DNA of 64,000 nt from Lacrimispora xylanisolvens (lineage in GTDB: Bacteria > Bacillota > Clostridia > Lachnospirales > Lachnospiraceae): contig CP070896.1 of NCBI GenBank assembly GCA_017084465.1, positions 1,364,001 through 1,428,000 of the forward strand, written 5' to 3'. Positions 1-64,000 of the stretch are shown here, piece after piece (the stretch's first letter is position 1; every line of letters starts with the position of its first letter). The position numbers and the translations under genes were made by a program. Under the pieces are notes generated by a model that worked only from the letters and a program-made list of their open reading frames with translations, was not told where the DNA came from and ran no database searches.

Positions 1-12
1 AATGAGCTATAA

Positions 13-39
13 TACTCCTGCGTATTTTGGGCAGGAGTA
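13..39. terminator. Hairpin at window start, possible terminator of an upstream gene
   Basis: A 9-bp perfect stem (TACTCCTGC paired with GCAGGAGTA) with a 9-nt loop is followed by CCGTTTAAAAAA. It could end transcription of a gene lying before the window. No long U-run follows on either strand, so the assignment is weak. Confidence 0.35.
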
Positions 40-185
40 CCGTTTAAAAAACTTATTATTCTTTATAGTATATGGGACGATAAAGTAATAAACGGAATGA
101 ACAGGATTGCAATGTCGTTTTTACAATACTCGATAAACAGACTATGTGAGAATACGCCACTAAACAAAGATAAGGATGTCATAAT

Positions 186-611
186 ATGAATTTTATTGAT
201 ATTAAAGGAAGTCTGCATAATAGGTGCATTTTAGATATTATTTTCCTTAGCCAGTACTTACCTACAGAAGAGAAATTGAATCATCTTGCCGAGATGTATG
301 AGTCGGATGCTAATGTTTTTTCGTTTGCCTGTAATGTTAATGGAATTACTTGCGGTGTAATTATTCTTAAACGCCTAATTAAGGACGAGTTTGAAATTTT
401 AAGCATAGCTACTTCCCCAACTGTTAGGAATAAAGGTATTGCATCCAAGTTAATATCTTTCTCTATCAAAGCTCTCAAATGTAGCATATTAAAAGCAGAA
501 ACAGACGATGATGCTATTGGATTCTATCGTAAATATGGCTTTCAGCTTGTATCATCAGAAGAAAAATATCCGGGCACGATTCGTTATCTCTGTACGTTGA
601 AATTATCTTGA
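186..611 (+). CDS. GNAT-family N-acetyltransferase
   Basis: A 141-residue protein of the GCN5-related acetyltransferase superfamily, which moves an acetyl group from acetyl-CoA to an amine. The acetyl-CoA pyrophosphate loop is visible around residues 78-90 (ATSPTVRNKGIASKL), preceded by the beta4 strand FEILSIATS. The C-terminal part ends with the usual AIGFYRKYGF segment. The length suits a single-domain GNAT. The ATG follows AAGGATGTCATA, a modest ribosome binding site. The gene reads on the plus strand and abuts the 3-prime end of the degenerate group II intron on the other strand. The substrate cannot be told from the sequence. Confidence 0.85.
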   Translation: MNFIDIKGSLHNRCILDIIFLSQYLPTEEKLNHLAEMYESDANVFSFACNVNGITCGVIILKRLIKDEFEILSIATSPTVRNKGIASKLISFSIKALKCSILKAETDDDAIGFYRKYGFQLVSSEEKYPGTIRYLCTLKLS

Positions 612-621
612 TTTCATCTCC

Positions 622-1283
622 AATCGAGTAGGGGAGATTTTCTCTCCCCTCTCACACCACCGTACATGCCGTTCGGCATACGGCGGTTCAATATAACTTC
701 AAAGCATGGCGTCCTAAATAGTAACCCAAGCAACTTACAAGACCCGCTTCAGAAAGTTTTTTTCTTTGAAATTGCTCTGACTATGCATGTTTTCGTCACT
801 ACCCATTGGTAGTGATACCCATATATGCTGTCTGCCTAGCCCTGTCTTTTCCTATTCCAAGCTTTTGCAATCCCCATTGTCTCTTTGACGGCACTTTCCA
901 TTGTTTCCAGATGATTACTCGAAGCCGTGTTCGCAAATGAGCGTCTATGTCAGTTAATACAGTTTTCATTGAGCCCAGAGCATAGTAATTTATCCATCCC
1001 CGTATGACCTGGTTTAGTTTCTCTACCCTCCTGAAGGGTTGGGGGTGAGTAATTCCTCTTTTTACGTATTAAGGTTACGATTGCCTTTGGGACTTTGTTG
1101 TTTACAGCCAACTTATCCGCTTAATACGCCTTATTATTAGGTTTCTTTCCGTCGGGCCACGGTTTCGCTATTGCTTCTTCTCGCCTGCACCTCGCAGTGC
1201 AAACCTTGCAAATCGCTACCAGGTTCGTCGGCAACTACGCCCTTTGGGACTTTCACCCAAGGTTCGGAACATGCCCGTCATAC
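622..1283 (-). mobile_element. Degenerate, internally deleted group IIC intron
   Basis: On the minus strand the 5-prime end reads GTATGACGGGCATG followed by a GGGTGAAAGTCCC segment typical of domain I. The 3-prime end carries a domain V-like hairpin (positions about 650-690, CCGCCGTATG...CATGTACGGTGG) and a domain VI-like stem GGGGAGA...TCTCCCC followed by CTACTCGATT, where the branch-point A is expected. The element starts a few bases after the T-run of the terminator at 1287-1322, the usual target of bacterial class C introns. At about 660 bp it is far shorter than a full 1.9-kb intron because most of the reverse transcriptase gene is missing. It is therefore not self-mobile. Confidence 0.75.
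799..1023 (-). pseudogene. Fragment of group II intron reverse transcriptase/maturase, C-terminal part
   Basis: Translation on the minus strand gives about 70 residues with the maturase-type signature GWINYYALGSMKTVL, then LRTRLRVIIWKQWK and a KDRARQTAY-like segment, before two stop codons. This matches the thumb/maturase region found near the C-terminus of class C intron-encoded proteins. The reverse transcriptase palm with its YADD motif is absent. The fragment is the coding remnant of the intron at 622-1283. Confidence 0.75.
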
Positions 1284-1286
1284 TGC

Positions 1287-1322
1287 AAAAAAGAGGAGCC
1301 GCACAAAGCGAACTCCTCTTTT
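1287..1322 (-). terminator. Rho-independent terminator after the GGGtGRT gene
   Basis: On the minus strand AAAAGAGGAG pairs with CTCCTCTTTT around a 14-nt loop, and a T-run follows. It lies about 45 bp past the stop of the GGGtGRT gene. The group IIC intron begins directly behind it. Confidence 0.85.
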
Positions 1323-1365
1323 CTATATCAAATGGTATTTTCCCTTGAAAATCAAGGTTTTATCA

Positions 1366-2378
1366 TTAGAATTTACCTGCGTTAGCAGCCTCTTCGATTC
1401 CAACAGCTACAGCTACAGTGGCGCCAACCATTGGGTTGTTACCCATGCCGATCAGACCCATCATCTCTACATGAGCCGGAACGGAAGAAGAACCTGCGAA
1501 CTGAGCGTCAGAGTGCATACGTCCCATAGTATCTGTCATACCATAGGAAGCTGGACCTGCTGCCATGTTATCTGGGTGAAGGGTACGTCCTGTACCGCCG
1601 CCGGAAGCGACTGAGAAGTACTTTTTGCCTTTTTCTGTACATTCCTTTTTGTAGGTTCCTGCTACCGGATGCTGGAATCTGGTTGGGTTGGTGGAGTTAC
1701 CAGTGATGGAAACGTCAACGCCTTCCTTCCACATGATAGCAACGCCTTCTGTTACGTCGTTAGCGCCGTAGCAGTTAACTTTTTTGCTCTTAAACCTTCT
1801 GAATAGGATTTTCTGAACAGTTCTTTTACTTCGCCTGTGTAATAATCCATCTCAGTTTCTACATATGTAAATCCATTGATTCTGGAAATGATTTGAGCTG
1901 CGTCTTTTCCTAAACCGTTTAAGATTACTCTTAATGGTTTCTGACGTACTTTGTTAGCCTTCTCAGCAATACCGATAGCGCCTTCTGCTGCTGCAAAGGA
2001 CTCGTGACCAGCAAGGAAACAGAAGCAGTCTGTGCCCTCTTCCAGAAGCATCTTTCCAAGATTACCATGACCAATACCAACATTACGCTGATCTGCTACG
2101 GAACCTGGGATACAGAAAGCCTGAAGACCTTCACCAATTGCTGCTGCTGCATCTGCTGCTTTTCTGCAGCCTTTTTTGATTGCGATCGCTGCGCCTACTG
2201 TATAAGCCCAACAAGCATTTTCAAAACAGATAGGCTGGATCTTCTTCACCTGTTCGTAAACATCCAGACCTGCATCTTTAGTAATCTTTTCCGCTTCTTC
2301 AATGGAAGCGATGCCATAGCTGTTTAAAACAGAATTGATTTTGTCAATTCTTCTCTCATATGATTCAAATAAAGCCAT
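1366..2378 (-). CDS. GGGtGRT family protein (one frameshift)
   Basis: About 337 residues once a one-base shift in the T-run near 1780 is corrected. The two pieces join into one protein of the conserved family named for the motif GGGTGRT, here seen as SGGGTGRTLHPDN in the C-terminal third. Alanine- and glycine-rich stretches such as GNLGKMLLEEGTDCFCF precede it. The start MALFESYERR is chosen because GGAGG lies 8 nt upstream; an upstream ATG lacks such a site. It is co-transcribed behind an iron-sulfur scaffold-like gene, a pairing that recurs in Clostridia. The biochemical role of the family is, to my knowledge, not established. Confidence 0.85.
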
Positions 2379-2452
2379 TATCTTGTCCTCCTTATTATTG
2401 GCCAAATCTCTTCGCTTTCATAACCGGATACCGGCAGGCTTTCGCCGACCGA

Positions 2453-3146
2453 TTATTCGTGTCTTGGGTCAATGATCTTTGCAGCTTCCGCTACACGGCC
2501 GTACTGTCCTTTTGCTTTTTTCCCAAGCAGTGTTGGGATCATCACCTTTTTTGATGAAATCAGTCATCTTACCAAGACTTACGAACTGATAACCAATGAT
2601 CTGATCTTCTGCATCAAGAGCTATACCAGTTACATAGCCTTCAGCCATTTCCAAATAGCGAGGACCTTTCTTTAAGGTTCCATACATGGTACCAACCTGA
2701 GAACGAAGACCTTTTCCTAAGTCTTCCAGTCCCGCACCAACTGGAAGTCCGTCTTCTGAGAATGCACTCTGAGTTCTTCCGTATGCGATCTGTAAGAATA
2801 ACTCTCTCATCGCTGTATTGATGGCATCACAAACAAGGTCTGTATTCAATGCCTCTAAAACGGTTAATCCTGGCAGAATCTCAGCTGCCATAGCAGCGGA
2901 ATGTGTCATACCGGAGCATCCGATTGTTTCTACTAATGCTTCCTGAATAATACCCTCTTTTACGTTAAGAGTCAGCTTGCATGCGCCCTGCTGGGGAGCA
3001 CACCAGCCAACACCGTGTGTCAGACCGGAGATATCTTTAACTTCTTTTGATTTTACCCATTTTGCTTCTTCTGGGATTGGAGCAGCGCCGTGATGAACGC
3101 CCTGTGCTACTGTGCACATCTCTTCTACTTCATGTGAATAAATCAT
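2453..3146 (-). CDS. NifU-like iron-sulfur cluster assembly scaffold protein (C-terminal frameshift)
   Basis: About 230 residues of a scaffold-type protein related to the IscU/NifU N-terminal fold. The conserved cysteines occur in GWCAPQQGACKL and ETIGCSGMTHSAAMAAEIL. A one-base insertion in the T-run near 2518 scrambles the last residues; corrected, the protein ends GRVAEAAKIIDPRHE. It is the first gene of a two-gene operon with the GGGtGRT protein, and its stop lies about 75 bp before that start. The ATG is preceded by AAAGGAG and by an extended -10 promoter at 3195. This longer branch differs from classic ~130-residue IscU, so its client pathway is uncertain. Confidence 0.8.
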
Positions 3147-3194
3147 GTTAAAACTCCTTTCAAATAAGTAATCATCATGAAAAGTACTTTGTTA

Positions 3195-3203
3195 ATTATA
3201 TCA
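3195..3203 (-). promoter_or_regulatory. Extended -10 promoter of the scaffold/GGGtGRT operon
   Basis: On the minus strand the sequence TGATATAAT gives a perfect TATAAT at 3195-3200 with the TG of an extended -10 one base upstream. No convincing TTGACA lies 17 bp further up. It sits about 50 bp before the ATG at 3146. Confidence 0.6.
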
Positions 3204-3267
3204 CATCATACTTGATACCATTTTCTCATATTCTGTCGAATTCCGCAAGTCTTTTTTAGGGGCTTGC

Positions 3268-3320
3268 AAAACAGCCGGAGGAAGAATCTGACCCATTCCT
3301 TCTCTCCGGCCGTCTGTTTT
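3268..3320 (-). terminator. Terminator hairpin after the NlpC/P60 gene
   Basis: The arms AAAACAG-CCGGAG and CTCCGGCCGTCTGTTTT can pair imperfectly around a 23-nt loop just past the stop at 3326. On the minus strand the hairpin ends in CTGTTTTGC. The short U-tract makes it moderate. Confidence 0.5.
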
Positions 3321-3325
3321 ACACA

Positions 3326-4573
3326 CTATTGTATCACTCTTCTGACCGACAAGATGGTACGGTAAGTAGCTGTACCAACCTTGATACCGGTAGCTGGAGA
3401 GCTTGCATGAACAATCTGACCATTCCCGATATAAATACCAATATGACCTGCATAACAGATTAAATCTCCAGGCTGGGCATCGGAATAAGAGACTTCTGCT
3501 CCGACAGAACGCTGCTCGGAGGAACTTCTTGGCAGCGAATATCCAAAATGCCTGTACACGCCCTGCACAAATCCGGAGCAGTCTGTTCCGTTTGTCAGAC
3601 TGGTTCCGCCAAACACATAGGGGTTCCCCACAAACTGCAGACCGTAATCCGCAACTGATCTTCCCCTGAGCCGTTCCCCCTGTACTTTTCGATGCAGAAG
3701 GTCCGGAATATTTGTTATTATTATTGGTGCTTCGGCTTCCGGTGTTAGAGGCAGCTTTTTTCCTTGCATCCTCTTCCGCCTTTTTTCTCGCCTGCTCTGC
3801 TGCTTTTTTTCTGGCCTCTTCTTCCTTGGTCTTTCGGATTTCTTCATTCTTTTTTGCTACCGTCTGAGCATAAAGATCTGCATCCTTCTTGGCCTGGGCC
3901 AGCTGGCTGTCAAAATTAGAGACTTCTTTTTTCTTTGTTGCAATGAGAGTTTCCAGCTGTTTCTTCTGATCCTTATACTCCAGTTCCATTACTTCCATCT
4001 CATTCTTGTCCTCTTCCAGATCGTCCTTATAATCTGCAACCTGCTGCTTCGTCTCCTGGAATTTTACAAGCATCTTCCGGTCATATGTATAGATTCCTTC
4101 CACATATTCCGCTTTATTAAGCAGATCCGACATATCCTTTACCTGCAGAAAATATCCATGTATTCTGTATCACCCTTCTCATACATATACTGGATTCTTT
4201 TTTTCATGGCAAGATACTGCTTTTCTTCTTCTTTCTTCGCTTCCTGATAATCCGATTCAGCCTGTTTAATTTCTTTTTCTTTATTGGCCATATCGTTTTC
4301 TAACACTTTAATATCTGATAAAAGAGCAGTTAAATCAGTGGTAAGCTTAGAGACCTGATTCTGAGCCGCATTTTTCTTGTTGGCGGCATCCTGTGCCTGT
4401 TTATTGGCCTCATTCAGCTTTTTCTGAGCTTCCTGCTTTTCTTTTTCCGCCTTGGAAGTCGCAAAGACCGGAACAGTCTGTGTGCAGACCATGGCACTTA
4501 TCATTATACCGCAGAACAGTCTTCGCAGTACCCCTGCATTTTTATGATACATAATCTGTACTTTTCGCTTCAT
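3326..4573 (-). CDS. Secreted NlpC/P60 peptidoglycan endopeptidase with N-terminal coiled coil (two frameshifts)
   Basis: About 415 residues after correcting one-base shifts near 4142 and 3680. A signal peptide (residues about 15-38, hydrophobic LFCGIMISAMVC then VPVFATS) is followed by a long charged coiled coil rich in K, E and Q. A low-complexity SNTGSRSTNNNN linker comes next, and then a C-terminal NlpC/P60 domain. The catalytic cysteine is in NGTDCSGFVQGVY and the histidine in CYAGHIGIYIGNG. Such enzymes cut gamma-D-glutamyl-diamino acid bonds in the wall, and the coiled coil resembles cell-separation hydrolases of the PcsB/CwlO type. The start follows AAAGGAACTGACG. Confidence 0.85.
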
Positions 4574-4659
4574 CGTCAGTTCCTTTGCATTTTTTCTATC
4601 TTTATCCCTCCTATATGTTAACGTAAACCGAGGGTAAAATTCAAGTCCAAAATGAAAAT

Positions 4660-6024
4660 TTATAAATTTTTTTTTTCCTGATGTTTTCCAATCTTTCTGG
4701 ATACCACAATAAAACACAGGAAAAACAGAATTCCCTTTATAATACTGGATATGGAAAAAAGCCCACCAGATTCCGTCAAGTCCCAAAGAGGTACTTCCAA
4801 GGAACATGGCAAGAGGAATTCTTGCCGTGGTAAACACAATACTGATTACAGAACTGAGCAAGGTTTTTCCAAGCCCCGAGAGCGCTCCTACCGTGGTAAG
4901 CTCCACACACATAAACATCTGACTGACACCTAAAATAACAAGATAACGCACTCCCATAGGAATTACATCTGCCTCATGTATAAATAGTCCAAATATCTGT
5001 TTGGGAAAAACAATCAGCAAAAAGGTACAGAATAATCCCCATAAAAACATGACTGCCACTGCCGTGAAATATCCTTTTTTTACTCTTCCATACTGCTTTG
5101 CTCCATAATTCTGGCCCACAAAGGAGTTAATCGCAGCTGCAAAACCATCTGCAGTCATCCACGAAATGGATTCAATCTGCCCGCCTACCCGGAGTACAGC
5201 AACTGCCGTATCACCAAATTCAGCTACAAACCTGGTTAAAATCATGGAAATACTGGTGTATATTAAATTCTGGACAGAAGCAGGGAATCCGATTCTGATC
5301 ATGGAGCTCATATAGTCCCATGGAACTCTCTGGGTCAGCCGTACCTTATCAAATACAAGTTTGTCTTTACGAATTGCTATTATAAATACAAGTGTTACAA
5401 CTGCCTGGGCAAAAACCGTAGCTGCTGCTGCACCAGCCACGCCAAAACCTTTTACCGGTCCCACTCCGAAAATTAAGATGGGATCTAAAATCATATTTAG
5501 GACAAGTCCTACCACATTGGCCTTTAAAGGAGTTCTGCTGTCTCCCATGGCTGTGAGGATACCTGTCAGAATCACATTCATATAGGAAAATACAATCAGT
5601 CCGCAGGTTATTTTAAATATATCTGGGCATTCTCAACGATTCCTCTGTTGCTCAGTCCAAAAAAACCAATCAGCGGTTTAGCGCCAAATATGCAAAGAGC
5701 ACCGTAAAGAACAGAAAACAGAATGCCAAGCTGAAGTGCCCCTGATGCATATTGGGCGGCTTCTTCTTTCCTGCCTCCGCCGAGAGCATGGGCAACTTTA
5801 ACCTGTCCGCCCATCTTAGCCAGTGCAACAACTCCCTGGGAAAGCCACACATACATACCCCCTGCCCCCACCGCGGCAACCGATGAAGCGCCAGCGATAC
5901 CGATCCACGCCATATCCGTTAAGTTATAAGCCATCTGGACCAATGCGGTGACCATAATAGGAAGTGCCAGCTCTGTAAGCGAAGTAAAGATGTGTCCCTT
6001 TAGTAAATCAACTTTTTTATTCAT
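4660..6024 (-). CDS. MATE family efflux transporter (two frameshifts)
   Basis: About 454 residues of a multidrug and toxic-compound extrusion protein, a cation-coupled antiporter of the inner membrane. The N-terminal half begins FTSLTELALPIMVTALVQMAYNLTDMAWIG (shown across residues 12-41), and a repeat of the fold starts near VPWDYMSSMIRIGFPASVQN. Twelve hydrophobic segments are expected and most are visible. One-base shifts fall near 5607 and in the T-run near 4756; with the second corrected the tail ends KIGKHQEKKNL. It is followed 87 bp later by the NlpC/P60 gene. The substrate is unknown. Confidence 0.85.
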
Positions 6025-6047
6025 AAAAAATTTTTCTCCGTTTCAAA

Positions 6048-6073
6048 AGGGCTGCCAAATGAGCGGCAGCCCT
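6048..6073 (-). terminator. Terminator after the GltA-like gene
   Basis: A perfect 9-bp stem (AGGGCTGCC with GGCAGCCCT) and an 8-nt loop. On the minus strand it is followed by TTTT. It lies 12 bp past the stop at 6086. Confidence 0.8.
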
Positions 6074-6085
6074 GATCTGTCCGGA

Positions 6086-7475
6086 TTAATTCCTGGCAGA
6101 AAGATATTCGTCAATTCCTCTTGCGCCAGCACGTCCGGCTTCCATGGCCAGGATTACAGTTGCAGCACCTGTCACTGCATCTCCTCCAGCATATACGCCT
6201 TCCTTGCTTGTCTTTCCTGTAGATTCCTCTGCAATAATACATCTGCGCTTATTAATATCCAGTCCCTTGGTGGTATTGGATATTAAAGGATTGGGGGGAT
6301 GTTCCCAGTGACATGATGACAGTATCTACATCAATGACAAATTCAGATCCTTTTACCTCTACAGGTCTTCTTCTGCCGGAAGCATCCGGTTCTCCAAGTT
6401 CCATTCTGATACATTTCATTCCGTTAACCCAGCCCTTCTCATCGGTGAGAATTTCAATGGGGTTTGACAGAAGATCGAATATAATTCCTTCTTCTTTTGC
6501 ATGATGGACTTCTTCCGCTCTTGCAGGAAGTTCCGCCTCGCTTCGTCTGTAAACAACATGCACCTCAGCACCAAGACGAAGAGCCGTTCTGGCTGCGTCC
6601 ATGGCAACGTTGCCACCGCCGACAACTGCTACCCTATTACCCGCTACAATTGGGGTATCATAGTCGTCACGGAATGCTTTCATTAAATTACTTCTTGTTA
6701 AGTATTCATTGGCAGAGAATACACCGTTGGCATTCTCTCCAGGAATTCCCATGAACATTGGAAGTCCTGCTCCTGAACCGATGAATACAGCCTGGAAGCC
6801 TTCTTCATCAAGAAGCTCATCAATAGTAACAGACTTTCCAACGATTACATTGGTCTCAATCTTAACGCCCAGCTTTCTGACGTTGTCGATCTCCGGCTGT
6901 ACTACGCCGTCTTTAGGAAGACGGAACTCAGGAATACCATAAGTAAGTACACCGCCAGGCTCATGAAGAGCTTCAAATATTGTAACTTCATATCCCAGCT
7001 TTGCAAGATCCCCTGCACAGGTAAGACCAGAAGGGCCGGATCCGATGACTGCTACTTTCTTTCCATTAGTTTTTTCAGGTGCTTCCGGAACAATTCCATG
7101 CTCTCTGGACCAGTCTGCAACAAACCGCTCCAGCTTGCCGATAGAAACCGGCTCTCCCTTAATTCCGCGGATGCACTGACCTTCACACTGACTCTCCTGG
7201 GGACAAACACGTCCGCATACTGCTGGAAGTGCTGAGGATAGTGCAATCACTTTTGCAGCTTCCTCAATATTGCCTTCTTCCACCTCTTTAATAAAACCAG
7301 GTATATTAATGGCTACAGGACAACCCTTTACGCACTTGGGATTCTTGCACTGAATGCAGCGGCTGGCCTCTTCTCTTGCTTCTTCTTCATTATATCCAAG
7401 ACATACTTCTTCAAAGTTTGTTGCTCTTACTTTTGGATCCTGTTCTCTGACTGGTACTTTCTTTAAAACGTCCAT
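6086..7475 (-). CDS. GltA/NfnB-type NAD(P)-dependent FAD and Fe-S oxidoreductase subunit (one frameshift)
   Basis: About 462 residues after fixing an extra base in the G-run near 6296; the corrected tail ends REIDEYLSARN. The N-terminal domain holds cysteines for two [4Fe-4S] clusters (CIQCKNPKCVKGCP and CGRVCPQESQCEGQC). A dinucleotide fold follows with AVIGSGPSGLTCAG for FAD and VAVVGGGNVAMDAA for NAD(P). These belong to the glutamate synthase small-subunit family. With the partner gene at 7475-8366 it forms the pair known as NfnAB, SudAB or NADPH-dependent sulfide dehydrogenase/ferredoxin:NADP oxidoreductase. The start codon overlaps the partner's stop by one base (TAATG), implying translational coupling. 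No large GltB subunit is nearby, which favours the Nfn/Sud role. Confidence 0.85.
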
Positions 7476-8366
7476 TAGTTATCACCTCCACACTGTCCGC
7501 AGCCGCCATGATGAGTATCGCCTTCCCGGGTTTTTAAAATTGCACGCCCTTCTTCGCTCTTATACATCATCTGACGCTTCATGGCCTCGTCAAAATTCAC
7601 TTTATGGCCGTCAAATTCCGGTCCATCCACGCAGGCAAATTTGACTTCGTCCCCAACAGTGATACGACAGGCTCCGCACATTCCTGTACCGTCTACCATG
7701 ACTGGGTTTAAGCTGACAACGGTTGGAATTCCTAATTCCTTTGTTAAAAGGCAGGTAAACTTCATCATAATCATAGGGCCGATGGCAACACAAACATCGT
7801 ACTGTTTTCCCTGATTATTCACAAGATCCTTAATTACTTCGGTAACCATTCCTTTTCTCTCATAGGAACCGTCATCTGTGGTCACATATAAATTGCCGGC
7901 CTGCTCTCTCATGGCATCTTCTAAGATCAGCAGATCCTTTGTCTTTGCGCCAACGATTACATCAACCGATATTCCGTGCTCCCTCATCCATTTTACCTGA
8001 GGATAAACAGGAGCAGTTCCAACACCACCGGCTACAAATAAATATTTCCGTTTCTTTACTTCCTCTAAATCTTCCTCTACAAATTCAGATGCATTACCTA
8101 AAGGTCCTACTACATCCTCAAAGCTGTCCCCTGTTTTTTAAATCAGCCATCTTTTCCGTGCTGGCACCCACTGTCTGAAATACAATGGTAATTGTCCCTT
8201 TGTCACGGTTATAATCACAGATCGTGAGCGGAATACGCTCCCCTCTGTCATCCATCTTTACGATAACAAATTCTCCAGGCTGGCAGGCTTTGGCAATCCG
8301 GGGTGCTTCCACATCCATCAGATAGATCTTGTCAGCTAACATCTCTGCTTTTAAAATCCTGTACAT
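7475..8366 (-). CDS. NfnA/SudB-type ferredoxin-NADP reductase subunit (one frameshift)
   Basis: About 296 residues of the dihydroorotate-dehydrogenase electron-transfer (PyrK-like) family, with an FAD/NAD-binding fold and a C-terminal [2Fe-2S] cluster. The FAD motif region is IPLTICDYNRDKGTITIVFQ, the NAD site LFVAGGVGTAPVYPQ, and the cluster cysteines lie in GTGMCGACRITVGDEVKFACVDGP. A one-base shift in the T-run near 8134 splits it. Two ATGs lie close together (8372 and 8366). The second is chosen because GGAGG is 6 nt upstream of it and touches the first. It makes an electron-bifurcating or sulfide/polysulfide-reducing complex with the GltA-like partner. Confidence 0.85.
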
Positions 8367-8508
8367 CTTCATCCTCCTAATGTCTTCGTGAATATACCTT
8401 TGCACCGTTCCTGAAAGCCTTCCTGACAATCAGGTGAAATGGTACTCTTTCCATATTATCATTTTTAAATATCAAAGACAATACGTAATAAAAAATATCA
8501 TTATTTTT

Positions 8509-9007
8509 TTATCGATTACCAGTCCGTTGGTACATGCGGAACGTATAGCACAAATTAAAGTATGTCTGTTCTTCACTTTCAGCACACATCTCCCAGCCGG
8601 TGTCCTGATCCAGATTTGGGAAATGGGTATCTGCACTGTATGCATAGTCTATATATGTCACATGAGCTGTATGGCAGTACGGAAGGAACTGTTCATATAT
8701 ACTCTGTCCGCCTATAACAAAACACTCTTTACCAGGATGCTTTTCAAGCTCTTTCATCACGTCTTCTATGCTGTGGCAGATGGTAGCGCCTTTCACTTTA
8801 TAACCGGTATTTCTGGTGAAGCACGATATTGGTTCTTCCATATAATGGCTGTTTGCCTGGAAAACTTTCCAATGTCTTACGGCCCATGATAATAACTTTT
8901 CCAAGAGTTTCCTCACGGAACATCCGCTTGTCCTCTGGTATGTTTACCAGAAGCTGTCCCTGGTTGCCAATGGACCAGTTTTTATCCACTGCTACAATTA
9001 AATTCAT
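8509..9007 (-). CDS. folA: Dihydrofolate reductase (one frameshift)
   Basis: About 165 residues, the normal length. It reduces dihydrofolate to tetrahydrofolate with NADPH. The family landmarks are in order: MNLIVAVDKNWSIG at the start, IPEDKRMFREET, IIMGRKTLESFP, YGRTNIVL, then CFVIGGQSIYEQFLPY and a THFPNLD strand near the end. A one-base insertion near 8817 breaks the frame between IVL and TRNTGYKV. The ATG at 9007 matches the family N-terminus and has AGGTGG 8 nt upstream; in-frame ATG and GTG codons 6 and 12 bp upstream are possible but less conserved. It follows the ThyX-like gene by 15 bp, in line with a thymidylate/folate operon. Confidence 0.9.
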
Positions 9008-9022
9008 AAGCATGTCCACCTT

Positions 9023-9646
9023 TTATTCTTCCTCTGCAAGAATCAGCTCCTTTGCATAAGGAAGGCTTTCAATCCAACTGCAGAATGTATGCCATTCCTG
9101 TAATTTGTGGCTTCTTCTTGCAAAATAAATGTTGATTAAAGTTTCATAATTTAATGTACAGGTACGCATCTGATTGTAGCTGGAAGGGAGAAGCTGGATC
9201 ATGTCATACCAGTCTTCCTTGTTCTTCGTTTCTATATAACGCAAACGAATCTTCTCTAATTCTTCCACAACACTTCCCATAAATGCAAGGGTTCCCTCTG
9301 TCATATGATCATGGCTGAAATCGTCCATATCAAATGGTTTTGAATGCATCTTATGCATGGTACTTGTAGAGTTCGCTACAGTAGATACCTTATAGGTATC
9401 GTATTCCTTCCACCAGTATATAGGAGCAGTCACATCCACTGAAACAAAGATCTGCCGGATAAATTTTCTATGATCGCTGCCAGCTTTTCTTAACCGTCTG
9501 GCAAGTCCCAGATCATTTGGTCCCAGTATGTACTCCCCTTCCTCATTATACTGGCTGTCCATACGGTCCCAGCTGTTCATTGGGTTTCTTGCACCACGTA
9601 TGGCGTTTTCTATGTTCATAACACTGGTTCTTTCACACTTTAACAT
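9023..9646 (-). CDS. Divergent ThyX-like (FAD-dependent thymidylate synthase family) protein
   Basis: 207 residues. Segments such as FIRQIFVSVDVTAPIYWW, TVANSTSTMHKM and YNQMRTCTLNYETLINIYFARR resemble the Thy1/ThyX fold, and the next gene is dihydrofolate reductase. Family members make dTMP from dUMP with FAD and methylene-tetrahydrofolate. The canonical RHRxxSxNExSxRY signature is not intact: the position expected to hold RHR reads KEY, although an ASNS-type block (VANSTSTM) follows. It may be a divergent branch or have another role. The ATG is supported by AAGGAAG 6-7 nt upstream and a promoter at 9694-9722. Confidence 0.6.
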   Translation of the reverse strand: MLKCERTSVMNIENAIRGARNPMNSWDRMDSQYNEEGEYILGPNDLGLARRLRKAGSDHRKFIRQIFVSVDVTAPIYWWKEYDTYKVSTVANSTSTMHKMHSKPFDMDDFSHDHMTEGTLAFMGSVVEELEKIRLRYIETKNKEDWYDMIQLLPSSYNQMRTCTLNYETLINIYFARRSHKLQEWHTFCSWIESLPYAKELILAEEE

Positions 9647-9693
9647 GGTATCTTCCTTTCTAACTGCGGATTCCCTCTTGCATGATCTTATCC

Positions 9694-9722
9694 ATTATAA
9701 AACAAAACGTGTGTTACGTCTA
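9694..9722 (-). promoter_or_regulatory. Sigma-A type promoter of the thyX-like/folA operon
   Basis: On the minus strand TAGACG and TATAAT are separated by 17 bp. The -10 box is perfect and the -35 box matches 4 of 6. It lies about 50 bp before the ATG at 9646. Confidence 0.6.
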
Positions 9723-9872
9723 TTCCTTTATTACCCTATTTGTTCTTAATAAACAAACATTATTTTTGCGAAAATTTACATAATAAAAAAAATAATATCT
9801 GTTTTCTATTGAATCATAGCCAATAGTCTTCTATAATTATAATATTAAGTTTTTGGAAGGAGAATGATACCA

Positions 9873-10193
9873 ATGGATGAAAATTACATACCGTTAAGGC
9901 TGGCACAGCTTCGGACTAAAAAAGGCATATCAGCCAGAGAAATGAGTCTTTCACTGGGACAGGCGGAAGATTACATCAGCGATATAGAATCCAAAAACAA
10001 CACACCATCAATGGACCACTTTCTATTGATTTGTGAATATTTAGGTATATCGCCAAGGGAATTTTTTGATGAAGAAAATCCAAACCCCATCCTGCTTCAT
10101 GAACTGATCACAGAACTGGAACCACTGGGGGACCAGGACTTCGATAATCTGCTAAATCTGCTGTTTGAAGGCCAGAAAAAAATAAGAGAATAG
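9873..10193 (+). CDS. XRE-family helix-turn-helix regulator
   Basis: 106 residues. The N-terminal half is a Cro/CI-type helix-turn-helix: LAQLRTKKGISAREMSLSLG, then DYISDIESKNNTPSMDHFLLIC. The C-terminal half is a short acidic helical tail (ELEPLGDQDFDNLLNLLFEG), possibly for dimerisation. The ATG at 9873 is preferred over that at 9864 because AAGGAG touches the latter and is 10 nt before the former. It is a single gene divergent from thyX-like and convergent with sbcC. The target is unknown; autoregulation is common in the family. Confidence 0.8.
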   Translation: MDENYIPLRLAQLRTKKGISAREMSLSLGQAEDYISDIESKNNTPSMDHFLLICEYLGISPREFFDEENPNPILLHELITELEPLGDQDFDNLLNLLFEGQKKIRE

Positions 10194-10203
10194 CGAAAAA
10201 AGC

Positions 10204-10242
10204 AAGCGGGATACTGACTTTTAAGTTCCCAGTCTCCCGCTT
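10204..10242. terminator. Bidirectional terminator between the XRE gene and sbcC
   Basis: AAGCGGGA pairs with TCCCGCTT, with inner CTG/CAG pairs, between two convergent genes whose stops lie within 11 bp on each side. An A-run precedes and T-rich bases follow, so it can serve both strands. Confidence 0.65.
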
Positions 10243-10252
10243 CCACCACTTA

Positions 10253-13200
10253 TCAAAGGCAGGACAGTTGATCTAACTCCCACCGGATTTTACTGCCGCT
10301 TTCGTTTTTTAAAACGATCAGTTTCTTATCAATCTGTTCTTTTAATTCACTTACATGGGAAATAATTCCTATGAGTCTGTGTTCTCCCGCAAGTTCCAAA
10401 AGTATCCGCACTGCTCTTAATCTGGATTCCTCATCTAAGGATCCGAAGCCTTCATCTATAAACATGGCATCCATCCGCACATTTCCTGCTGTCCTCTGAA
10501 TAATATCTGCCATCCCAAGAGCCATGGCAAGTGCTGCCATGAAAGATTCTCCTCCAGACAATGTTTTTACATCACGCAGCTGCCCGGTTGACAGACTGTA
10601 AACGTCAAGATCCAGTCCAACCTCTCCCTGTCTTCCCAGTGCATTTAAATCCCGGCACTGCAGTAAAAACTCACCATCAGACATAATCTTTAACCGCTTA
10701 TTGGCGGCATGTACCATCTGGTTAAAATACTGACGCTGTACATAAGTCTGAAAATCCAGACTGACGGATAGCTTTCCATTGGCTGTCTGGTTTAAACTGT
10801 GATACAGCTGGTATTGCTTATCAAGTTCTTTCCGTTCCTTAAATAGCTTTTTTAAATTACTCTCAGTCCGCTCTGTACGGCTTTTGATCCCTGCTATTTC
10901 TGCCAATTTTAACTGGATTAGTTTTTGTTCTTCCCTTAAGACGGCAGCTTCTTCCTCCCAGTGTGATGTATCGATTCTTTCCCTGCCTTTGGTCTCATCT
11001 TTGTACTGGTTATAAATCGTCCTGGCAGTGAGACAAGCCTCCTCATAGCCACGTATTTCCTGCTGCCAGGCTGTCCGCTGTTCCGAAGACATCTTTGCCT
11101 TCTGATAGTCCGTTTCATCAGAAAATCCCAGTTCGTGAAGCAGGGAATCATAAGCCTCTTTTGATCTCTCCTGCGCCATTAGAAGGGTCTCTCTGTTCTC
11201 TTTTAATGAAGCAAGACGGCCTCTTTTCTCCTGTTCCTCTTCTGATAACAGAAGAAACTTTTCATTTGCCTGTTTCTCCTGGGATAGCAGGAGTTCTCTC
11301 CTGTTTTTTAATTTTTCCAGCTGAATTTTGGCCTGCTTTTCATCTGGGTAAGGAAGATTCTTTTCTAATTGTTCCCGCTGTGCAAATAAAGCAGAATTCT
11401 CCACTTTCTTATCCTGCCACTCACTTCTAAGCTTCTCCCTTATCTGCTCCAGCTCTGTCATACGAAGCGCATCCGTTTGTCTGTTTTCAATCAGTTCCTT
11501 TAAATCGGCTTCCGCTTCTTTTGCTTTCTTTTCTTCCTCCTGTGCTTTTATTAACAGGTCTTTGTTTCCTTTTCTTCGAGTAAAAAACGCTCATCCATTA
11601 AATCCAAATCAGTGCATGGATCAAACCATAAACTGGCTTCTTTCTTAATCCATTCTTCCTGGTGCCGGCAGCTTTCATATCGTCGTATGGTAAGAAGTGC
11701 TGCTTCAGATCGTCGTTCATTTGCCTGATCTCTTTTAATCCTGGCTTCATCTACCATTTCAGCTGTGATGCTGTCATCATTAAACTTCGCTTTCTGTGGG
11801 TGGTGGATGGAGCCGCATACAGGACATGCAGTTCCTTCATTTAAATCCTTTGCCAGCAGGCCCGCCTGATGTTCAAAAAAGCTTTGATAGAGAGTGGCAT
11901 ATCTGGACTGTGCTTCTTCGTATTCGGTCTGTGCCTCCTTCTCTGAAAGCCTTAATTGGGATACTTCCAGCTGAACTTCCCTGTACTGTTTTAATGCCTG
12001 CAGAAGGTTTTTTAAAGCTTCTTCCTTTCTCGTATACTGGCCTGTAAGCTCCTTTAAGTCAGAAAGTTTTGCAGCAGCAGCTGTCAGAGACTCCTGTCTT
12101 TTTTCATATTCTTTTAAGCGAAGGCTGACCCTTTCCAGTTCTTTTTCTGCTTCCAAAAACCGTTTCCGGGATTCCTCCTCAACACTTTTTTTAATCCGGC
12201 ATAGTTCTTCCATCTTCTTCCAGTCCTGGTACAGAGGCATGGAAGAATTAAGCCTGTCTAATAAAATAGTAAGCTTTGGAACTTCTTTTTCTGATGCTTC
12301 CTGGCTTTCCACCGCAGCTTTCTTTACTACGGCAAGTATTTCCCCTGCCTTTTTAAGTTCTTCTTCAAGTTCTGCTTCCCGTTTCCCTGCTGTTTCCCAG
12401 TCTTTTTTTCTGTCCTTATACTGCATCTCTGCCGTATATGCTTTTTCTGCCCGTTCACCTATGGCAAGGCGTTCTCTTTTAAGCTCCCAGCCTTCACTCT
12501 GAAGTCTCAGTGTCTCCATTCGGTCAGCGGCCTCATTTAATTTATCAAACAGCCGGTTCTGTTCCATAGCCTGATTTCGTTTACGTTCCACGCTGGAAAG
12601 AGTTTCACTGCTTTTTTCCCTCTCCTCAGAAAGCTGCTTTTCTTTTTGGTAGATTTCATCAAGGATAACAGATACCTGTTTTATGATCTCCTCAATTTTC
12701 GTTTCTGGAAATTCCAGCAGCTGTAACCACTCTTCCTTATGTATACTGTCATGCAAAAGCTCCAGGTTTCCAGTCTCATGAGCGCAAAGCTTCCTGTTGT
12801 CCTCCAGCTTTTCTGCATAGAAATTATTTTTTTCCTTTAACTTATACTGAATCCGGCTGTAAATTCCCGTATTGAAAATTCTGGAAAAGATTTCTTCTTT
12901 CTTTTGAAGTAGCCAGAAGAAGCTTTAAATAGTCTCCCTGTGCAATCATTGCAATCTGAGAAAACTGACTTAAATCCACTCCTATAATTTCTTCTATCTT
13001 CTGGTTGATATCCCGGATATTTCCGGCAAATTCTAATCCAGTTGGAAGAATCAGAGAAGCTTTTGCAGGAACTGAGATTTTTGTATATTCTCCGTCTTTG
13101 TTTTTCCTCTTACTGCTTCTTAAATAGGAAGGACTTCTTGTAATTTCATAGGTTTCCCCCTGTTCCAAAAAGCGGAAGGTAACAAAAGTCTCCCTGTCAT

Positions 13201-13414
13201 CGTCTGCATACTGGCTGCGCATCATGGAGGGTTCTCTTCTCTGTCCGCTGGTTTCTCCAAAAAGAGCATAGGAAAGAGCATCAAAAATTGTGGTTTTACC
13301 AGAGCCGGTGTCTCCTGTGATGAGAAAAATTCCATGACCTGCAATCTGAAAATCCACCGTTTCCAGATCTTTGTAGGAACCAAATGCCGACATGGTCAGT
13401 TTCAGCGGTTTCAT
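10253..13414 (-). CDS. sbcC: Exonuclease SbcC, ATPase subunit of the SbcCD nuclease (two frameshifts)
   Basis: About 1,053 residues, the usual size. SbcCD is the bacterial Mre11-Rad50 complex that cuts hairpins and processes double-strand ends. The N-terminus has Walker A GDTGSGKTT (about residues 34-42) and a Q-loop region GDYLKLLLA. Long coiled coils flank a zinc hook, CPVC in GTACPVCGSIHHP. The C-terminus has the signature LSGGESFMAALAMALG and Walker B AMFIDEGFGSLDEES. One-base shifts fall near 12870 and 11570. The start codon overlaps the sbcD stop (ATGA), indicating coupled translation of the two subunits. Confidence 0.9.
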
Positions 13415-14583
13415 AATCCCTCCTCCTCCTTTGCTTCCTGTACAATTTTTTCCATGACCTCATAAGCTTCCTTTGTCATCTCTTCCCCGCTTACAGCCTT
13501 ATAAAACTGCTGGAACGCTTCCAGTGGATTTAATACCGAAACACGCTCCTCTTCCTCCATCATCTCTTTTCCCTGGTGCGCACATTATCCACTTTCAGTT
13601 CCAGCAGATAATCATAAACTTCCTTTAACTGTTCCCTGATCCGGTATGGCTCGTCCTCATCGGTCAGCGTGACACTGACAAAATCATGCCGGTTTTTATC
13701 ATCTGCACGGCTTAGAACTTCCTTTAGTGTTCCTCTCTCACGCCTTACATCCTGAATTCCCCCAAGTGGAAGAATTTCTAAAGCAGGTAATTCCCCCTTT
13801 GCTCCCATTTCTATGACAGTGATCCCTTTTCTGTGGTGTTCCTCACTGATGGAATATTTAAAAGGAGTGCCGCAGTAACGGATCCAGTCTGTTGAAACCT
13901 TTTGGGGACCGTGAAGATGTCCCAGTGCCACATAGTCAAAGGGAGGAAGCACGGAAACATTTACCCGGTCCAGACCGCCTGCAATTATGACCGCCTGTTC
14001 CGATTCACAGGTTTCCGGGTCTGTGCTTCCTCCAGTATAGAACTGATGGGACAAAAGAACATTCCGCTCTCTGGTGTCTATGGATTCTCTTGCCAGAACC
14101 TCTTTAATGGCATTCTCATATCCTTCCGGCTGACTGTCGGGAAATAAATTTCTTACATAACCAGGCTTTAAAAAAGGCATCAGATAGAAATTAACCGGAC
14201 CGTATTGATCGGATAGGACCACCTTTTTTAAGTATTCGTTCTGATTTTGGGGCGGCATCACCGACAAATGAATGGAATGCTTCTCCAGAAAGGGACCTGC
14301 ATAGGAAAGACGTTCCGGAGAATCGTGGTTTCCTGCAATAATCAGAACAGAAGGCTGGGGGGTTGATCATGGAAAGGGCATTTAAAAATCCCCCAAACAG
14401 GGTATAAGCTTCTGCCGATGGAGCTGTCTTATCATAGATATCACCGCAGATTAATATTACATCGGGTTTTTCGGTAACTGCGTAATTAACAATCTGGTTT
14501 AATACAGCCTCCTGATTTTCTTTCAGGCTGTAACCATTTAACTGTTTGCCAATATGTAAATCGGACAAATGAAAGAATTTCAT
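13411..14583 (-). CDS. sbcD: Exonuclease SbcD, nuclease subunit (two frameshifts)
   Basis: About 390 residues of the Mre11-type metallophosphoesterase family. Metal-binding motifs are visible: FFHLSDLHIGKQL (DxH), ILICGDIYDK (GD), the GNHDSPERL motif restored by correcting a shift in the C-run near 14357, and YVALGHLHGPQ (GHxH). A second one-base loss near 13565 separates the tail, which ends KIVQEAKEEEGL. The ATG at 14583 matches the family start MKFFHLSDLH and has GGGGG 7 nt upstream. It works with the SbcC ATPase encoded immediately downstream. Confidence 0.9.
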
Positions 14584-14653
14584 CCTTCTGCCCCCTTTCA
14601 CTTTTTATCTATCATACCATATGGTCGACGAACTGTTACCTGCTTTATAACCT

Positions 14654-15938
14654 TTATGGGTTTAACGGCTCCATGGAAGACACACAGTATACATTTACAT
14701 TCTGATTCCAGCGGCTGTTAAAAAATATACGGTCTCCAGAGTGACTGTATATCGGATGGGGATGGGCGTCCTGTCCCAGCCAGTCACTTTCATGTTTACA
14801 AAGGGGAATCCATTTCAGTTCTCCGCCATCCCAGTCGACCAGTACCCGGCAGATATATTCCGCATCTTTTTTATGAGGATCCGGCCCGTTATCTGTGCTG
14901 TTTTCTCTTGTTTTTTTTACTTCCCATGGATATTTGAAATAGCCGTCACACACCAGATTTCCGGCATGATCCATGGTGAAATGTCCATAAGCATTATAAC
15001 TGTCAGGAAGGGCAATTTCCCAGTATTTCCCGGTGCCCAGCTCATATTTGCCAACCATGGCCGGGCCACCTTCATAGCCTCCATGATAGATAATGCTTTC
15101 CCCGTCATCACTCCACATCTCGTGGCAGACCCAGTCGTTTCTGCTTCTTAAATAGCCACCGGGTCTCCCCAGCGTATCACTTCCTTCCCTTCTAACAGGG
15201 GTCAGCGTGTCCCGGCTATGATCATAAAGCCAGATTCTGCGGATTCCACAGTCAAAAAGAGGCCCATTCGTGATTATACATAATCAGATCCGAATTTTGC
15301 GAGTGAAACTGTACATGGGTAATCCAGCACTTTTCTACCACTTTCTCATACACCATATCGCCCGTATGGGTATCATAGACACATAAGTAACTGTTTAAAT
15401 TTTCTTCCTGAACCCGTCCATCAATATCATAAACCGGTCTTTTGTCCAGTCCGGAACCCTCCGTTTCCGGATCAAAATCCAGACATCTGCCATCTGTCAT
15501 GGGAACACAGAGATATTTTCCATCTGAACTGGCATGGGTGAATGCGGTCATTCTTCCTTCCGGCACGGTATTTAAAACAGTCACAGTACCAGTTAAATCT
15601 GCCTTACAGATCTTATCATCCTGGATAAAGTAAACCATATCCCTTTTGCTGTCCAGGCACACACTGGCTTTTCCCAGCCCCTGACCAGATGTGCCGTCAA
15701 AATACACATAGCTCTTTAAAATCCCCTTTTTATTCTCAGTCAGAAACCGTTCCTCACCTGTCAGTAAATTTTTGACCATAACATTGGGGTTTCCTCCCTT
15801 GTCACAGATCATATAGATCCTCTCGTCTTTCTCGCTGATGGACGATGAGGTGAAATACAAAAGCTGAGTATTATAAAGATCCCTATCTCCCGCACCTCCG
15901 GTCAGCATGCGGCCATTTAGTATCGATTGTTCCATCAT
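14654..15938 (-). CDS. Oligogalacturonate lyase-like seven-bladed propeller protein (one frameshift)
   Basis: About 427 residues resembling family PL22 oligogalacturonide lyases, cytoplasmic enzymes that split short unsaturated pectin fragments. Blade motifs include DRDLYNTQLLYFTSSSISEKD, DGKYLCVPMTDGR and, near the end, a metal-site-like HPHPIYSHSGDRIFFNSRWN. WITHVQFHS, YNHEWAS and WVCHEMWSDDG add further histidines. A one-base insertion in the A-run near 15259 splits the gene. No KDG-pathway or pectate gene is adjacent, so the true substrate is uncertain. The gene stands alone with an upstream AAAGGGAGGG. Confidence 0.7.
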
Positions 15939-16014
15939 GTTATTACAGTCCCTCCCTTTTATCTGTACCAAGTATAGCATAGCTTTTGTTATTTGTTCCA
16001 GATAAATAACATAA

Positions 16015-16053
16015 AATCAGGGTCAAAAACCACCCGTCGGTTTTCAGCCCTGA
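16015..16053 (-). terminator. Terminator of the chemoreceptor-cheW operon
   Basis: ATCAGGG-CAAAAACC pairs with GGTTTT-AGCCCTGAT around a short loop. It lies 14 bp past the cheW stop on the minus strand and is followed by TTTTATG. Confidence 0.75.
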
Positions 16054-16066
16054 TTCATTTCTCCGT

Positions 16067-16582
16067 TTATCTTTCTGCCAAAGCCAGTACTTCAAACTCT
16101 TCTTTACTAAGAAGTTTTTGAATATTTAAAAGAAAAATTATTTTTTCCACACCGCTTTCCGTTGGTACTTTTAAAATACCTGAGAAACAGCCGTTTAAAG
16201 ATTCATTTTTAAAATAGGGAACCGGTAAAATTTCTTCCTGCAGCACCTGGCATACCGCTTCAACTCCATCAACAATAAATCCAAATAAACTGTTAGAGAT
16301 CTTTGTTATAATGATACAGTTCCTGTCATTATAATCTTTTGCCTCTCCTCCAAGCTTTTGTCGTAAATCCACAGCTGGAAAAACATTGCCTCTCAAACTG
16401 ACCACGCCTTTTACGTAAGCTGGAGAGTCTGGAAAATGTGTAATCCTTTGTAATCCAACAATCTGCACAACACAGGTAATGGAAAGACCGAGCAACCGGT
16501 TATCTGCCCAAAATGTCAGGTATCTGTCTTTTAAGGTATCCGGATTTCCCTGATGGTGAATCCGCAATTCCTGCCTTTTCAA
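16067..16582 (-). CDS. cheW: Chemotaxis coupling protein CheW
   Basis: 171 residues with a CheW fold linking chemoreceptors to the CheA kinase. Conserved pieces include YLTFWADNRLLGLSITCVVQIV, the core ITHFPDSPAYVKGVVSLRGNVFPAVDLR, and NCIIITKISNSLFGFIVDGVEAV. It is transcribed directly after the chemoreceptor gene, 28 bp away. CheA, CheY and flagellar genes are not in the window, so this may be a satellite receptor/adaptor pair. Confidence 0.9.
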   Translation of the reverse strand: MKRQELRIHHQGNPDTLKDRYLTFWADNRLLGLSITCVVQIVGLQRITHFPDSPAYVKGVVSLRGNVFPAVDLRQKLGGEAKDYNDRNCIIITKISNSLFGFIVDGVEAVCQVLQEEILPVPYFKNESLNGCFSGILKVPTESGVEKIIFLLNIQKLLSKEEFEVLALAER

Positions 16583-16610
16583 CCTTCATTTCCCCCTTAT
16601 TCCTGAAACA

Positions 16611-17953
16611 TCAATACTTTACATAGGAACCTGGTGATACATGCCTGGTATTGTCAGAAATCCTTCCTGACTCTGTCCTGCCATGACTGGTATATTCCTC
16701 ATGCAACTTGAATTTTCTAACTTCCTGCTGCAGTATTTCTGCCTGGGCAGCAAGCTCTTCACTGGCTGCAGAGCTTTCTTCCGCAGTAGCCGCGTTGGTC
16801 TGAACAACTGCAGACACCTGAGACAGACCCTGATTGATCTGTTCAATTGCTCCCGCCTGTTCGGTGGACGCTGATTCAATTTCATTAATTGCCTGTTCCA
16901 CCATCTGGGCCTTATCTTTCACTGTAAATAGCAGCTTTAGTGTATCATCAGCCAGACGCTCCCCATGAGATACCATTGCTACCGACTTTTGAATCAGATC
17001 AGCTGTCTGCTTTGCAGCATCCGCTGATTTTGCTGCTAAATTACGGACTTCATCAGCAACTACTGCAAAACCTTTTCCAGCATCACCGGCACGGGCAGCT
17101 TCTACAGCAGCATTAAGAGCAAGAATGTTGGTTTGAAATGCGATATCCTCCACAAGCTTGGTAATCTTAGATATTTCCTGGGAAGAATCACCAATCTCTT
17201 TCATGGCAGCATTTAACTCCTGCATATATTCGTTGCTTTCCATAACACCCTGACCTGCCTGATTTACATAATCAGCTGCCTTCTCAACACTTCTGGCATT
17301 TTGTTGCCTGATCAGCCACATTTCCAATGGAAGCATTTAACTCTTCCAGAGTTGCTGCCTGTTCTGTTGTTCCGCTGGACAGAGCCTGGGCACCGTCAGA
17401 GACCTGCCCTGATCCGGAATTGACCTGTTCTGCTATGGTAGTAATGGAAAAAGCCAGATTGTGAAACTTTTCAACTAATTCTGCAAGCGCTTTCCCAAGA
17501 ATGTCCTCTTCGGAGCGAATGGCTACAACAGTTGTTAAATCACCGTCAGCGATTGCCCTTGTCGTCCGGGCCAGTTCAATATTGTTAATAATCATCTTGT
17601 CAAAGGCACTGGCCAGACCACCAACTTCATCTTTCCTGGAAGCCCAGCCTCTTTCTTTTTCACCTGCGATTTTCAACTCCAAAATCTCCCACAGCCACCA
17701 TACTGGCAAATGTCTCAAATATATAAAGGGGATAGGCAATAATATCTGACATATAACTGGAAAGATATAAGGAAAGAATCACAGAAACAACGAAAATTAA
17801 TGCAATTACAATTATGATAGCTACCACATTTCTGGTAAAATGCAGCACTGTAAAAATACCTGCACCTGCAGTAATCATGGTAAATGCAACAACTAGCAGA
17901 TAGCTGATTAACAGTTTCTTTGCAACTTTTAAATCCTCAAACCACTTTTTCAC
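16611..17953 (-). CDS. Methyl-accepting chemotaxis protein without an extracellular sensor domain (two frameshifts)
   Basis: About 447 residues. The signalling tip is intact: [20 protein letters not shown] and [18 protein letters not shown]-like region follows the membrane part. Two hydrophobic segments near the N-terminus (about residues 14-38 and 43-65) are separated by only a few residues, so there is no room for the usual periplasmic ligand domain. One-base shifts fall near 17690 and 17302. The start is GTG at 17953 with AGAGGGA upstream. The protein probably senses via its membrane or cytoplasmic part, or through a partner. It may be controlled by the inverted-repeat region upstream. Confidence 0.85.
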
Positions 17954-18092
17954 TTTAACATTCCCTCTTTCATTTATTCCGGATGACTGGATCCGGTCTC
18001 CTCTTTTGTATCCGCCTGCAGTTAATTAAATATCATTGAACACCTCCGTTTTCTCTGTCTTTTTAAGCCTCTACATACTTGGAAACAATCTT

Positions 18093-18111
18093 CGCAGTAT
18101 ATCTCATACTG
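18093..18111. repeat. Left arm of a 19-bp inverted repeat
   Basis: CGCAGTATATCTCATACTG is an exact reverse complement of 18434-18452. The arm is itself a dyad (CAGTAT, 5-nt spacer, ATACTG), like an operator or a tyrosine-recombinase core site. Confidence 0.85.
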
Positions 18112-18370
18112 TGTCTCAGACTGTGAAACATAAGATTAATGGCTGTTTCCGGGATACTGACGGTTTTAAAGACGGCGTATAGAATCGATGGCTATTTAAT
18201 TAATATGGGGAACAAAAAAGGAGGAGAAATCATCCCTAAAGCGATATTGAAGTATCATGTGGGGTCTCTGACGGCGTTCTGCTATTAATAAAAAAATATT
18301 ATGTAATATTTTAATTAAATTTCTAACATTTTCTTTCAATTATCCTTTGTTTCACTGTATAAACTGTTGT

Positions 18371-18399
18371 TTGACAAAGAAATGTAATTACTTTATAAT
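18371..18399 (+). promoter_or_regulatory. Perfect consensus sigma-A promoter inside the inverted repeat
   Basis: TTGACA at 18371 and TATAAT at 18394 are separated by exactly 17 bp. It fires rightward, away from the chemoreceptor operon, and no gene lies downstream on this strand before the hairpin at 18501. Confidence 0.8.
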
Positions 18400-18433
18400 G
18401 AGAAATGTCGAAATATATATAATTTTGCAACCG

Positions 18434-18452
18434 CAGTATGAGATATACTGCG
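18434..18452. repeat. Right arm of a 19-bp inverted repeat
   Basis: CAGTATGAGATATACTGCG, the reverse complement of 18093-18111. One mismatch and one further match extend the identity outward. Confidence 0.85.
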
Positions 18453-18500
18453 CAAATATTTATATTTATGCACTACTTTCTGATTTTAATTTACGAAAAA

Positions 18501-18538
18501 GCCTCCGATGAAGATTATCATTAATCTTCATCGGAGGC
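18501..18538 (-). terminator. Terminator of the malic enzyme-transporter operon
   Basis: A 17-bp perfect stem (GCCTCCGATGAAGATTA and its complement) with a 4-nt loop. On the minus strand TTTTT follows. It could also end a short plus-strand transcript from the promoter at 18371. Confidence 0.9.
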
Positions 18539-18563
18539 TTATCTTATTTCTCTATCATTCTAT

Positions 18564-19840
18564 TTAAAATAATATCTGTATCAGTAAACTGGCGACGATC
18601 AGGATAAGCGCACCGCAAATTCTGGTGGCGATCTGCGCAAATGGCAGAAGTTCCATTCTCTTTGCTGCTGAAAGAACTGCGATATCTCCTGTTCCACCCA
18701 TGTTGGTTGTGCAAAGTCCGGCAGTAATTGCGGACTCCACCGGGTAGAATCCAACCAGATGACCACCGATTCCGGCACCTAAGGATACACTTCCAACTAC
18801 TACAAATACTAGAAGCAGATACATAGGGCTTACTGCCTGGGCAACTGCACCTAAATCGATCATTGATATTCCAATACCGACTAAAAGTGCGCTGGTCCAG
18901 TTTTCATAACAAACTGAGACCACTGGCGGGCGGAATCTTCAAATTTTACCGGAATAATACCGCATGCTTTACTGATAGCCACAAGAATAATCATCCATGC
19001 ATAGGAATGAACTGCAGGAACAAATTTACTAATAATAACACCCAGTAAGAAGAAAAACATAGCGGTAATCATACCGATTCCCAATTCTTCCAGAGTGACA
19101 GCTGAGTTGCTTTTTTCATTCATGTCAGAATTGTGGTTTCTCATAAGACGGCCATTACCAGTCAGAGAAGGTTTTACTTCACCAAGCTTTGCCAGAAGAC
19201 CAGCACCTACAATTGCCATGACATTACCAAGTGTGGAGGCTGGGATCATTCGTGATATAATAGCAGCTTTATCTGTCTGCAGTGCTTCTGCATACATACC
19301 GGATAACGGAACTACTCCGGCACCCATTCCGCCTCCCATCATGGGAATTGCCACATACATGATGGCATCTACAAAACCATATCCAACCAATGCTCCCACT
19401 GCGCCAACACTTAAGATTGCCACAGTCATGGCACAAAGTGCAACCGGGAGAAAACGTACAGCCGCTTTTAATAAAAGAGTACGGTCCATACCAAGAATAC
19501 TTCCGGTAATTAAGGCTGCTATGTAGAAATTTAAAAATCCAGTCTTATTCATAAACTGATCTACATTTTCCACTACATCCGTTGGAATCAGACCCGCATA
19601 CACCAAAGCTGCAGAGGCAAAGATGCACACAATTGCACCGCCACCCAAAAAGGTTTTTACGATTGGAAGGTTATTACCAATGATATTAAACAATCCACCA
19701 AAAACCATCATAACCAGTAAGGCGCCGATCATGCCGGAGGGAAGCCACTTCATGGCAATTGAAACTGCGGTAATTGCGGTAAATCCAAGATAAATAGGTA
19801 GTGGAATGCCGGATATTTTAATGCTTTTTACTTTATCCAT
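18564..19840 (-). CDS. 2-hydroxycarboxylate (malate/citrate) transporter, CitS/2HCT family (one frameshift)
   Basis: About 425 residues, the usual size, with around 11 hydrophobic segments. The two family hairpin motifs are visible as IPMMGGGMGAGVVPLSGMY and CTTNMGGTGDIAVLSAA. Members are sodium- or proton-coupled symporters, or citrate/lactate exchangers. A one-base shift near 18905 separates the last quarter. The gene starts one base after the malic enzyme stop. That neighbour, and the DcuS/CitA-like sensor divergent from it, suggest malate as the likely substrate. Confidence 0.88.
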
Positions 19841-19841
19841 T

Positions 19842-21010
19842 TTATTTTACAACCCCCTGCTCCACCGCTTTTTGCTTCACCGCTTCAGCAACTGCTTTTG
19901 CAACACGTTCATCAAATGCACCTGGTATGATGTATTCCTCTGTCAGTTCTTCTTCCTTTATAATACCTGCAATTGCATAAGCAGCTGCTATCTTCATCTC
20001 TTCTGTGATATCCGTTGCTTTTGCGTCAAGGGCTCCCCGGAATATTCCCGGAAATACCAGTACATTGTTGATCTGATTTGGGAAATCGGAACGTCCTGTT
20101 GCAATAATTCTTGCTCCGCCTTCCTTTGCTTCATCGGGCATGATCTCTGGTGTTGGATTTGCCATTGCAAATACAATTGGATCCTTTGCCATAGAAGCGA
20201 CCATCTGTGTAGTCACGATTCCTGGAGCGGAAACACCGATAAAGATATCTCTTCCTTCCATAATATCTTTTAATTCACCATGTTTGTTTTCCGGATTGGT
20301 AACCTGAGCCATCATCTTCTGAGCGTCATTCATCCACTCTTCGCCTTCTGCCAGAGCACCCTTTATCAACCAGAATCACATCTTTCATTCCAATGGATAA
20401 TAAGAGCTTGCAGATTGAAATACCGGCAGATCCTGCTCCGTTGATCACTGCTTTTACTTCATCGATTTTCTTTCCAACAACCTTTAATGCATTGATGATA
20501 CCCGCAGATACCACAATGGCTGTTCCATGCTGATCGTCATGGAATACCGGAATATCCAGTTCTTCTTTTAAGCGGCGTTCTATTTCAAAACATCTTGGTG
20601 CGGAAATATCTTCTAAATTGATGCCTCCAAAACCCGGCGCAAGATAGCGGACTGTTTTGATAATTTCTTCTGTATCTTTTGTATCGAGGCAGATAGGGAA
20701 TGCATCCACTCCGCCAAATTCTTTAAAAAAGAATGGATTTGCCTTCCATTACAGGCATTGCTGCTTCAGGGCCGATATCTCCAAGTCCCAGTACAGCCGT
20801 TCCGTCTGTAACCACAGCAACCAGATTTCCTTTTGCTGTATAACGGTATACTTCTGATTTATCATCTCTTATTTTTCTGCATGGCTCCGCCACACCCGGT
20901 GTATAAGCAGTGCTTAAATCTTCTCTGCATTTTACTGATACCTTTGATATTACTTCGATTTTTCCTTTGTTTTTTTCGTGAAGCTCCAGTGCAAGTTTGT
21001 TATAATCCAT
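19842..21010 (-). CDS. NAD(P)-dependent malic enzyme (two frameshifts)
   Basis: About 389 residues of the short bacterial malic enzyme type without a phosphotransacetylase tail. It decarboxylates malate to pyruvate with reduction of NAD(P). Conserved blocks: [15 protein letters not shown] with the catalytic tyrosine, [22 protein letters not shown], metal-site [15 protein letters not shown], the nucleotide loop [18 protein letters not shown], and [10 protein letters not shown]. One-base shifts fall near 20728 and 20355. It heads a two-gene operon with the carboxylate transporter, coupling uptake to breakdown. Confidence 0.92.
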
Positions 21011-21198
21011 AACTTTTCACCCTTCCCTTTCGTTGACTTTATATTATAACCGTATGTTATCACCGTTACTGGTCTTTTGAAATCTTGTGAACATTATTAA
21101 AACCTTATGTAAGTAAAGAAAACCGATTTCATAATACCGATAACCGTTGATTTTCCAGCCTGTTTCTAATACAATAGATTCATTGGAGGAAGTACTAC
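21011..21198. promoter_or_regulatory. Divergent promoter region of the malate operon and its two-component system
   Basis: On the minus strand TATAAT at 21043-21048 lies about 33 bp before the malic enzyme start but lacks a good -35 box, as expected for an activated promoter. The sequence ATAACCGT occurs twice (about 21046 and 21142), and ACCGAT occurs twice at about 21122-21143. These repeats are candidates for binding the response regulator. On the plus strand TACAAT precedes the kinase gene. Confidence 0.5.
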
Positions 21199-22816
21199 AT
21201 GAAAGAAAAACCATTGGAACACCAGATCTACGTCTCTCAGATTTTCAGCATAACTCTTGCTATCTTACTGACTTTAGGCGTGTCACTTCATTATAATCTG
21301 GTCACAAAAAAGTAATTCTCTGGACATGAACATAAAAAATGCTGGTATTTTTATATCCGGTATGCCTGAAGTCGCTGATATATTAAAAAAGGGGCAGCCC
21401 TCTGCGGCCTTTAATAAACGCATGGATCTGCTGGTTAAAGAACTGGACTATATTGATGTGGTTACCATCTGTAATAAAGACAGCATCCGCTTTTATCATA
21501 ATAATAAGTCACTGATCGGAAAAACCTTTGTAGGAGGTGACGAGGCTGCCATATTAAACGGTGCTGCCCCATACATCACAAACGGAAAAGGTACTTTAGG
21601 AAACCAGCGCCGTGCTTTTTTTTCCATAAAAAATGAACAGGATGAAATCATTGGTTTTGTTATGGTTTCTGTACTGACTGCCAGCATTTCCCAGCTGACC
21701 AGAAATATTCTGCTTGTTTTTCTGCTTCTGGCACTGATGCTGCTTTCCATTGGCTTTATTGTTTCCGAATTGCTGTATAGCCGTCTGAAAAAAATACTCC
21801 TGGGTTATAAACCGGAAGAATTCCGTAAAATTCATATTGAAAGGAAGGAAGTACTGGATGCCCTGGAAGAAGGAATCTTTGCCATCAATACCGAAGGCGA
21901 ACTGATCCTTATCAATGAATCGGCAAAGAAAATACTTGATCTGGACACCATGCCGGAGTACGGAACAAAGCTGACGGAGCTTTATCCGGAAACGAAACTT
22001 CCCCATGTCTTAAAGACAGGTTTGCCAGAATACAATATCAGCCTTATGATAAATGGCAAACACATCATGTCAAACCGGATTCCTATTATGGAAAATGGAA
22101 AAACAGCAGGAGCCGTATCCATTTTCCGCAATAAGACGGAATACACCCGTCTGGCAGAAGAACTGACCGGAGCCCGTTACATGGTGGAAACACTCCGCGC
22201 CTTAAACCATGAATTTAAAAATAAGCTTCATATCATCCTAGGTTTTATTGAGATGGGACAGCCAAAAAAAGTGACTGATTTTATCATCAATACAAGCATG
22301 GCATCTACGCTTGCAGTCAGCGAGGTGACGAAGCAGATCCAGGTCTCCAGCATTGCAGCACTTTTAATTGGTAAGATTATCCGTGCAGGGGAACTTGGTA
22401 TCCGTCTCACCATCAAGCCTGACAGTTCCTGTGTGGAATCAGAGCTTCACCTGCCAGTGGATTTATACATTACCATTCTGGGTAATCTGATTGAAAATGC
22501 AATTGAAGAGTTAAATGACATAAGCTGTGATATTAAAGAAATTGAAGTAGGAATTAATATATGGCAATCTGGAAGTATCCTTTCAGTCGATGACACAGGA
22601 AAGGGAATCCCCGCCGATCTTCAGGATCATATATTTGAAAAAGGATTTTCCACCAAAGGAGACGGACGAGGGTCCGGTATGTTCCTGATCAAGGAACTGG
22701 TGGACCAGCATCACGGTATCATTGAGATGGAATCGGAAGAAAATACAGGTACTTCATTTACTATCACCTTTACAGAGGAGGAGCATCATGTATCAGGTAA
22801 TAATTATAGAGGATGA
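21199..22816 (+). CDS. CitA/DcuS-type sensor histidine kinase (one frameshift)
   Basis: About 538 residues. A first membrane helix (IFSITLAILLTLGVSLHY) is followed by a ~130-residue external domain of the single-Cache type used for di- and tricarboxylates. A second helix (LLVFLLLALMLLSIGFIV) and a PAS domain (EALEEGIFAINTEGELILIN region) come next. The SpoOB-like dimerisation helix holds the phospho-histidine in LNHEFKNKLH, and the ATPase domain has NLIENAIEEL, DDTGKGIP and GRGSGMFLIKEL. An extra A near 21312 shifts the frame after VTK. GGAGG lies 9 nt before the ATG. It probably senses malate and drives the divergent transport/malic-enzyme operon. Confidence 0.88.
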
Positions 22817-23468
22817 CCCCATGGTAGCTTCTATTAACAGACAATATGTGGAATTAAACAAATATCTAAAGGTAACCGGCCAGTTTTCCAACGGAAAAGA
22901 TGCTCTTAATTATTTAAAGGACCATACCGCAGATCTGGCAATTATGGATGTCTACATGCCGGTTATGGGAGGAGTAGAACTTCTTACTGAGATACGAAAG
23001 CTGCATAAGCACATCGATGTCATTATGGTTACTGCTGCTACTGATGCATCTCATGTAAAGAAGCTGCTGGGCCTTGGAGTCATTGATTATCTGGTAAAGC
23101 CTTTTGAATATATTCGTTTTAATCACGCACTGGCACGGTTTATGGAACATCAGGAACTGCTTAAGCAGGAGACTTTCTCTCAGGAACAGCTGGATTCCCT
23201 GTTTGAGGTATCTGCTGGCACTGCTTCCCAGCAGGAGGTTCTTCGAAAGGGTCTTCAGGAAAAAACTCTGGATACCATTTTATCCTTTATGAGAGAACAT
23301 CCTGCAGATTCATTCTCCAGCGAAACCGTTGCAGAGGAGGTTCATTTATCAAGGGTAACCGTACGCAGATATATGAATTATCTATTGGACAAAAAACAAA
23401 TTGTCAGTGACATCGATTATACTACTGGTGGGCGGCCATCGATTATTTACCGGTATGTAAAAGAATAA
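22788..23468 (+). CDS. CitB/DcuR-type response regulator
   Basis: 226 residues. The receiver domain has the acidic pair in IIEDD, the phospho-acceptor Asp54 in IMDVYMP, and the conserved Lys in LVKPFEY. The C-terminal part is a winged-helix/HTH typical of the CitB group (VAEEVHLSRVTVRRYMNYL). The ATG at 22788 is chosen because AGAGGAGG precedes it and the protein then starts at the receiver fold. It overlaps the kinase gene by 29 bp, implying coupled translation. Likely targets are the malate operon and perhaps the nearby TRAP-type binding protein gene. Confidence 0.9.
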   Translation: MYQVIIIEDDPMVASINRQYVELNKYLKVTGQFSNGKDALNYLKDHTADLAIMDVYMPVMGGVELLTEIRKLHKHIDVIMVTAATDASHVKKLLGLGVIDYLVKPFEYIRFNHALARFMEHQELLKQETFSQEQLDSLFEVSAGTASQQEVLRKGLQEKTLDTILSFMREHPADSFSSETVAEEVHLSRVTVRRYMNYLLDKKQIVSDIDYTTGGRPSIIYRYVKE

Positions 23469-23497
23469 CAGGTGAATTTTTTCACCTGTTATTCTTT
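23460..23497. terminator. Bidirectional terminator between the response regulator and the DctP gene
   Basis: A 17-bp perfect stem with a 4-nt loop overlaps both convergent stop codons. T-rich sequence follows on each strand. Confidence 0.9.
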
Positions 23498-24636
23498 ATT
23501 TTTGAATATCTATGATTTTATATAACCATCTTTCAAGTCCCGGTGTAAAGCTGACCCGGACGATTTCTTCATCTTTTCTGGCTTCATCCTCTTCATTTTG
23601 AGTCAGAGGAATCACTGTTACTCCCTTATCCACCATCTCTTTTTTCAGTTTCTCTTCTACAGAAACAATTTCTTTCTTGTTCCATTCCGAAGCCATTTTA
23701 CCTGCCTCTCTTAAAAGATTCTGGTCTTCTTTGCTTAATGTGTTCCATTTTCGTTCTGACATCATAATAATTCCAGGGCTGAAAACGTGTCCACTTAAAA
23801 GATAATAAGGGGCAACCTCATAAAATCGGTTGGAAAGATACCCCGGGAATGGGATTTTCAGCCCCTTCCACATCACCATTTACCAAAGCATTATATAAAT
23901 CTTCATAGCGCATGGGAATGGGCTGTGCTCCCAGCGCAGATATGGTATCCATCATAAGAACGGATTCCGGGACTCTGATTCTTTTATTTTTCAAATCGGC
24001 AAGGTTTTTAATGGGCTCTGTTGTAAAAATATTCCTGGCACCCTCATCTGTATAGAAAAGACCTACCATATTGGCGCCAATCTCCTGTCCTTCATTTAGA
24101 AATGCCCTGCCAAGCTCCTTATTGTCTAAAACCTTCCACATCCCTTCCCTGCTTTTAAAAATATAGGGAAGACCAAACAGATTCAGCTTTTTAAACCCAT
24201 ACCCAGTCAGTACATTGGTATTAATACGGTACAAATCAAGCAATCCATTCCCAGTCTTTAATGAATTAAGAGATGTTTTCTCATCTCCCAGAACTGCCCC
24301 TGGAAATATATCAACTTTAATTCTTCCATCAGATAACTCATATACGTATTCTGCGAACTTTTCTGCAACTTTCGTATCAATATTCCCTTCAGGGTTTACT
24401 TCTCCATACTTTAAGACCAGCTCCGGCACCGACGGAGTTGCCCTTACTGCTGCTTTTGTGGCTGCAGTGGATGTAGTGGCAGTGGCTGCCTTTGCTGTGG
24501 CCTGGGCTGCCTCTGCTTCTTCCGCCTTTGTTTCTGCGGAAGCTTTGCTGCTTTCTTTTACAGCGATACCGGAACCACAACCATTCAGACACAGGATCAT
24601 TGCAGTAATAAATAGGAAAGCCAGTGGTTTCTTCAT
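23496..24636 (-). CDS. TRAP-type dicarboxylate transporter solute-binding lipoprotein, DctP family (one frameshift)
   Basis: About 379 residues. A lipoprotein signal (FLFITAMILCLNGCGSG, with Cys as the anchor) is followed by a long Ala/Thr/Glu-rich linker, then a DctP-type binding fold. Landmarks are VAEKFAEYVYELSDGRIKVDIFPGAVLGDE, the LADLKNKRIRVPES motif with the carboxylate-binding Arg, and GDVEGAENP. A one-base shift near 23850 splits the gene. No TRAP permease (DctQM) lies alongside. It may therefore feed a distant permease or act as an extracytoplasmic co-sensor for the adjacent two-component system; the second idea is inference. Confidence 0.82.
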
Positions 24637-24710
24637 AATCGCTCCTCCTGTTTGTTTCAAAAAACTTTTCTGTTTCATTATGCCCAGAAGTTTGTATTTC
24701 AATTAAAAAA

Positions 24711-24749
24711 ATTCTGCCAGGAAGCTGATCAAATTGTTCCTGGCAGAAT
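24711..24749 (-). terminator. Terminator after recQ
   Basis: ATTCTGCCAGGAA pairs with TTCCTGGCAGAAT, a 13-bp perfect stem. On the minus strand a run of T follows. It lies just past the recQ stop. Confidence 0.9.
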
Positions 24750-24752
24750 TTA

Positions 24753-26584
24753 TTATTTTAAAATTTCTAAAAATCTTTCTCCATATTTATCGTATTTAAA
24801 TGTTCCCACACCGGACACCAGAAGCATCTCTTCCCGGTTCTTCGGTTTTTGCACCGACATATGGATCAGGGTTTTATCGGAAAATACAATATAGGGCGGT
24901 ACTTTTTCCTCTTTGGCTATTTTAAGGCGGAGTGTTCTTAATTTTTCAAACAGTTCTTCGTCTGCATTAGAAAGATCCAGTGCCGATGAACTGCCCTTCT
25001 TTGCCTTACGATTTTCTTTTCTCTCTGAAATAACAGCTTCCTCTTTTGCCATCTTCATGAGAATGGTTTCTTCTTCGTTTAAAACAGCACCTGCCTTTTG
25101 CGTCAGCTTTACAATGGCATATTCATCGTTGGTAACAGAAAGATACTCCTTTAAAAGAAGATGATTCATGACCTGCCTCAGCTTGTATACAGGAACTTTT
25201 GATAATACTGCATAATGGGGGTTTTCATTCATACCGTAATTCCTGATCTTAGCCGTATTGGCACCATGCAGAGTATCCATAATTACGTTAGCACCATACC
25301 GCTGTCTGCTGGTTTCCGTACATCCAATCATGGCTTTTGCAATATCCGTCACATCCACAGTCTCAAATCCGGTTAAGCAGTTGGAACAATTCCCACAGTA
25401 ATTTTCCTTATACTCTCCAAAATAGCGGAGTATGTAATCCCTCAGGCAATCGTTGGTAAAACAGTAATAGGTCATTTTTTTCAGCCGTTCTCTGTCCCGT
25501 TCTTCCACAAGCTTTCGGGTGATGGGATCAAGCTCCTGATTATCCTGATTGCTTTCAATAAACATCTGATTGGTAATTACATCCTGACCACCATAAAGAA
25601 GCAGGCATTCTCCCGGCTCCCCGTCTCTGGAACAGCGTCCCACTTCCTGATAATAGGACTCCAGATTCTTTGGCATATTATAATGAATGACATAGCGGAC
25701 ATTTGACTTATCGATGCCCATTCCAAAGGCATTGGTAGCCACCATAATAAGACTCTTGTCATAAATAAAATCATCCTGATTGGTTCTGCGCTCTGCATCA
25801 CTTAGTCCTGCATGATACCTGGTTGCAGAAAATCCCTCTTTGTTTAATTTCCCACAAACTTCCTCAACCATCTTTCTGGTGAGACAATAGATGATTCCAC
25901 ACTGTCCGGGGTGTCTCTCCACAAAATTTTTCATGGTGGCATACTTATCCTTAGGAGACTGCACACTTAAATAAAGATTAGGCCTGTCATAACCAGTTGA
26001 TACAACAGCCGGATCCTGAAGCATTAAAATGTCAATAATATCTTCACGAACCTCCTTTGTCGCCGTAGCAGTAAAAGCACTGATAACAGGTCGTTTTGGA
26101 AGTTTCGATAAAATCAACAATCTTTAAATAGCTGGGTCTGAAGTCCTGTCCCCACTGGGATACGCAATGAGCTTCGTCCACTGCCACCATGGAAATCCGG
26201 ACGTTTAAGCAAAAATCCAAAAATTCTTCGGTCAAAAGCCGTTCCGGTGCAACGTAAATAATGGGATAGCGCCCTTCCCGTGCATAAGCGAGGGCTTTTT
26301 ATATACTGACTTGAACTTAAAGAACTGTTAAGATATGCGGCGTGAATGCCTGCCTGATTGAGTGAAGCGACCTGATCTTTCATCAGGGAAATCAAAGGGG
26401 AAATAACTAAAGTAATTCCTTCTGTCATAAGGGCTGGAACCTGAAAGCAAAGAGACTTACCTGAACCAGTCGGCATAATCCCCATGGCATCTCTCCCTGC
26501 CAGAATGCTGTCAATCAGTATTTCCTGCCCTTCCCGGAAACTGTCGTAACCGAAATAGTGCCTGAGTACTTGATGTTTATCCAT
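24753..26584 (-). CDS. recQ: ATP-dependent DNA helicase RecQ (two frameshifts)
   Basis: About 610 residues. The helicase core has the Q-motif start [11 protein letters not shown], Walker [13 protein letters not shown], box [23 protein letters not shown], and [20 protein letters not shown] with the Arg-finger motif [10 protein letters not shown]. Zinc-binding cysteines follow in the RecQ-Ct domain (C in [12 protein letters not shown] and CGNCSNC). An HRDC domain closes the protein ([22 protein letters not shown]). One-base shifts fall near 26297 and 26110. It unwinds forked DNA in recombinational repair and stands as a single gene. Confidence 0.92.
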
Positions 26585-26708
26585 GTATCGTATTTTTGTG
26601 CTCCTTTTTCTATATTTGTTTCATTATTTTCATTATAACATCATACGCCTGATTTTTCCAGTTAACAGGTTCTTAAATTTTAATTGTTCCATATCTTCGA
26701 AAGAAAAA

Positions 26709-26733
26709 AGCGGGGAATTCATTCCGCCGCTTC
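26709..26733 (-). terminator. Terminator downstream of a small membrane-protein gene
   Basis: AGCGG-GGAAT pairs with ATTCC-CCGCT, and on the minus strand TTTTTT follows. It supports transcription of the short gene at 26845-27015. Confidence 0.7.
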
Positions 26734-26844
26734 TTTCTTTTGTTGTTTTTCCGATCATTTATAATGATTGAAATCACAGTTTTTCATACTTGTCTGATTG
26801 CATATGATATTGATATTCCAAAACTGAACTGTAAATATTGTATC

Positions 26845-27015
26845 TTACACGAACAGCGCCAGTAATATGTAACCAAAACCAAAAACCAGAAAAAAGCCCC
26901 CTAAAACTTTAATCATTATTTTGGATTTGGCTGCCGGAAAAATTTCAAGAAATTTTTCGTATGGCATAAATACCAGAAGCAACCCAATTACGATAAATGC
27001 TATTGCTGTAAAAAT
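26845..27015 (-). CDS. Small two-helix membrane protein with non-canonical start
   Basis: A 56-residue frame, too short for usual cut-offs. It has two hydrophobic helices (FTAIAFIVIGLLLVFMPY and GGFFLVFGFGYILLALFV) around a short charged loop (EKFLEIFPAAKSK). GGAGG lies 7 nt before an ATT codon; no ATG, GTG or TTG is in frame at that place. The start may be a rare ATT, or the base may be misread. A terminator on the same strand follows at 26709. Function unknown. Confidence 0.5.
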   Translation of the reverse strand: MFTAIAFIVIGLLLVFMPYEKFLEIFPAAKSKIMIKVLGGFFLVFGFGYILLALFV

Positions 27016-27143
27016 CGTATCTCCTCCCTTCCTGTTTCCATTGAGGAGATTATACTACAAAAGTCTGCATTTTTTTCGTTCATGTAATATTTAGCGCTCT
27101 ACATGTAATTTTTGGTAAAATATGGATTTGTTTTGGGCCGGAT

Positions 27144-29144
27144 TTAGATTTTTCCAATCAATTCTTTCTGACTTCCATCACGAAGAAAAACAGGAATTTG
27201 ATCAATATCTGCAGTCTGATGAACAATTTGTCCTCCTTCGTATTTTGTTCCATCGTAAATCAGGGTCCAGCATGCTCCGCGAGGCAGATACACATCCCTT
27301 TCGTATGTATTCTCGTAAAGAATTGGCGCTGCCAGAATATCAGAACCAAACATATACTGGTCGGTGAGATCCCAGCACATCTCATCCTGGGGGAATTCAT
27401 AGAACATGGTACGCATGACTGGTTTACCAAATTCATGGGCTTCATTCATTAATTTTCGTAAATACGGCCGCATAGCTTCTCTGAACTGTATGTATTTTTC
27501 TAAAATAGGTGTGTTTTCTTCTCCGAAGCTCCATATTTCATTATCTGCTCCAGTTGGCATTGATGGGGAGCCGTCTGCGTGATTAACCGGCTTTGATGGA
27601 CTCCGGTCCCCATGAAGCCGCATAACCGGGCAGAACGTTCCCCACTGGAACCAGCGAACGAACAGCTGCTGGAAAGAAGGATCTGTGGGATCGCCGCCCA
27701 TGAATCCTCCGATGTCAGTTGTCCACCAGGGAATTCCGGCTATTCCCATATTCAGACCTGCACAAAGCTGTTCTCTCAACGTCTTCCAATCGCTGTGAAT
27801 ATCCCCGGACCATACCAGTGCGCCATAGCGCTGGCTGCCTGCCCAGGCACAGCGCAGCAGATTAACCGCTGTATCCATACCGGCAGCGATCTGACCGTCA
27901 TAGAAGGTTTTTGCGTAGAGCTGGGGATAAATATTTCCGATCTGATTAACGGGTCCCATATAGTAACGGTAATTGTCATATTCATATGTGGAGAATTCCG
28001 GCTCGGCCTCATCAAGCCAGAAGGTTTTAATTCCATAGTCATAATAATTCTTTCTGCATAAGTTCCATACATATTCTCTGGCTTTTGGATTGGTCGCATC
28101 AAAGAATGCATTCTCTCCCTGGAACCGCATTGCAATGGGAACTCCACGCTCTGATTTTACAAGCAGTCCTTTCTGTTTCATTTCCTCATAATTTTCACTG
28201 GTTAGATTCACCTGTGGCCAGATGGAAACCATCAGCTCCATTCCATAACTGTTTAATTCCTCTACCATCGCTTTTGGATCGGGGAAATCATTTTCATCAA
28301 AACGGTAGTCGCCGCACTTCGGCCAGTGGTAGAAATCAACCACGATCACGTCTACCGGAATTCCTCTTTTATGATATTCTCTGGCAACGTTTAAAAGTTC
28401 TTCCTGATTCCAGTATCTTAACTTGCACTGCCAGAATCCAAGACCATGTTCCGGCATGGGAGGAGGTGTTCCGGTGGCTTTGGCATAGGCTCCCACGATT
28501 TCTTCGGGGGTATCCCCTGCGGTGATCCAGTAATCCATCTGCCTGGTGCTTTCCGCATACCACTGGGTAATATTCTTTCCAAAGGAGGCAGTTCCTACTG
28601 CAGGATTATGCCAGAAAAAGCCATATCCTTTATCGGAAAGTACAAACGGTACAGAGGCCTGGGAGTTTCTGTGGGCAAGCTCTAAAATGCAGTTCTTAAT
28701 GTTTAAGACTTCCTGCTGATACTGACCCATTCCGTACAGCCGTTCCGACTGGTCGGATGCAAATGTGACCGTCAGCTCATAGTCACCTCCCAGTCTTGGT
28801 TTGAAATCTCTGGTCTTTTTATTAAGGGCTCCCCCGGCCTTTTCTTCCTCCAGAAGAAGTTCTCCCTTCTGGTTAAAAAAGCTTACCCTGCATCTTTTGT
28901 GCCAGTCGTCTACTGATAAAACTGCGGTGATTGTTCCGTTGGTAATTGAGCCGTTAAACTCATCTTTTATTATGATTGCGACTGATGTAAATGGTGCTGG
29001 AAGAAGTGCGTAATCTGTATCTTTGATATCCCCCATCATCACGGCTCGCACCCGCAGGGAGTTTAGTCCCCACGGCTCTATACGGAGGGTTTCCCCGTCA
29101 TTTTCAAAAATAATAGCTCCCTGATCTTCTCTGATATAATTCAT
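27144..29144 (-). CDS. Glycoside hydrolase family 31 (alpha-xylosidase/alpha-glucosidase type)
   Basis: 666 residues, unbroken. The (beta/alpha)8 barrel has the nucleophile motif FWLDEAEPE and the acid/base region LVWSGDIHSDW, with GIPWWTTDIGGF and CPVMRLHGDRSP around the active site. The N-terminal beta-sandwich precedes VPFVLSDKGYGFFWHNP. These features match the YicI-like GH31 branch that acts on alpha-xylosides or alpha-glucosides. No signal peptide is seen, so it should be intracellular. The ATG at 29144 has GAAAGGGG upstream, whereas the in-frame ATG at 29174 has no such site. The AraC-type gene next to it is a likely regulator. Confidence 0.9.
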   Translation of the reverse strand: MNYIREDQGAIIFENDGETLRIEPWGLNSLRVRAVMMGDIKDTDYALLPAPFTSVAIIIKDEFNGSITNGTITAVLSVDDWHKRCRVSFFNQKGELLLEEEKAGGALNKKTRDFKPRLGGDYELTVTFASDQSERLYGMGQYQQEVLNIKNCILELAHRNSQASVPFVLSDKGYGFFWHNPAVGTASFGKNITQWYAESTRQMDYWITAGDTPEEIVGAYAKATGTPPPMPEHGLGFWQCKLRYWNQEELLNVAREYHKRGIPVDVIVVDFYHWPKCGDYRFDENDFPDPKAMVEELNSYGMELMVSIWPQVNLTSENYEEMKQKGLLVKSERGVPIAMRFQGENAFFDATNPKAREYVWNLCRKNYYDYGIKTFWLDEAEPEFSTYEYDNYRYYMGPVNQIGNIYPQLYAKTFYDGQIAAGMDTAVNLLRCAWAGSQRYGALVWSGDIHSDWKTLREQLCAGLNMGIAGIPWWTTDIGGFMGGDPTDPSFQQLFVRWFQWGTFCPVMRLHGDRSPSKPVNHADGSPSMPTGADNEIWSFGEENTPILEKYIQFREAMRPYLRKLMNEAHEFGKPVMRTMFYEFPQDEMCWDLTDQYMFGSDILAAPILYENTYERDVYLPRGACWTLIYDGTKYEGGQIVHQTADIDQIPVFLRDGSQKELIGKI

Positions 29145-29265
29145 GCCTTTTATACCCCTTTCTTTCGGATTCATACTATTATTTTAGTTGTATGCACGTG
29201 AAGTTACCCTGTTTTTATTGACCTGTTTTATTAAAAAAATGACTTTATAGGGGAGGGGATAATAA

Positions 29266-29303
29266 AGGAGAGGGGCTCCGTAAATGATTGGGGCTCCTCT
29301 CCT
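29266..29303 (-). terminator. Terminator of the AraC-type regulator gene
   Basis: AGGAGAGG pairs with CCTCTCCT, with further weak pairs inside. It lies 22 bp past the regulator stop. A near copy is found in the remnant at 46004. Confidence 0.6.
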
Positions 29304-29324
29304 TGTGGGATGGGTGCAATGTGA

Positions 29325-30287
29325 TTAAATATTGACTTTTTTCCGGTATTTTGTGGGAATCATATGATAATGCTTCTTAAAACTGACTGTAAAGTAACTG
29401 GAATTGGAAAAGCCGGTGCGGATTGCAATCTCTTCCATACCAAGGTGTGTGGTGCGAACCAGATTTTCAGCTTCCCTCAGCCGCGCATGAGTCAGGTACT
29501 CATGAAAGGTCATGTGAAATGCATGTTTAAAGTAGCGGCAAAAATACCCTTTGCTCATGGAAACGTGCTTTGCTGCGTCACTTAGTTCGATTCTGTTTGT
29601 GTAATTCTCTGTTATGTAATGATTGATGTTTTTCATAAATAAGCCGATTCCTGAATCGGTCTGTTCCTGGGTTTGTGTTATTTTTCCGCTTTTTACTACT
29701 TCATAGAAAAATTCCAGTATTCTGGCTTTTAAAAGCAGTTCAAATCCCTTTTGGCCATTTTCATATATGGCGTATGCTTCATTTAAAAGTTGATACAGTA
29801 TTTCACTCTCCTGCTGTTCGGATGCCAGAAAGATATAAGGTCCGGTTGTTACGGAAAATAGCGGATCAATGTAATTTTGCCTGATGACGTCATTTTCCAT
29901 ACTGCCAACGAACTCGTAGCTGAATAGGATTGTCCGGTAGATGAGGTCTTCTTTTAGAAAATCGTTGGAGCCATGGATTCTGTCTGGGCGTATTAACAGA
30001 ACGTCACCTTCATGAACTTGAATCTCTTCATTTTCTATGCTGATTCTGGCAGTTCCTTTGCATACCCAGAATAGCTCCAGTTCCCTGTGACAGTGGAAAT
30101 ATAGGGGAGGCTCCTGGCCCAGACCTACCAGACCTCCAAAGTTCTCTCCGTTCATAATGTAGGTATGAGAGGTTTTTCCTTCCCTTAGCCTGATATCGGT
30201 TTCGTGGGTGCTGAATGGAAAGAAGGCGTTTCCGTGCTGGATTGGCTCTTTGTATTTTGATCTTCTGGTTGATTCCATGAGGTCCAT
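29325..30287 (-). CDS. AraC-family transcriptional regulator with cupin sensor domain
   Basis: 320 residues. The N-terminal half is an AraC-type cupin (LYFHCHRELELFWVCKGTARI and VHEGDVLLIRPDRIHGS), which usually binds a sugar. The C-terminal 100 residues carry two helix-turn-helix units (LSDAAKHVSMSKGYFCRYFK and MEEIAIRTGFSNSSYFTVSF). It precedes the GH31 gene on the same strand, about 150 bp apart with a terminator-like hairpin between. It therefore probably controls that gene in response to an oligosaccharide. Confidence 0.88.
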   Translation of the reverse strand: MDLMESTRRSKYKEPIQHGNAFFPFSTHETDIRLREGKTSHTYIMNGENFGGLVGLGQEPPLYFHCHRELELFWVCKGTARISIENEEIQVHEGDVLLIRPDRIHGSNDFLKEDLIYRTILFSYEFVGSMENDVIRQNYIDPLFSVTTGPYIFLASEQQESEILYQLLNEAYAIYENGQKGFELLLKARILEFFYEVVKSGKITQTQEQTDSGIGLFMKNINHYITENYTNRIELSDAAKHVSMSKGYFCRYFKHAFHMTFHEYLTHARLREAENLVRTTHLGMEEIAIRTGFSNSSYFTVSFKKHYHMIPTKYRKKVNI

Positions 30288-30373
30288 CTGGTTTGTCCAC
30301 TCCCCCTTTCTGTTTTTTAATACTTCAATGGATATGACAGTTTTGAATAATTATAACATATCTTTGTAGCTTA

Positions 30374-33144
30374 TTACCAGATCCCTCCCCGGATCTGATA
30401 GGAATTATAAAAAGTTTTATCATCAGGATATTCCACTGTTGTGACTAAATTCCCTGTACCATCATCTTTTACCAGTACTGTAACGGTTATGATTTTGCTG
30501 TCATAATTCATATACAGGATGGGTTCAGAAGGTTTTATTTCCCGGATCTGATAAGTATGTTCACCAGGTTCCTCATAGGTTTTTATAAAGCCCACAATGC
30601 CATCTGCCCTGTTTTCAGATTTTTGTACGTCACCAGTATCCATGTCCTTAAGTTCAAATTCAAACAGTCCGGCGGTGAGCTGCATTCCGGTCAGTACCTT
30701 TTTCACTTCAATAGTCGCTGATTCCGTCTGATAAGTAAAACTATTCTTAAATACCTGATCGGGCCAATAGGAAACTTCTGCCTTCAGCCTGCCGTCGCTG
30801 TCCGTCACCAGAACTTTCGCCGTGATGGTTTTTAAATCATACGTTATATTCGGATCGGCAGGAATGGGAACAGACTCCCGGATCAGATACGTGTAGGTTC
30901 CTTGTTTTGTAAATGTGAGCGGGGAAAAACTGATTTTTCCAGAACCATCATTGGACACCGTCTCCACTCCCTCATTGTTTCCGTTTAGAAGCCGGAATTG
31001 GAACATCCCCTTTCTTTAAGGTTCTTCCCAAAAGCTTTTTCTGAGCATTGAGGCTTACCGATACCGGCTGCGGTTCATAATGATTTACAAAGGAAACATC
31101 TGATGGATAACGGACCTGGGCTTTTAGTTCATCCCCGGATCTTACAGCCTCTGCCTCCACCTGAATCGTCTTTGTATCGTATACCATGCCCGGTATTTTC
31201 TTTTGGGGAATTATCTCCTTTACATGATAGAGATAAATCCCCGGTTTTTTCAGTTCCACTTCCGGAAAGATAATATTGCCTTCCTGATCATTAAAAGCGG
31301 TTGCAACAGGAATTTCTTTCCCTTCGGAAATCCCGCTGATCTCAAACTGGAAACTGCCCGCTTCCAGTGTCATACCTGTTAAAATCTTTTTTAACTGAAT
31401 GTCAGCCTTAACAGGTTCCGGTTCCACAACCTGAACCACCGGCTTGTTGTAAGCATACTCAGCTCTTCCGCTTTTTCCGTATGAATAGGTAAGTCCGGCC
31501 TTTGAATTGGAGTAAAATCCAGGCATTCCCGAACTGGTGCTGTTGCCCGGATAATCCGTGCCGGAATCTCCTGTATGGGGATAGCTTTGGTTTGAATCAT
31601 AGGAATCCAGTGCTTTGTCGGAGGCGCGTACATTAAAAGATACAACATAACGGCTGGCCGGCAAGGTTCCGCTTAACAGCTTTATATTTATCCCGGCGTT
31701 TTCAAAGCCTGCCGTATAATCGCTTCCGTCGGATAAATATTCCGGCTGTGCGCTGCCGGTCTGACGCATCACCTTTAGGTCTCCCATATAATTAACGTAC
31801 TCAGAAAGCTGATCATTGATTGTCACATCGTAAAACGAATTGCTGATTTGTGATAAGAACCGGTTAAATGCATTGCTGATTTGCTCCGCGCTGGCTGCCT
31901 GTACCATATATTTTTCTATATTGGTATTTACCATCTGGGTAATGGTCTGCAGAGTCGATGCACCTCCGGTACTGCTGCCCATGAAAATGGAATAAAACCG
32001 GTCAACCCCCTGCATCCGCCTGGCCGCATCGGCAGCGTAAACCGTTCCCACCTCTGTATAAACAGAATACCCCAGTGCCTGTGCAGCAGGAGTCGCTGCC
32101 GTAGGCTGCCCATCGGTGATGAAAAATACAACCTGCTCGGCTCCCGGTGAGGAAATCCCTCCGATCAGTTCAGATGCCTGATTCATGGATTGGTAATAAT
32201 TTGTTCCGCCTTCCGATCCACCCGGAAGAGCCAGGGAATTTATAGTCTGAAGCAGACTGTTCCTGTCTGTACTTCCTGAAACCACAAGATTGGAATTCGT
32301 TCCGAAGGTGATGATGGAAAAGCGGTTATCCGGATTTTCTGAAAGAGTCGATACCGCATTGTATACCGTCTGTTTCATGACCTGGAACCTGGTTTGGCCT
32401 CCCATTGATTCTTCCATGGAATTACTGACATCCAAAACAAAAATAATATCTGATTTTTTTGCTTCCTCTTCCCTTCTGGTGGTTAAATCCAGATAAATCC
32501 GATAATCATTAACCCCATGGGCATCTGTATCCGGATTTCCTGCACCGTCGCCCAGATAATCGATCACTTTCTTATGTTCCGGCTCCGGAACCTCCTCTGG
32601 CGGTACCTCATCAATATCAGGATTATATTTAAAATGAAGGGTAACCCTGACCTCGGCCGCATTACCGCCGATCGAAATCCAGTTATAGGCCTGGGCAGCA
32701 AATGGATTGGAAGCGTTTCCGGTTCCGTTATAGGTATAGGCGCTTACGTTCTTGCCGTATTCTACGGAGACAAGACTCAAATGGGAATCGGTATATCCGT
32801 TTGCCCCGAACCAGACCGTATTACAGTTTGTGCCTGAAGATTTTCCGGAGAACTTCACGGTTGATGTGAAGCCATTTTTCACAGTTACAACTCCTGTTTC
32901 ATATCCGGATGGATAATAAGCCGGATAGCTGCTGGTTTTTGACATCTGATAGATCCGTTTTGCATCGTATCTGGAATTTATCTGCCCTGCCTGATTTGGA
33001 TAATCAGCCGAATTATCAATAACGGTAGTTACATAGATCGTCAAGGGCTGGGCAGAAGCTGCCAGGGTCTTTTCAGGACAAAGGAAAAGTCCAAAAGTGC
33101 CAGCAGCATAACCGGCAGCCCTTTTCTTATTATTTTAAACATTG
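30374..33144 (-). CDS. Large secreted VWA-domain protein with three isopeptide-type pilin repeats (two frameshifts)
   Basis: About 923 residues. A signal peptide (restored by adding one base near 33078; it ends TLAASAQP) is followed by a beta-rich N-terminal region. A von Willebrand A domain with MIDAS motif DVSNS (in IIFVLDVSNSMEES) comes next. Three repeats resemble the streptococcal FctA/Spy0128 pilin domain, each starting with a Lys-rich strand (IQLKKILTGMTL, NAQKKLLGRTL, IEVKKVLTGMQL) and containing a GxYxYxVxE-type block. A second shift lies near 31012. No LPXTG sorting signal is seen at the end (SYQIRGGIW). Being last in the Tad operon, it may be the pilus tip adhesin or be carried by the pilus; this is inference. 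Confidence 0.8.
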
Positions 33145-33181
33145 CTTTTACCTCCGCACACTACTTCTCCTGCTAATTTTT

Positions 33182-34418
33182 TCAGTTTTTTTTGATCCAT
33201 TCTGTTAGAAACCCTTCCGGATCCGTTACTTCACCTGAAAATATCAAATCTAAATTTTGGGCACATAACGTTCTCTCTTCCTGTGACATGATCTGAAAAA
33301 ATGGGAAATATACTTCCTTTTTTCCGCTTACCAGTTCGTATGCCTGCCTGATTTCCTCATCATCCGGCTTTATGCCTCTTACAGCCGGAAGCATCCCAAA
33401 CTCCGATGAAAATGCCAGCTGATTCTTTTGGGTAAGGAAATAGGATAGAAATTTTTTTGCTTCCTTCACTGATTTTCCCTTTTTTGCAGCCCCGTACATA
33501 TGATTTGCTTTCCAGACTACTGCGTTTGTGTAATCCTCTCCCGGCAGTGCGAACCAACCAAAGGAAGATGACATGCACTCATTCAATACGTCAATGTCTT
33601 CTGTGGTGCCGCAGATCATAGCGTATTTGTTCTGTGCAAAATTTTCTAACAGAGCCTGATGTCCCTTCACACTGTTTTCCTTATCCAGTGACAATTCCAT
33701 TGCGACTCCAAGCAGATCATAATAGCCGGTATTTTTATCCAGCAACTTTTTAAAGTCCTGTTTCTCTGGCTTTTGCCCGTTCAGACTCTTTCCGTTAGCC
33801 AGAATTCCGGCTGCAAAATCAAAAGAGTCAAACAGCCCCTCCTCAGTCAGCGACATGGCAAACGGCTGGCAGGAAGACTGTTTTAATATGGCGCAGTTAG
33901 TCACAAAATCCGTAAGTGTTTCCGGAATAACAAGCTGATTCTGTTCATAAATATCTTTGTTGTAAAAAATCACCGGAAGACTGCCGGCTGCAGGAATGGC
34001 ATAAGTCTTCTCTTTTCCTGGTGTGGTTATAAGAAACTCCTCTTCACTGCCTGCAGGGATGAGATCTGCATAGGTCAACGCCTTAAGCTTTTTACTGTCT
34101 ATAAATTCAGCCAGGCTTTCAGGAGGAATGGCAAAAAACATCTGCAGTTTCACCCTCTGCAGCAGCTTCCAGCCACTCCTTTGTATAAGTTTCATAGGGG
34201 ACCAGCCTGATATTTATTTTTACTCCATCATGCTCCCTGGCATATTCCGATGCGATTTTCTCATAAAATTCTTCATGCCCGGTGTCCCAATGCCAAAATG
34301 TAAGTGTACACTCCCTGACTGAATTCTCTTTAAAAACAGAGCCGCTCTTTTTGCATGCAGTGAGTATACACGCCGCTGCAATCAGAAAAACGGCAACTGA
34401 AAAAACCTTCTTTTGCAT
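33182..34418 (-). CDS. Extracellular solute-binding lipoprotein, ABC family 1 type (one frameshift)
   Basis: About 411 residues. The signal peptide ends in the lipobox LTAC with Cys22 as lipid anchor. The mature part resembles sugar-binding proteins of ABC importers (CTLTFWHWDTGHEEFYEKIA, PVIFYNKDIYEQNQLVIPET, KGKSVKEAKKFLSYFLTQKNQ). A one-base shift near 34137 splits it. There is no permease or ATPase gene nearby. Its place inside the Tad operon is unusual and may mean a role in surface binding or sensing rather than uptake. Confidence 0.78.
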
Positions 34419-34442
34419 TTTAAATTACCTCATATTTATCCG

Positions 34443-35013
34443 TTACCAGTCAGCCGGTAAATCTGCACTGTCATACCCAAAGCTTCCGTCAGGCTGGCTG
34501 GTATAAGAACCATTGTAGCTGGAAACCGGTAAAGCAGGATGCCATATGACATCCGAAATCCCCTCTCCGTATGTCTCCCCTCCGTCAAAATAGACGGTAA
34601 TGGTAGTCGTATCAGCTCCGAAAATCTTTAAAAAATGTATAAGAATATTCTTCGCTGAGTTGTGTCCGTATTTTGTAATACCGGTAATTGGTCTCCGGTA
34701 TATCTTCTTTAAAATAAACCTTCACTGTTCCATCAAAATGATTCCTTCTTATGGCATCTTCTATCATGGTAAAGCTGTCTTTCCCCGGATTATTGGAATA
34801 TCGGATGGAATCCTGGAACGTAAACCTGTCTTCTTTCACAAGCTGGCATAGATTCATCAGTGCATTGCGCTTTAAATAAATGAGCCCCAGATCCATGGAT
34901 ATTCCGATAAAAAAAATCAGGACAGTCAGGCTTCCGGCGAAAAGCAGCAGAATATTTCCATCTTCCCGCCCAAAACAGGCAAACTTTTTTTTCCACCTGG
35001 TTTTACATTTCAT
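34443..35013 (-). CDS. TadE/TadG-like minor pilin or assembly protein (one frameshift)
   Basis: About 189 residues. A short positive N-terminus (MKCKTRWKKKFACFGREDGN) leads into a hydrophobic segment LLLFAGSLTVLIFFIGISMDLG, as in the TadE/G family, with DGN before the helix. The rest is beta-rich. A one-base shift near 34622 separates a tail ending DSADLPADW. It is the third of three such proteins in a row. The start has GGGAGG just upstream. Confidence 0.7.
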
Positions 35014-35041
35014 GCTTTCCTCCCTTTTTCGTACCCCAAAG

Positions 35042-35591
35042 CTACTCAGATCTGTGCTGGGTGGATACGACCCGGCTGCAGCTTAATTTTTTTTCTTTTG
35101 TCACCCTGGACCCGAAAACCTGCCGTCCCAAAAAGGTAAGAGGGTAGATATCATAGGACAGGGTGGCATTTAAATCCATATAGCGGGTACGGCTGATTGC
35201 CGTTATGGTGTCAGCCGGTGTACGTCCTGGCACTGAAAAGGGCTTTTCCACATTTTTCATTACTGCCTTTGCATCACTGACGGTTAAATTCTCCGGTAAA
35301 AAAGCCCCAAAAGCTGGCTTCTTTTATTCTTTCCACCAAAGGGTCTGACACCGTATTTCCGGTAAAGACAGCGCTGGACGGGCAGGTATTAAGAGGATCG
35401 GAGTCCCCGAAATCGGATGCCTGGACAGACCAGCTGGAATACTGGTAACTCTGATCGAAAACAGTCTGCTGGTATGTCATCCAGCCCACTTCGATTATGA
35501 AAAGAATGATCATAATAAAAATAGGAAAGACCAGTGCAAATTCTACCATTCCCTGTCCGTTATCCTGTTTCAAAATCACAAAACATTTCAT
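35042..35591 (-). CDS. TadE-like pseudopilin (one frameshift)
   Basis: About 182 residues. The N-terminus QDNGQGMVEFALVFPIF followed by IMIILFIIEVGW carries the prepilin-like site (G then xxxxE-F) and a long hydrophobic helix of the TadE family. The one-base shift near 35290 joins it to a tail with RTRYMDLNATLSYDIYPLTF. Processing by the prepilin peptidase encoded at 43897 is expected. Confidence 0.78.
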
Positions 35592-35614
35592 ACATTATTC
35601 TCCTCCCGTCCGTA

Positions 35615-36136
35615 CTATGGAGTATAGCCGCTTATATAAATATCACGGGAATAAACAGGTGTTTTCACTTTATATGTATTGCCCAGAAAGAATGTACCCC
35701 AAAAGGTTACTGCAGGGCGTTCATAAGAAAGCTGCAGCTGTACCTCAGTATACTCATAACTACCGGGGCGCACTTCAAACTGGCTCCCAAAATCAGATGG
35801 ATTGGCCAGATCACTGGAGTAAACGTAATAACTGTAATCGTTCTTTTGACTGCTTCCTGCGTTCAGTTCCTCAATATTAACTTTTGAAGGATCCAGCCGT
35901 TCGGTGAAATTCTGCATAATTATCTGTGTCAGCTTATTGCTCACCGTACCCGAAGAAATATCAGAATAGTCCAGACGACTGATACATTCGCTGGCAGCAC
36001 TGCTTAATGTCATCTTTGTGTTCATGCAGATAAAAAAATCCACAGGAGCAGTAAAGAGCAGCACTATAATAGGCAGAATCAGGGCAAATTCCAGAATCGA
36101 CTGCCCGTTTTCATCCTTACCGTTAAAGTCAGCCAA
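35615..36136 (-). CDS. TadE-like pseudopilin
   Basis: 173 residues, intact. The site DENGQSILEFALILPIIVLLF matches the TadE-type start, with Glu at the position needed for assembly. A C-terminal beta-rich domain follows (YTEVQLQLSYERPAVTFWG). The start is TTG at 36136 with GGAGG 9 nt upstream, overlapping the end of the coiled-coil gene by 8 bp. Confidence 0.82.
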   Translation of the reverse strand: MADFNGKDENGQSILEFALILPIIVLLFTAPVDFFICMNTKMTLSSAASECISRLDYSDISSGTVSNKLTQIIMQNFTERLDPSKVNIEELNAGSSQKNDYSYYVYSSDLANPSDFGSQFEVRPGSYEYTEVQLQLSYERPAVTFWGTFFLGNTYKVKTPVYSRDIYISGYTP

Positions 36137-37688
36137 TGTTCTTTACCTCCCTGGTCTTCTCGGCATATTCTCCTTCCATCACAGAGAACAATCCCCTGGC
36201 TTTCTGCATGGCTTTGTCACAGGTAAACAGCTCCGGGTCAGAAGACTCCCTTTCTGCGCTGACAGAGGGCTGCTTTTCCGGTAATACACCCCGTTTTTCC
36301 CGTTCCACGGGTAATGATACTTTTTTCTGCAGCTCCAGCCCTTTTTCCAGCTGCATATTTCTGGATTTCAGCTCCTCTATCTGGGCCAGCAGGCCTCTCT
36401 GGATGTCCAGCAGTTCCACATTCTGAAGTTTCAGCGCTGCCTGTTCTCCAATGGCTTTTTTAAGGGTATCCCGTTCCTGGGTGGTTCGCTCCATGTAAAG
36501 GTTCATGCTTTCAGACTGAGTTTCCATCTGTTCCATAATCATCTGAATCGTTTCTTTTAAGGAATCTATGGTATCTTTTAACTTTTGATTTTCCTGGCGG
36601 GTCAGTATGGTTCCCTGCTCCTGACCCTGATAATGATTCAAAAGCATGTCCTTTTCTTCTATCTGCTGTTCCTGTCTTTTTATCCGGGATGCGTTTTCCT
36701 CGTAATTCTTATATAAAACATCAACCTTTTCTTCCAGCTCCTTTTTATAGTTCTCCTGCTCTTCGTACTGCTTCTTTAAGTCATCAAGCTTCTTCTCCCA
36801 TTTTTCCTTCTCAGCCGTCAAAGCCTGCTGCTCCAGTTTTTCCCGCTCGGCTATGAAAGCCTGGTGTTCTGATTTTTCCTTTTCAGCCGACAGGATCTGG
36901 TGTTCCAGTTTTTCACGTTCAGCGATCAAAGCCTGCTGCTCCCATTTTCCCCTTTCTGTCATCAGGTTTTGCTGCTCCTGCGCTTCCTTTCGGGCCTGGC
37001 GTTCCTGTTCCAACGCTATGGCGTTCTCTTCCAGCTTCATGAGAAGCTTTTCATACTTTTGTTCAGCCTCCTCTTTCTGCCGCAGCATTTCTTTCATATC
37101 CTGCTGAGGCACACCCAGGGAAACCTTCAGCAGGTTCTCCTCCATATCCTTCATCTTTGCCTTAAGAGCCTCATAATCGTGCTGATAGTTTGATAATTGT
37201 CCATTTAACCGGATAATATCCTGTTCTTTTCGGGAGATCTCTTCCTCATACATTTCTTTCTGCAGCTGCATTTCTTCATAATCGGAATGCTGATTCTCCC
37301 ATTCTTCCAATTTTGCTGCTGACAGCCTTGCTTCCTGCAACGCCCTTTCCTTCCGCGCAATCGCGTCAGAAAGCTTATCCTCTGCTGAGTTTAATTGCTC
37401 CCGAAGCACCTGGCATTCCTGGGTCACACTGACCTTTTCAGCGGTCAGCTCACGAATCTGCTGCTCCAGCTGCATCTTTATCAGCATCAGATTATTCCTC
37501 ATTTCCAAAGCATATTCTTCCACACTCTTTTTGGTATACCCTCCGACCATTGTTGTCTGGAGCTTTGCAGCAAGCTCGGTCTGAATATTTTTACCTGTAA
37601 GACCTTCCATACCGTCAGAAAGCATGCCCCCCATTTGTACGGCGTTTCCTGCCTCCTGTCCGAAATCATTTCCCTGATTGTAATTCAT
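36129..37688 (-). CDS. DivIVA-like coiled-coil protein of the Tad locus
   Basis: 519 residues. After a glycine-rich start comes a segment like the DivIVA lipid-binding head (GGYTKKSVEEYALEMRNNL), followed by some 400 residues of nearly continuous coiled coil. Within it a heptad-rich unit around QALIAEREKLEHQ repeats several times. No signal peptide or membrane helix is seen, so it is probably cytoplasmic. DivIVA proteins mark curved membrane at poles and septa, and an analogous role in placing the pilus machine is plausible but unproven. The ATG at 37688 has AGGAGG 7 nt upstream. Confidence 0.65.
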   Translation of the reverse strand: MNYNQGNDFGQEAGNAVQMGGMLSDGMEGLTGKNIQTELAAKLQTTMVGGYTKKSVEEYALEMRNNLMLIKMQLEQQIRELTAEKVSVTQECQVLREQLNSAEDKLSDAIARKERALQEARLSAAKLEEWENQHSDYEEMQLQKEMYEEEISRKEQDIIRLNGQLSNYQHDYEALKAKMKDMEENLLKVSLGVPQQDMKEMLRQKEEAEQKYEKLLMKLEENAIALEQERQARKEAQEQQNLMTERGKWEQQALIAEREKLEHQILSAEKEKSEHQAFIAEREKLEQQALTAEKEKWEKKLDDLKKQYEEQENYKKELEEKVDVLYKNYEENASRIKRQEQQIEEKDMLLNHYQGQEQGTILTRQENQKLKDTIDSLKETIQMIMEQMETQSESMNLYMERTTQERDTLKKAIGEQAALKLQNVELLDIQRGLLAQIEELKSRNMQLEKGLELQKKVSLPVEREKRGVLPEKQPSVSAERESSDPELFTCDKAMQKARGLFSVMEGEYAEKTREVKNIG

Positions 37689-37689
37689 C

Positions 37690-38040
37690 TTACGACCTCC
37701 TTTCTTCAATAGAACTGATAAACAGCTGTTTTTCGGTCTTTAACTTTCTTGCGGCGCCTTTATTTAATTCCAATATCTTTCTGGTTCCTTTCACATGGCT
37801 TCCCAGCCGCCAGGGATAAACGGTTTCCTTTTTTAAAACCATATTACCATGGTCCAGGTATACCACATCGATGGGAAAGCGCATAAAGCATGTATGAATG
37901 CGGGAACAGGAATCTAAAAGCAGGGCACTCCCCTCATGCAGCTTGCGGCAAAACATCAGCCCCAGCAATCTTTTTATGAAGGTATCGGCAATTTCCGCCT
38001 CCACATTGAAACCATTTTCCCCTTCTATCAGAACAATCAT
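37690..38040 (-). CDS. DUF192 family protein
   Basis: 116 residues with the DUF192 marks LLGLMFCRKLHEGSALLLDS, IHTCFMRFPIDVVYLD and VKGTRKILELNKGAA. The fold is a small beta-barrel. It is often seen beside Tad genes, but its role is not known to me. GGAGG lies 9 nt before the ATG, and the gene starts just after the tadC stop. Confidence 0.85.
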   Translation of the reverse strand: MIVLIEGENGFNVEAEIADTFIKRLLGLMFCRKLHEGSALLLDSCSRIHTCFMRFPIDVVYLDHGNMVLKKETVYPWRLGSHVKGTRKILELNKGAARKLKTEKQLFISSIEERRS

Positions 38041-38042
38041 AG

Positions 38043-38960
38043 CTACATACCTCCAAACATTTCCATAATTGACATAACTGCCGGTCCCAATAGAACAATG
38101 AAGATGACAGGAAATATAAACAGCACCATGGGAAGCAGAATCTTAACAGACAATTTCTGTGCCTTTTCCTCTACATTCTGTTTATGGGTCTGCCGGATTG
38201 CAGATGCCTGAATGGACAGTATATTCTGCATGGAGGATCCCATTTCATCTGCCTGGACCACAGCAGTGACAAAGGTCCGGATCTCCATATTTTCACACCG
38301 GTCTGCAAATCCATTCAGGGCATCCTTTCTCCGGCGGCCCAGGGAAATTTCCCTCTGGGTAACATCCAGTTCGTCGATGAGGGGACCACTGGATTTCTCT
38401 ACCACATATCCCAGAGCCTGGTCAAAGCCCAGTCCAGCCGAGACACTGACACTTAATAAATCCATCATTTCCGGAAGCTGGTGATATAGTTGTGCTTTCC
38501 GTTTTTTTATTTTGCTCTTTAAATGAAAGCGGCTCACTACAATTCCGGCATAAAGGCCAAGTGCGCCATAAAGGACAGCCTGTAAAATGCCTCCCGTCCT
38601 TCCGTATAAAGCTCCCAAACCAATGCAGACTGCTGTAAAAAAGGCAACTGCCGCACTGTAGTTTTGGGATTTCATATGAATACCAGCCTGTCTGAGCTGC
38701 TGCTCCATTCTCTCCAGAGCTGCAGGATTTTTAGGGGCAAACACAGAAAATATGGTAAGGATACGGTTAAAAACCGGTCTCATGATCCGGTCTGTAATGG
38801 AAACATCCAGTTCCCCTGTTTCTCTCTGCCGTTTTCCCATGTCCTCCACAGATTTTAAGCGTCTGTTTAAAGCAAGGGTTTTAGCAAAAGCGGTTGAGAA
38901 AAATAGATCCACAAAAAAATAAGCAAAAACTGCGCCGGCTAAGGCTGTCAGAAATATCAT
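38043..38960 (-). CDS. tadC: Tad pilus inner-membrane platform protein TadC
   Basis: About 305 residues of the GspF/type II secretion F domain family. An N-terminal helix (MIFLTALAGAVFAYFFVDLF), a central pair (AVAFFTAVCIGLGALYG and AVLYGALGLYAGIVVSRF) and a C-terminal one (LPMVLFIFPVIFIVLLGPAVM) surround the F domain (MMDLLSVSVSAGLGFDQALGYV and MGSSMQNILSIQASA). The start at 38960 has AGGAG 8 nt upstream. It pairs with TadB to form the platform for the CpaF motor. Confidence 0.88.
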   Translation of the reverse strand: MIFLTALAGAVFAYFFVDLFFSTAFAKTLALNRRLKSVEDMGKRQRETGELDVSITDRIMRPVFNRILTIFSVFAPKNPAALERMEQQLRQAGIHMKSQNYSAAVAFFTAVCIGLGALYGRTGGILQAVLYGALGLYAGIVVSRFHLKSKIKKRKAQLYHQLPEMMDLLSVSVSAGLGFDQALGYVVEKSSGPLIDELDVTQREISLGRRRKDALNGFADRCENMEIRTFVTAVVQADEMGSSMQNILSIQASAIRQTHKQNVEEKAQKLSVKILLPMVLFIFPVIFIVLLGPAVMSIMEMFGGM

Positions 38961-38980
38961 CTTTTCTTCTCCTGATTTCA

Positions 38981-39917
38981 TCAAAACTTAATATCTACGA
39001 TTTTATTGATTATTAAGAAGCCCAAAATCTCCATTCCTCCGCCAAGGATCAGCAAAAAACGTCCTGGCAGAGATGAAAACAGCGGTGAAATATACTGTGG
39101 ATTGGCAAACGAAAGTGCAAGCAGCAACAGGACCGGAAGTGCGCCAATCACCTGTCCTGTGATCCTGCCCTGTGCGGTCAGTGTCTTTATGGTTCGCTTA
39201 ATTGTCAGTCGGTCCCGAATCGTCTGGGAAATGATATCCAGTATTTCTGCCAGATTTCCGCCCACTCTCTGCTGGATAATAACAGCTGTGGTGAGCAGCT
39301 TTAAATCATCACTCTTCATTCGATCAGCTACTATCAGAAAAGACTGTTCCAGTTCCGCACCAAGCTTTAACTCCCTGACGATGGTGTTCAGTTCACCGCC
39401 AATGGGATCGGCTAAATCCCCGGAAACATTCTCCAGTGCCTGCTCAAAGGAAAAAACCGGCTCTTAAACCATTGGAAAGCACCATCAGTGCATCCCCTAA
39501 CTGAGCCTCAAACATGGAACGCTGTTTGGCAGCTGCTATTTTTAAAAAGAAAGGGGGAACAACCAGTCCTATCAGGAAAAGCCCCATGCACTGAATCAAA
39601 TTCGGGGCAAACGCAAACAAAAGCATGGCAGGTGCAAAGATAAGTAAGAACCAGATCATGATAAACTCCTCCGGACGCAGTCTGATTCCGGATAAGCTAA
39701 CTTCTTCTTTCAGCTTCTTTGAAATATGTATGAAACGCAAAAGCTGTCTGTCTTTTTTTTCTTCTCCGACAGATGATACTGCAGTCTCTTTTTTCACCTC
39801 ACTTAAATCACTTAACCTCTGATTGATCTGCAGCTGTTTTTTTAACAGGAATTCCAGAATTATCTCAATGGCGCAATAGCAAAATAACGCCGCTGAAGCC
39901 AGACAAACCATTTCCAT
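38981..39917 (-). CDS. tadB: Tad pilus inner-membrane platform protein TadB (one frameshift)
   Basis: About 311 residues of the same F-domain family. Pieces: an N-terminal helix, MIWFLLIFAPAMLLFAFAPN, the F domain RAGFSFEQALENVSGDLADPIG and VGGNLAEILDIISQTIRDR, and C-terminal helices. A one-base shift in the A/T-run near 39460 splits RAGF from SFEQ. GGAGG is placed 6 nt before the ATG, right after the cpaF stop. Confidence 0.88.
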
Positions 39918-39919
39918 TG

Positions 39920-41280
39920 TTACCTCCGTTCTGCAAGGAACCAGTCATCCCTGCAATAGCCTCCATTATCTCTGATCTTATCAAGAATCTTCGGATGAAT
40001 TCCCGTAGGTTCAAATTTACCTGCAATTTTTCCGTTTCCATCTGTACCGTTCTGGCGGAAACTGAAAATATCCTGCATCGTAACGGTATCGCCCTCCATA
40101 CCAACTACCTCAGATATATTGATAATCTTTCTGCTTCCATCCCCGTAAACGGGACTGATGCACGATTAAGTCAATGGCTGAGGTAATCTGCTCTCTGATG
40201 GCTTTTGCAGGCAATTCCATTCCAGACATTAAAACCATTGTTTCCAGACGGGATATCACATCTCTGGAAGAATTTGCGTGCACCGTAGTCAGGGAACCGT
40301 CATGACCTGTATTCATGGCCTGAAGCATATCCAGCGTCTCTCCTGACCGGACCTCTCCCACAATAATCCGGTCCGGACGCATTCTAAGTGCATTCTTCAC
40401 CAGATCCCGGATGGAAACAACCCCTTTTCCTTCGATGTTGCTTGGACGCCCTTCCAGAGTTACCACATGATCCTGTTTCAGCTGGAGCTCGGCCGCGTCC
40501 TCTATGGTCACAATTCTTTCACTGTCAGGAATATAACCTGATAATACATTTAACAGTGTGGTTTTTCCTGAACCGGTTCCTCCTGAAACAATGATATTGC
40601 AGCGCCCCTTAACTGCTGCCTCCAGAAATCCTGCCATCTGGGAAGACAGGGAACCATATCCGATTAAATCTCCAATCTTAAGGGGGGTGGAAGAAAATTT
40701 TCTGATTGTGATGGAGGGACCTTTCAAAGCGATGGGCGGAATGATGGCATTTACACGGGAACCGTCTGCCAGGCGGGCATCCACCATGGGGGGTGGCTTC
40801 ATCACACCGTCTTCCCACGGATGAAACGATCCGGTTGATTACCTTTAACACATGGGCATCATCCCGGAAACTGGCAGGTGTCTGTTCCAGTCTTCCTCCC
40901 CGTTCTATGTATATCTGTCTTGCACTGTTCACCATGATTTCAGAAATAGAATCATCCCGCAGAAGCGGCTCTAAGGGGCCCAGTCCCATGACATCATCAT
41001 GAATTTCCTGAGCAAGCTTTGATTCTTCCAGACGGGTCAGGCTCTCCTCCTGTCTGGCAATAGCCTGATGGATGATTTCCATAACATCAATGGATCTACC
41101 ATTGGCATTATCCGAGAATCGGTCATTGTATTCCCGTATTACCTCCTGGTGAACCGTCTGCTTTAATTTGTCATAATTTTTATCCGTTCTGTTTCCCGGC
41201 TCCGCGCTTGAAGCGCTGAATGCCTTTGAAGCTGAATGGTTTGTTTCCTTTGGCTGACCCAGACGAGATACCCACTCCAT
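39920..41280 (-). CDS. cpaF: Tad pilus assembly ATPase CpaF/TadA (two frameshifts)
   Basis: About 453 residues. The secretion ATPase has Walker [18 protein letters not shown], the Asp box [15 protein letters not shown], Walker [20 protein letters not shown] and the His box [14 protein letters not shown]. The N-terminal domain starts [12 protein letters not shown]. One-base shifts fall near 40800 and about 40125-40140. The tail after the second is the frame that ends [14 protein letters not shown] at 39920. It powers pilin polymerisation, working on TadB and TadC. Confidence 0.9.
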
Positions 41281-41283
41281 TGC

Positions 41284-42480
41284 TTATACAGTCTCCTTTC
41301 CTTTTTGAAAGAATGACAGCCGTTTTTTTTTCCTGCTTTTACCATTTCTGCAACCTTCGTTCATTCCTTCCAGCCGGTCTGCCATATTGGAAATTTCTTT
41401 GCAGATCTTACTTTTCGGATGCGACAAAGCAAGGGGCTGACCTTGATTTGCTGCTGTCGCGGCCGATTTCTCATCATAGGGAATGGAACCCCATACCGGC
41501 ATGCCAAGCACACGGGAAACATCGTTGTCTGATATTCCATATCCACAGTTCTTTCCAATAATCAGTCTGATTTTCTGTTTATCCGTCAGTTCTGCCAGCA
41601 CCTGCAGACTTTTCTTCGCATTGTGCAGTGCGGGCACATCTTTTCCAGTTACAAATAAAACAGAGGAAGCACAGTCAATGCAGCTTGCGGATGTATCATC
41701 AAAACCCGAAACTGCATCGACGATTACATAGTCATAGTAAACCCGAAGCGCCGCAATGATGCTCTCCGCCTGCCTGGCAGTGATGGATGCCCCATATTCC
41801 GGGCTGTGGGGATTGGGAAGAAAGTTCACTCCGGAAAGGTGGAGAGACAAAAACTGCCGGATTGTATCCACGTTTGGATTGCTCTGTTCCTGTATTAGTT
41901 CCAGAATTGTATTTCTCGGGTTCATACCAAGCAGGATACCTACATCTCCGGACTGAAAGTCATAATCAAGAATAACTACTTTATTGTTTTTCTGTGCCAG
42001 CTTAATTGACATGTTTACAGCCAGAGTTGTCTTTCCCACTCCAGCCTTTGGTCCAAAGACCATAATCACTTTTGATTTGGAAGACTTGGCTCCTGTATTC
42101 TCCAGTGCCAGAATTCGGTTTGATTCATTGCTGTAAATTCCTTTTAATTCTGCAATCAGATTAATTGGCTCTATGGTTTCAGGCAGAATATAGTGGACTC
42201 CGGACTGCAGGATCTTATACATCAGATCGCTGTCTTCCAGATCAGAGAGCACAATCGGAACGGAGCGCGGGCGCAGCAGATATATCTGCTGGCAGGATCG
42301 CAGAGCCATGGTTGAAGTATCCGTAATCAGAATCAGATCCGGCATCGTCCGGTTTATCTCATTGAGAACCTGATTCTCATCCACCACATTTCCCACTATG
42401 GTGATCTCCTCGTCTTTTATCTGCGTTTTGATCTGTGAACATTTCTCCGGTATTCCCAGGAGCAGAACTTTAATTTTCAC
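41284..42480 (-). CDS. cpaE: CpaE/TadZ-type receiver-like and MinD-like ATPase
   Basis: 398 residues. An N-terminal pseudo-receiver domain (IKVLLLGIPEKCSQIK, TMPDLILITDTSTM) precedes a MinD/ParA ATPase with deviant Walker A (FGPKAGVGKTTLAVNM) and VVILDYDFQSGDVGILLGM. The lysine-rich end (RKKKRLSFFQKGKE) could touch the membrane. Such proteins place the Tad machine in the cell. The start is GTG at 42480, with AAAGGGG 9 nt upstream; a TTG further up is less likely. Confidence 0.88.
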   Translation of the reverse strand: MKIKVLLLGIPEKCSQIKTQIKDEEITIVGNVVDENQVLNEINRTMPDLILITDTSTMALRSCQQIYLLRPRSVPIVLSDLEDSDLMYKILQSGVHYILPETIEPINLIAELKGIYSNESNRILALENTGAKSSKSKVIMVFGPKAGVGKTTLAVNMSIKLAQKNNKVVILDYDFQSGDVGILLGMNPRNTILELIQEQSNPNVDTIRQFLSLHLSGVNFLPNPHSPEYGASITARQAESIIAALRVYYDYVIVDAVSGFDDTSASCIDCASSVLFVTGKDVPALHNAKKSLQVLAELTDKQKIRLIIGKNCGYGISDNDVSRVLGMPVWGSIPYDEKSAATAANQGQPLALSHPKSKICKEISNMADRLEGMNEGCRNGKSRKKKRLSFFQKGKETV

Positions 42481-42507
42481 AAGCTGATTCCCCTTTCCCA
42501 AAGAAAA

Positions 42508-43326
42508 CTAATTTCCTTCATAATTCTTAAGTACCGATCCACGGGGTTCGTTAACAACGCTGCTGTCCTCACGAGGTCTGAGTGCCAGCTGAATTTTACC
42601 TTCCCCGCTCTTCATAAGGGCGATCTGGGCTGCCTGGGAGGGTGTCACTTCTAATGTAACGCTTACGTATTCCTCGTCTTTATAATCTTTATTGCTGTCA
42701 AAGGAAAATGAGTTTCCAAGTGCTGCAATCTTAATATTCTGCAGGGCAATGACAGAAAATTCATTTCCTATGGAATCATTTACAATCTGGGCATTGGCCG
42801 GATTCTGCGGGCCCATAATCCTCTCCATGGCCAATCCTGCCGGAATTGCTTCTTCGCTCCCCTGCGCTGAGGATTTTAAAGTGCCTGTAAAAATAACGTC
42901 CACGTAATTTCCAACTCTCAGATTATTGGAAACTCCCTGTTCTAAATCCGTATTTATAGATACAGCCCGTTTTCCTTCCTCCAGTCTGGAGGAAAGTCCA
43001 AGGACTTCAGCATTGTCATCTGCCAGCCTCCGGTCTGTCAGCACTTCTTCCTGAAAAACATTTGTCAAACATACCTTTCCCAATACTTCCTCCGGCTTTC
43101 TGTAATAGCCCTTTGTTTCTTCATCTACCAGTACCTTTTTAAGCTTTATCATATCCTTCGTCAGTGTTGTGTAGGGACTCAGATCCTGCGCCGCAACGAC
43201 CACTTCAATTTTCTGCCCATCTGCCTGAGTCTGGGACTGATGGTTCACTGTCGTTACAAGCATCCGGTATCCGGCTATGAACACAAGGAATGCCACTGCC
43301 AATGCAATCAAACGAATTTTTTTCAC
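42508..43326 (-). CDS. cpaB: CpaB/RcpC-like pilus assembly protein with SAF domain
   Basis: 272 residues. A membrane helix (LIALAVAFLVFIAGYRMLV) is followed by an SAF domain (VVVAAQDLSPYTTLTKDMIKL, EVLTDRRLADD) and an RcpC-type beta domain with GNYVDVIFTGTL and EVTPSQAAQIALMKSGEGKIQLALRP. The start is GTG at 43326 with GGAGG 7 nt upstream. There is no secretin in this single-membrane organism, so CpaB probably acts within the wall zone. Confidence 0.87.
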   Translation of the reverse strand: MKKIRLIALAVAFLVFIAGYRMLVTTVNHQSQTQADGQKIEVVVAAQDLSPYTTLTKDMIKLKKVLVDEETKGYYRKPEEVLGKVCLTNVFQEEVLTDRRLADDNAEVLGLSSRLEEGKRAVSINTDLEQGVSNNLRVGNYVDVIFTGTLKSSAQGSEEAIPAGLAMERIMGPQNPANAQIVNDSIGNEFSVIALQNIKIAALGNSFSFDSNKDYKDEEYVSVTLEVTPSQAAQIALMKSGEGKIQLALRPREDSSVVNEPRGSVLKNYEGN

Positions 43327-43363
43327 CTTAATTCCTCCCTGGTATTACACCTCATTACAATTC

Positions 43364-43406
43364 AAGACGAGGCTCGCAGATGTTTACTGAATATTCGCCT
43401 CGTCTT
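43364..43406 (-). terminator. Stem between flp pilin and cpaB, possible attenuator
   Basis: AAGACGAGGC pairs perfectly with GCCTCGTCTT around a 23-nt loop. No U-run follows on the minus strand. It may protect or trim the abundant pilin mRNA and reduce read-through into the machinery genes. Confidence 0.5.
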
Positions 43407-43444
43407 TATATAAGCAACAGCCGGTTTGATTTTTTATCCCTTTT

Positions 43445-43609
43445 TTACGGCATTGATGTATTTATCTTATCAAATGTACCCTGAACCTTACCACCAAGTG
43501 CCTGTAATCCAACAATAACAGCAACAGCAATCAGTGCGAGAATTAAACCATATTCCACCATTCCCTGTCCGCTTTCCTCAGAAACAAATTTATCCCAAAG
43601 TTTTTTCAT
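43445..43609 (-). CDS. flp: Flp-type major pilin
   Basis: 54 residues. The sequence carries the Flp processing site, G14 followed by QGMVEY, and a helix GLILALIAVAVIVGLQALGG. Cleavage after G14 by the peptidase encoded at 43897 would leave about 40 residues with Glu at mature position 5. GGAGG lies 8 nt before the ATG. It is the more canonical of the two pilins and the likely fibre subunit. Confidence 0.92.
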   Translation of the reverse strand: MKKLWDKFVSEESGQGMVEYGLILALIAVAVIVGLQALGGKVQGTFDKINTSMP

Positions 43610-43722
43610 ATTTTTCACCTCCCCATCTTCTGTGTATTTAGAATTAATATAAACTTCATTATACCAATTTCCATTTTTTATCTTTCATATGTTCTAACCA
43701 AACCGGCTGGTTACTACAAACA

Positions 43723-43884
43723 TTACGGAAACACAGGAAGCAGACTGTTCTGAATCAGATTAAAAATCTTAACCGCCGCCTCTGACATATTTCCGAAGGT
43801 AATCGCGGCCACGATCACAACTGCTGCAAACAGAGCTGCATATTCTACCATTGCCTGTCCATTTTCAGATCTTAAGCGTTTCAT
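43723..43884 (-). CDS. Second Flp-type pilin
   Basis: 53 residues. The processing site is G9 followed by QAMVEY, with helix AALFAAVVIVAAITFG. It is shorter at the N-terminus than the pilin at 43445, and its tail SEAAVKIFNLIQNSLLP is hydrophobic. It may be an alternative or minor fibre subunit. GGAG lies 3-4 nt before the ATG. Confidence 0.9.
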   Translation of the reverse strand: MKRLRSENGQAMVEYAALFAAVVIVAAITFGNMSEAAVKIFNLIQNSLLPVFP

Positions 43885-43896
43885 ATTCTCCTCATT

Positions 43897-44574
43897 TTAT
43901 AAAATAGTGGTTGAAATGTACGGCCAGAGCAATGCAATCAGAAAGCCCGCCATGATGTGTCCGCACATGGGGAACGTGCTGTCCCGGACTAAAAAACCAT
44001 ATTTCATGCCTGCCAGACAATAAAATCCGATCACACAGGCCATTCCGGTCAGGAAGTAAAAGACTCCGGGAAATCCCACCGTTATTCCAATAATCATGGC
44101 CAGCTTTACGTCTCCCATTCCAACTCCGGCAGTTCCTTTCCTTACATAGGTGAACAGCATTGTCAGGCCGAAAATAACAACAACCAGTACCATTGCTCCG
44201 GCGGAACTCAAAAGCCCTGCAAAGCCGTCTGAATGTATGCGGTATGTAATACCTGCTGCCAGAATCACCCACAGCATTTCATTTGCGATAATTCTTATTA
44301 ACCTGTCCACACAGATACCAAAAGCTGCAATATAGCAGATGAACACCGTAAATATGGCGTGATTAAACGGTAATAAATAGCAGGACAATCCTGTAACGCC
44401 TGTGGTGAAAATAAGACTGAAGCCTTTCCACCGGAGACCGGGGATTTTTAACGGCCTCGGATATCCTTTCCGCCCACATTTATAACAGGCAAAGGAGTAT
44501 GACAAATCCGGTATAAAATAACCAACCAGACTGCTCATGCCGGTTAAAACGGCAGTACCTAAAATTCCATTCAT
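43897..44574 (-). CDS. Prepilin peptidase, TadV/CpaA-like
   Basis: 225 residues, mostly hydrophobic. The two catalytic Asp of type IV prepilin (aspartic) peptidases are D90 in ICVDRLIRI and D155 in GMGDVKLAM. A single CxxC (C30, C33) is a remnant of the zinc site of longer peptidases. It is the first gene of the Tad operon and begins 68 bp from the left arm of the invertible segment. GGGGGGAG precedes the ATG. Confidence 0.9.
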   Translation of the reverse strand: MNGILGTAVLTGMSSLVGYFIPDLSYSFACYKCGRKGYPRPLKIPGLRWKGFSLIFTTGVTGLSCYLLPFNHAIFTVFICYIAAFGICVDRLIRIIANEMLWVILAAGITYRIHSDGFAGLLSSAGAMVLVVVIFGLTMLFTYVRKGTAGVGMGDVKLAMIIGITVGFPGVFYFLTGMACVIGFYCLAGMKYGFLVRDSTFPMCGHIMAGFLIALLWPYISTTIL

Positions 44575-44641
44575 CTTCTCCCCCCATGTTTCTGATCTTA
44601 TAAGGTATGTATGCTGGTTTGATGACCTGCTTATGATCAGT

Positions 44642-44669
44642 TACAACAGAATACCTCTTTTGTTGTAAA
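44642..44669. repeat. Left 28-bp inverted repeat of the Tad promoter switch
   Basis: The arm runs from TACAACAGAATACC to CTCTTTTGTTGTAAA and matches the reverse complement of 44868-44895 at 27 of 28 positions. Each arm is an imperfect dyad (TACAAC ... GTTGTA), like the two half-sites of a tyrosine-recombinase core. Confidence 0.95.
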
Positions 44670-44720
44670 TAAAAGAAAATATAACCAGAGGTGGGCCTTT
44701 TATAAAAAAAAGAAGGACAC

Positions 44721-44764
44721 CGCAAACAGGCTGGGGATTTTTTCACAACTCCAGCCTGTTTGCG
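44721..44764 (-). terminator. Strong hairpin inside the invertible element
   Basis: CGCAAACAGGCTGG pairs perfectly with CCAGCCTGTTTGCG around a 16-nt loop. On the minus strand a T-run follows after about eight bases. In the present orientation it should block read-through from the recombinase gene into the Tad operon. Confidence 0.65.
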
Positions 44765-44816
44765 CTATCCAAATTCAACAAATTTATACAATTAAATTAG
44801 TTTATTAAAATAATTG

Positions 44817-44845
44817 TAGACTTTTAAGCATTTATGTAGTATATT
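44817..44845 (+). promoter_or_regulatory. Promoter in the invertible element, now facing away from the Tad genes
   Basis: TAGACT and TATATT with a 17-bp spacer match the consensus at 4 of 6 and 5 of 6 positions. A very AT-rich stretch upstream could act as an UP element. Reading rightward, it meets only the 3-prime end of the recombinase gene in antisense. Confidence 0.6.
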
Positions 44846-44867
44846 AAATAATAGATTCGACGTATTT

Positions 44868-44895
44868 TTTACAACAAAAGAGGTATTCCGTTGTA
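44868..44895. repeat. Right 28-bp inverted repeat of the Tad promoter switch
   Basis: Mirror of 44642-44669 with a single mismatch (CCGTTGTA against CTGTTGTA). It lies 35 bp past the recombinase stop codon. Confidence 0.95.
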
Positions 44896-44930
44896 TTGTG
44901 TGACAAGTAGATCCAATTGCTCTAGTATTT

Positions 44931-45758
44931 TTAAATGTGCATGACCACTTTTTCTTTTGTGTAAATACGTGTGGTATTCACGTCACTGTGTCCCAATATA
45001 TCTGCAAGTCTCGATAAATCTTTCTCCATCGTATAAAAGGTTCTGGCAAACAAATGACGAAGGTTATGAGGAAATATCTTTTCTTCAGCAACTCCGGCCA
45101 GTCTTCCCAATGCTTTCATTTCCCTCCAGATATTGCTTCTGTCAATCGCTTTTCCATTACGGGTAATAAATATCATACCGGATATAATATGCCGCTTCTT
45201 TGCGTACTCTGTTAATGCTTCGCATAATTGGCGGGTAAGAATTACGGTTCTGATCCTTCCCTTACATTCAACCTCTGCCACACCGCTTCTCACTGCTTCA
45301 ACGGTAATAAAGGGCAGTTCGGAAATCCGGATCCCACTGGAGCAGATCGTCTGCAGGATCATGGCCAGACGTTCATTTTTGTTTTCCTGTGCTGCTTTTA
45401 CCAGCCTTTTATATTCCCCTTTATTCAGCTCCTTTTGCTCTGTACAGAACACGCTTCTGCTCACCTTATAAAATCTCACCCGGCAATCCGGCCAGCCGCT
45501 GTATTTAAAAAATCCATTGACTGCAGCCAGCGCTCCGTTGGCAGTCACAGGAGAAAACCTTTTTCGCAGCTGGGCTTTCCATAAGATTACCAGCTCTTTG
45601 TTAATGCTCCTCCCCTCCAGAAAGTACGAAAATTGCTCCAGATAATACCGGTATTTTTGAATGGTAACCTGGCTCTTTTCCTGGCAGTACAGCCATTTGC
45701 AGTATTCTTTAATTACGCCTTCTGTTATAGTTCTTACTTCTTTCTGATTCTCTTTCAT
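44931..45758 (-). CDS. Tyrosine recombinase, likely invertase of the adjacent promoter element
   Basis: 275 residues of the XerC/XerD-like phage integrase family. An N-terminal SAM-like core-binding domain (about residues 12-85) precedes the catalytic domain. All active residues are present: R144 (GIRISE), K166, H231 and R234 (HNLRHLFAR), H257 (LGHSDVNTTRIY) and Tyr266. The ATG at 45758 is chosen because GGAGGG lies just upstream; the ATG 12 bp earlier has none. The stop is 35 bp from the inverted repeat. No phage or transposon genes are linked, so a dedicated DNA-inversion role is likely. Confidence 0.88.
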   Translation of the reverse strand: MKENQKEVRTITEGVIKEYCKWLYCQEKSQVTIQKYRYYLEQFSYFLEGRSINKELVILWKAQLRKRFSPVTANGALAAVNGFFKYSGWPDCRVRFYKVSRSVFCTEQKELNKGEYKRLVKAAQENKNERLAMILQTICSSGIRISELPFITVEAVRSGVAEVECKGRIRTVILTRQLCEALTEYAKKRHIISGMIFITRNGKAIDRSNIWREMKALGRLAGVAEEKIFPHNLRHLFARTFYTMEKDLSRLADILGHSDVNTTRIYTKEKVVMHI

Positions 45759-46003
45759 ATTTCCCTCCATAGTCTGCTATTGACATAATTCAGAATTGAA
45801 ATTGTTTTATGTAATTCAGTATCTGAAGATTATATCACTTATATGCAATATCGAATAATTTTTGTGATTCAGATAGCAAATCATATTATTTTGCGTAAAA
45901 TATGATAGGTTATCCATATTCTAAAAATACGTAAGGTTCTATACGATTTTATTTGGCGCTAACTTACAAGGTTTCTCATCTTCGTCTTAGGCACACGAAA
46001 GGA

Positions 46004-46110
46004 AAGGAGCTCCATAAGTTAATGGGGCTCCTCCTCTTGGGTATTAGAATATTATGATTAAATATTGTCGGTTGCATGGGTGCTGAAAGGAAAAATACAT
46101 TTCCGTGCTG
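46004..46110 (-). pseudogene. Deletion remnant of an AraC-regulator gene copy
   Basis: The stretch matches the terminator and stop region of the AraC-type gene (29266-29336) and then jumps to a match with its N-terminal coding part (about 30198-30240, including GGGTGCTGAA and TTTCCGTGCTG). It is as if about 860 bp were deleted between. It is the scar of a second copy of that regulator. About 240 bp to its right (45771-46003) holds only the recombinase upstream region. Confidence 0.6.
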
Positions 46111-46113
46111 TAT

Positions 46114-46655
46114 TTATTTTAATGTCTTCAGTTCTTTCATAATTAAAAATGTTGTAATAATATCCATACCAAGAATAAATTGAAATACAGTATAGGAAAC
46201 TGCCGTCAGTGAACTTATTTTCTGTTCTTTTTTTAATTGTAGTAACAGCGGTACTGCATAAAATGTTCCTGACAAATTAAGGGTTATTATAGAAAGCCCC
46301 ATCAGAGAATGTGTTTATTTGCTTCAGGACCCATTAAAAGAAATATTGACAACAAGAAACCCCAAGCTAATGCAGGATATGTAATTACACTCAAAGAACG
46401 GATTAAAAACAATGCATTACGGCTCTTCTCAATCTTATGCGTTATAAATAAAAATATGGCATTTCCAAAATTCAACATAACTCCACCAATAAGCATTGAA
46501 TAAAAATAAGGTGGCCACCCATATCGAAAATCAATATCGTAAATTATTAAAGCAAATGGCGGAATCCAGATAAATAAAAAAATCCATGGCCAAATAATAA
46601 GTGAAAGTGGAAATACCAGATTTAGATGATTTCTATTTATAATTAGTTTTTTTAT
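46114..46655 (-). CDS. Four- to six-helix membrane protein, unknown (possible frameshift)
   Basis: About 180 residues if two pieces are joined at 46302, where a TGA overlaps an ATG (TGATG). Hydrophobic helices include LVFPLSLIIWPWIFLFIWIP, FYSMLIGGVMLNFGNAIFLFI and LAWGFLLSIFLLMG, then LSIITLNLSGTFYAVPLLL and a last helix. The overlap could be real coupling of two genes. AAGGAGG lies 7 nt before an ATA codon, where an ATG would be expected, so the start is uncertain. I recognise no family. Confidence 0.5.
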
Positions 46656-46815
46656 TTTAAAACCTCCTTCGTAACTATTAATTGTACATGATTCAATCCA
46701 CAAGTATTCTGTGCCTTTCTTTTCTCCCCCCTGCACCCTCTTCCTTTCCCTTTTGGATTTTCTTAATTATCCCACACATGGATCGGTAAATGATCTTCCT
46801 TAGAAGACAATGCCA

Positions 46816-47786
46816 TCCGTTCTTTGGTCTGGATACCATGGTTACCGCCAGGAAATAAAACAGTCCATGCAACTGGCGGTTTCCCTGTCTGGAACTTTGT
46901 TCTTTGCCTTTTCCAGCGAAACTGAACTTTACCGGAGCCACTCCCGCGAATCTTGCCAGCTTATAAGCATTAGGAAATCTTCAGATATCTCCGATTTCTG
47001 CAATCAACTTACTAGCAATAGACGTTCCAATTCCCGGCATACTGGTCAGTTTATAGTCAAAACTAAGCAGGATTTTCTCGATTTCTTTATCAAGCCCTGC
47101 TAATTCTTCTTTTTTGATGTTCCAAATCCCGTACCAGACTTGTTGTAATATAATCTCTGGATTCCTGATATTTGCGATAAGTATTCCCATCATTCTTTAC
47201 ACAATCCAGAATCAACTCCGCTTTGTCCCCTCTGATAATCGGAGATATTTCTTTAAATTCGATTGTTAAATCTTCTGCTGTTTTTTCGGGTAGGTCTTCC
47301 AGAAACACATGGCACATTTCCCATCTATTTCGCTGAAGAACTTACTATAACTGGGAAATGGCATGAATATCTGCTCATGGAGTCCGTTCTTAAAACGGAT
47401 ACCATCTTTCACCAGTAAATCTCTCCGATTCACCAGCTGTGCCAACGTCCATTCATTATCTTTTGGCTTTGCATCTGGCAAGGTATGTAACTGGTTAATC
47501 AGAACCGTCGCCACACAATACGCATCATGCTCATCATTTTTTCGGAGCATGGGTGCGCTTTTTCTCTGATCATAGGCCAGAGCAGGATTAATGTCTTTTA
47601 CTATGTAACCATTTTCAATCAACCAGACAGCTAAACTTCTGCCGTAGCCGTATGCATTCTCCAATCCGTAAATGGGTTCAAGCCCAAGATGATTGGATTT
47701 TCTGTTTACCTTTTCTGCCAGCTTTTTAAATTCACTGGGCTTATTTTCAATAACAACAACTTCTAACTTCTCATTCCAACAGTTCA
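46816..47786 (-). pseudogene. Decayed IS110-family transposase (copy 1)
   Basis: Strongly similar to the transposases at 48932 and 52234 but broken by several shifts (near 46975, 47115, 47170, 47290). It lacks the first ~15 residues including the GIDLHKE start, and its C-terminus is replaced after SRPKNG. The 5-prime truncation coincides with the beginning of the 103-bp repeat at 47787. It cannot make an active enzyme. Confidence 0.85.
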
Positions 47787-47889
47787 TTAGGTGGCTGTCA
47801 ATAAGTCAAAAGTCACCTGTTAGGTGGTCGTAGCCGCAATGAAACCAGACAAATTTAAGTATTATAAAGGTGTCTGTGCAGGTACACCA
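47787..47889. repeat. 103-bp direct repeat, copy A
   Basis: About 85% identical to 50969-51070. Starts TTAGGTGGCTGTCAATAA and ends AGGTACACCA. It contains a hairpin (AGGTGGCT with AGTCACCT). Both copies lie downstream of an immunity gene. Confidence 0.8.
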
Positions 47890-47970
47890 ACAAAACTCTA
47901 AAATATCATTAACTATATAACAAAGGCGCAAAATTTTCAGATTTACGCCCTTGTTAATATCTCTTATTAT

Positions 47971-48354
47971 TTATAATTCATCCCATTCAATACACTTTGG
48001 CATATCCCTTGTTTCAAAAAACTGTTTAACCGCCGTCAAAGCGTTTGAAAAAGGAACTACAGATACATTTTCTATTGAAACCTCCTCATTATCAGTATTT
48101 GTATAAAATATACTATCTCCATCATTTTCTAAATCTGTATCGCCACCAATTGATCTAAAACCAGGATCGTCATCTTCTTTATAAAAATGTAAATAAGCAT
48201 AGTTATTATTTACCAATACTACCATATATGGAAATTCCTGTTCCCCATGAATAATAAATTCATTAACACCTTTATGAGTACGTTGTGTTAATATATCCTC
48301 AATATTGTCTAAGCTATTACATTCATTTTTGCCTTCAAAATGTTCAATTATCAT
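47971..48354 (-). CDS. Imm1-like immunity protein for the DddA-like toxin
   Basis: 127 residues, acidic. The features fit the Imm1 family: an N-terminal strand with EFIIHGEQEFPYMVVLVN, the block AYLHFYKEDDDPGFRSIGG, and the terminal FFETRDMPKCIEWDEL with the conserved Glu-Trp. Imm1 proteins often accompany SCP1.201-type deaminase toxins. The gene starts 19 bp after the toxin stop with AGGAGG upstream. It should bind and block the deaminase encoded by 48374-48827. Confidence 0.75.
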   Translation of the reverse strand: MIIEHFEGKNECNSLDNIEDILTQRTHKGVNEFIIHGEQEFPYMVVLVNNNYAYLHFYKEDDDPGFRSIGGDTDLENDGDSIFYTNTDNEEVSIENVSVVPFSNALTAVKQFFETRDMPKCIEWDEL

Positions 48355-48373
48355 TAATAACTCCTCCTTATTT

Positions 48374-48827
48374 TTAATTACCAGTATATCTGGAACTTAT
48401 TTTGGGGTCTTTGCTATTGCCTGTATATGTTTTTGGCACATCTACCGCTTTTGAATTTGTCGCAACTGCATTACTAGGAGGAACAACTGTAAGCGTAGCA
48501 CCTTCCGGTAAGAAAGTTGATGTCATTGTATTGCAGAAGCCACATGTTCCTTCAGTATTGTTATGATATACCACACCACTTGATATATTATTATCGCGCA
48601 TATACAATGATGATTTTTGTTCTACATGACCATTATTGGCATAATTAGTATAGCGCGGATCACCCCCTCCTGATGTAAAACTAATTTCACTACCATCAGA
48701 AGTTATTAATACGCCATGTGTAGTTGAACCATCATATTCAGGTAGATTATATGCAGCTCTAGGAATTGGATGACCGTCAGGTGACACATAAAAATCAGGT
48801 GTTGTGGTATTACCATTATTTTTTTGC
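48374..48827 (-). CDS. Orphan Rhs toxin tip: DddA-like (SCP1.201) DNA cytosine deaminase
   Basis: About 150 residues open at the 5-prime side, joined directly to the end of an IS110 element, with no start of its own. The zinc-deaminase motifs are complete: GHVEQKSSLYMRDN (His-x-Glu) and GTCGFCNTM (Cys-x-x-Cys), with YNLPEYDG, HNN, and LPEGATLTVVPP in the same order as in the toxin DddA, which deaminates cytosine in double-stranded DNA. The end reads TYTGNSKDPKISSRYTGN. It is probably silent now unless joined to the Rhs gene by recombination. The immunity gene follows. Confidence 0.85.
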
Positions 48828-48931
48828 CCCGAACCCTCAGGTGGGGTACTGAGATATGCGACGAACGGTGAATTTTCGTATTCAATTAAAAAAATTATAG
48901 CACGCCTTTGTGCTGTTTTTAAATAGAAAAA

Positions 48932-50158
48932 TTACTGTTCTTTTTCTGGCAGTGGTTCCCGGTATTCCGTCTTATTTTTCATCATTCCGTACACTATGTT
49001 CACCAATCGACGCATGATGCAGACCAGTGCCTGAGACTTTGTCTTTCCTTCACCGATTTTCCGCATATAATAGTCATAAAATACCGGATGATTGGGTGCT
49101 CCGTTCTTTGGTCTGGACACCATGGTTACCGCCAGGAAATAAAACAGTCCATGTAACTGGCGGTTGCCTTGCCTAGAGCTTTGTTCCTTGCCTTTTCCGG
49201 CGGAACTGAATTTTACAGGAGCAACTCCTGCAAACCTTGCCAGCTTATCTGCACTGGAAAATCTTCGGATATCTCCGATTTCTGCTATTAACTTGCTTGC
49301 GATAGACGTTCCAATCCCCGGCATACTGGTCAGTTTATAATCAAAGCTAAGCAGGATTTTCTCGATTTCTTTATCAAGCCCTGCCAATTCTTCTTTTTGA
49401 TGTTCCAAATCCCGTACCAAACTTGTTGTGATAAAATCTCTGGATTCCTGATATTCCCGTATAGTATTTCCATCATTCTGAACACATTCCAGAATCAACT
49501 CTGCTTTGTCTCTTCTCACAATGCGTGATATTTCCTTAAATTCGATTGTTAGGTCTTCTTCCGTCTTTCCCTGCAAATGAACAGGGGACGGGTAGGTCTT
49601 CCAAAAATACATGGCACATTTCCCGTCTATTTCGCTGAAGAACTTACTGTAGCTGGGGTATGCCATGGATATCTGCTCATGGAGTCCGTTCTTAAAACGG
49701 ATACCATCTTTCACCAGTAAATCTCTCCGATTCACCAGCTGTGCCAACGTCCATTCATTATCTTTTGGTTTTGCATCTGGCAAGGTATGTAACTGGTTAA
49801 TCAGAACCGTCGCCACACAATACGCATCATGCTCATCATTTTTTCGGAGCATGGGTGCGCTTTTTCTCTGATCATAGGCCAGAGCAGGATTAATGTCTTT
49901 TACTATGTAACCATTTTCAATCAACCAGACAGCTAAACTTCTGCCGTAGCCGTATGCATTCTCCAATCCGTAAATGGGTTCAAGCCCAAGATGATTGGAT
50001 TTTCTGTTTACCTTTTCTGCCAGCTTTTTAAATTCACTGGGCTTATTTTCAATAACAACAACTTCTAACTTTTCATTCCAACAGTTCACCATCACTGCGG
50101 TATGACTTTCCTTATGCAGGTCAATCCCCACATAAAGCAGATTTTCTCTTCTCTGCAA
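48932..50158 (-). CDS. IS110-family transposase (copy 2, intact)
   Basis: 408 residues. The RuvC-like DEDD domain shows D in YVGIDLHKE, E in YGLENAYGYGR and the acidic pair in NDEHDAYCVA. A coiled coil precedes the Tnp_20 domain with MPGIGTSIASKLIAEIGD and the Ser-rich GVAPVKFSSAGKGKEQSSR. The end is EYREPLPEKEQ. The start is taken as TTG at 50158, since GGAGG lies 8 nt upstream and the frame before it is not conserved. IS110 enzymes use a bridge RNA from the element to choose target and donor. Confidence 0.9.
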   Translation of the reverse strand: MQRRENLLYVGIDLHKESHTAVMVNCWNEKLEVVVIENKPSEFKKLAEKVNRKSNHLGLEPIYGLENAYGYGRSLAVWLIENGYIVKDINPALAYDQRKSAPMLRKNDEHDAYCVATVLINQLHTLPDAKPKDNEWTLAQLVNRRDLLVKDGIRFKNGLHEQISMAYPSYSKFFSEIDGKCAMYFWKTYPSPVHLQGKTEEDLTIEFKEISRIVRRDKAELILECVQNDGNTIREYQESRDFITTSLVRDLEHQKEELAGLDKEIEKILLSFDYKLTSMPGIGTSIASKLIAEIGDIRRFSSADKLARFAGVAPVKFSSAGKGKEQSSRQGNRQLHGLFYFLAVTMVSRPKNGAPNHPVFYDYYMRKIGEGKTKSQALVCIMRRLVNIVYGMMKNKTEYREPLPEKEQ

Positions 50159-50245
50159 TTCTCTCCCTCCTGATCTTGTTTCCAACCAATCAGTTCCCGT
50201 ACCGGCAACCTCAGATGACAGCGTTAACTCATATTGAGTCCGCAA

Positions 50246-50880
50246 GGGTTCGACAGCCTATCTACAACAAACCAATGGATGAAGGACAAGTTATTTCTTT
50301 TATTGGTTGTTGATGTTAACTCTGTATCGAGTACATTGCAAGTCATTTCTGGATTTATTTTGAGGAGAAAAAACAGCAGAAAAAAAGAACAGAAATGAGG
50401 GCTACCGAAATGGTATTTTTACCCCTGTACACCCCCGGCAGCCCCATTTTACCATAGAACCAGATTCCTGTAAATTCTATGGTTCACCATGAACCATGTG
50501 GGTAGGCAGTTATTATAAATCAATGGTAACACAGAATTGATGTACCATTCTCGTTTAGCCCTGTGTCGCAAAATTTCGCCCCTGTATGACCTTTGAAACT
50601 GCTACTGGAACATGTATGCCATTCAGGCAAAATAAAACCTTGTTGGGCAAATATGAAAAAGAAAGAATTTTTCCTTTTTCCTGATAAATGTTTGAATTGC
50701 TGTTGCCACCTGTTCTTCTTTCTGCTACTTTAAGAAAAAGTCGCATCTATGGCTGTTTTTTTATATCGCTTCAAGTCGCATACATGCAGTTATTTAAAAA
50801 TCTGATTGAGGAATATTTGCGCTCATTTCCTGTACTAAAACAGGGGTGAACCATGGGGTCGAAAATGATGCAGGTTAAAG
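50246..50880 (-). ncRNA. Conserved non-coding flank of IS110 copy 2, candidate bridge RNA region
   Basis: About 635 bp upstream of the transposase are conserved with 53560-54178, although no sound gene is present. It holds a hairpin ACCATAGAA/TTCTATGGT at about 50452-50484, followed at once by the palindrome GGTTCACCATGAACC. IS110 elements of the type studied encode a structured bridge RNA in this position. The RNA boundaries and guide loops are not resolved here. Confidence 0.35.
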
Positions 50881-50968
50881 GCAGGTGCACCTTACGGCGC
50901 TCCTGCCAGTTTACAGCAGTCGGCAATGCCGACTGCATAAGGATTTTAATCAAAGTCCTTCATTTTTA

Positions 50969-51070
50969 TTAGGTGGCTGTCAATAAATTAAAAGTCACCT
51001 GTCAGGTGGTCGTACCTGAACTGGAACCAGCCGAATTTAAGATTTCTAAGGTGTCTGTATAGGTACACCA
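50969..51070. repeat. 103-bp direct repeat, copy B
   Basis: Homologous to 47787-47889. It lies between the IS110 flank and the immunity gene at 51280. The stretch 51071-51279 holds nothing I can name. Confidence 0.8.
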
Positions 51071-51279
51071 CATAAATTATCATAAGCTAATTCTCACCAA
51101 GATTCACCGATTACCTTTTGAATTTCTTCTCTCTATTTTCACCTATAGACTCACCGATTTCTAGTAGTTTCTGGTATCGACTTTCTAAAACTTATCCGGT
51201 AATATAATCTGTCATTATAAAAATCTCCAAAATACAATAGCTAATAAACTTATTGTATTTTGGAGGTTATAAAACAAAA

Positions 51280-51697
51280 TTATTCTATAATTTTTTGAAA
51301 TGCTTCATCAATATTAATATTTATTAGTTTAATTTTTCCACAAGGAAATATATTACTTGCATAAATCAACATGACAGAATTCAACCAACAATCATTAACT
51401 GACAAAACGTACGCTCTTGCAATTAAGTCAAAATCATCTGATACGCAACTTGCAATTTCACTTGAATTAGATGCTTCATATGCCTTTAAGTACGACTCTT
51501 TTCTTATGTCATCAATTATCTGCTTATCTGCTCCAGAATATGATGAGTCCTCTATTTGATTAAAAAACCCTCATCCATTCAGAATCAAATTCTGACTCGT
51601 CTCTCAAATCCAATAATTCATCAATATCCATTTTACTAAACATCTCACTGGATATAATCTTTCCTTCATTTATCTTTTTTAATAATAAAGTTAACAT
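51280..51697 (-). CDS. Putative immunity protein of the nuclease-type toxin tip (one frameshift)
   Basis: About 138 residues after removing one T from the run near 51562. It is acidic, with MDIDELLDLRDESEFDSEWMRVFNQIE in the first half and IASCVSDDFDLIARAYVLS and CWLNSVMLIYASNIFPCGKI in the second. I do not recognise the family. It follows the toxin fragment by 17 bp on the same strand, the usual position of a cognate immunity gene. The ATG at 51697 is the first good start after the toxin stop. Confidence 0.6.
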
Positions 51698-51714
51698 TTC
51701 ACCACTTTCCTTTC

Positions 51715-52129
51715 TCAATATAATCCTTGTTTTTTTAGCCAATCCTGTACTAAATCGACAGCTTGATATGGTGTCACATCAGAGCCTAAATTATAAGTAC
51801 CATCTGGAGATTTGACATCTACTTTAATATCATTCAAATCTTGATATGCATTTCGATATGCATTAAATAATTCATCATCCGTACCTATAAAATCTCCTTG
51901 TCTGGGTCCTACATAATTTCTTTCAGCATCATGCAATCTCCAATGATCATACCCTGGGTCGTTCCCTTTAGAAAAAAGAGTTGGTCTCGTTTTATCACTT
52001 CTAGCAACTTCAAACGGTCTGCCTTTTGATTTCCTAACGGCTGGAACATGATGCCCTGAATCTCCCACATTAATTCTCTTTACATCTTCTGTAGTTCCAA
52101 TTGTAGAATTAGCATTTGACTTAGACTGC
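51715..52129 (-). CDS. Orphan Rhs toxin tip: putative HNH/Endo VII-like nuclease
   Basis: About 138 residues joined to the end of IS110 copy 3, without a start of its own. The centre has GDSGHHVPAVRKSKGRPFE, whose Gly-His-His-x-Pro is like the metal and catalytic motif of HNH-type (GHH/AHH) toxins. PGYDHWRLHDAERNY adds further histidines and acidic residues. The end is AVDLVQDWLKKQGLY. The nuclease role is inferred from this motif and the context; the family name is not certain. It was probably once the C-terminus of an Rhs protein. Confidence 0.6.
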
Positions 52130-54178
52130 CCCGAACCCTCAGGTGGAGTACTGAGATATGCGACGAACGGTGAATTTTCGTATTCAATTAAAAAAATTAT
52201 AGCACGCCTTTGTACTGTTTTTAAATAGAAAAATTACTGTTCTTTTTCTGGCAGTGGTTCCCGGTATTCCGTCTTATTTTTCATCATTCCGTACACAATG
52301 TTCACCAATCGACGCATGATGCAGACCAGTGCCTGAGACTTTGTCTTACCTTCACCGATTTTCCGCATATAATAGTCATAAAATACCGGATGATTAGGTA
52401 CTCCGTTCTTTGGTCTGGATACCATGGTTACCGCCAGGAAATAAAACAGTCCGTGCAACTGGCGGTTTCCCTGTCTGGAGCTTTGTTCCTTACCTTTTCC
52501 GGCAGAACTGAACTTTACAGGAGCCACTCCAGCGAATCTTGCCAGCTTATCAGCATTGGAAAATCTTCGGATATCTCCGATTTCTGCAATCAGCTTACTG
52601 GCAATAGAAGTTCCAATTCCAGGCATACTGGTCAGTTTATAATCAAAACTAAGCAGGATTTTCTTGATTTCTTTATCAAGCCCTGCCAATTCTTCTTTTT
52701 GATGTTCCAAGTCTCTTACCAGACTTGTTGTAATAAAATCTCTGGATTCCTGATATTCGCGATAAGTATTCCCATCATTCTTTACACAATCCAGAATCAA
52801 CTCCGCTTTGTCTCCTCTGATAATCGGAGATATTTCCTTAAATTCGATTGTTAAATCTTCTGCCGACTTTCCCTGCAAATGGACAGGGGACGGGTAGGTC
52901 TTCCAGAAATACATGGCGCATTTCCCGTCTATTTCGCTGAAGAACTTACTATAACTGGGATATGCCATGGATATCTGTTCATGGAGTCCATTCTTAAACC
53001 GGATGCCATCTTTCACCAGTAAATCTCTGCGATTCACCAGCTGTGCCAGCGTCCATTCGTTATCTTTTGGTTTTGCATCTGGCAAGGTATGTAACTGGTT
53101 AATCAGAACCGTTGCCACACAATACGCATCATGCTCATCATTTTTTCGGTACATGGGTGCGCTTTTTCTCTGGTCATAAGCCAGAGCTGGATTAATGTCT
53201 TTTACAATATAACCATGTTCAATCAGCCAAACAGCTAAGCTTCTGCCATAGCCATAAGCGTTTTCCAATCCGTAAATGGGTTCAAGTCCAAAACGATTGG
53301 ATTTTCTGTTCACTTTTCCGCCAGCTTTTTAAATTCACTGGGCTTGTTCTCTATCACAACTACCTCTAGCTTTTCATTCCAACAGTTCACCATCACTGCG
53401 GTATGTGTTTCCTTATGCAGATCAATCCCTACATAAAGCAAATTTTCTCTTCTCTGCAATTCTCTCCCTCCAGATCTTGTTTCCAACCAAATGGTTCCCG
53501 CACCGGCAACCTCAGATGACAGCGTTAACTCTTATTGAGTCCGCAAGGGTTCGACAGCCTATCTACAACAAACCAATGGATGAAAGGACAAGTTATTTCT
53601 TTTATTGGTTGTTGATGTTAACTCTGTATGGAATGGATTGCAAGTCATTTCTGGATTTATTTTGAGGAGAAAAAACGGCAGAAAAAAGAACAGAAATGAG
53701 GGCTACAGAAATGGTATTTTTACCCCCTGTAACCCCCGGCAGCCCCATTTTACCATAGAGCCAGATTCCTGTAAATCCTATGGTTCACCATGAACCACAG
53801 GGGTAAGCAGTTATTATAAGTCAATGGCAACACAGAATTGATGTCCCATTCTCGTTTAGCCCTGTGTCGCAAAATTTCGCCCTTGTGTGATCTTTGAAAC
53901 CGATGATGGAATATGTATGCCATCCAGGCAATATAAAAGCCTTGTCGGGCAAATATGAAAAAAGAACTTTTCCTTTTCCCTGATAAATGTTTGAGTTGCT
54001 TTTACCACCTGTTCTTCTTTTTGTTACTTTAGAAAAAATCGCATCTATGGCTGTTTTTTTATATGGCTTAAGTCGCATACATGCAGCTATTTAAAAAATC
54101 TGGTTGAGGAATATTTCCGTTCATTTCCTGCACTAAAACAGGGGTGAACCATGGGGTCGAAAATGATGCAGGTTAAAG
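52130..54178 (-). mobile_element. IS110-family insertion sequence (copy 3)
   Basis: About 2.05 kb, close copy of 48828-50880 by sequence and boundaries. It separates the nuclease-type cassette from the immunity gene of the live Rhs gene. The ends share CCCGAACCCT at 52130-52139 and GATGCAGGTTAAAG at 54165-54178. About 700 bp before the transposase (53460-54178) is conserved non-coding DNA like that of copy 2. Confidence 0.82.
52234..53459 (-). CDS. IS110-family transposase (copy 3, one frameshift)
   Basis: About 408 residues once a missing base near 53315 (in an A-run, GGCGGAAAAGTG) is restored. The same motifs as copy 2 are present: GIDLHKE, YGLENAYGYGR, NDEHDAYC, MPGIGTSIASKL and KFSSAGKGKEQSSR. 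It differs at a number of residues (for example MYRKNDEH, IKKILLSF), so the two copies are not a very recent duplication. The start is TTG at 53459 with GGAGG upstream. Confidence 0.87.
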
Positions 54179-54505
54179 AGCCGGGGTCAAAAACTTCGCC
54201 GGCTCCGCTTACATCAGCCCGCAATGCGGACTGAAAGGACTTTTTGATCGGGGTCGAATTCTGGGCATTGGGGTTGTCACCGGAGTTGCACTTGCAGGAA
54301 ATGCCCATTTATGAGGAAGAGTTACGGGGTCATGAGCGACTCCAGTTAAATCGTAATCAGTTAATTAAGATAACAAGAATCCTGTAAAGCTGATATCAAC
54401 TTCCTCAAACAATTTAGTATAACATATCAAACAAATAAGAATTACCCATGGAATTTATACATAAATATAAATTCCATGGGGCTAATTATAAAACGAATAA
54501 TTATA
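54179..54505. other. Region between IS110 copy 3 and the immunity gene
   Basis: No supported gene. Short frames on both strands have no ribosome binding site. A palindrome-like CCATGGAATTTATA...TATAAATTCCATGG at about 54448-54479 lies past the immunity gene and could be its terminator. Confidence 0.5.
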
Positions 54506-54925
54506 TTATTCTTCTTTCCAGTTAACCCTTAAACTCCGTTCCCCATTATGCGCAAAAAACATTACTGCTTCCCAAAGTAACGTATTATCTTCACATACCA
54601 TCCACTTTTCGAAAACCTGACCATCAATTGGAACTAAACTACTGTCTCCAGAACAATTATCATAATAATAATTTACTTCATTATATAAATCTATTATTCC
54701 AAAATGTGACAACCCATTTTCACAAAATATACTCATAGATAAATCAGTTCCAGTGTTTGACATTTCTAATCTAAGCAAGTTTCCATCATCTAAATTTTTT
54801 TTTAGTAAATCGAATAATTCTTCATTAATATCCTTATTGTTATAACTTAAAAATACCTTAGAATCATTCTGTATTATACTAACTGAAATAGAATCAATAA
54901 CAAATTCTCTAGAATTTACTCCCAT
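54506..54925 (-). CDS. Imm1-like immunity protein of the live Rhs toxin
   Basis: 139 residues, acidic. The end LLWEAVMFFAHNGERSLRVNW has the FF-x(n)-G-x-W look of Imm1 proteins, and the middle has FCENGLSHFGIIDLYNEVNYYY. The ATG overlaps the Rhs stop by 10 bp and has GGAGG 7 nt upstream, so the immunity protein is made together with its toxin. It should protect the cell from the deaminase-type domain at the Rhs C-terminus. Confidence 0.65.
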   Translation of the reverse strand: MGVNSREFVIDSISVSIIQNDSKVFLSYNNKDINEELFDLLKKNLDDGNLLRLEMSNTGTDLSMSIFCENGLSHFGIIDLYNEVNYYYDNCSGDSSLVPIDGQVFEKWMVCEDNTLLWEAVMFFAHNGERSLRVNWKEE

Positions 54926-57900
54926 CTTTTTCCTCCATCTTTTACATTACTGAAATCATTTGTACTTTTTTCAAAAGTATATGTCTTACCTGTAGCAATT
55001 TCATTTACTGTTAATGAATCTAAGTCTAAAGTTAGTGACATTTTTTTCACATCACTTCTACAATAATTACAAACAGGTTCACCCGTAACTGTTAAAGTGG
55101 CACTACCACCCATATTTCCATCCAGACGTGATTGATTCATTGCTCCAATTTCAGCATGTGCTTTGTTCATTGTATTGTTAATATTTGACAATCCTTTTTG
55201 ACCTTCAGGACCAGGTATAAGAGCATCGTTTTTATATGTTTCGTTTCTAGCTGTAGGATTGACATCATTATATTTTTTTCCATTATGCTCAAATGTTGCT
55301 GTAACTTTAGGGGGTTCAGTATCTCCCGAACCCTTAGTATCAGTATCCGCCTTAACCTTACTACCGGGAGTACCACCATCTTCTGCCGGCTCTCCCCCAT
55401 CTTTACCAGAACAATCCTTTGAATCATACCCGCTAGGATCATTATACATTACCGGATTGTTTGCACAATACGCATACAGATTCAGCCCATCTCCCCTGTA
55501 CACATCCTCCTGCAGGAATCTTCCAACAACAGGATTATAAAACCTGGCCCTGAGATAATACTGTGCTGTCTCCTGATCATACTGCTGACCCGTATACAAT
55601 ATCCGGTTTTGAATTTCCTCCGACTGGCTGCGGATAGCTCCAAAGGCATCATAAACATAGAAGTTCTCAATATTCTTTTGGCTTCCTGTTATATACGCAG
55701 TATTGTTTCTTTCATCCAGATGATACGCATGGTATCCGTCCAGTCCTTCCACTTCACTGGCCGCTAGACCATAGCCCGGAATATGCCTGCTTATAGCATT
55801 TAAGTCCTCATCTGCTTCTGCCTGCAGCTCTCCATTATAGAAGATAAAACGGGATACCTGTCCATTTACAGACTTACCAGCTCTTAACAGCTCTCCGTCA
55901 TAGAAGTTCTCCAGCTTTAACTTATCTGATTCTACTGCAGTCTGCTGACCAAACGGATTATAATGGTACCTCCTCTCTTCACCTTCTCCGGTCTCTTCCA
56001 GAATATTTCCCTGAGCATCATACCGGTATGTATAGTTTTGTACAGGCGCATTCCGCTCTATCAGCTGGTTTCTTCTATTATAGCAGTACGTCTCTTTCCC
56101 TGCAACGGATGTCTTCTCCAACCGGTTTCCACAGCGGTCATAAATATAACGAACATCGTCCCCATCATATCTCTCTTCAGTCAGACGGTTCATGGAATCG
56201 TAGCGGTAATAGACAGCGGTCTTTTGTGCACAGCTCCCTTCCACCATAACACAGACACCCTCTTTAGCGGTCCGGTTTCCATTAAGGTCGTATTCGTATC
56301 TGTAATCAAACAAAGGATTACTTTCTGACAAAAATGTTGCAAGACGGCTGATGTTTCCATCTGTATCGTACTCATAAAGAGTCTTTATTCCGCTTAAATG
56401 AGTAATTGTCTCAAGTCTTCCGTCTTTTCGGTGGCTGTATCGAACAATTTCTCTTCCTTCATCGTCTTTGATACTGCTAAGCTTTCCTCTCCAGTCATAT
56501 CCGTAATGCAGCCTTTTTCCGGTCACATCGGTCATGGTTTTTAGGCTTCCATCTTTGCCGTAAGTACAGGATATTAAGGTTTTTCCGCAGGAATTCTTTT
56601 TCATCAGCTTTCCATCGGGTCGATACTCATAGGTATAGCAGAAACCGTCAGCGATTGCTTTTTTTCTCAATCCGAAAGAATCGTACTCCCAGCTTCTGGT
56701 TACCGGATTTTTTCCTTCCTGATCACACCCTGTTTCCATCACCGGATTTCCATCTACATTATAGACTGTCCTTACCTGATTCTGATTCCTGTCTATGTGC
56801 AGGATCTTCCGGCCTTCTCTGTCATAGCGGAATATCTCGCTGCGTCCATCCTGATCAATAATCTCACAGACCTTTCCCTGGCTGTTGTACCGATAGTTTA
56901 TGACACCCCCGTTTGGATCCGTTGTACTGGTGACATTCCCCATACTGTCATAGGTGTAGGTCTCTATTCCTCCGTCTCCATTTCTGACTTTCCTGATTCT
57001 TCCCCAGTTATCCGTATCGTAATTTGTCCGGTTACCATTTCCATCGGCAACTCCCGTAATCCGCCCATTTGCATCATACGTATAAATCTGGGACGGTTTT
57101 CCTGCCTCTCTGCTTCTTAATGTTTCCAGACTGGTTAACTTTCCATGAAATCCATACGTATACGTACACTGATTTCCATCCGCCGTTCTTTTTATCTCCA
57201 GATTTCCATCCGGGAGATACTGGTTTTCTTCCAGTACGGTTCCAGCTCCATCTGTGTGTGTGAGAATATTTCCGTAAACATCATAAGCATAAGATAAGTT
57301 ATTTTTATACTCCTTATCCGATCCCTCTTCATCATTCGGTAAAATCTCTTTCCAAGCGGTCATTCTTATCGTATTCATATCTAAATACCGGCCCCAGGCA
57401 ATCTTTCACATATGTAATCCGGTTCTTTAAATCATAATCATAAGAAAGTTCCCACAATTCCCCGCCTTTTCCCTGACGAGCGATTCTTGTTATATTTCCC
57501 GCCCGGTCATAGGTTATGGAGACTGTCCTGTCAATTCCATTTTGCTTATCCAGTGTTCGTTCAGCAATCAGACGGTCGCAGGAATCATATTCTCTGATAA
57601 TCTCATAACCCTCTGGCGTTTGGATTCTGGTCCTGTTTCCATTTTCATCATAATTATAGATGGTAATCGCATATCTTGCCTCACCTTTGACAGGAGTCAG
57701 TCCGCTGTTTAGCAGTTCTTTTATCTCTGCAAGTCTCCCTGCTTTATCATAATTATAACGAATGATCTGATGTACATCTTTAGAGATAACCTTCTCTTCA
57801 TAGATCCTTTTCCCCTGTATATCATACCGGTAAATGATATCAGCTCCATGTCCGTCTTTTACCTGGATCAGCCGGTCTCTTTTATCATAAATAAAACTTA

Positions 57901-60900
57901 ACTTCAGACCCTGGTCATCCTCTTCAATCAGATGTCCATCTCCACTCCAGTATCCACCATGACGATGTTCCTCCACCTTGTTACCATTTGCATTATAGAG
58001 ATAAGTGGTTCTCTGGTAAAGAACTTCACCAGCCTTTTCTTCTACTGGCCGCATTACTTCGCACAACTGATTTCTTCTGTCATAGCTATACGTAACAGTT
58101 CTGCCCATCGCATCGGTCTTTTTAGTGAGATTGCCGGAAATGTCATAACTATATTCTGCCTGAAGGATACCGTCCGGACCGGTAACTGTCTCCAACTGTC
58201 CGTCCACTCCATAAGTATACATCCAGCCTGCGCCGTCATCAGTCCGTGCATCATAATCCTGAGGCATAACATGCTTAATCCTGTTTCCTGCTGCATCATA
58301 AAACAGTCTTTCACAACCTCCGTCCGGATAATGGATCCGAATCTGGTTTCCGTCACTGTCATAATCAAAGGAAACACCGGCTCCGTCATCTGCGTTTGCA
58401 TCGTAGGCATTGGGATGAATTTCTTTTAATACTTTCCCTTCCCCATCAAGAATCTTTCTGCTATGGCTTCCATCCGGAGAAATACTGTCTGTCAGCCGAT
58501 CAAGGAAATCATACTTGTATGTATACTCACCTTTTCTCTCTTTCCAGGCTTTTGGAGGATACATGGCCATCAGTCTTCCCATTCCATCATAAAGATAACG
58601 GGACTCATTTCCTTCCCCATCTTTTATCATAGTACGGAAGTTATTTGCATTATAGCCATATTCTTTTCTGCCGCATTCACTCTCTTCCGCCATCATACGT
58701 CCCATTCGGTCGTATTCGAACCGGACCTCTTCCCCATCGGGATAAGTAATCACATCTGGTTTCCCGGAATTTTCCTTATAATGATATACGGTAGTATTTC
58801 CAACAGGATCTGTTTCTTCTAACAGCCTGCCTCTTCGGTCGTAGTAATAACTATGACCAAACCAGCTTCCCTCTTCTGTTTCTTCCTTTTTCTCAATCAG
58901 ATTGTGGTTATCATCATATTCAAAATAGAATCTTCTGCCTGTATTGTCCGCTTTCTCTTCTAGATCATCATTTTGATTATAATGATAATTTGTTATAAGG
59001 CCGCCTGCCAGTTTTTCTTCTTGCAGCCTCCCCCTTAAATCATAGTTCCATTCTTTTCTGCTTCCTGATCTGTCCGTAACACTGGTTCGGTATCCCTGTT
59101 TATCATATTCATAGAAGACCCCGGTTCCATCTTCATAATGTACGGCCAATATTTCCATATTTTTTCCATACTTATAAAGAACCGTTTTATTATCGACACT
59201 GCTAAATGCCCTGACACTCCGTTCCTCATCCAGATATTCTAACCGGTATGCATCCCCATTTGCCAATGTCTGAAGTACCGTTCGTCCTATTCTGTCATAT
59301 TGATTTTCCAGATATGCTACTTTTGTCTGGTCAACCGCTTTGGTCAGAAATCCATTTTCATCATACTCATAGTGTGTGATCCCCTGATCCATGTGGACAA
59401 TATCAGTTAAAAGTCCCTTCTCATATCTGTACTGCATGGTTCTTCCCATATTATCAGAGATCTGAATTAGATGTCCTTCTTTCATGGTAAGGTTTAAATG
59501 ATATCCCAGTGAAGTCGTAATTCCTTCAAGAACCTCTTCTCTGTATGTGAAGCTTATGGTTTGTCCATTCCGATCTCTGATTGACAGCAAAAAGCCCTGG
59601 TCATTGTAAAGATAGGTACGGTGTTCTTTTCTGTCAGCTAAACTCCAGCCATCATTTTCTTTCATGAGATCAAACCAGCCACACCCATAAGAGATATTTT
59701 CAGCCTTTTCTCCATCCCACTCAAAGGTCAGGTGATGGCCGGTATCCAAAACAACGTGACGCTTGGATCCATCCTGATAAAGTCTTCCCTCATAAGGAAA
59801 TCTCCAGCCAATTCCCATTATTCCCGGCTGTTTATTCGTAGAATAATATCTTCTGGTTATTTTTATGGAATCCCTTATATCAGGCAGAATAAAATCGGTT
59901 GCAATAATTAAAAATGCTCCGGAGACAGCGTCAATTGGCTCCCCTAGCAGCTGAGCCAGACCGCTTGAGACAAAGTTTTCCTGCAGGGATCTCCATACAT
60001 CTACGTTTCTGTCCGGGAGTAACGCATCACGAGTAACATCCATTACCGTACCCGATAACGTTCCCACTCCTGCACCCACCAGTTTATTAACCAGCCTGGA
60101 ATCGGTTTTTAATGCTCCCTGCACCTTTCCAATCAGTTTTGTCTGAGCAACACCCTTAAACATACCGAACATAAAGTTCCCAGCTGAATTCTTTAAACTA
60201 ACCTTTCCAGTTGTTTCATATTCCTGTATCATGCCAAATAACAGAGATCCGGTTCCCTGGACAAAGGTATTTGTTACCTGGGATTTTGAACACAGGATTT
60301 TGCTTAGTTTTCCTGCAGAACCTGCATTTTTCAACGCCTTTCCAGTAACTACATCAAAAACCACATCTGTGATACCAGATGCAAGATTATACGCAGCATC
60401 ATTACCTTGAAATACGGTATCCCTAATAAAATTTGCAGGCCGCGAGGCGTCAAGTGCATTTACTTTGCTGTAACCATCAAGTCCTTCCGCTATATCTGCA
60501 ACCGCAAAAGCAGTTTTTGCACCGGCTACGGCAATTAGCAGCGGACCTGCAGCCCCTCCTGTTGCAACGGTCAGTGCTACTGCACCCACTACGGTCGCAA
60601 TACTCAGTACTCCATTTAGAACCTTCTGTTTACTTTCCTGTCTGGCCGCAAGTGCAGATGCCAGCTGATTGTTATTTTCTTCACGGGCTGCACTGTCTCC
60701 ACTTGTCAACTCTGCTTCAAGTTCTCCTGCAGACGGTGAAGCTTCTGAATGGGTTTCTGCTTTATGGGTAACAAGAGCTGATTTAATATCGGTTTTCTCC
60801 TCCAGGGTAATGATATCATCTCCACTGTCCCCAATTTGCAGTACCACTTTATTCTCACCAGAGATCATCAGCTTCTGGACTGGGGTTTCTCCTCCTGCCA

Positions 60901-62165
60901 TTAAGCCTTTCTGGGTTTTTATATTGATATTTTTCCCTGTAAGGGATACAAACCCGGATTTGTTTAAATTGAGAACAATGGAACCGCTGGAATCAGGAGC
61001 ATAGTTTAAGGAGTCCGGAGTCAGATTCATCGCACTGCCGCTTGGATCTGAAAAATTTTTATTATCTGGCTTTTTATTTCCACTGCCTCCGCTTCCGCTT
61101 CCTATTGCATGAACTGCAACCGCGCTCTGTTCATCATGCTCAGGAAAATAAATATGTACTCTGCTTCCTACTTCCGGCATACAATAAAAGCTGCTGCTTT
61201 CAATTGCATAGGTAAAATATTTCATATGAGCCGAGGGTTCGTAACATTTATCGATATCAAAATGGACCCTGATCTGGTTTCCTCCCCGCTCTTTTACTGT
61301 AGCAGGTATGCTCATCCCATATATCCTTGGATTCTGTTCCTTTTCTCTGCGAATCCCCTCTTTTCTGGAAAGAGTATAACGATAAACAAGTTCCCCCCTT
61401 GCCAGTAGAAATATCCATTGCCGTAACAACTGCTGCAATTTTATTAAAAGAGACTGCTTCTCCCATGCGCAGATATTTACGAGTAGAAATATTCCAATGA
61501 GAGGCTTCCTGTGACAAAATGCCGGATGGTTCCAGGACTTTAGCAAAATGGTTCATGTCTTTTTCCATAACATAATCTTCTTTTGCCAGTTCTGTCCCAA
61601 AGTTCATTTCAGGAACTCCAAAATACACTTTTCCCATTGGAGATGAGGCATCAGCCAGCAGACTGGAACCAAAATGGCTTGCAAGCCTTCTTAAAAATAC
61701 CCAGTCGCTTTCTTCATACTGTAAAAGCATTTCAGGTATCTTGGCATCTTTCGTAATTTCATCTTTGATATCAAACTGTCCATAGTCAGCAAGCACCTTT
61801 CTTGCTACATCCAGATATGTCATTTGGCTGTCCAGGAAACTTCTGCTCTTATCCGTCCGCTCCCAATCCTTTGTATAGGAGTAGGCTTCCAGATAGAGAT
61901 ATGATAAGCCTTTCTCTGTTTTTATATAGACAGTTTCGATTTTTCCCTGAAAGATTACCTGACCACCGGTACATTCCTTTTCACGCACAATTACCGGCTG
62001 AACCGTTGCCATATTTACATAATCTTCCGGGTTCTCTCCGTCTGTTAATAACTTCAGAGACAGAAATTCATGATCATTTAATCTATGTGTCAGCTGAAAC
62101 AGCTCAACCTGGATGGCACCGTCAAGCGACAGTTCAATCTCCAGCTCTTTGTATTTCATTTTCAT
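54916..62165 (-). CDS. VgrG-like/Rhs fusion polymorphic toxin with C-terminal deaminase domain (two frameshifts)
   Basis: About 2,416 residues. The first ~250 resemble the gpD/VgrG base domain (MLLQYEESDWVFLRRLASHFG). A gp5-like OB fold follows (GMSIPATVKERGGNQIRVHFD, MPEVGSRVHIYFPEHDEQSA). A Gly/Ala-rich hydrophobic region (residues ~550-750) precedes a DUF6531-like Rhs start (RRYYSTNKQPGIMGIGWRFPYEG). Some 40 YD repeats lead to the Rhs core end YYLRARFYNPVVGRFLQEDVYRGDGLNLYAYCANNPV (seen in two pieces). After the DPSG border and a linker lies a toxin with HAEIGAMNQ and PVCNYCRSDVKK, a zinc-deaminase pattern. One-base shifts fall near 61395 and 57345. The start has AGGGGG upstream. Confidence 0.85.
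55325..55334. other. 10-bp core in the Rhs toxin linker shared with the IS110 junctions
   Basis: CCCGAACCCT here encodes part of the GSG linker just before the toxin domain. The same ten bases sit at the toxin-side end of both IS110 copies (48828-48837 and 52130-52139), next to the orphan toxin tips. It may be the target core of the element or a linker coincidence. Confidence 0.5.
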
Positions 62166-62240
62166 ATATCAATTCCCCCTTTTTATGAAGCAGAGGTTAT
62201 CGCTTCATCTGGTGTCTTACTCAATTTATCATCAGTTCCA

Positions 62241-62747
62241 TCAACTCCCTGCCTCCGGCTGTCCGGATTCTATAATCTCAATCTCGCCTCCATACATGCA
62301 GTACAGCTTCGCCCCGCCCATTAATGGCCGGTCGCTGTCGGTTTCCACTCCCTCCTGCCCGTAATCCCATTCCTGGGCTATGATGTGGGGGGTACAGACG
62401 CCTAATACCTGGGGAACGCCTTCTGCAGGAGCAGCTTCTTCTTGTTTTTTCTTTTTCCCTCCTGTAAAAAATCCCATAACTTTATCAAGGAACGTATCCG
62501 GACTTAATTCCTTTACTTTATCCTGAACTTTTTGGGCTTCTTCCTGTGTACTTGGATTTTCCATACTGTAACACCCGCCAAAGCAGATCACATGATATTC
62601 TCCCTTGCAATCCTTGACTGTCATTTGAGCCTGCTTTTTCAAAAAAACTCCGTGGGTCTCATGAAGTACTACTCTGCTTTGTCTCATTCCCATGGTACAC
62701 TGGGTACAGGCACCATGAACCACATATGTATCAGTTAATTCTGCCAT
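62241..62747 (-). CDS. PAAR-like DUF4280 protein
   Basis: 168 residues. The DUF4280 layout is clear: an N-terminal VVHGACTQCTMGMRQSRVVL with Cys-x-x-Cys, CFGGCYSMENPST, a variable Lys-rich middle, and a C-terminal block VCTPHIIAQEWDY, then GAKLYCMYGGEIEI. In contractile injection systems PAAR-like proteins cap the VgrG spike. Here it precedes the VgrG-Rhs gene by 75 bp on the same strand. GGAGG lies before the ATG. Confidence 0.85.
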   Translation of the reverse strand: MAELTDTYVVHGACTQCTMGMRQSRVVLHETHGVFLKKQAQMTVKDCKGEYHVICFGGCYSMENPSTQEEAQKVQDKVKELSPDTFLDKVMGFFTGGKKKKQEEAAPAEGVPQVLGVCTPHIIAQEWDYGQEGVETDSDRPLMGGAKLYCMYGGEIEIIESGQPEAGS

Positions 62748-63287
62748 GCTTCCACCTCCACTTCCTTAAATATAATGCCGATTATATTTCTGCGAAGCAG
62801 GCTTTCCACTACTTCCAGGCTGACGATTGGGTTTGGAAAACGCTTATCATTCAGCAAAAAACACCTTATGCTCCCCTATCTTTGCAGGATCCAGAACCAG
62901 ACATTTGATACTTCCATTTGAATAAAATTCCGTTTTCTCTGAGAACATGTCCATTCGTTCAAGAAGGAGGTGATGGTAAACCATTATGGTTTCCCGCTCC
63001 TTACTGGCAATGGTAACCGTTTTAAAAACCATATCATCTTCATACATGTCAAGGACTACCTTGACTTTATCTGAAACCAAGGAAACCGGACTCTGGATAA
63101 AATCCGGCGCTGTTTCGCCGCTGTCTTTTGTCAGATACATCATATTTGATTGCTGTATTTCCCCTGCATCCTCTTTATAAAAAATATGTCTTGGGCCGCG
63201 GATATCAAAATCACGAAACTGTATTAAATCTGGCAGCCTCTTATCCTGTTCCATTGTGAAAATCTCATTCCATGTCCCTCCTGTCAA
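62735..63287 (-). CDS. Conserved hypothetical protein of the Rhs/DUF4280 locus (one frameshift)
   Basis: About 180 residues. No family recognised. The predicted fold is mixed, with FRDFDIRGPRHIFYKEDAG and VSDKVKVVLDMYEDDMVFKTV. An extra T near 62850 hides the tail, which corrected reads PNPIVSLEVVESLLRRNIIGI and ends VEAWQN, overlapping the DUF4280 start by 13 bp. The start is doubtful: TTG at 63287 or ATG at 63254. It lies between the pentapeptide-repeat protein and DUF4280 and may help load or fold the toxin. Confidence 0.6.
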
Positions 63288-63999
63288 TAAAAATGGCCTG
63301 CAGCTGCTGGGGATCCAGATGCAAAAATGGGATATCCTTTTCCTGGAAAACGGCGTTTTCTACATCAGCTCCTGTAAAATCATTTTCTTCCCATAGACAA
63401 TTGGAAAAATCTGACTGCCGCATATTGGCATTACAGAAACTGCATCTTTTGATCCTGCAGTTTCTAAACTGTACCCCAGTTAAATCAGCCCCGTCAAAAC
63501 AAAGCCCCGTCAAATCACAGTCCTCAAACTGGCTGAATAAAAGAAGCTTATTGCTGCAATCCGAGTCCTTTAAATCAGCCTGGTACCAGAACTTGTTTAT
63601 CATGACCTCTTCCTGCTCTTTAGAAAGACGAAGGCACCTGTCCCAATCCTTCTGCTCCTTTTTTTCTCTGTCGGCGAAAGCCACAAGTTCACTTTCATCC
63701 CGATACTCTCCCCAATAGATTCCCCAAGTGGGATACTTGGGAATCTGTGCAAAGTCCTCATTCGCCTCCATATCACGAAACATATAATGCAGCCGAATGG
63801 AAAGAATCTGGTTCCACTCCATTACACAGTTTTGAATCATATTTGCCACATCATAGGAATTGACCTTTCCCATGTATTTTCTTCTGTCAAGCTCCAGCTT
63901 CTCCTTTAGTTCCTTCACTGGTTCAAATAAATAATCAATGGAAAATGTGGTTTCAGCGGCTTCTTCATCCATATGCCAGTTTGCGTCCATGGCACGCAC
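63265..63999 (-). CDS. Pentapeptide-repeat protein (cut by the window edge)
   Basis: At least 244 residues; the frame runs to the window end, so the N-terminus may lie outside. A first helical part (KELKEKLELDRRKYMGKVNSYDV) is followed by about 14 pentapeptide repeats of the A(D/N)Lxx type (CDLTGLCFDGADLTGVQF, CNANMRQSDFSNCLWEENDF), forming a right-handed beta-helix. It is the first of the visible Rhs-locus genes. A structural or chaperone role in the toxin particle is possible; no enzyme motif is seen. Confidence 0.75.
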   Translation of the reverse strand: MRAMDANWHMDEEAAETTFSIDYLFEPVKELKEKLELDRRKYMGKVNSYDVANMIQNCVMEWNQILSIRLHYMFRDMEANEDFAQIPKYPTWGIYWGEYRDESELVAFADREKKEQKDWDRCLRLSKEQEEVMINKFWYQADLKDSDCSNKLLLFSQFEDCDLTGLCFDGADLTGVQFRNCRIKRCSFCNANMRQSDFSNCLWEENDFTGADVENAVFQEKDIPFLHLDPQQLQAIFIDRRDME

Positions 64000-64000
64000 C

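Follow-up and report, generated by a model that had tools for sequence, protein, structure and literature searches.

A candidate invertible promoter switch separating a tyrosine recombinase gene from a Tad pilus operon in Lacrimispora

Tad pili are widespread adhesion machines. In a 64,000-nucleotide stretch of the Lacrimispora xylanisolvens genome (hereafter the window), a Tad operon is separated from a tyrosine recombinase gene by a pair of inverted repeats, which raises the question of whether the pilus genes are switched on and off by inversion of the DNA between the repeats. From the sequence comparisons described below, we consider it very probable that the recombinase inverts a 198-bp segment and so switches transcription of the Tad operon on or off, with the pilus genes being one cargo of a clostridial cassette. 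If this is true, piliation would be a heritable all-or-none choice within a clone, and it would affect attachment, aggregation and phage exposure.

The repeats, the recombinase and the pilus genes

The candidate switch consists of the following features:

44642-44669: operon-side inverted repeat, predicted recombination site lying 67 bp upstream of the start of tadV (repeat search)
44670-44867: segment of 198 bp predicted to invert (repeat geometry, alignment with relatives)
44868-44895: recombinase-side inverted repeat, predicted recombination site (repeat search)
44931-45770, minus strand: tyrosine recombinase gene, the predicted invertase of the segment (PF00589, PF02899, active-site residues)

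An earlier, sequence-only reading of this DNA had proposed two near-identical 28-bp inverted repeats, each built like a recombinase core site, and both proposals were borne out. The arms are 28 nt each and lie 198 nt apart, with 27 of 28 positions paired, and each is a 26-bp dyad in which 10-bp half-sites surround the 6-bp centre TACCTC; the single mismatch between the arms falls in the outer half. A second repeat search extended the arms to 31 nt (94%). This is the sole inverted repeat in the window that pairs at 20 or more bases with its arms under 1 kb apart, and the best inverted repeat in 30 Markov shuffles of the window had 23 paired bases. A search of the 5.63-Mb genome that allowed up to three mismatches gave two copies of the site and none of a backwards-pattern control, so no further site of this sequence that could be flipped in trans was found. 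Rfam models searched against 43000-47000 (E up to 1) detected neither a riboswitch nor any other known RNA.

The recombinase matches Phage_integrase (E 3.5e-27) and also contains a SAM-like N-terminal domain, and its closest solved structures are Xer-like recombinases (best 4a8e, E 1.4e-27). A complete R-K-H-R-H-Y active site had been read from the sequence, and all six residues are present: R148, K170, H235, R238, H261 and Y270, which we take to form the active site, in agreement with Xer alignments. What the assembled frame does lack is the C-terminal tail. The protein is 279 aa long in the window versus 299 aa in all seven of the other Tad loci that have one (L031-L036 and L113), and in those seven the recombinase-side arm supplies the last eight codons and the stop of the gene, whereas the frame in the window stops short of the arm. 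Among the best 80 of 91 relatives, the closest named records with this protein include Lacrimispora xylanisolvens (96%), L. defluvii and L. amygdalina; as to a phage origin, one viral contig carries a distant recombinase that is 51% identical.

Farther upstream of the recombinase are three near-identical transposase-like genes (46693-47787, 48932-50245 and 52234-53486), some of which appear broken when inspected by eye and which we take to be of the IS110 type, and long YD-repeat genes on the minus strand (54916-61546), presumably Rhs-like.

On the other side of the element, the Tad genes follow one another on a single strand:

43897-44574, minus strand: tadV-like prepilin peptidase, first gene of the operon (PF01478)
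43723-43884, minus strand: small pilin-like gene (no Pfam match; its L113 relative overlaps a 35% tblastn match of Flp)
43445-43618, minus strand: Flp pilin (PF04964)
42508-43326, minus strand: CpaB/RcpC (TIGR03177 above cut-off)
41284-42501, minus strand: CpaE-like ATPase (named by position; ParA/MinD-type family matches)
40110-41280, minus strand: TadA ATPase, frame-broken into two open frames (PF00437 on the second piece)
38981-39917, minus strand: TadB, frame-broken (named by position and a weak tblastn overlap with TadC)
38043-38984, minus strand: TadC (PF00482)
35615-36136, minus strand: TadE-like minor pilin (PF07811)

Flp, the prepilin peptidase, CpaB, the CpaE-like protein, TadA, TadC and TadE are thus all represented. 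In five relatives (L031-L034 and L113) tadA and tadB are unbroken, at 452-454 aa and 310-311 aa (368 aa in L033 when counted from the first start), and a 182-aa gene (35042-35591) that is frame-broken in the window is whole in L031-L034. That several frames are broken within 15 kb of a single long contig points to indels from assembly, and the breaks in tadA, tadB, the 182-aa gene and the end of the recombinase are probably of this kind, although decay is also possible; the genome is a single contig of 5.63 Mb with a completeness of 89.5%. Past the distal end of the tad genes, at 30374-33044, lies a large surface-protein-like gene, apparently in two frames, with weak, below-cut-off matches to VWA and pilin isopeptide-linkage domains.

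Conservation and assembled orientation of the element

We compared the same locus across the genus, where 9 of 25 genomes carry this type of Tad operon (CpaB search, 64-100% identical, E 2e-111 or better) and three further genomes have a CpaB match only at E 2e-5 to 7e-4. The order recombinase, arm, segment, arm, tadV is intact in eight of the nine operon-bearing genomes, including that of the window, and in the ninth (G021) a contig starts at the innermost base of the operon-side arm, so the switch layout that had been proposed between recombinase and operon is supported. The 302 bp that this contig has in common with L. defluvii are identical. The recombinase was not found in the G021 contigs examined, and another of its contigs matches the stretch about 3 kb upstream of the recombinase in L033; our guess is that the G021 recombinase lies on a separate short contig. 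The break sits where two orientations would part, and it would be expected from a mixture of both. All Tad copies that could be read through (nine copies in eight genomes, one of them a likely scaffold duplicate) have the same orientation, and none is in the predicted ON state. The duplicate, a second copy of the Tad switch in Marseille-P2415 (L036:10001-18700), was read as a likely scaffold artefact, since the two copies are identical over about 3.5 kb, N gaps are present and the break falls at the hairpin. At E 1e-4, the Tad proteins of the window had no match in 72 other recombinase loci (L037-L108, some with little DNA) or in L109-L112 and L114-L124.

To ask which way the assembled element points, we considered three features inside the segment:

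44817-44845, plus strand: promoter-like pair TAGACT-17-TATATT, at present facing away from the pilus operon (promoter scan, conservation in eight genomes)
44703-44770, minus strand: hairpin (44715-44770) plus T run, predicted terminator (folding, alignment with relatives)
44678-44706, minus strand: weaker operon-facing promoter pair, disfavoured (conservation across eight genomes)

The sequence-only reading had named both promoter pairs and had left the ON/OFF call in doubt because of the second. Both exist in a promoter scan, but a promoter match alone means little here, given that the stretch holds 7 promoter-like pairs versus 4.3 (sd 2.2) in shuffles. The away-facing pair, which matches the sigma-70 consensus at 9 of 12 positions and has its -10 hexamer 22 bp from the recombinase-side arm, is kept in all eight genomes with one base different in L113, so that the -10 is invariant in 6/6 columns and the -35 in 5/6, compared with 94/198 columns of the inner segment. 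The operon-facing pair (44706-44678), in contrast, has two invariant bases of six per hexamer over the same genomes; it reaches at least 4/6 in both hexamers in four of the eight (the window, L031, L032 and L035) and fails to do so in L033, L034, L036 and L113. This poor conservation disfavours it as the operon promoter, though not in L035. By plain promoter score the away-facing pair is the clear winner in seven of nine Tad copies, while L033 and L035 are undecided, with the operon-facing pair of L035 scoring 9.2 against 8.9 for the away-facing one. The doubt over orientation is therefore largely settled toward OFF by conservation, and it persists by score in those two loci.

The strong hairpin that had been noted inside the segment was confirmed by folding: on the minus strand 44715-44770 reaches -37.7 kcal/mol (z -7.2) with a T run behind it, and on the plus strand -32.8 kcal/mol (z -7.4) without a T run. 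A terminator scan detected none in the element because its loop limit is 8, and the hairpin was evaluated by folding instead. The stability of this hairpin and its T run, which faces tad in the assembled orientation, raise the possibility that orientation acts mainly through the terminator, which would stop or admit transcription coming from the recombinase side, and that the internal promoter is minor. We regard this reading, which overlaps with the preferred one, as unlikely, since conservation is lower in the hairpin (33/56 invariant columns) than in the promoter hexamers (11/12) and promoters near an arm recur across the wider family of elements.

Given that the conserved promoter points away from tad and the predicted terminator points at it, the assembled state of the Tad switch is predicted to be OFF. 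In the preferred reading, a promoter switch, the recombinase would pair the two sites and exchange strands in their centres. In the OFF state the promoter would fire into the 3' end of the recombinase gene, and the terminator would halt read-through into tad. After inversion, transcription from the promoter would cross the operon-side site and reach tadV by way of a 67-nt leader, and the terminator would point in the other direction; the -10 would then lie 22 bp from the operon-side arm, and with the 28-bp arm and the 67 bp to tadV the transcript should have a 5' untranslated region of about 110 nt. If every assembly does show the OFF state, as predicted, this would explain how pili of this kind could be missed in culture.

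The same geometry could also be read with the recombinase as the main output, such that the segment inverts, antisense transcription from the OFF promoter into the 3' end of the gene sets the switching rate, and the pilus is mostly run otherwise. The conserved promoter does aim into that end, with its -10 22 bp from the arm. However, the arm, the hairpin and the promoter lie directly before tadV, with a poorly conserved leader (9/66) behind them, and the cassette precedes several unrelated operons in the same sense, which makes this alternative very improbable.

Conservation also bears on whether the element works at all. The repeats might instead be paired binding sites for the recombinase or the relic of an ancestral switch that has ceased to invert in this genus, with tad expressed from elsewhere or locked off, and the single orientation of every Tad copy read through, the shortened recombinase frame and the frame-broken tad genes of the window would all fit. 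Yet over eight genomes the arms are invariant in 26/28 and 27/28 columns versus 94/198 in the inner segment and 9/66 in the leader, a promoter that has no gene to drive while so oriented has been kept, and the contig of G021 breaks exactly at the arm. We therefore judge this explanation improbable, and a conserved, working phase switch on the Tad pilus likely, as far as comparison among genomes can tell.

A wider family of clostridial elements

If the Tad element is one member of a wider family, signs of inversion might be sought in its relatives; recombinase and inverton would together form a cassette, found at other loci ahead of capsule, cell-wall-binding and other genes. We collected relatives by a peptide-pattern scan (best 80 of 91), with 397 genomes sampled from a larger family (5 matches, E 1e-90). 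The resulting family has 79 de-duplicated elements, a few of them still near-copies; nine loci with enough DNA yielded no element, and ten were too short.

Strand exchange in the centre of a site demands that the two centres agree, and after 6 of the 79 elements had been dropped (repeats or elements without a clear dyad) the central 8-mers were equal between arms in 72 of 73, with 51 distinct centres among them, although this arm-identity test leans toward agreement because the elements were collected as inverted repeats. When arms were reshuffled, a mean of 2.3 centres agreed (maximum 7).

One pair of relatives differs in orientation. The segment of L085 matches that of L079 better when reversed (92 versus 19 forward), as it does that of L072 (108 versus 49), while its recombinase-side flank is not turned (359 versus 32) and its promoter faces its target. 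L085 and L079, whose recombinases are sisters (SH-aLRT 93), are the only pair that aligns better reversed among segment pairs scoring at least 60. Their downstream genes differ (a histidine kinase in one, an SPFH protein in the other), so the pair does not represent two states of a single locus. By promoter score with a 1.5-bit margin, 55 of the 79 elements face away from their targets, 6 toward them and 18 are undecided; without the margin the split is 63 versus 16. In four of the six toward-facing elements (L026, L050, L096 and L106) the promoter is near the far arm, whereas in L039 and L041 it is not, and these two were not counted as ON.

Contig ends give a further indication. Among 78 loci in named records, 40 lie on a contig that stops no more than 10 kb downstream of the recombinase, and in seven of these 40 the contig stops inside a site or at its edge, against 0.2 expected (P about 3e-9); when the comparison is restricted to the 17 ends within 700 bp, 1.3 are expected (P about 3e-4). 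Six of the seven are at the near arm (L047, L062, L075, L087, L091 and L105), where only the motif identifies the site, the contig having stopped short of the partner arm, and one is at the far arm (L107). Contigs may also break for other reasons: the scaffold of L036 does so at the hairpin, and at least five other contigs (L056, L059, L100, L111 and L124) end inside the segment, away from a site. The contig end of L064 was left out of the seven, as the site copy there is in the same sense and not inverted. A small-k assembler could branch at a 28-bp repeat without any inversion, but in seven relatives assembly passed straight through repeats as long as these.

L074 has one site, for which no partner was found, and a signal-peptide-like gene directly behind the recombinase; it is possibly a switch that lost its segment.

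In a quick tree of the recombinases, those with like cargo cluster, with cargo labels assigned partly by eye, and the Tad-linked ones form one clade of eight (support 99). Other cargo groups comprise transglutaminase and choline-binding proteins (Pfam for L037, the others by eye), choline-binding proteins together with a giant protein, from further genomes in the genus (L114 by Pfam), and CpsB/Wzz capsule genes (L121, L122 and L123); another sugar-transferase locus, L042, branches apart from these. Cargoes seen at single loci are proteins of the chemotaxis receptor, histidine kinase, SLH, VWA, SpaA and SpoIVB-peptidase types. Three of the 17 proteins scanned had no match at all, one of them encoded by the window's own 526-aa gene. 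Given that relatives of the cassette precede capsule, cell-wall-binding and sensor genes, the family yields a list of candidate switches in clostridia, Hungatella and Enterocloster among them, each with its sites and the state predicted for it.

The genome of the window itself carries a second such recombinase (L121, at G000:C1:4201030), which is 44% identical to the first and accompanied by 20-bp inverted repeats around a 236-bp segment; this element precedes the CpsB/Wzz capsule genes, and similar loci are found in G010 and G001 (L122 and L123).

The overlap between site and recombinase gene takes a different form in L038-L041, where the recombinase frame crosses the near arm into the segment. 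Turning the segment there changes the length of the protein in all four loci (304 to 297 or 302 to 298 residues), so that the last four to seven residues would differ between orientations, while in five other loci, three of them Tad loci, it leaves the recombinase tail unchanged. It is conceivable, though we hold it doubtful, that this is a portable clostridial cassette with a site in the last codons of its own recombinase, in which the tail would stay constant in the Tad lineage and be rewritten in the asparagiforme/Enterocloster lineage, such that the enzyme there records the state of the switch and biases its direction, and that in Lacrimispora the cassette captured a whole Tad pilus.

Comparison with known switches

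Phase-variable flagella in clostridia offer one precedent. The flagellar switch of C. difficile is 154 bp long, has 21-bp repeats and is inverted by RecV, and like the Tad element it pairs an appendage operon of a clostridium with a tyrosine recombinase (PMC5386303, in the portion available). In what is accessible of a related article, RecV acts on several sites and adjoins none of them (PMC5903667); unlike RecV, the Tad-linked recombinase adjoins its only two sites in the genome. The flagellar switch, as described in the available portions, also follows a riboswitch within the 5' untranslated region, whereas the Tad element has a promoter-like pair inside.

A closer match in geometry comes from a survey of clostridial invertons, whose available text connects inverton group 139 with a group of tyrosine recombinases (invertase group 35) and shows it flipping in read data; its member in Clostridium sp. 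D5 has 26-bp arms with 205 bp between them and shifts orientation with passage (PMC11892184). Like that group, the Tad element belongs to the class Clostridia and has a tyrosine recombinase within 5 kb, and the D5 geometry is close. On these likenesses of geometry, recombinase proximity and class, as far as the available text describes them, the Tad element family may be the group 139 family. The words "pilus", "pili" and "Tad" are absent from the main text of that survey (PMC11892184).

Pilus expression is also switched in bifidobacteria, Gram-positive gut commensals in which ON/OFF control acts by replication slippage on sortase pili, a different mechanism and a different kind of pilus from those considered here; in the part of the article available, Tad pili are named apart from the slippage-switched sortase pili, and not as switched (PMC9187656).

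The overall arrangement most resembles that of enterobacterial fimbriae. The MR/P switch of Proteus mirabilis is a 252-bp invertible element between mrpI and mrpA, and in MR/P and E. coli fim, as in the locus we describe, a recombinase gene stands beside an invertible, promoter-bearing element of about 250 bp in front of a pilus operon (PMC9820224, in its available sections). Those systems serve chaperone-usher fimbriae and use FimB/FimE-type recombinases; the Tad locus differs from both in its Xer-like recombinase, its clostridial type IVb (Tad) pilus and its predicted operon-facing terminator. Our search of open-licence PMC articles, preprints excluded, found no description of an invertible Tad promoter, and in this search, aimed at the promoter, neither the overlap of site and recombinase gene nor the predicted OFF bias came up. 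A recombinase-linked invertible promoter switch is thus already known as a device, and what appears to be new in the predicted switch is its target, the Tad pilus.
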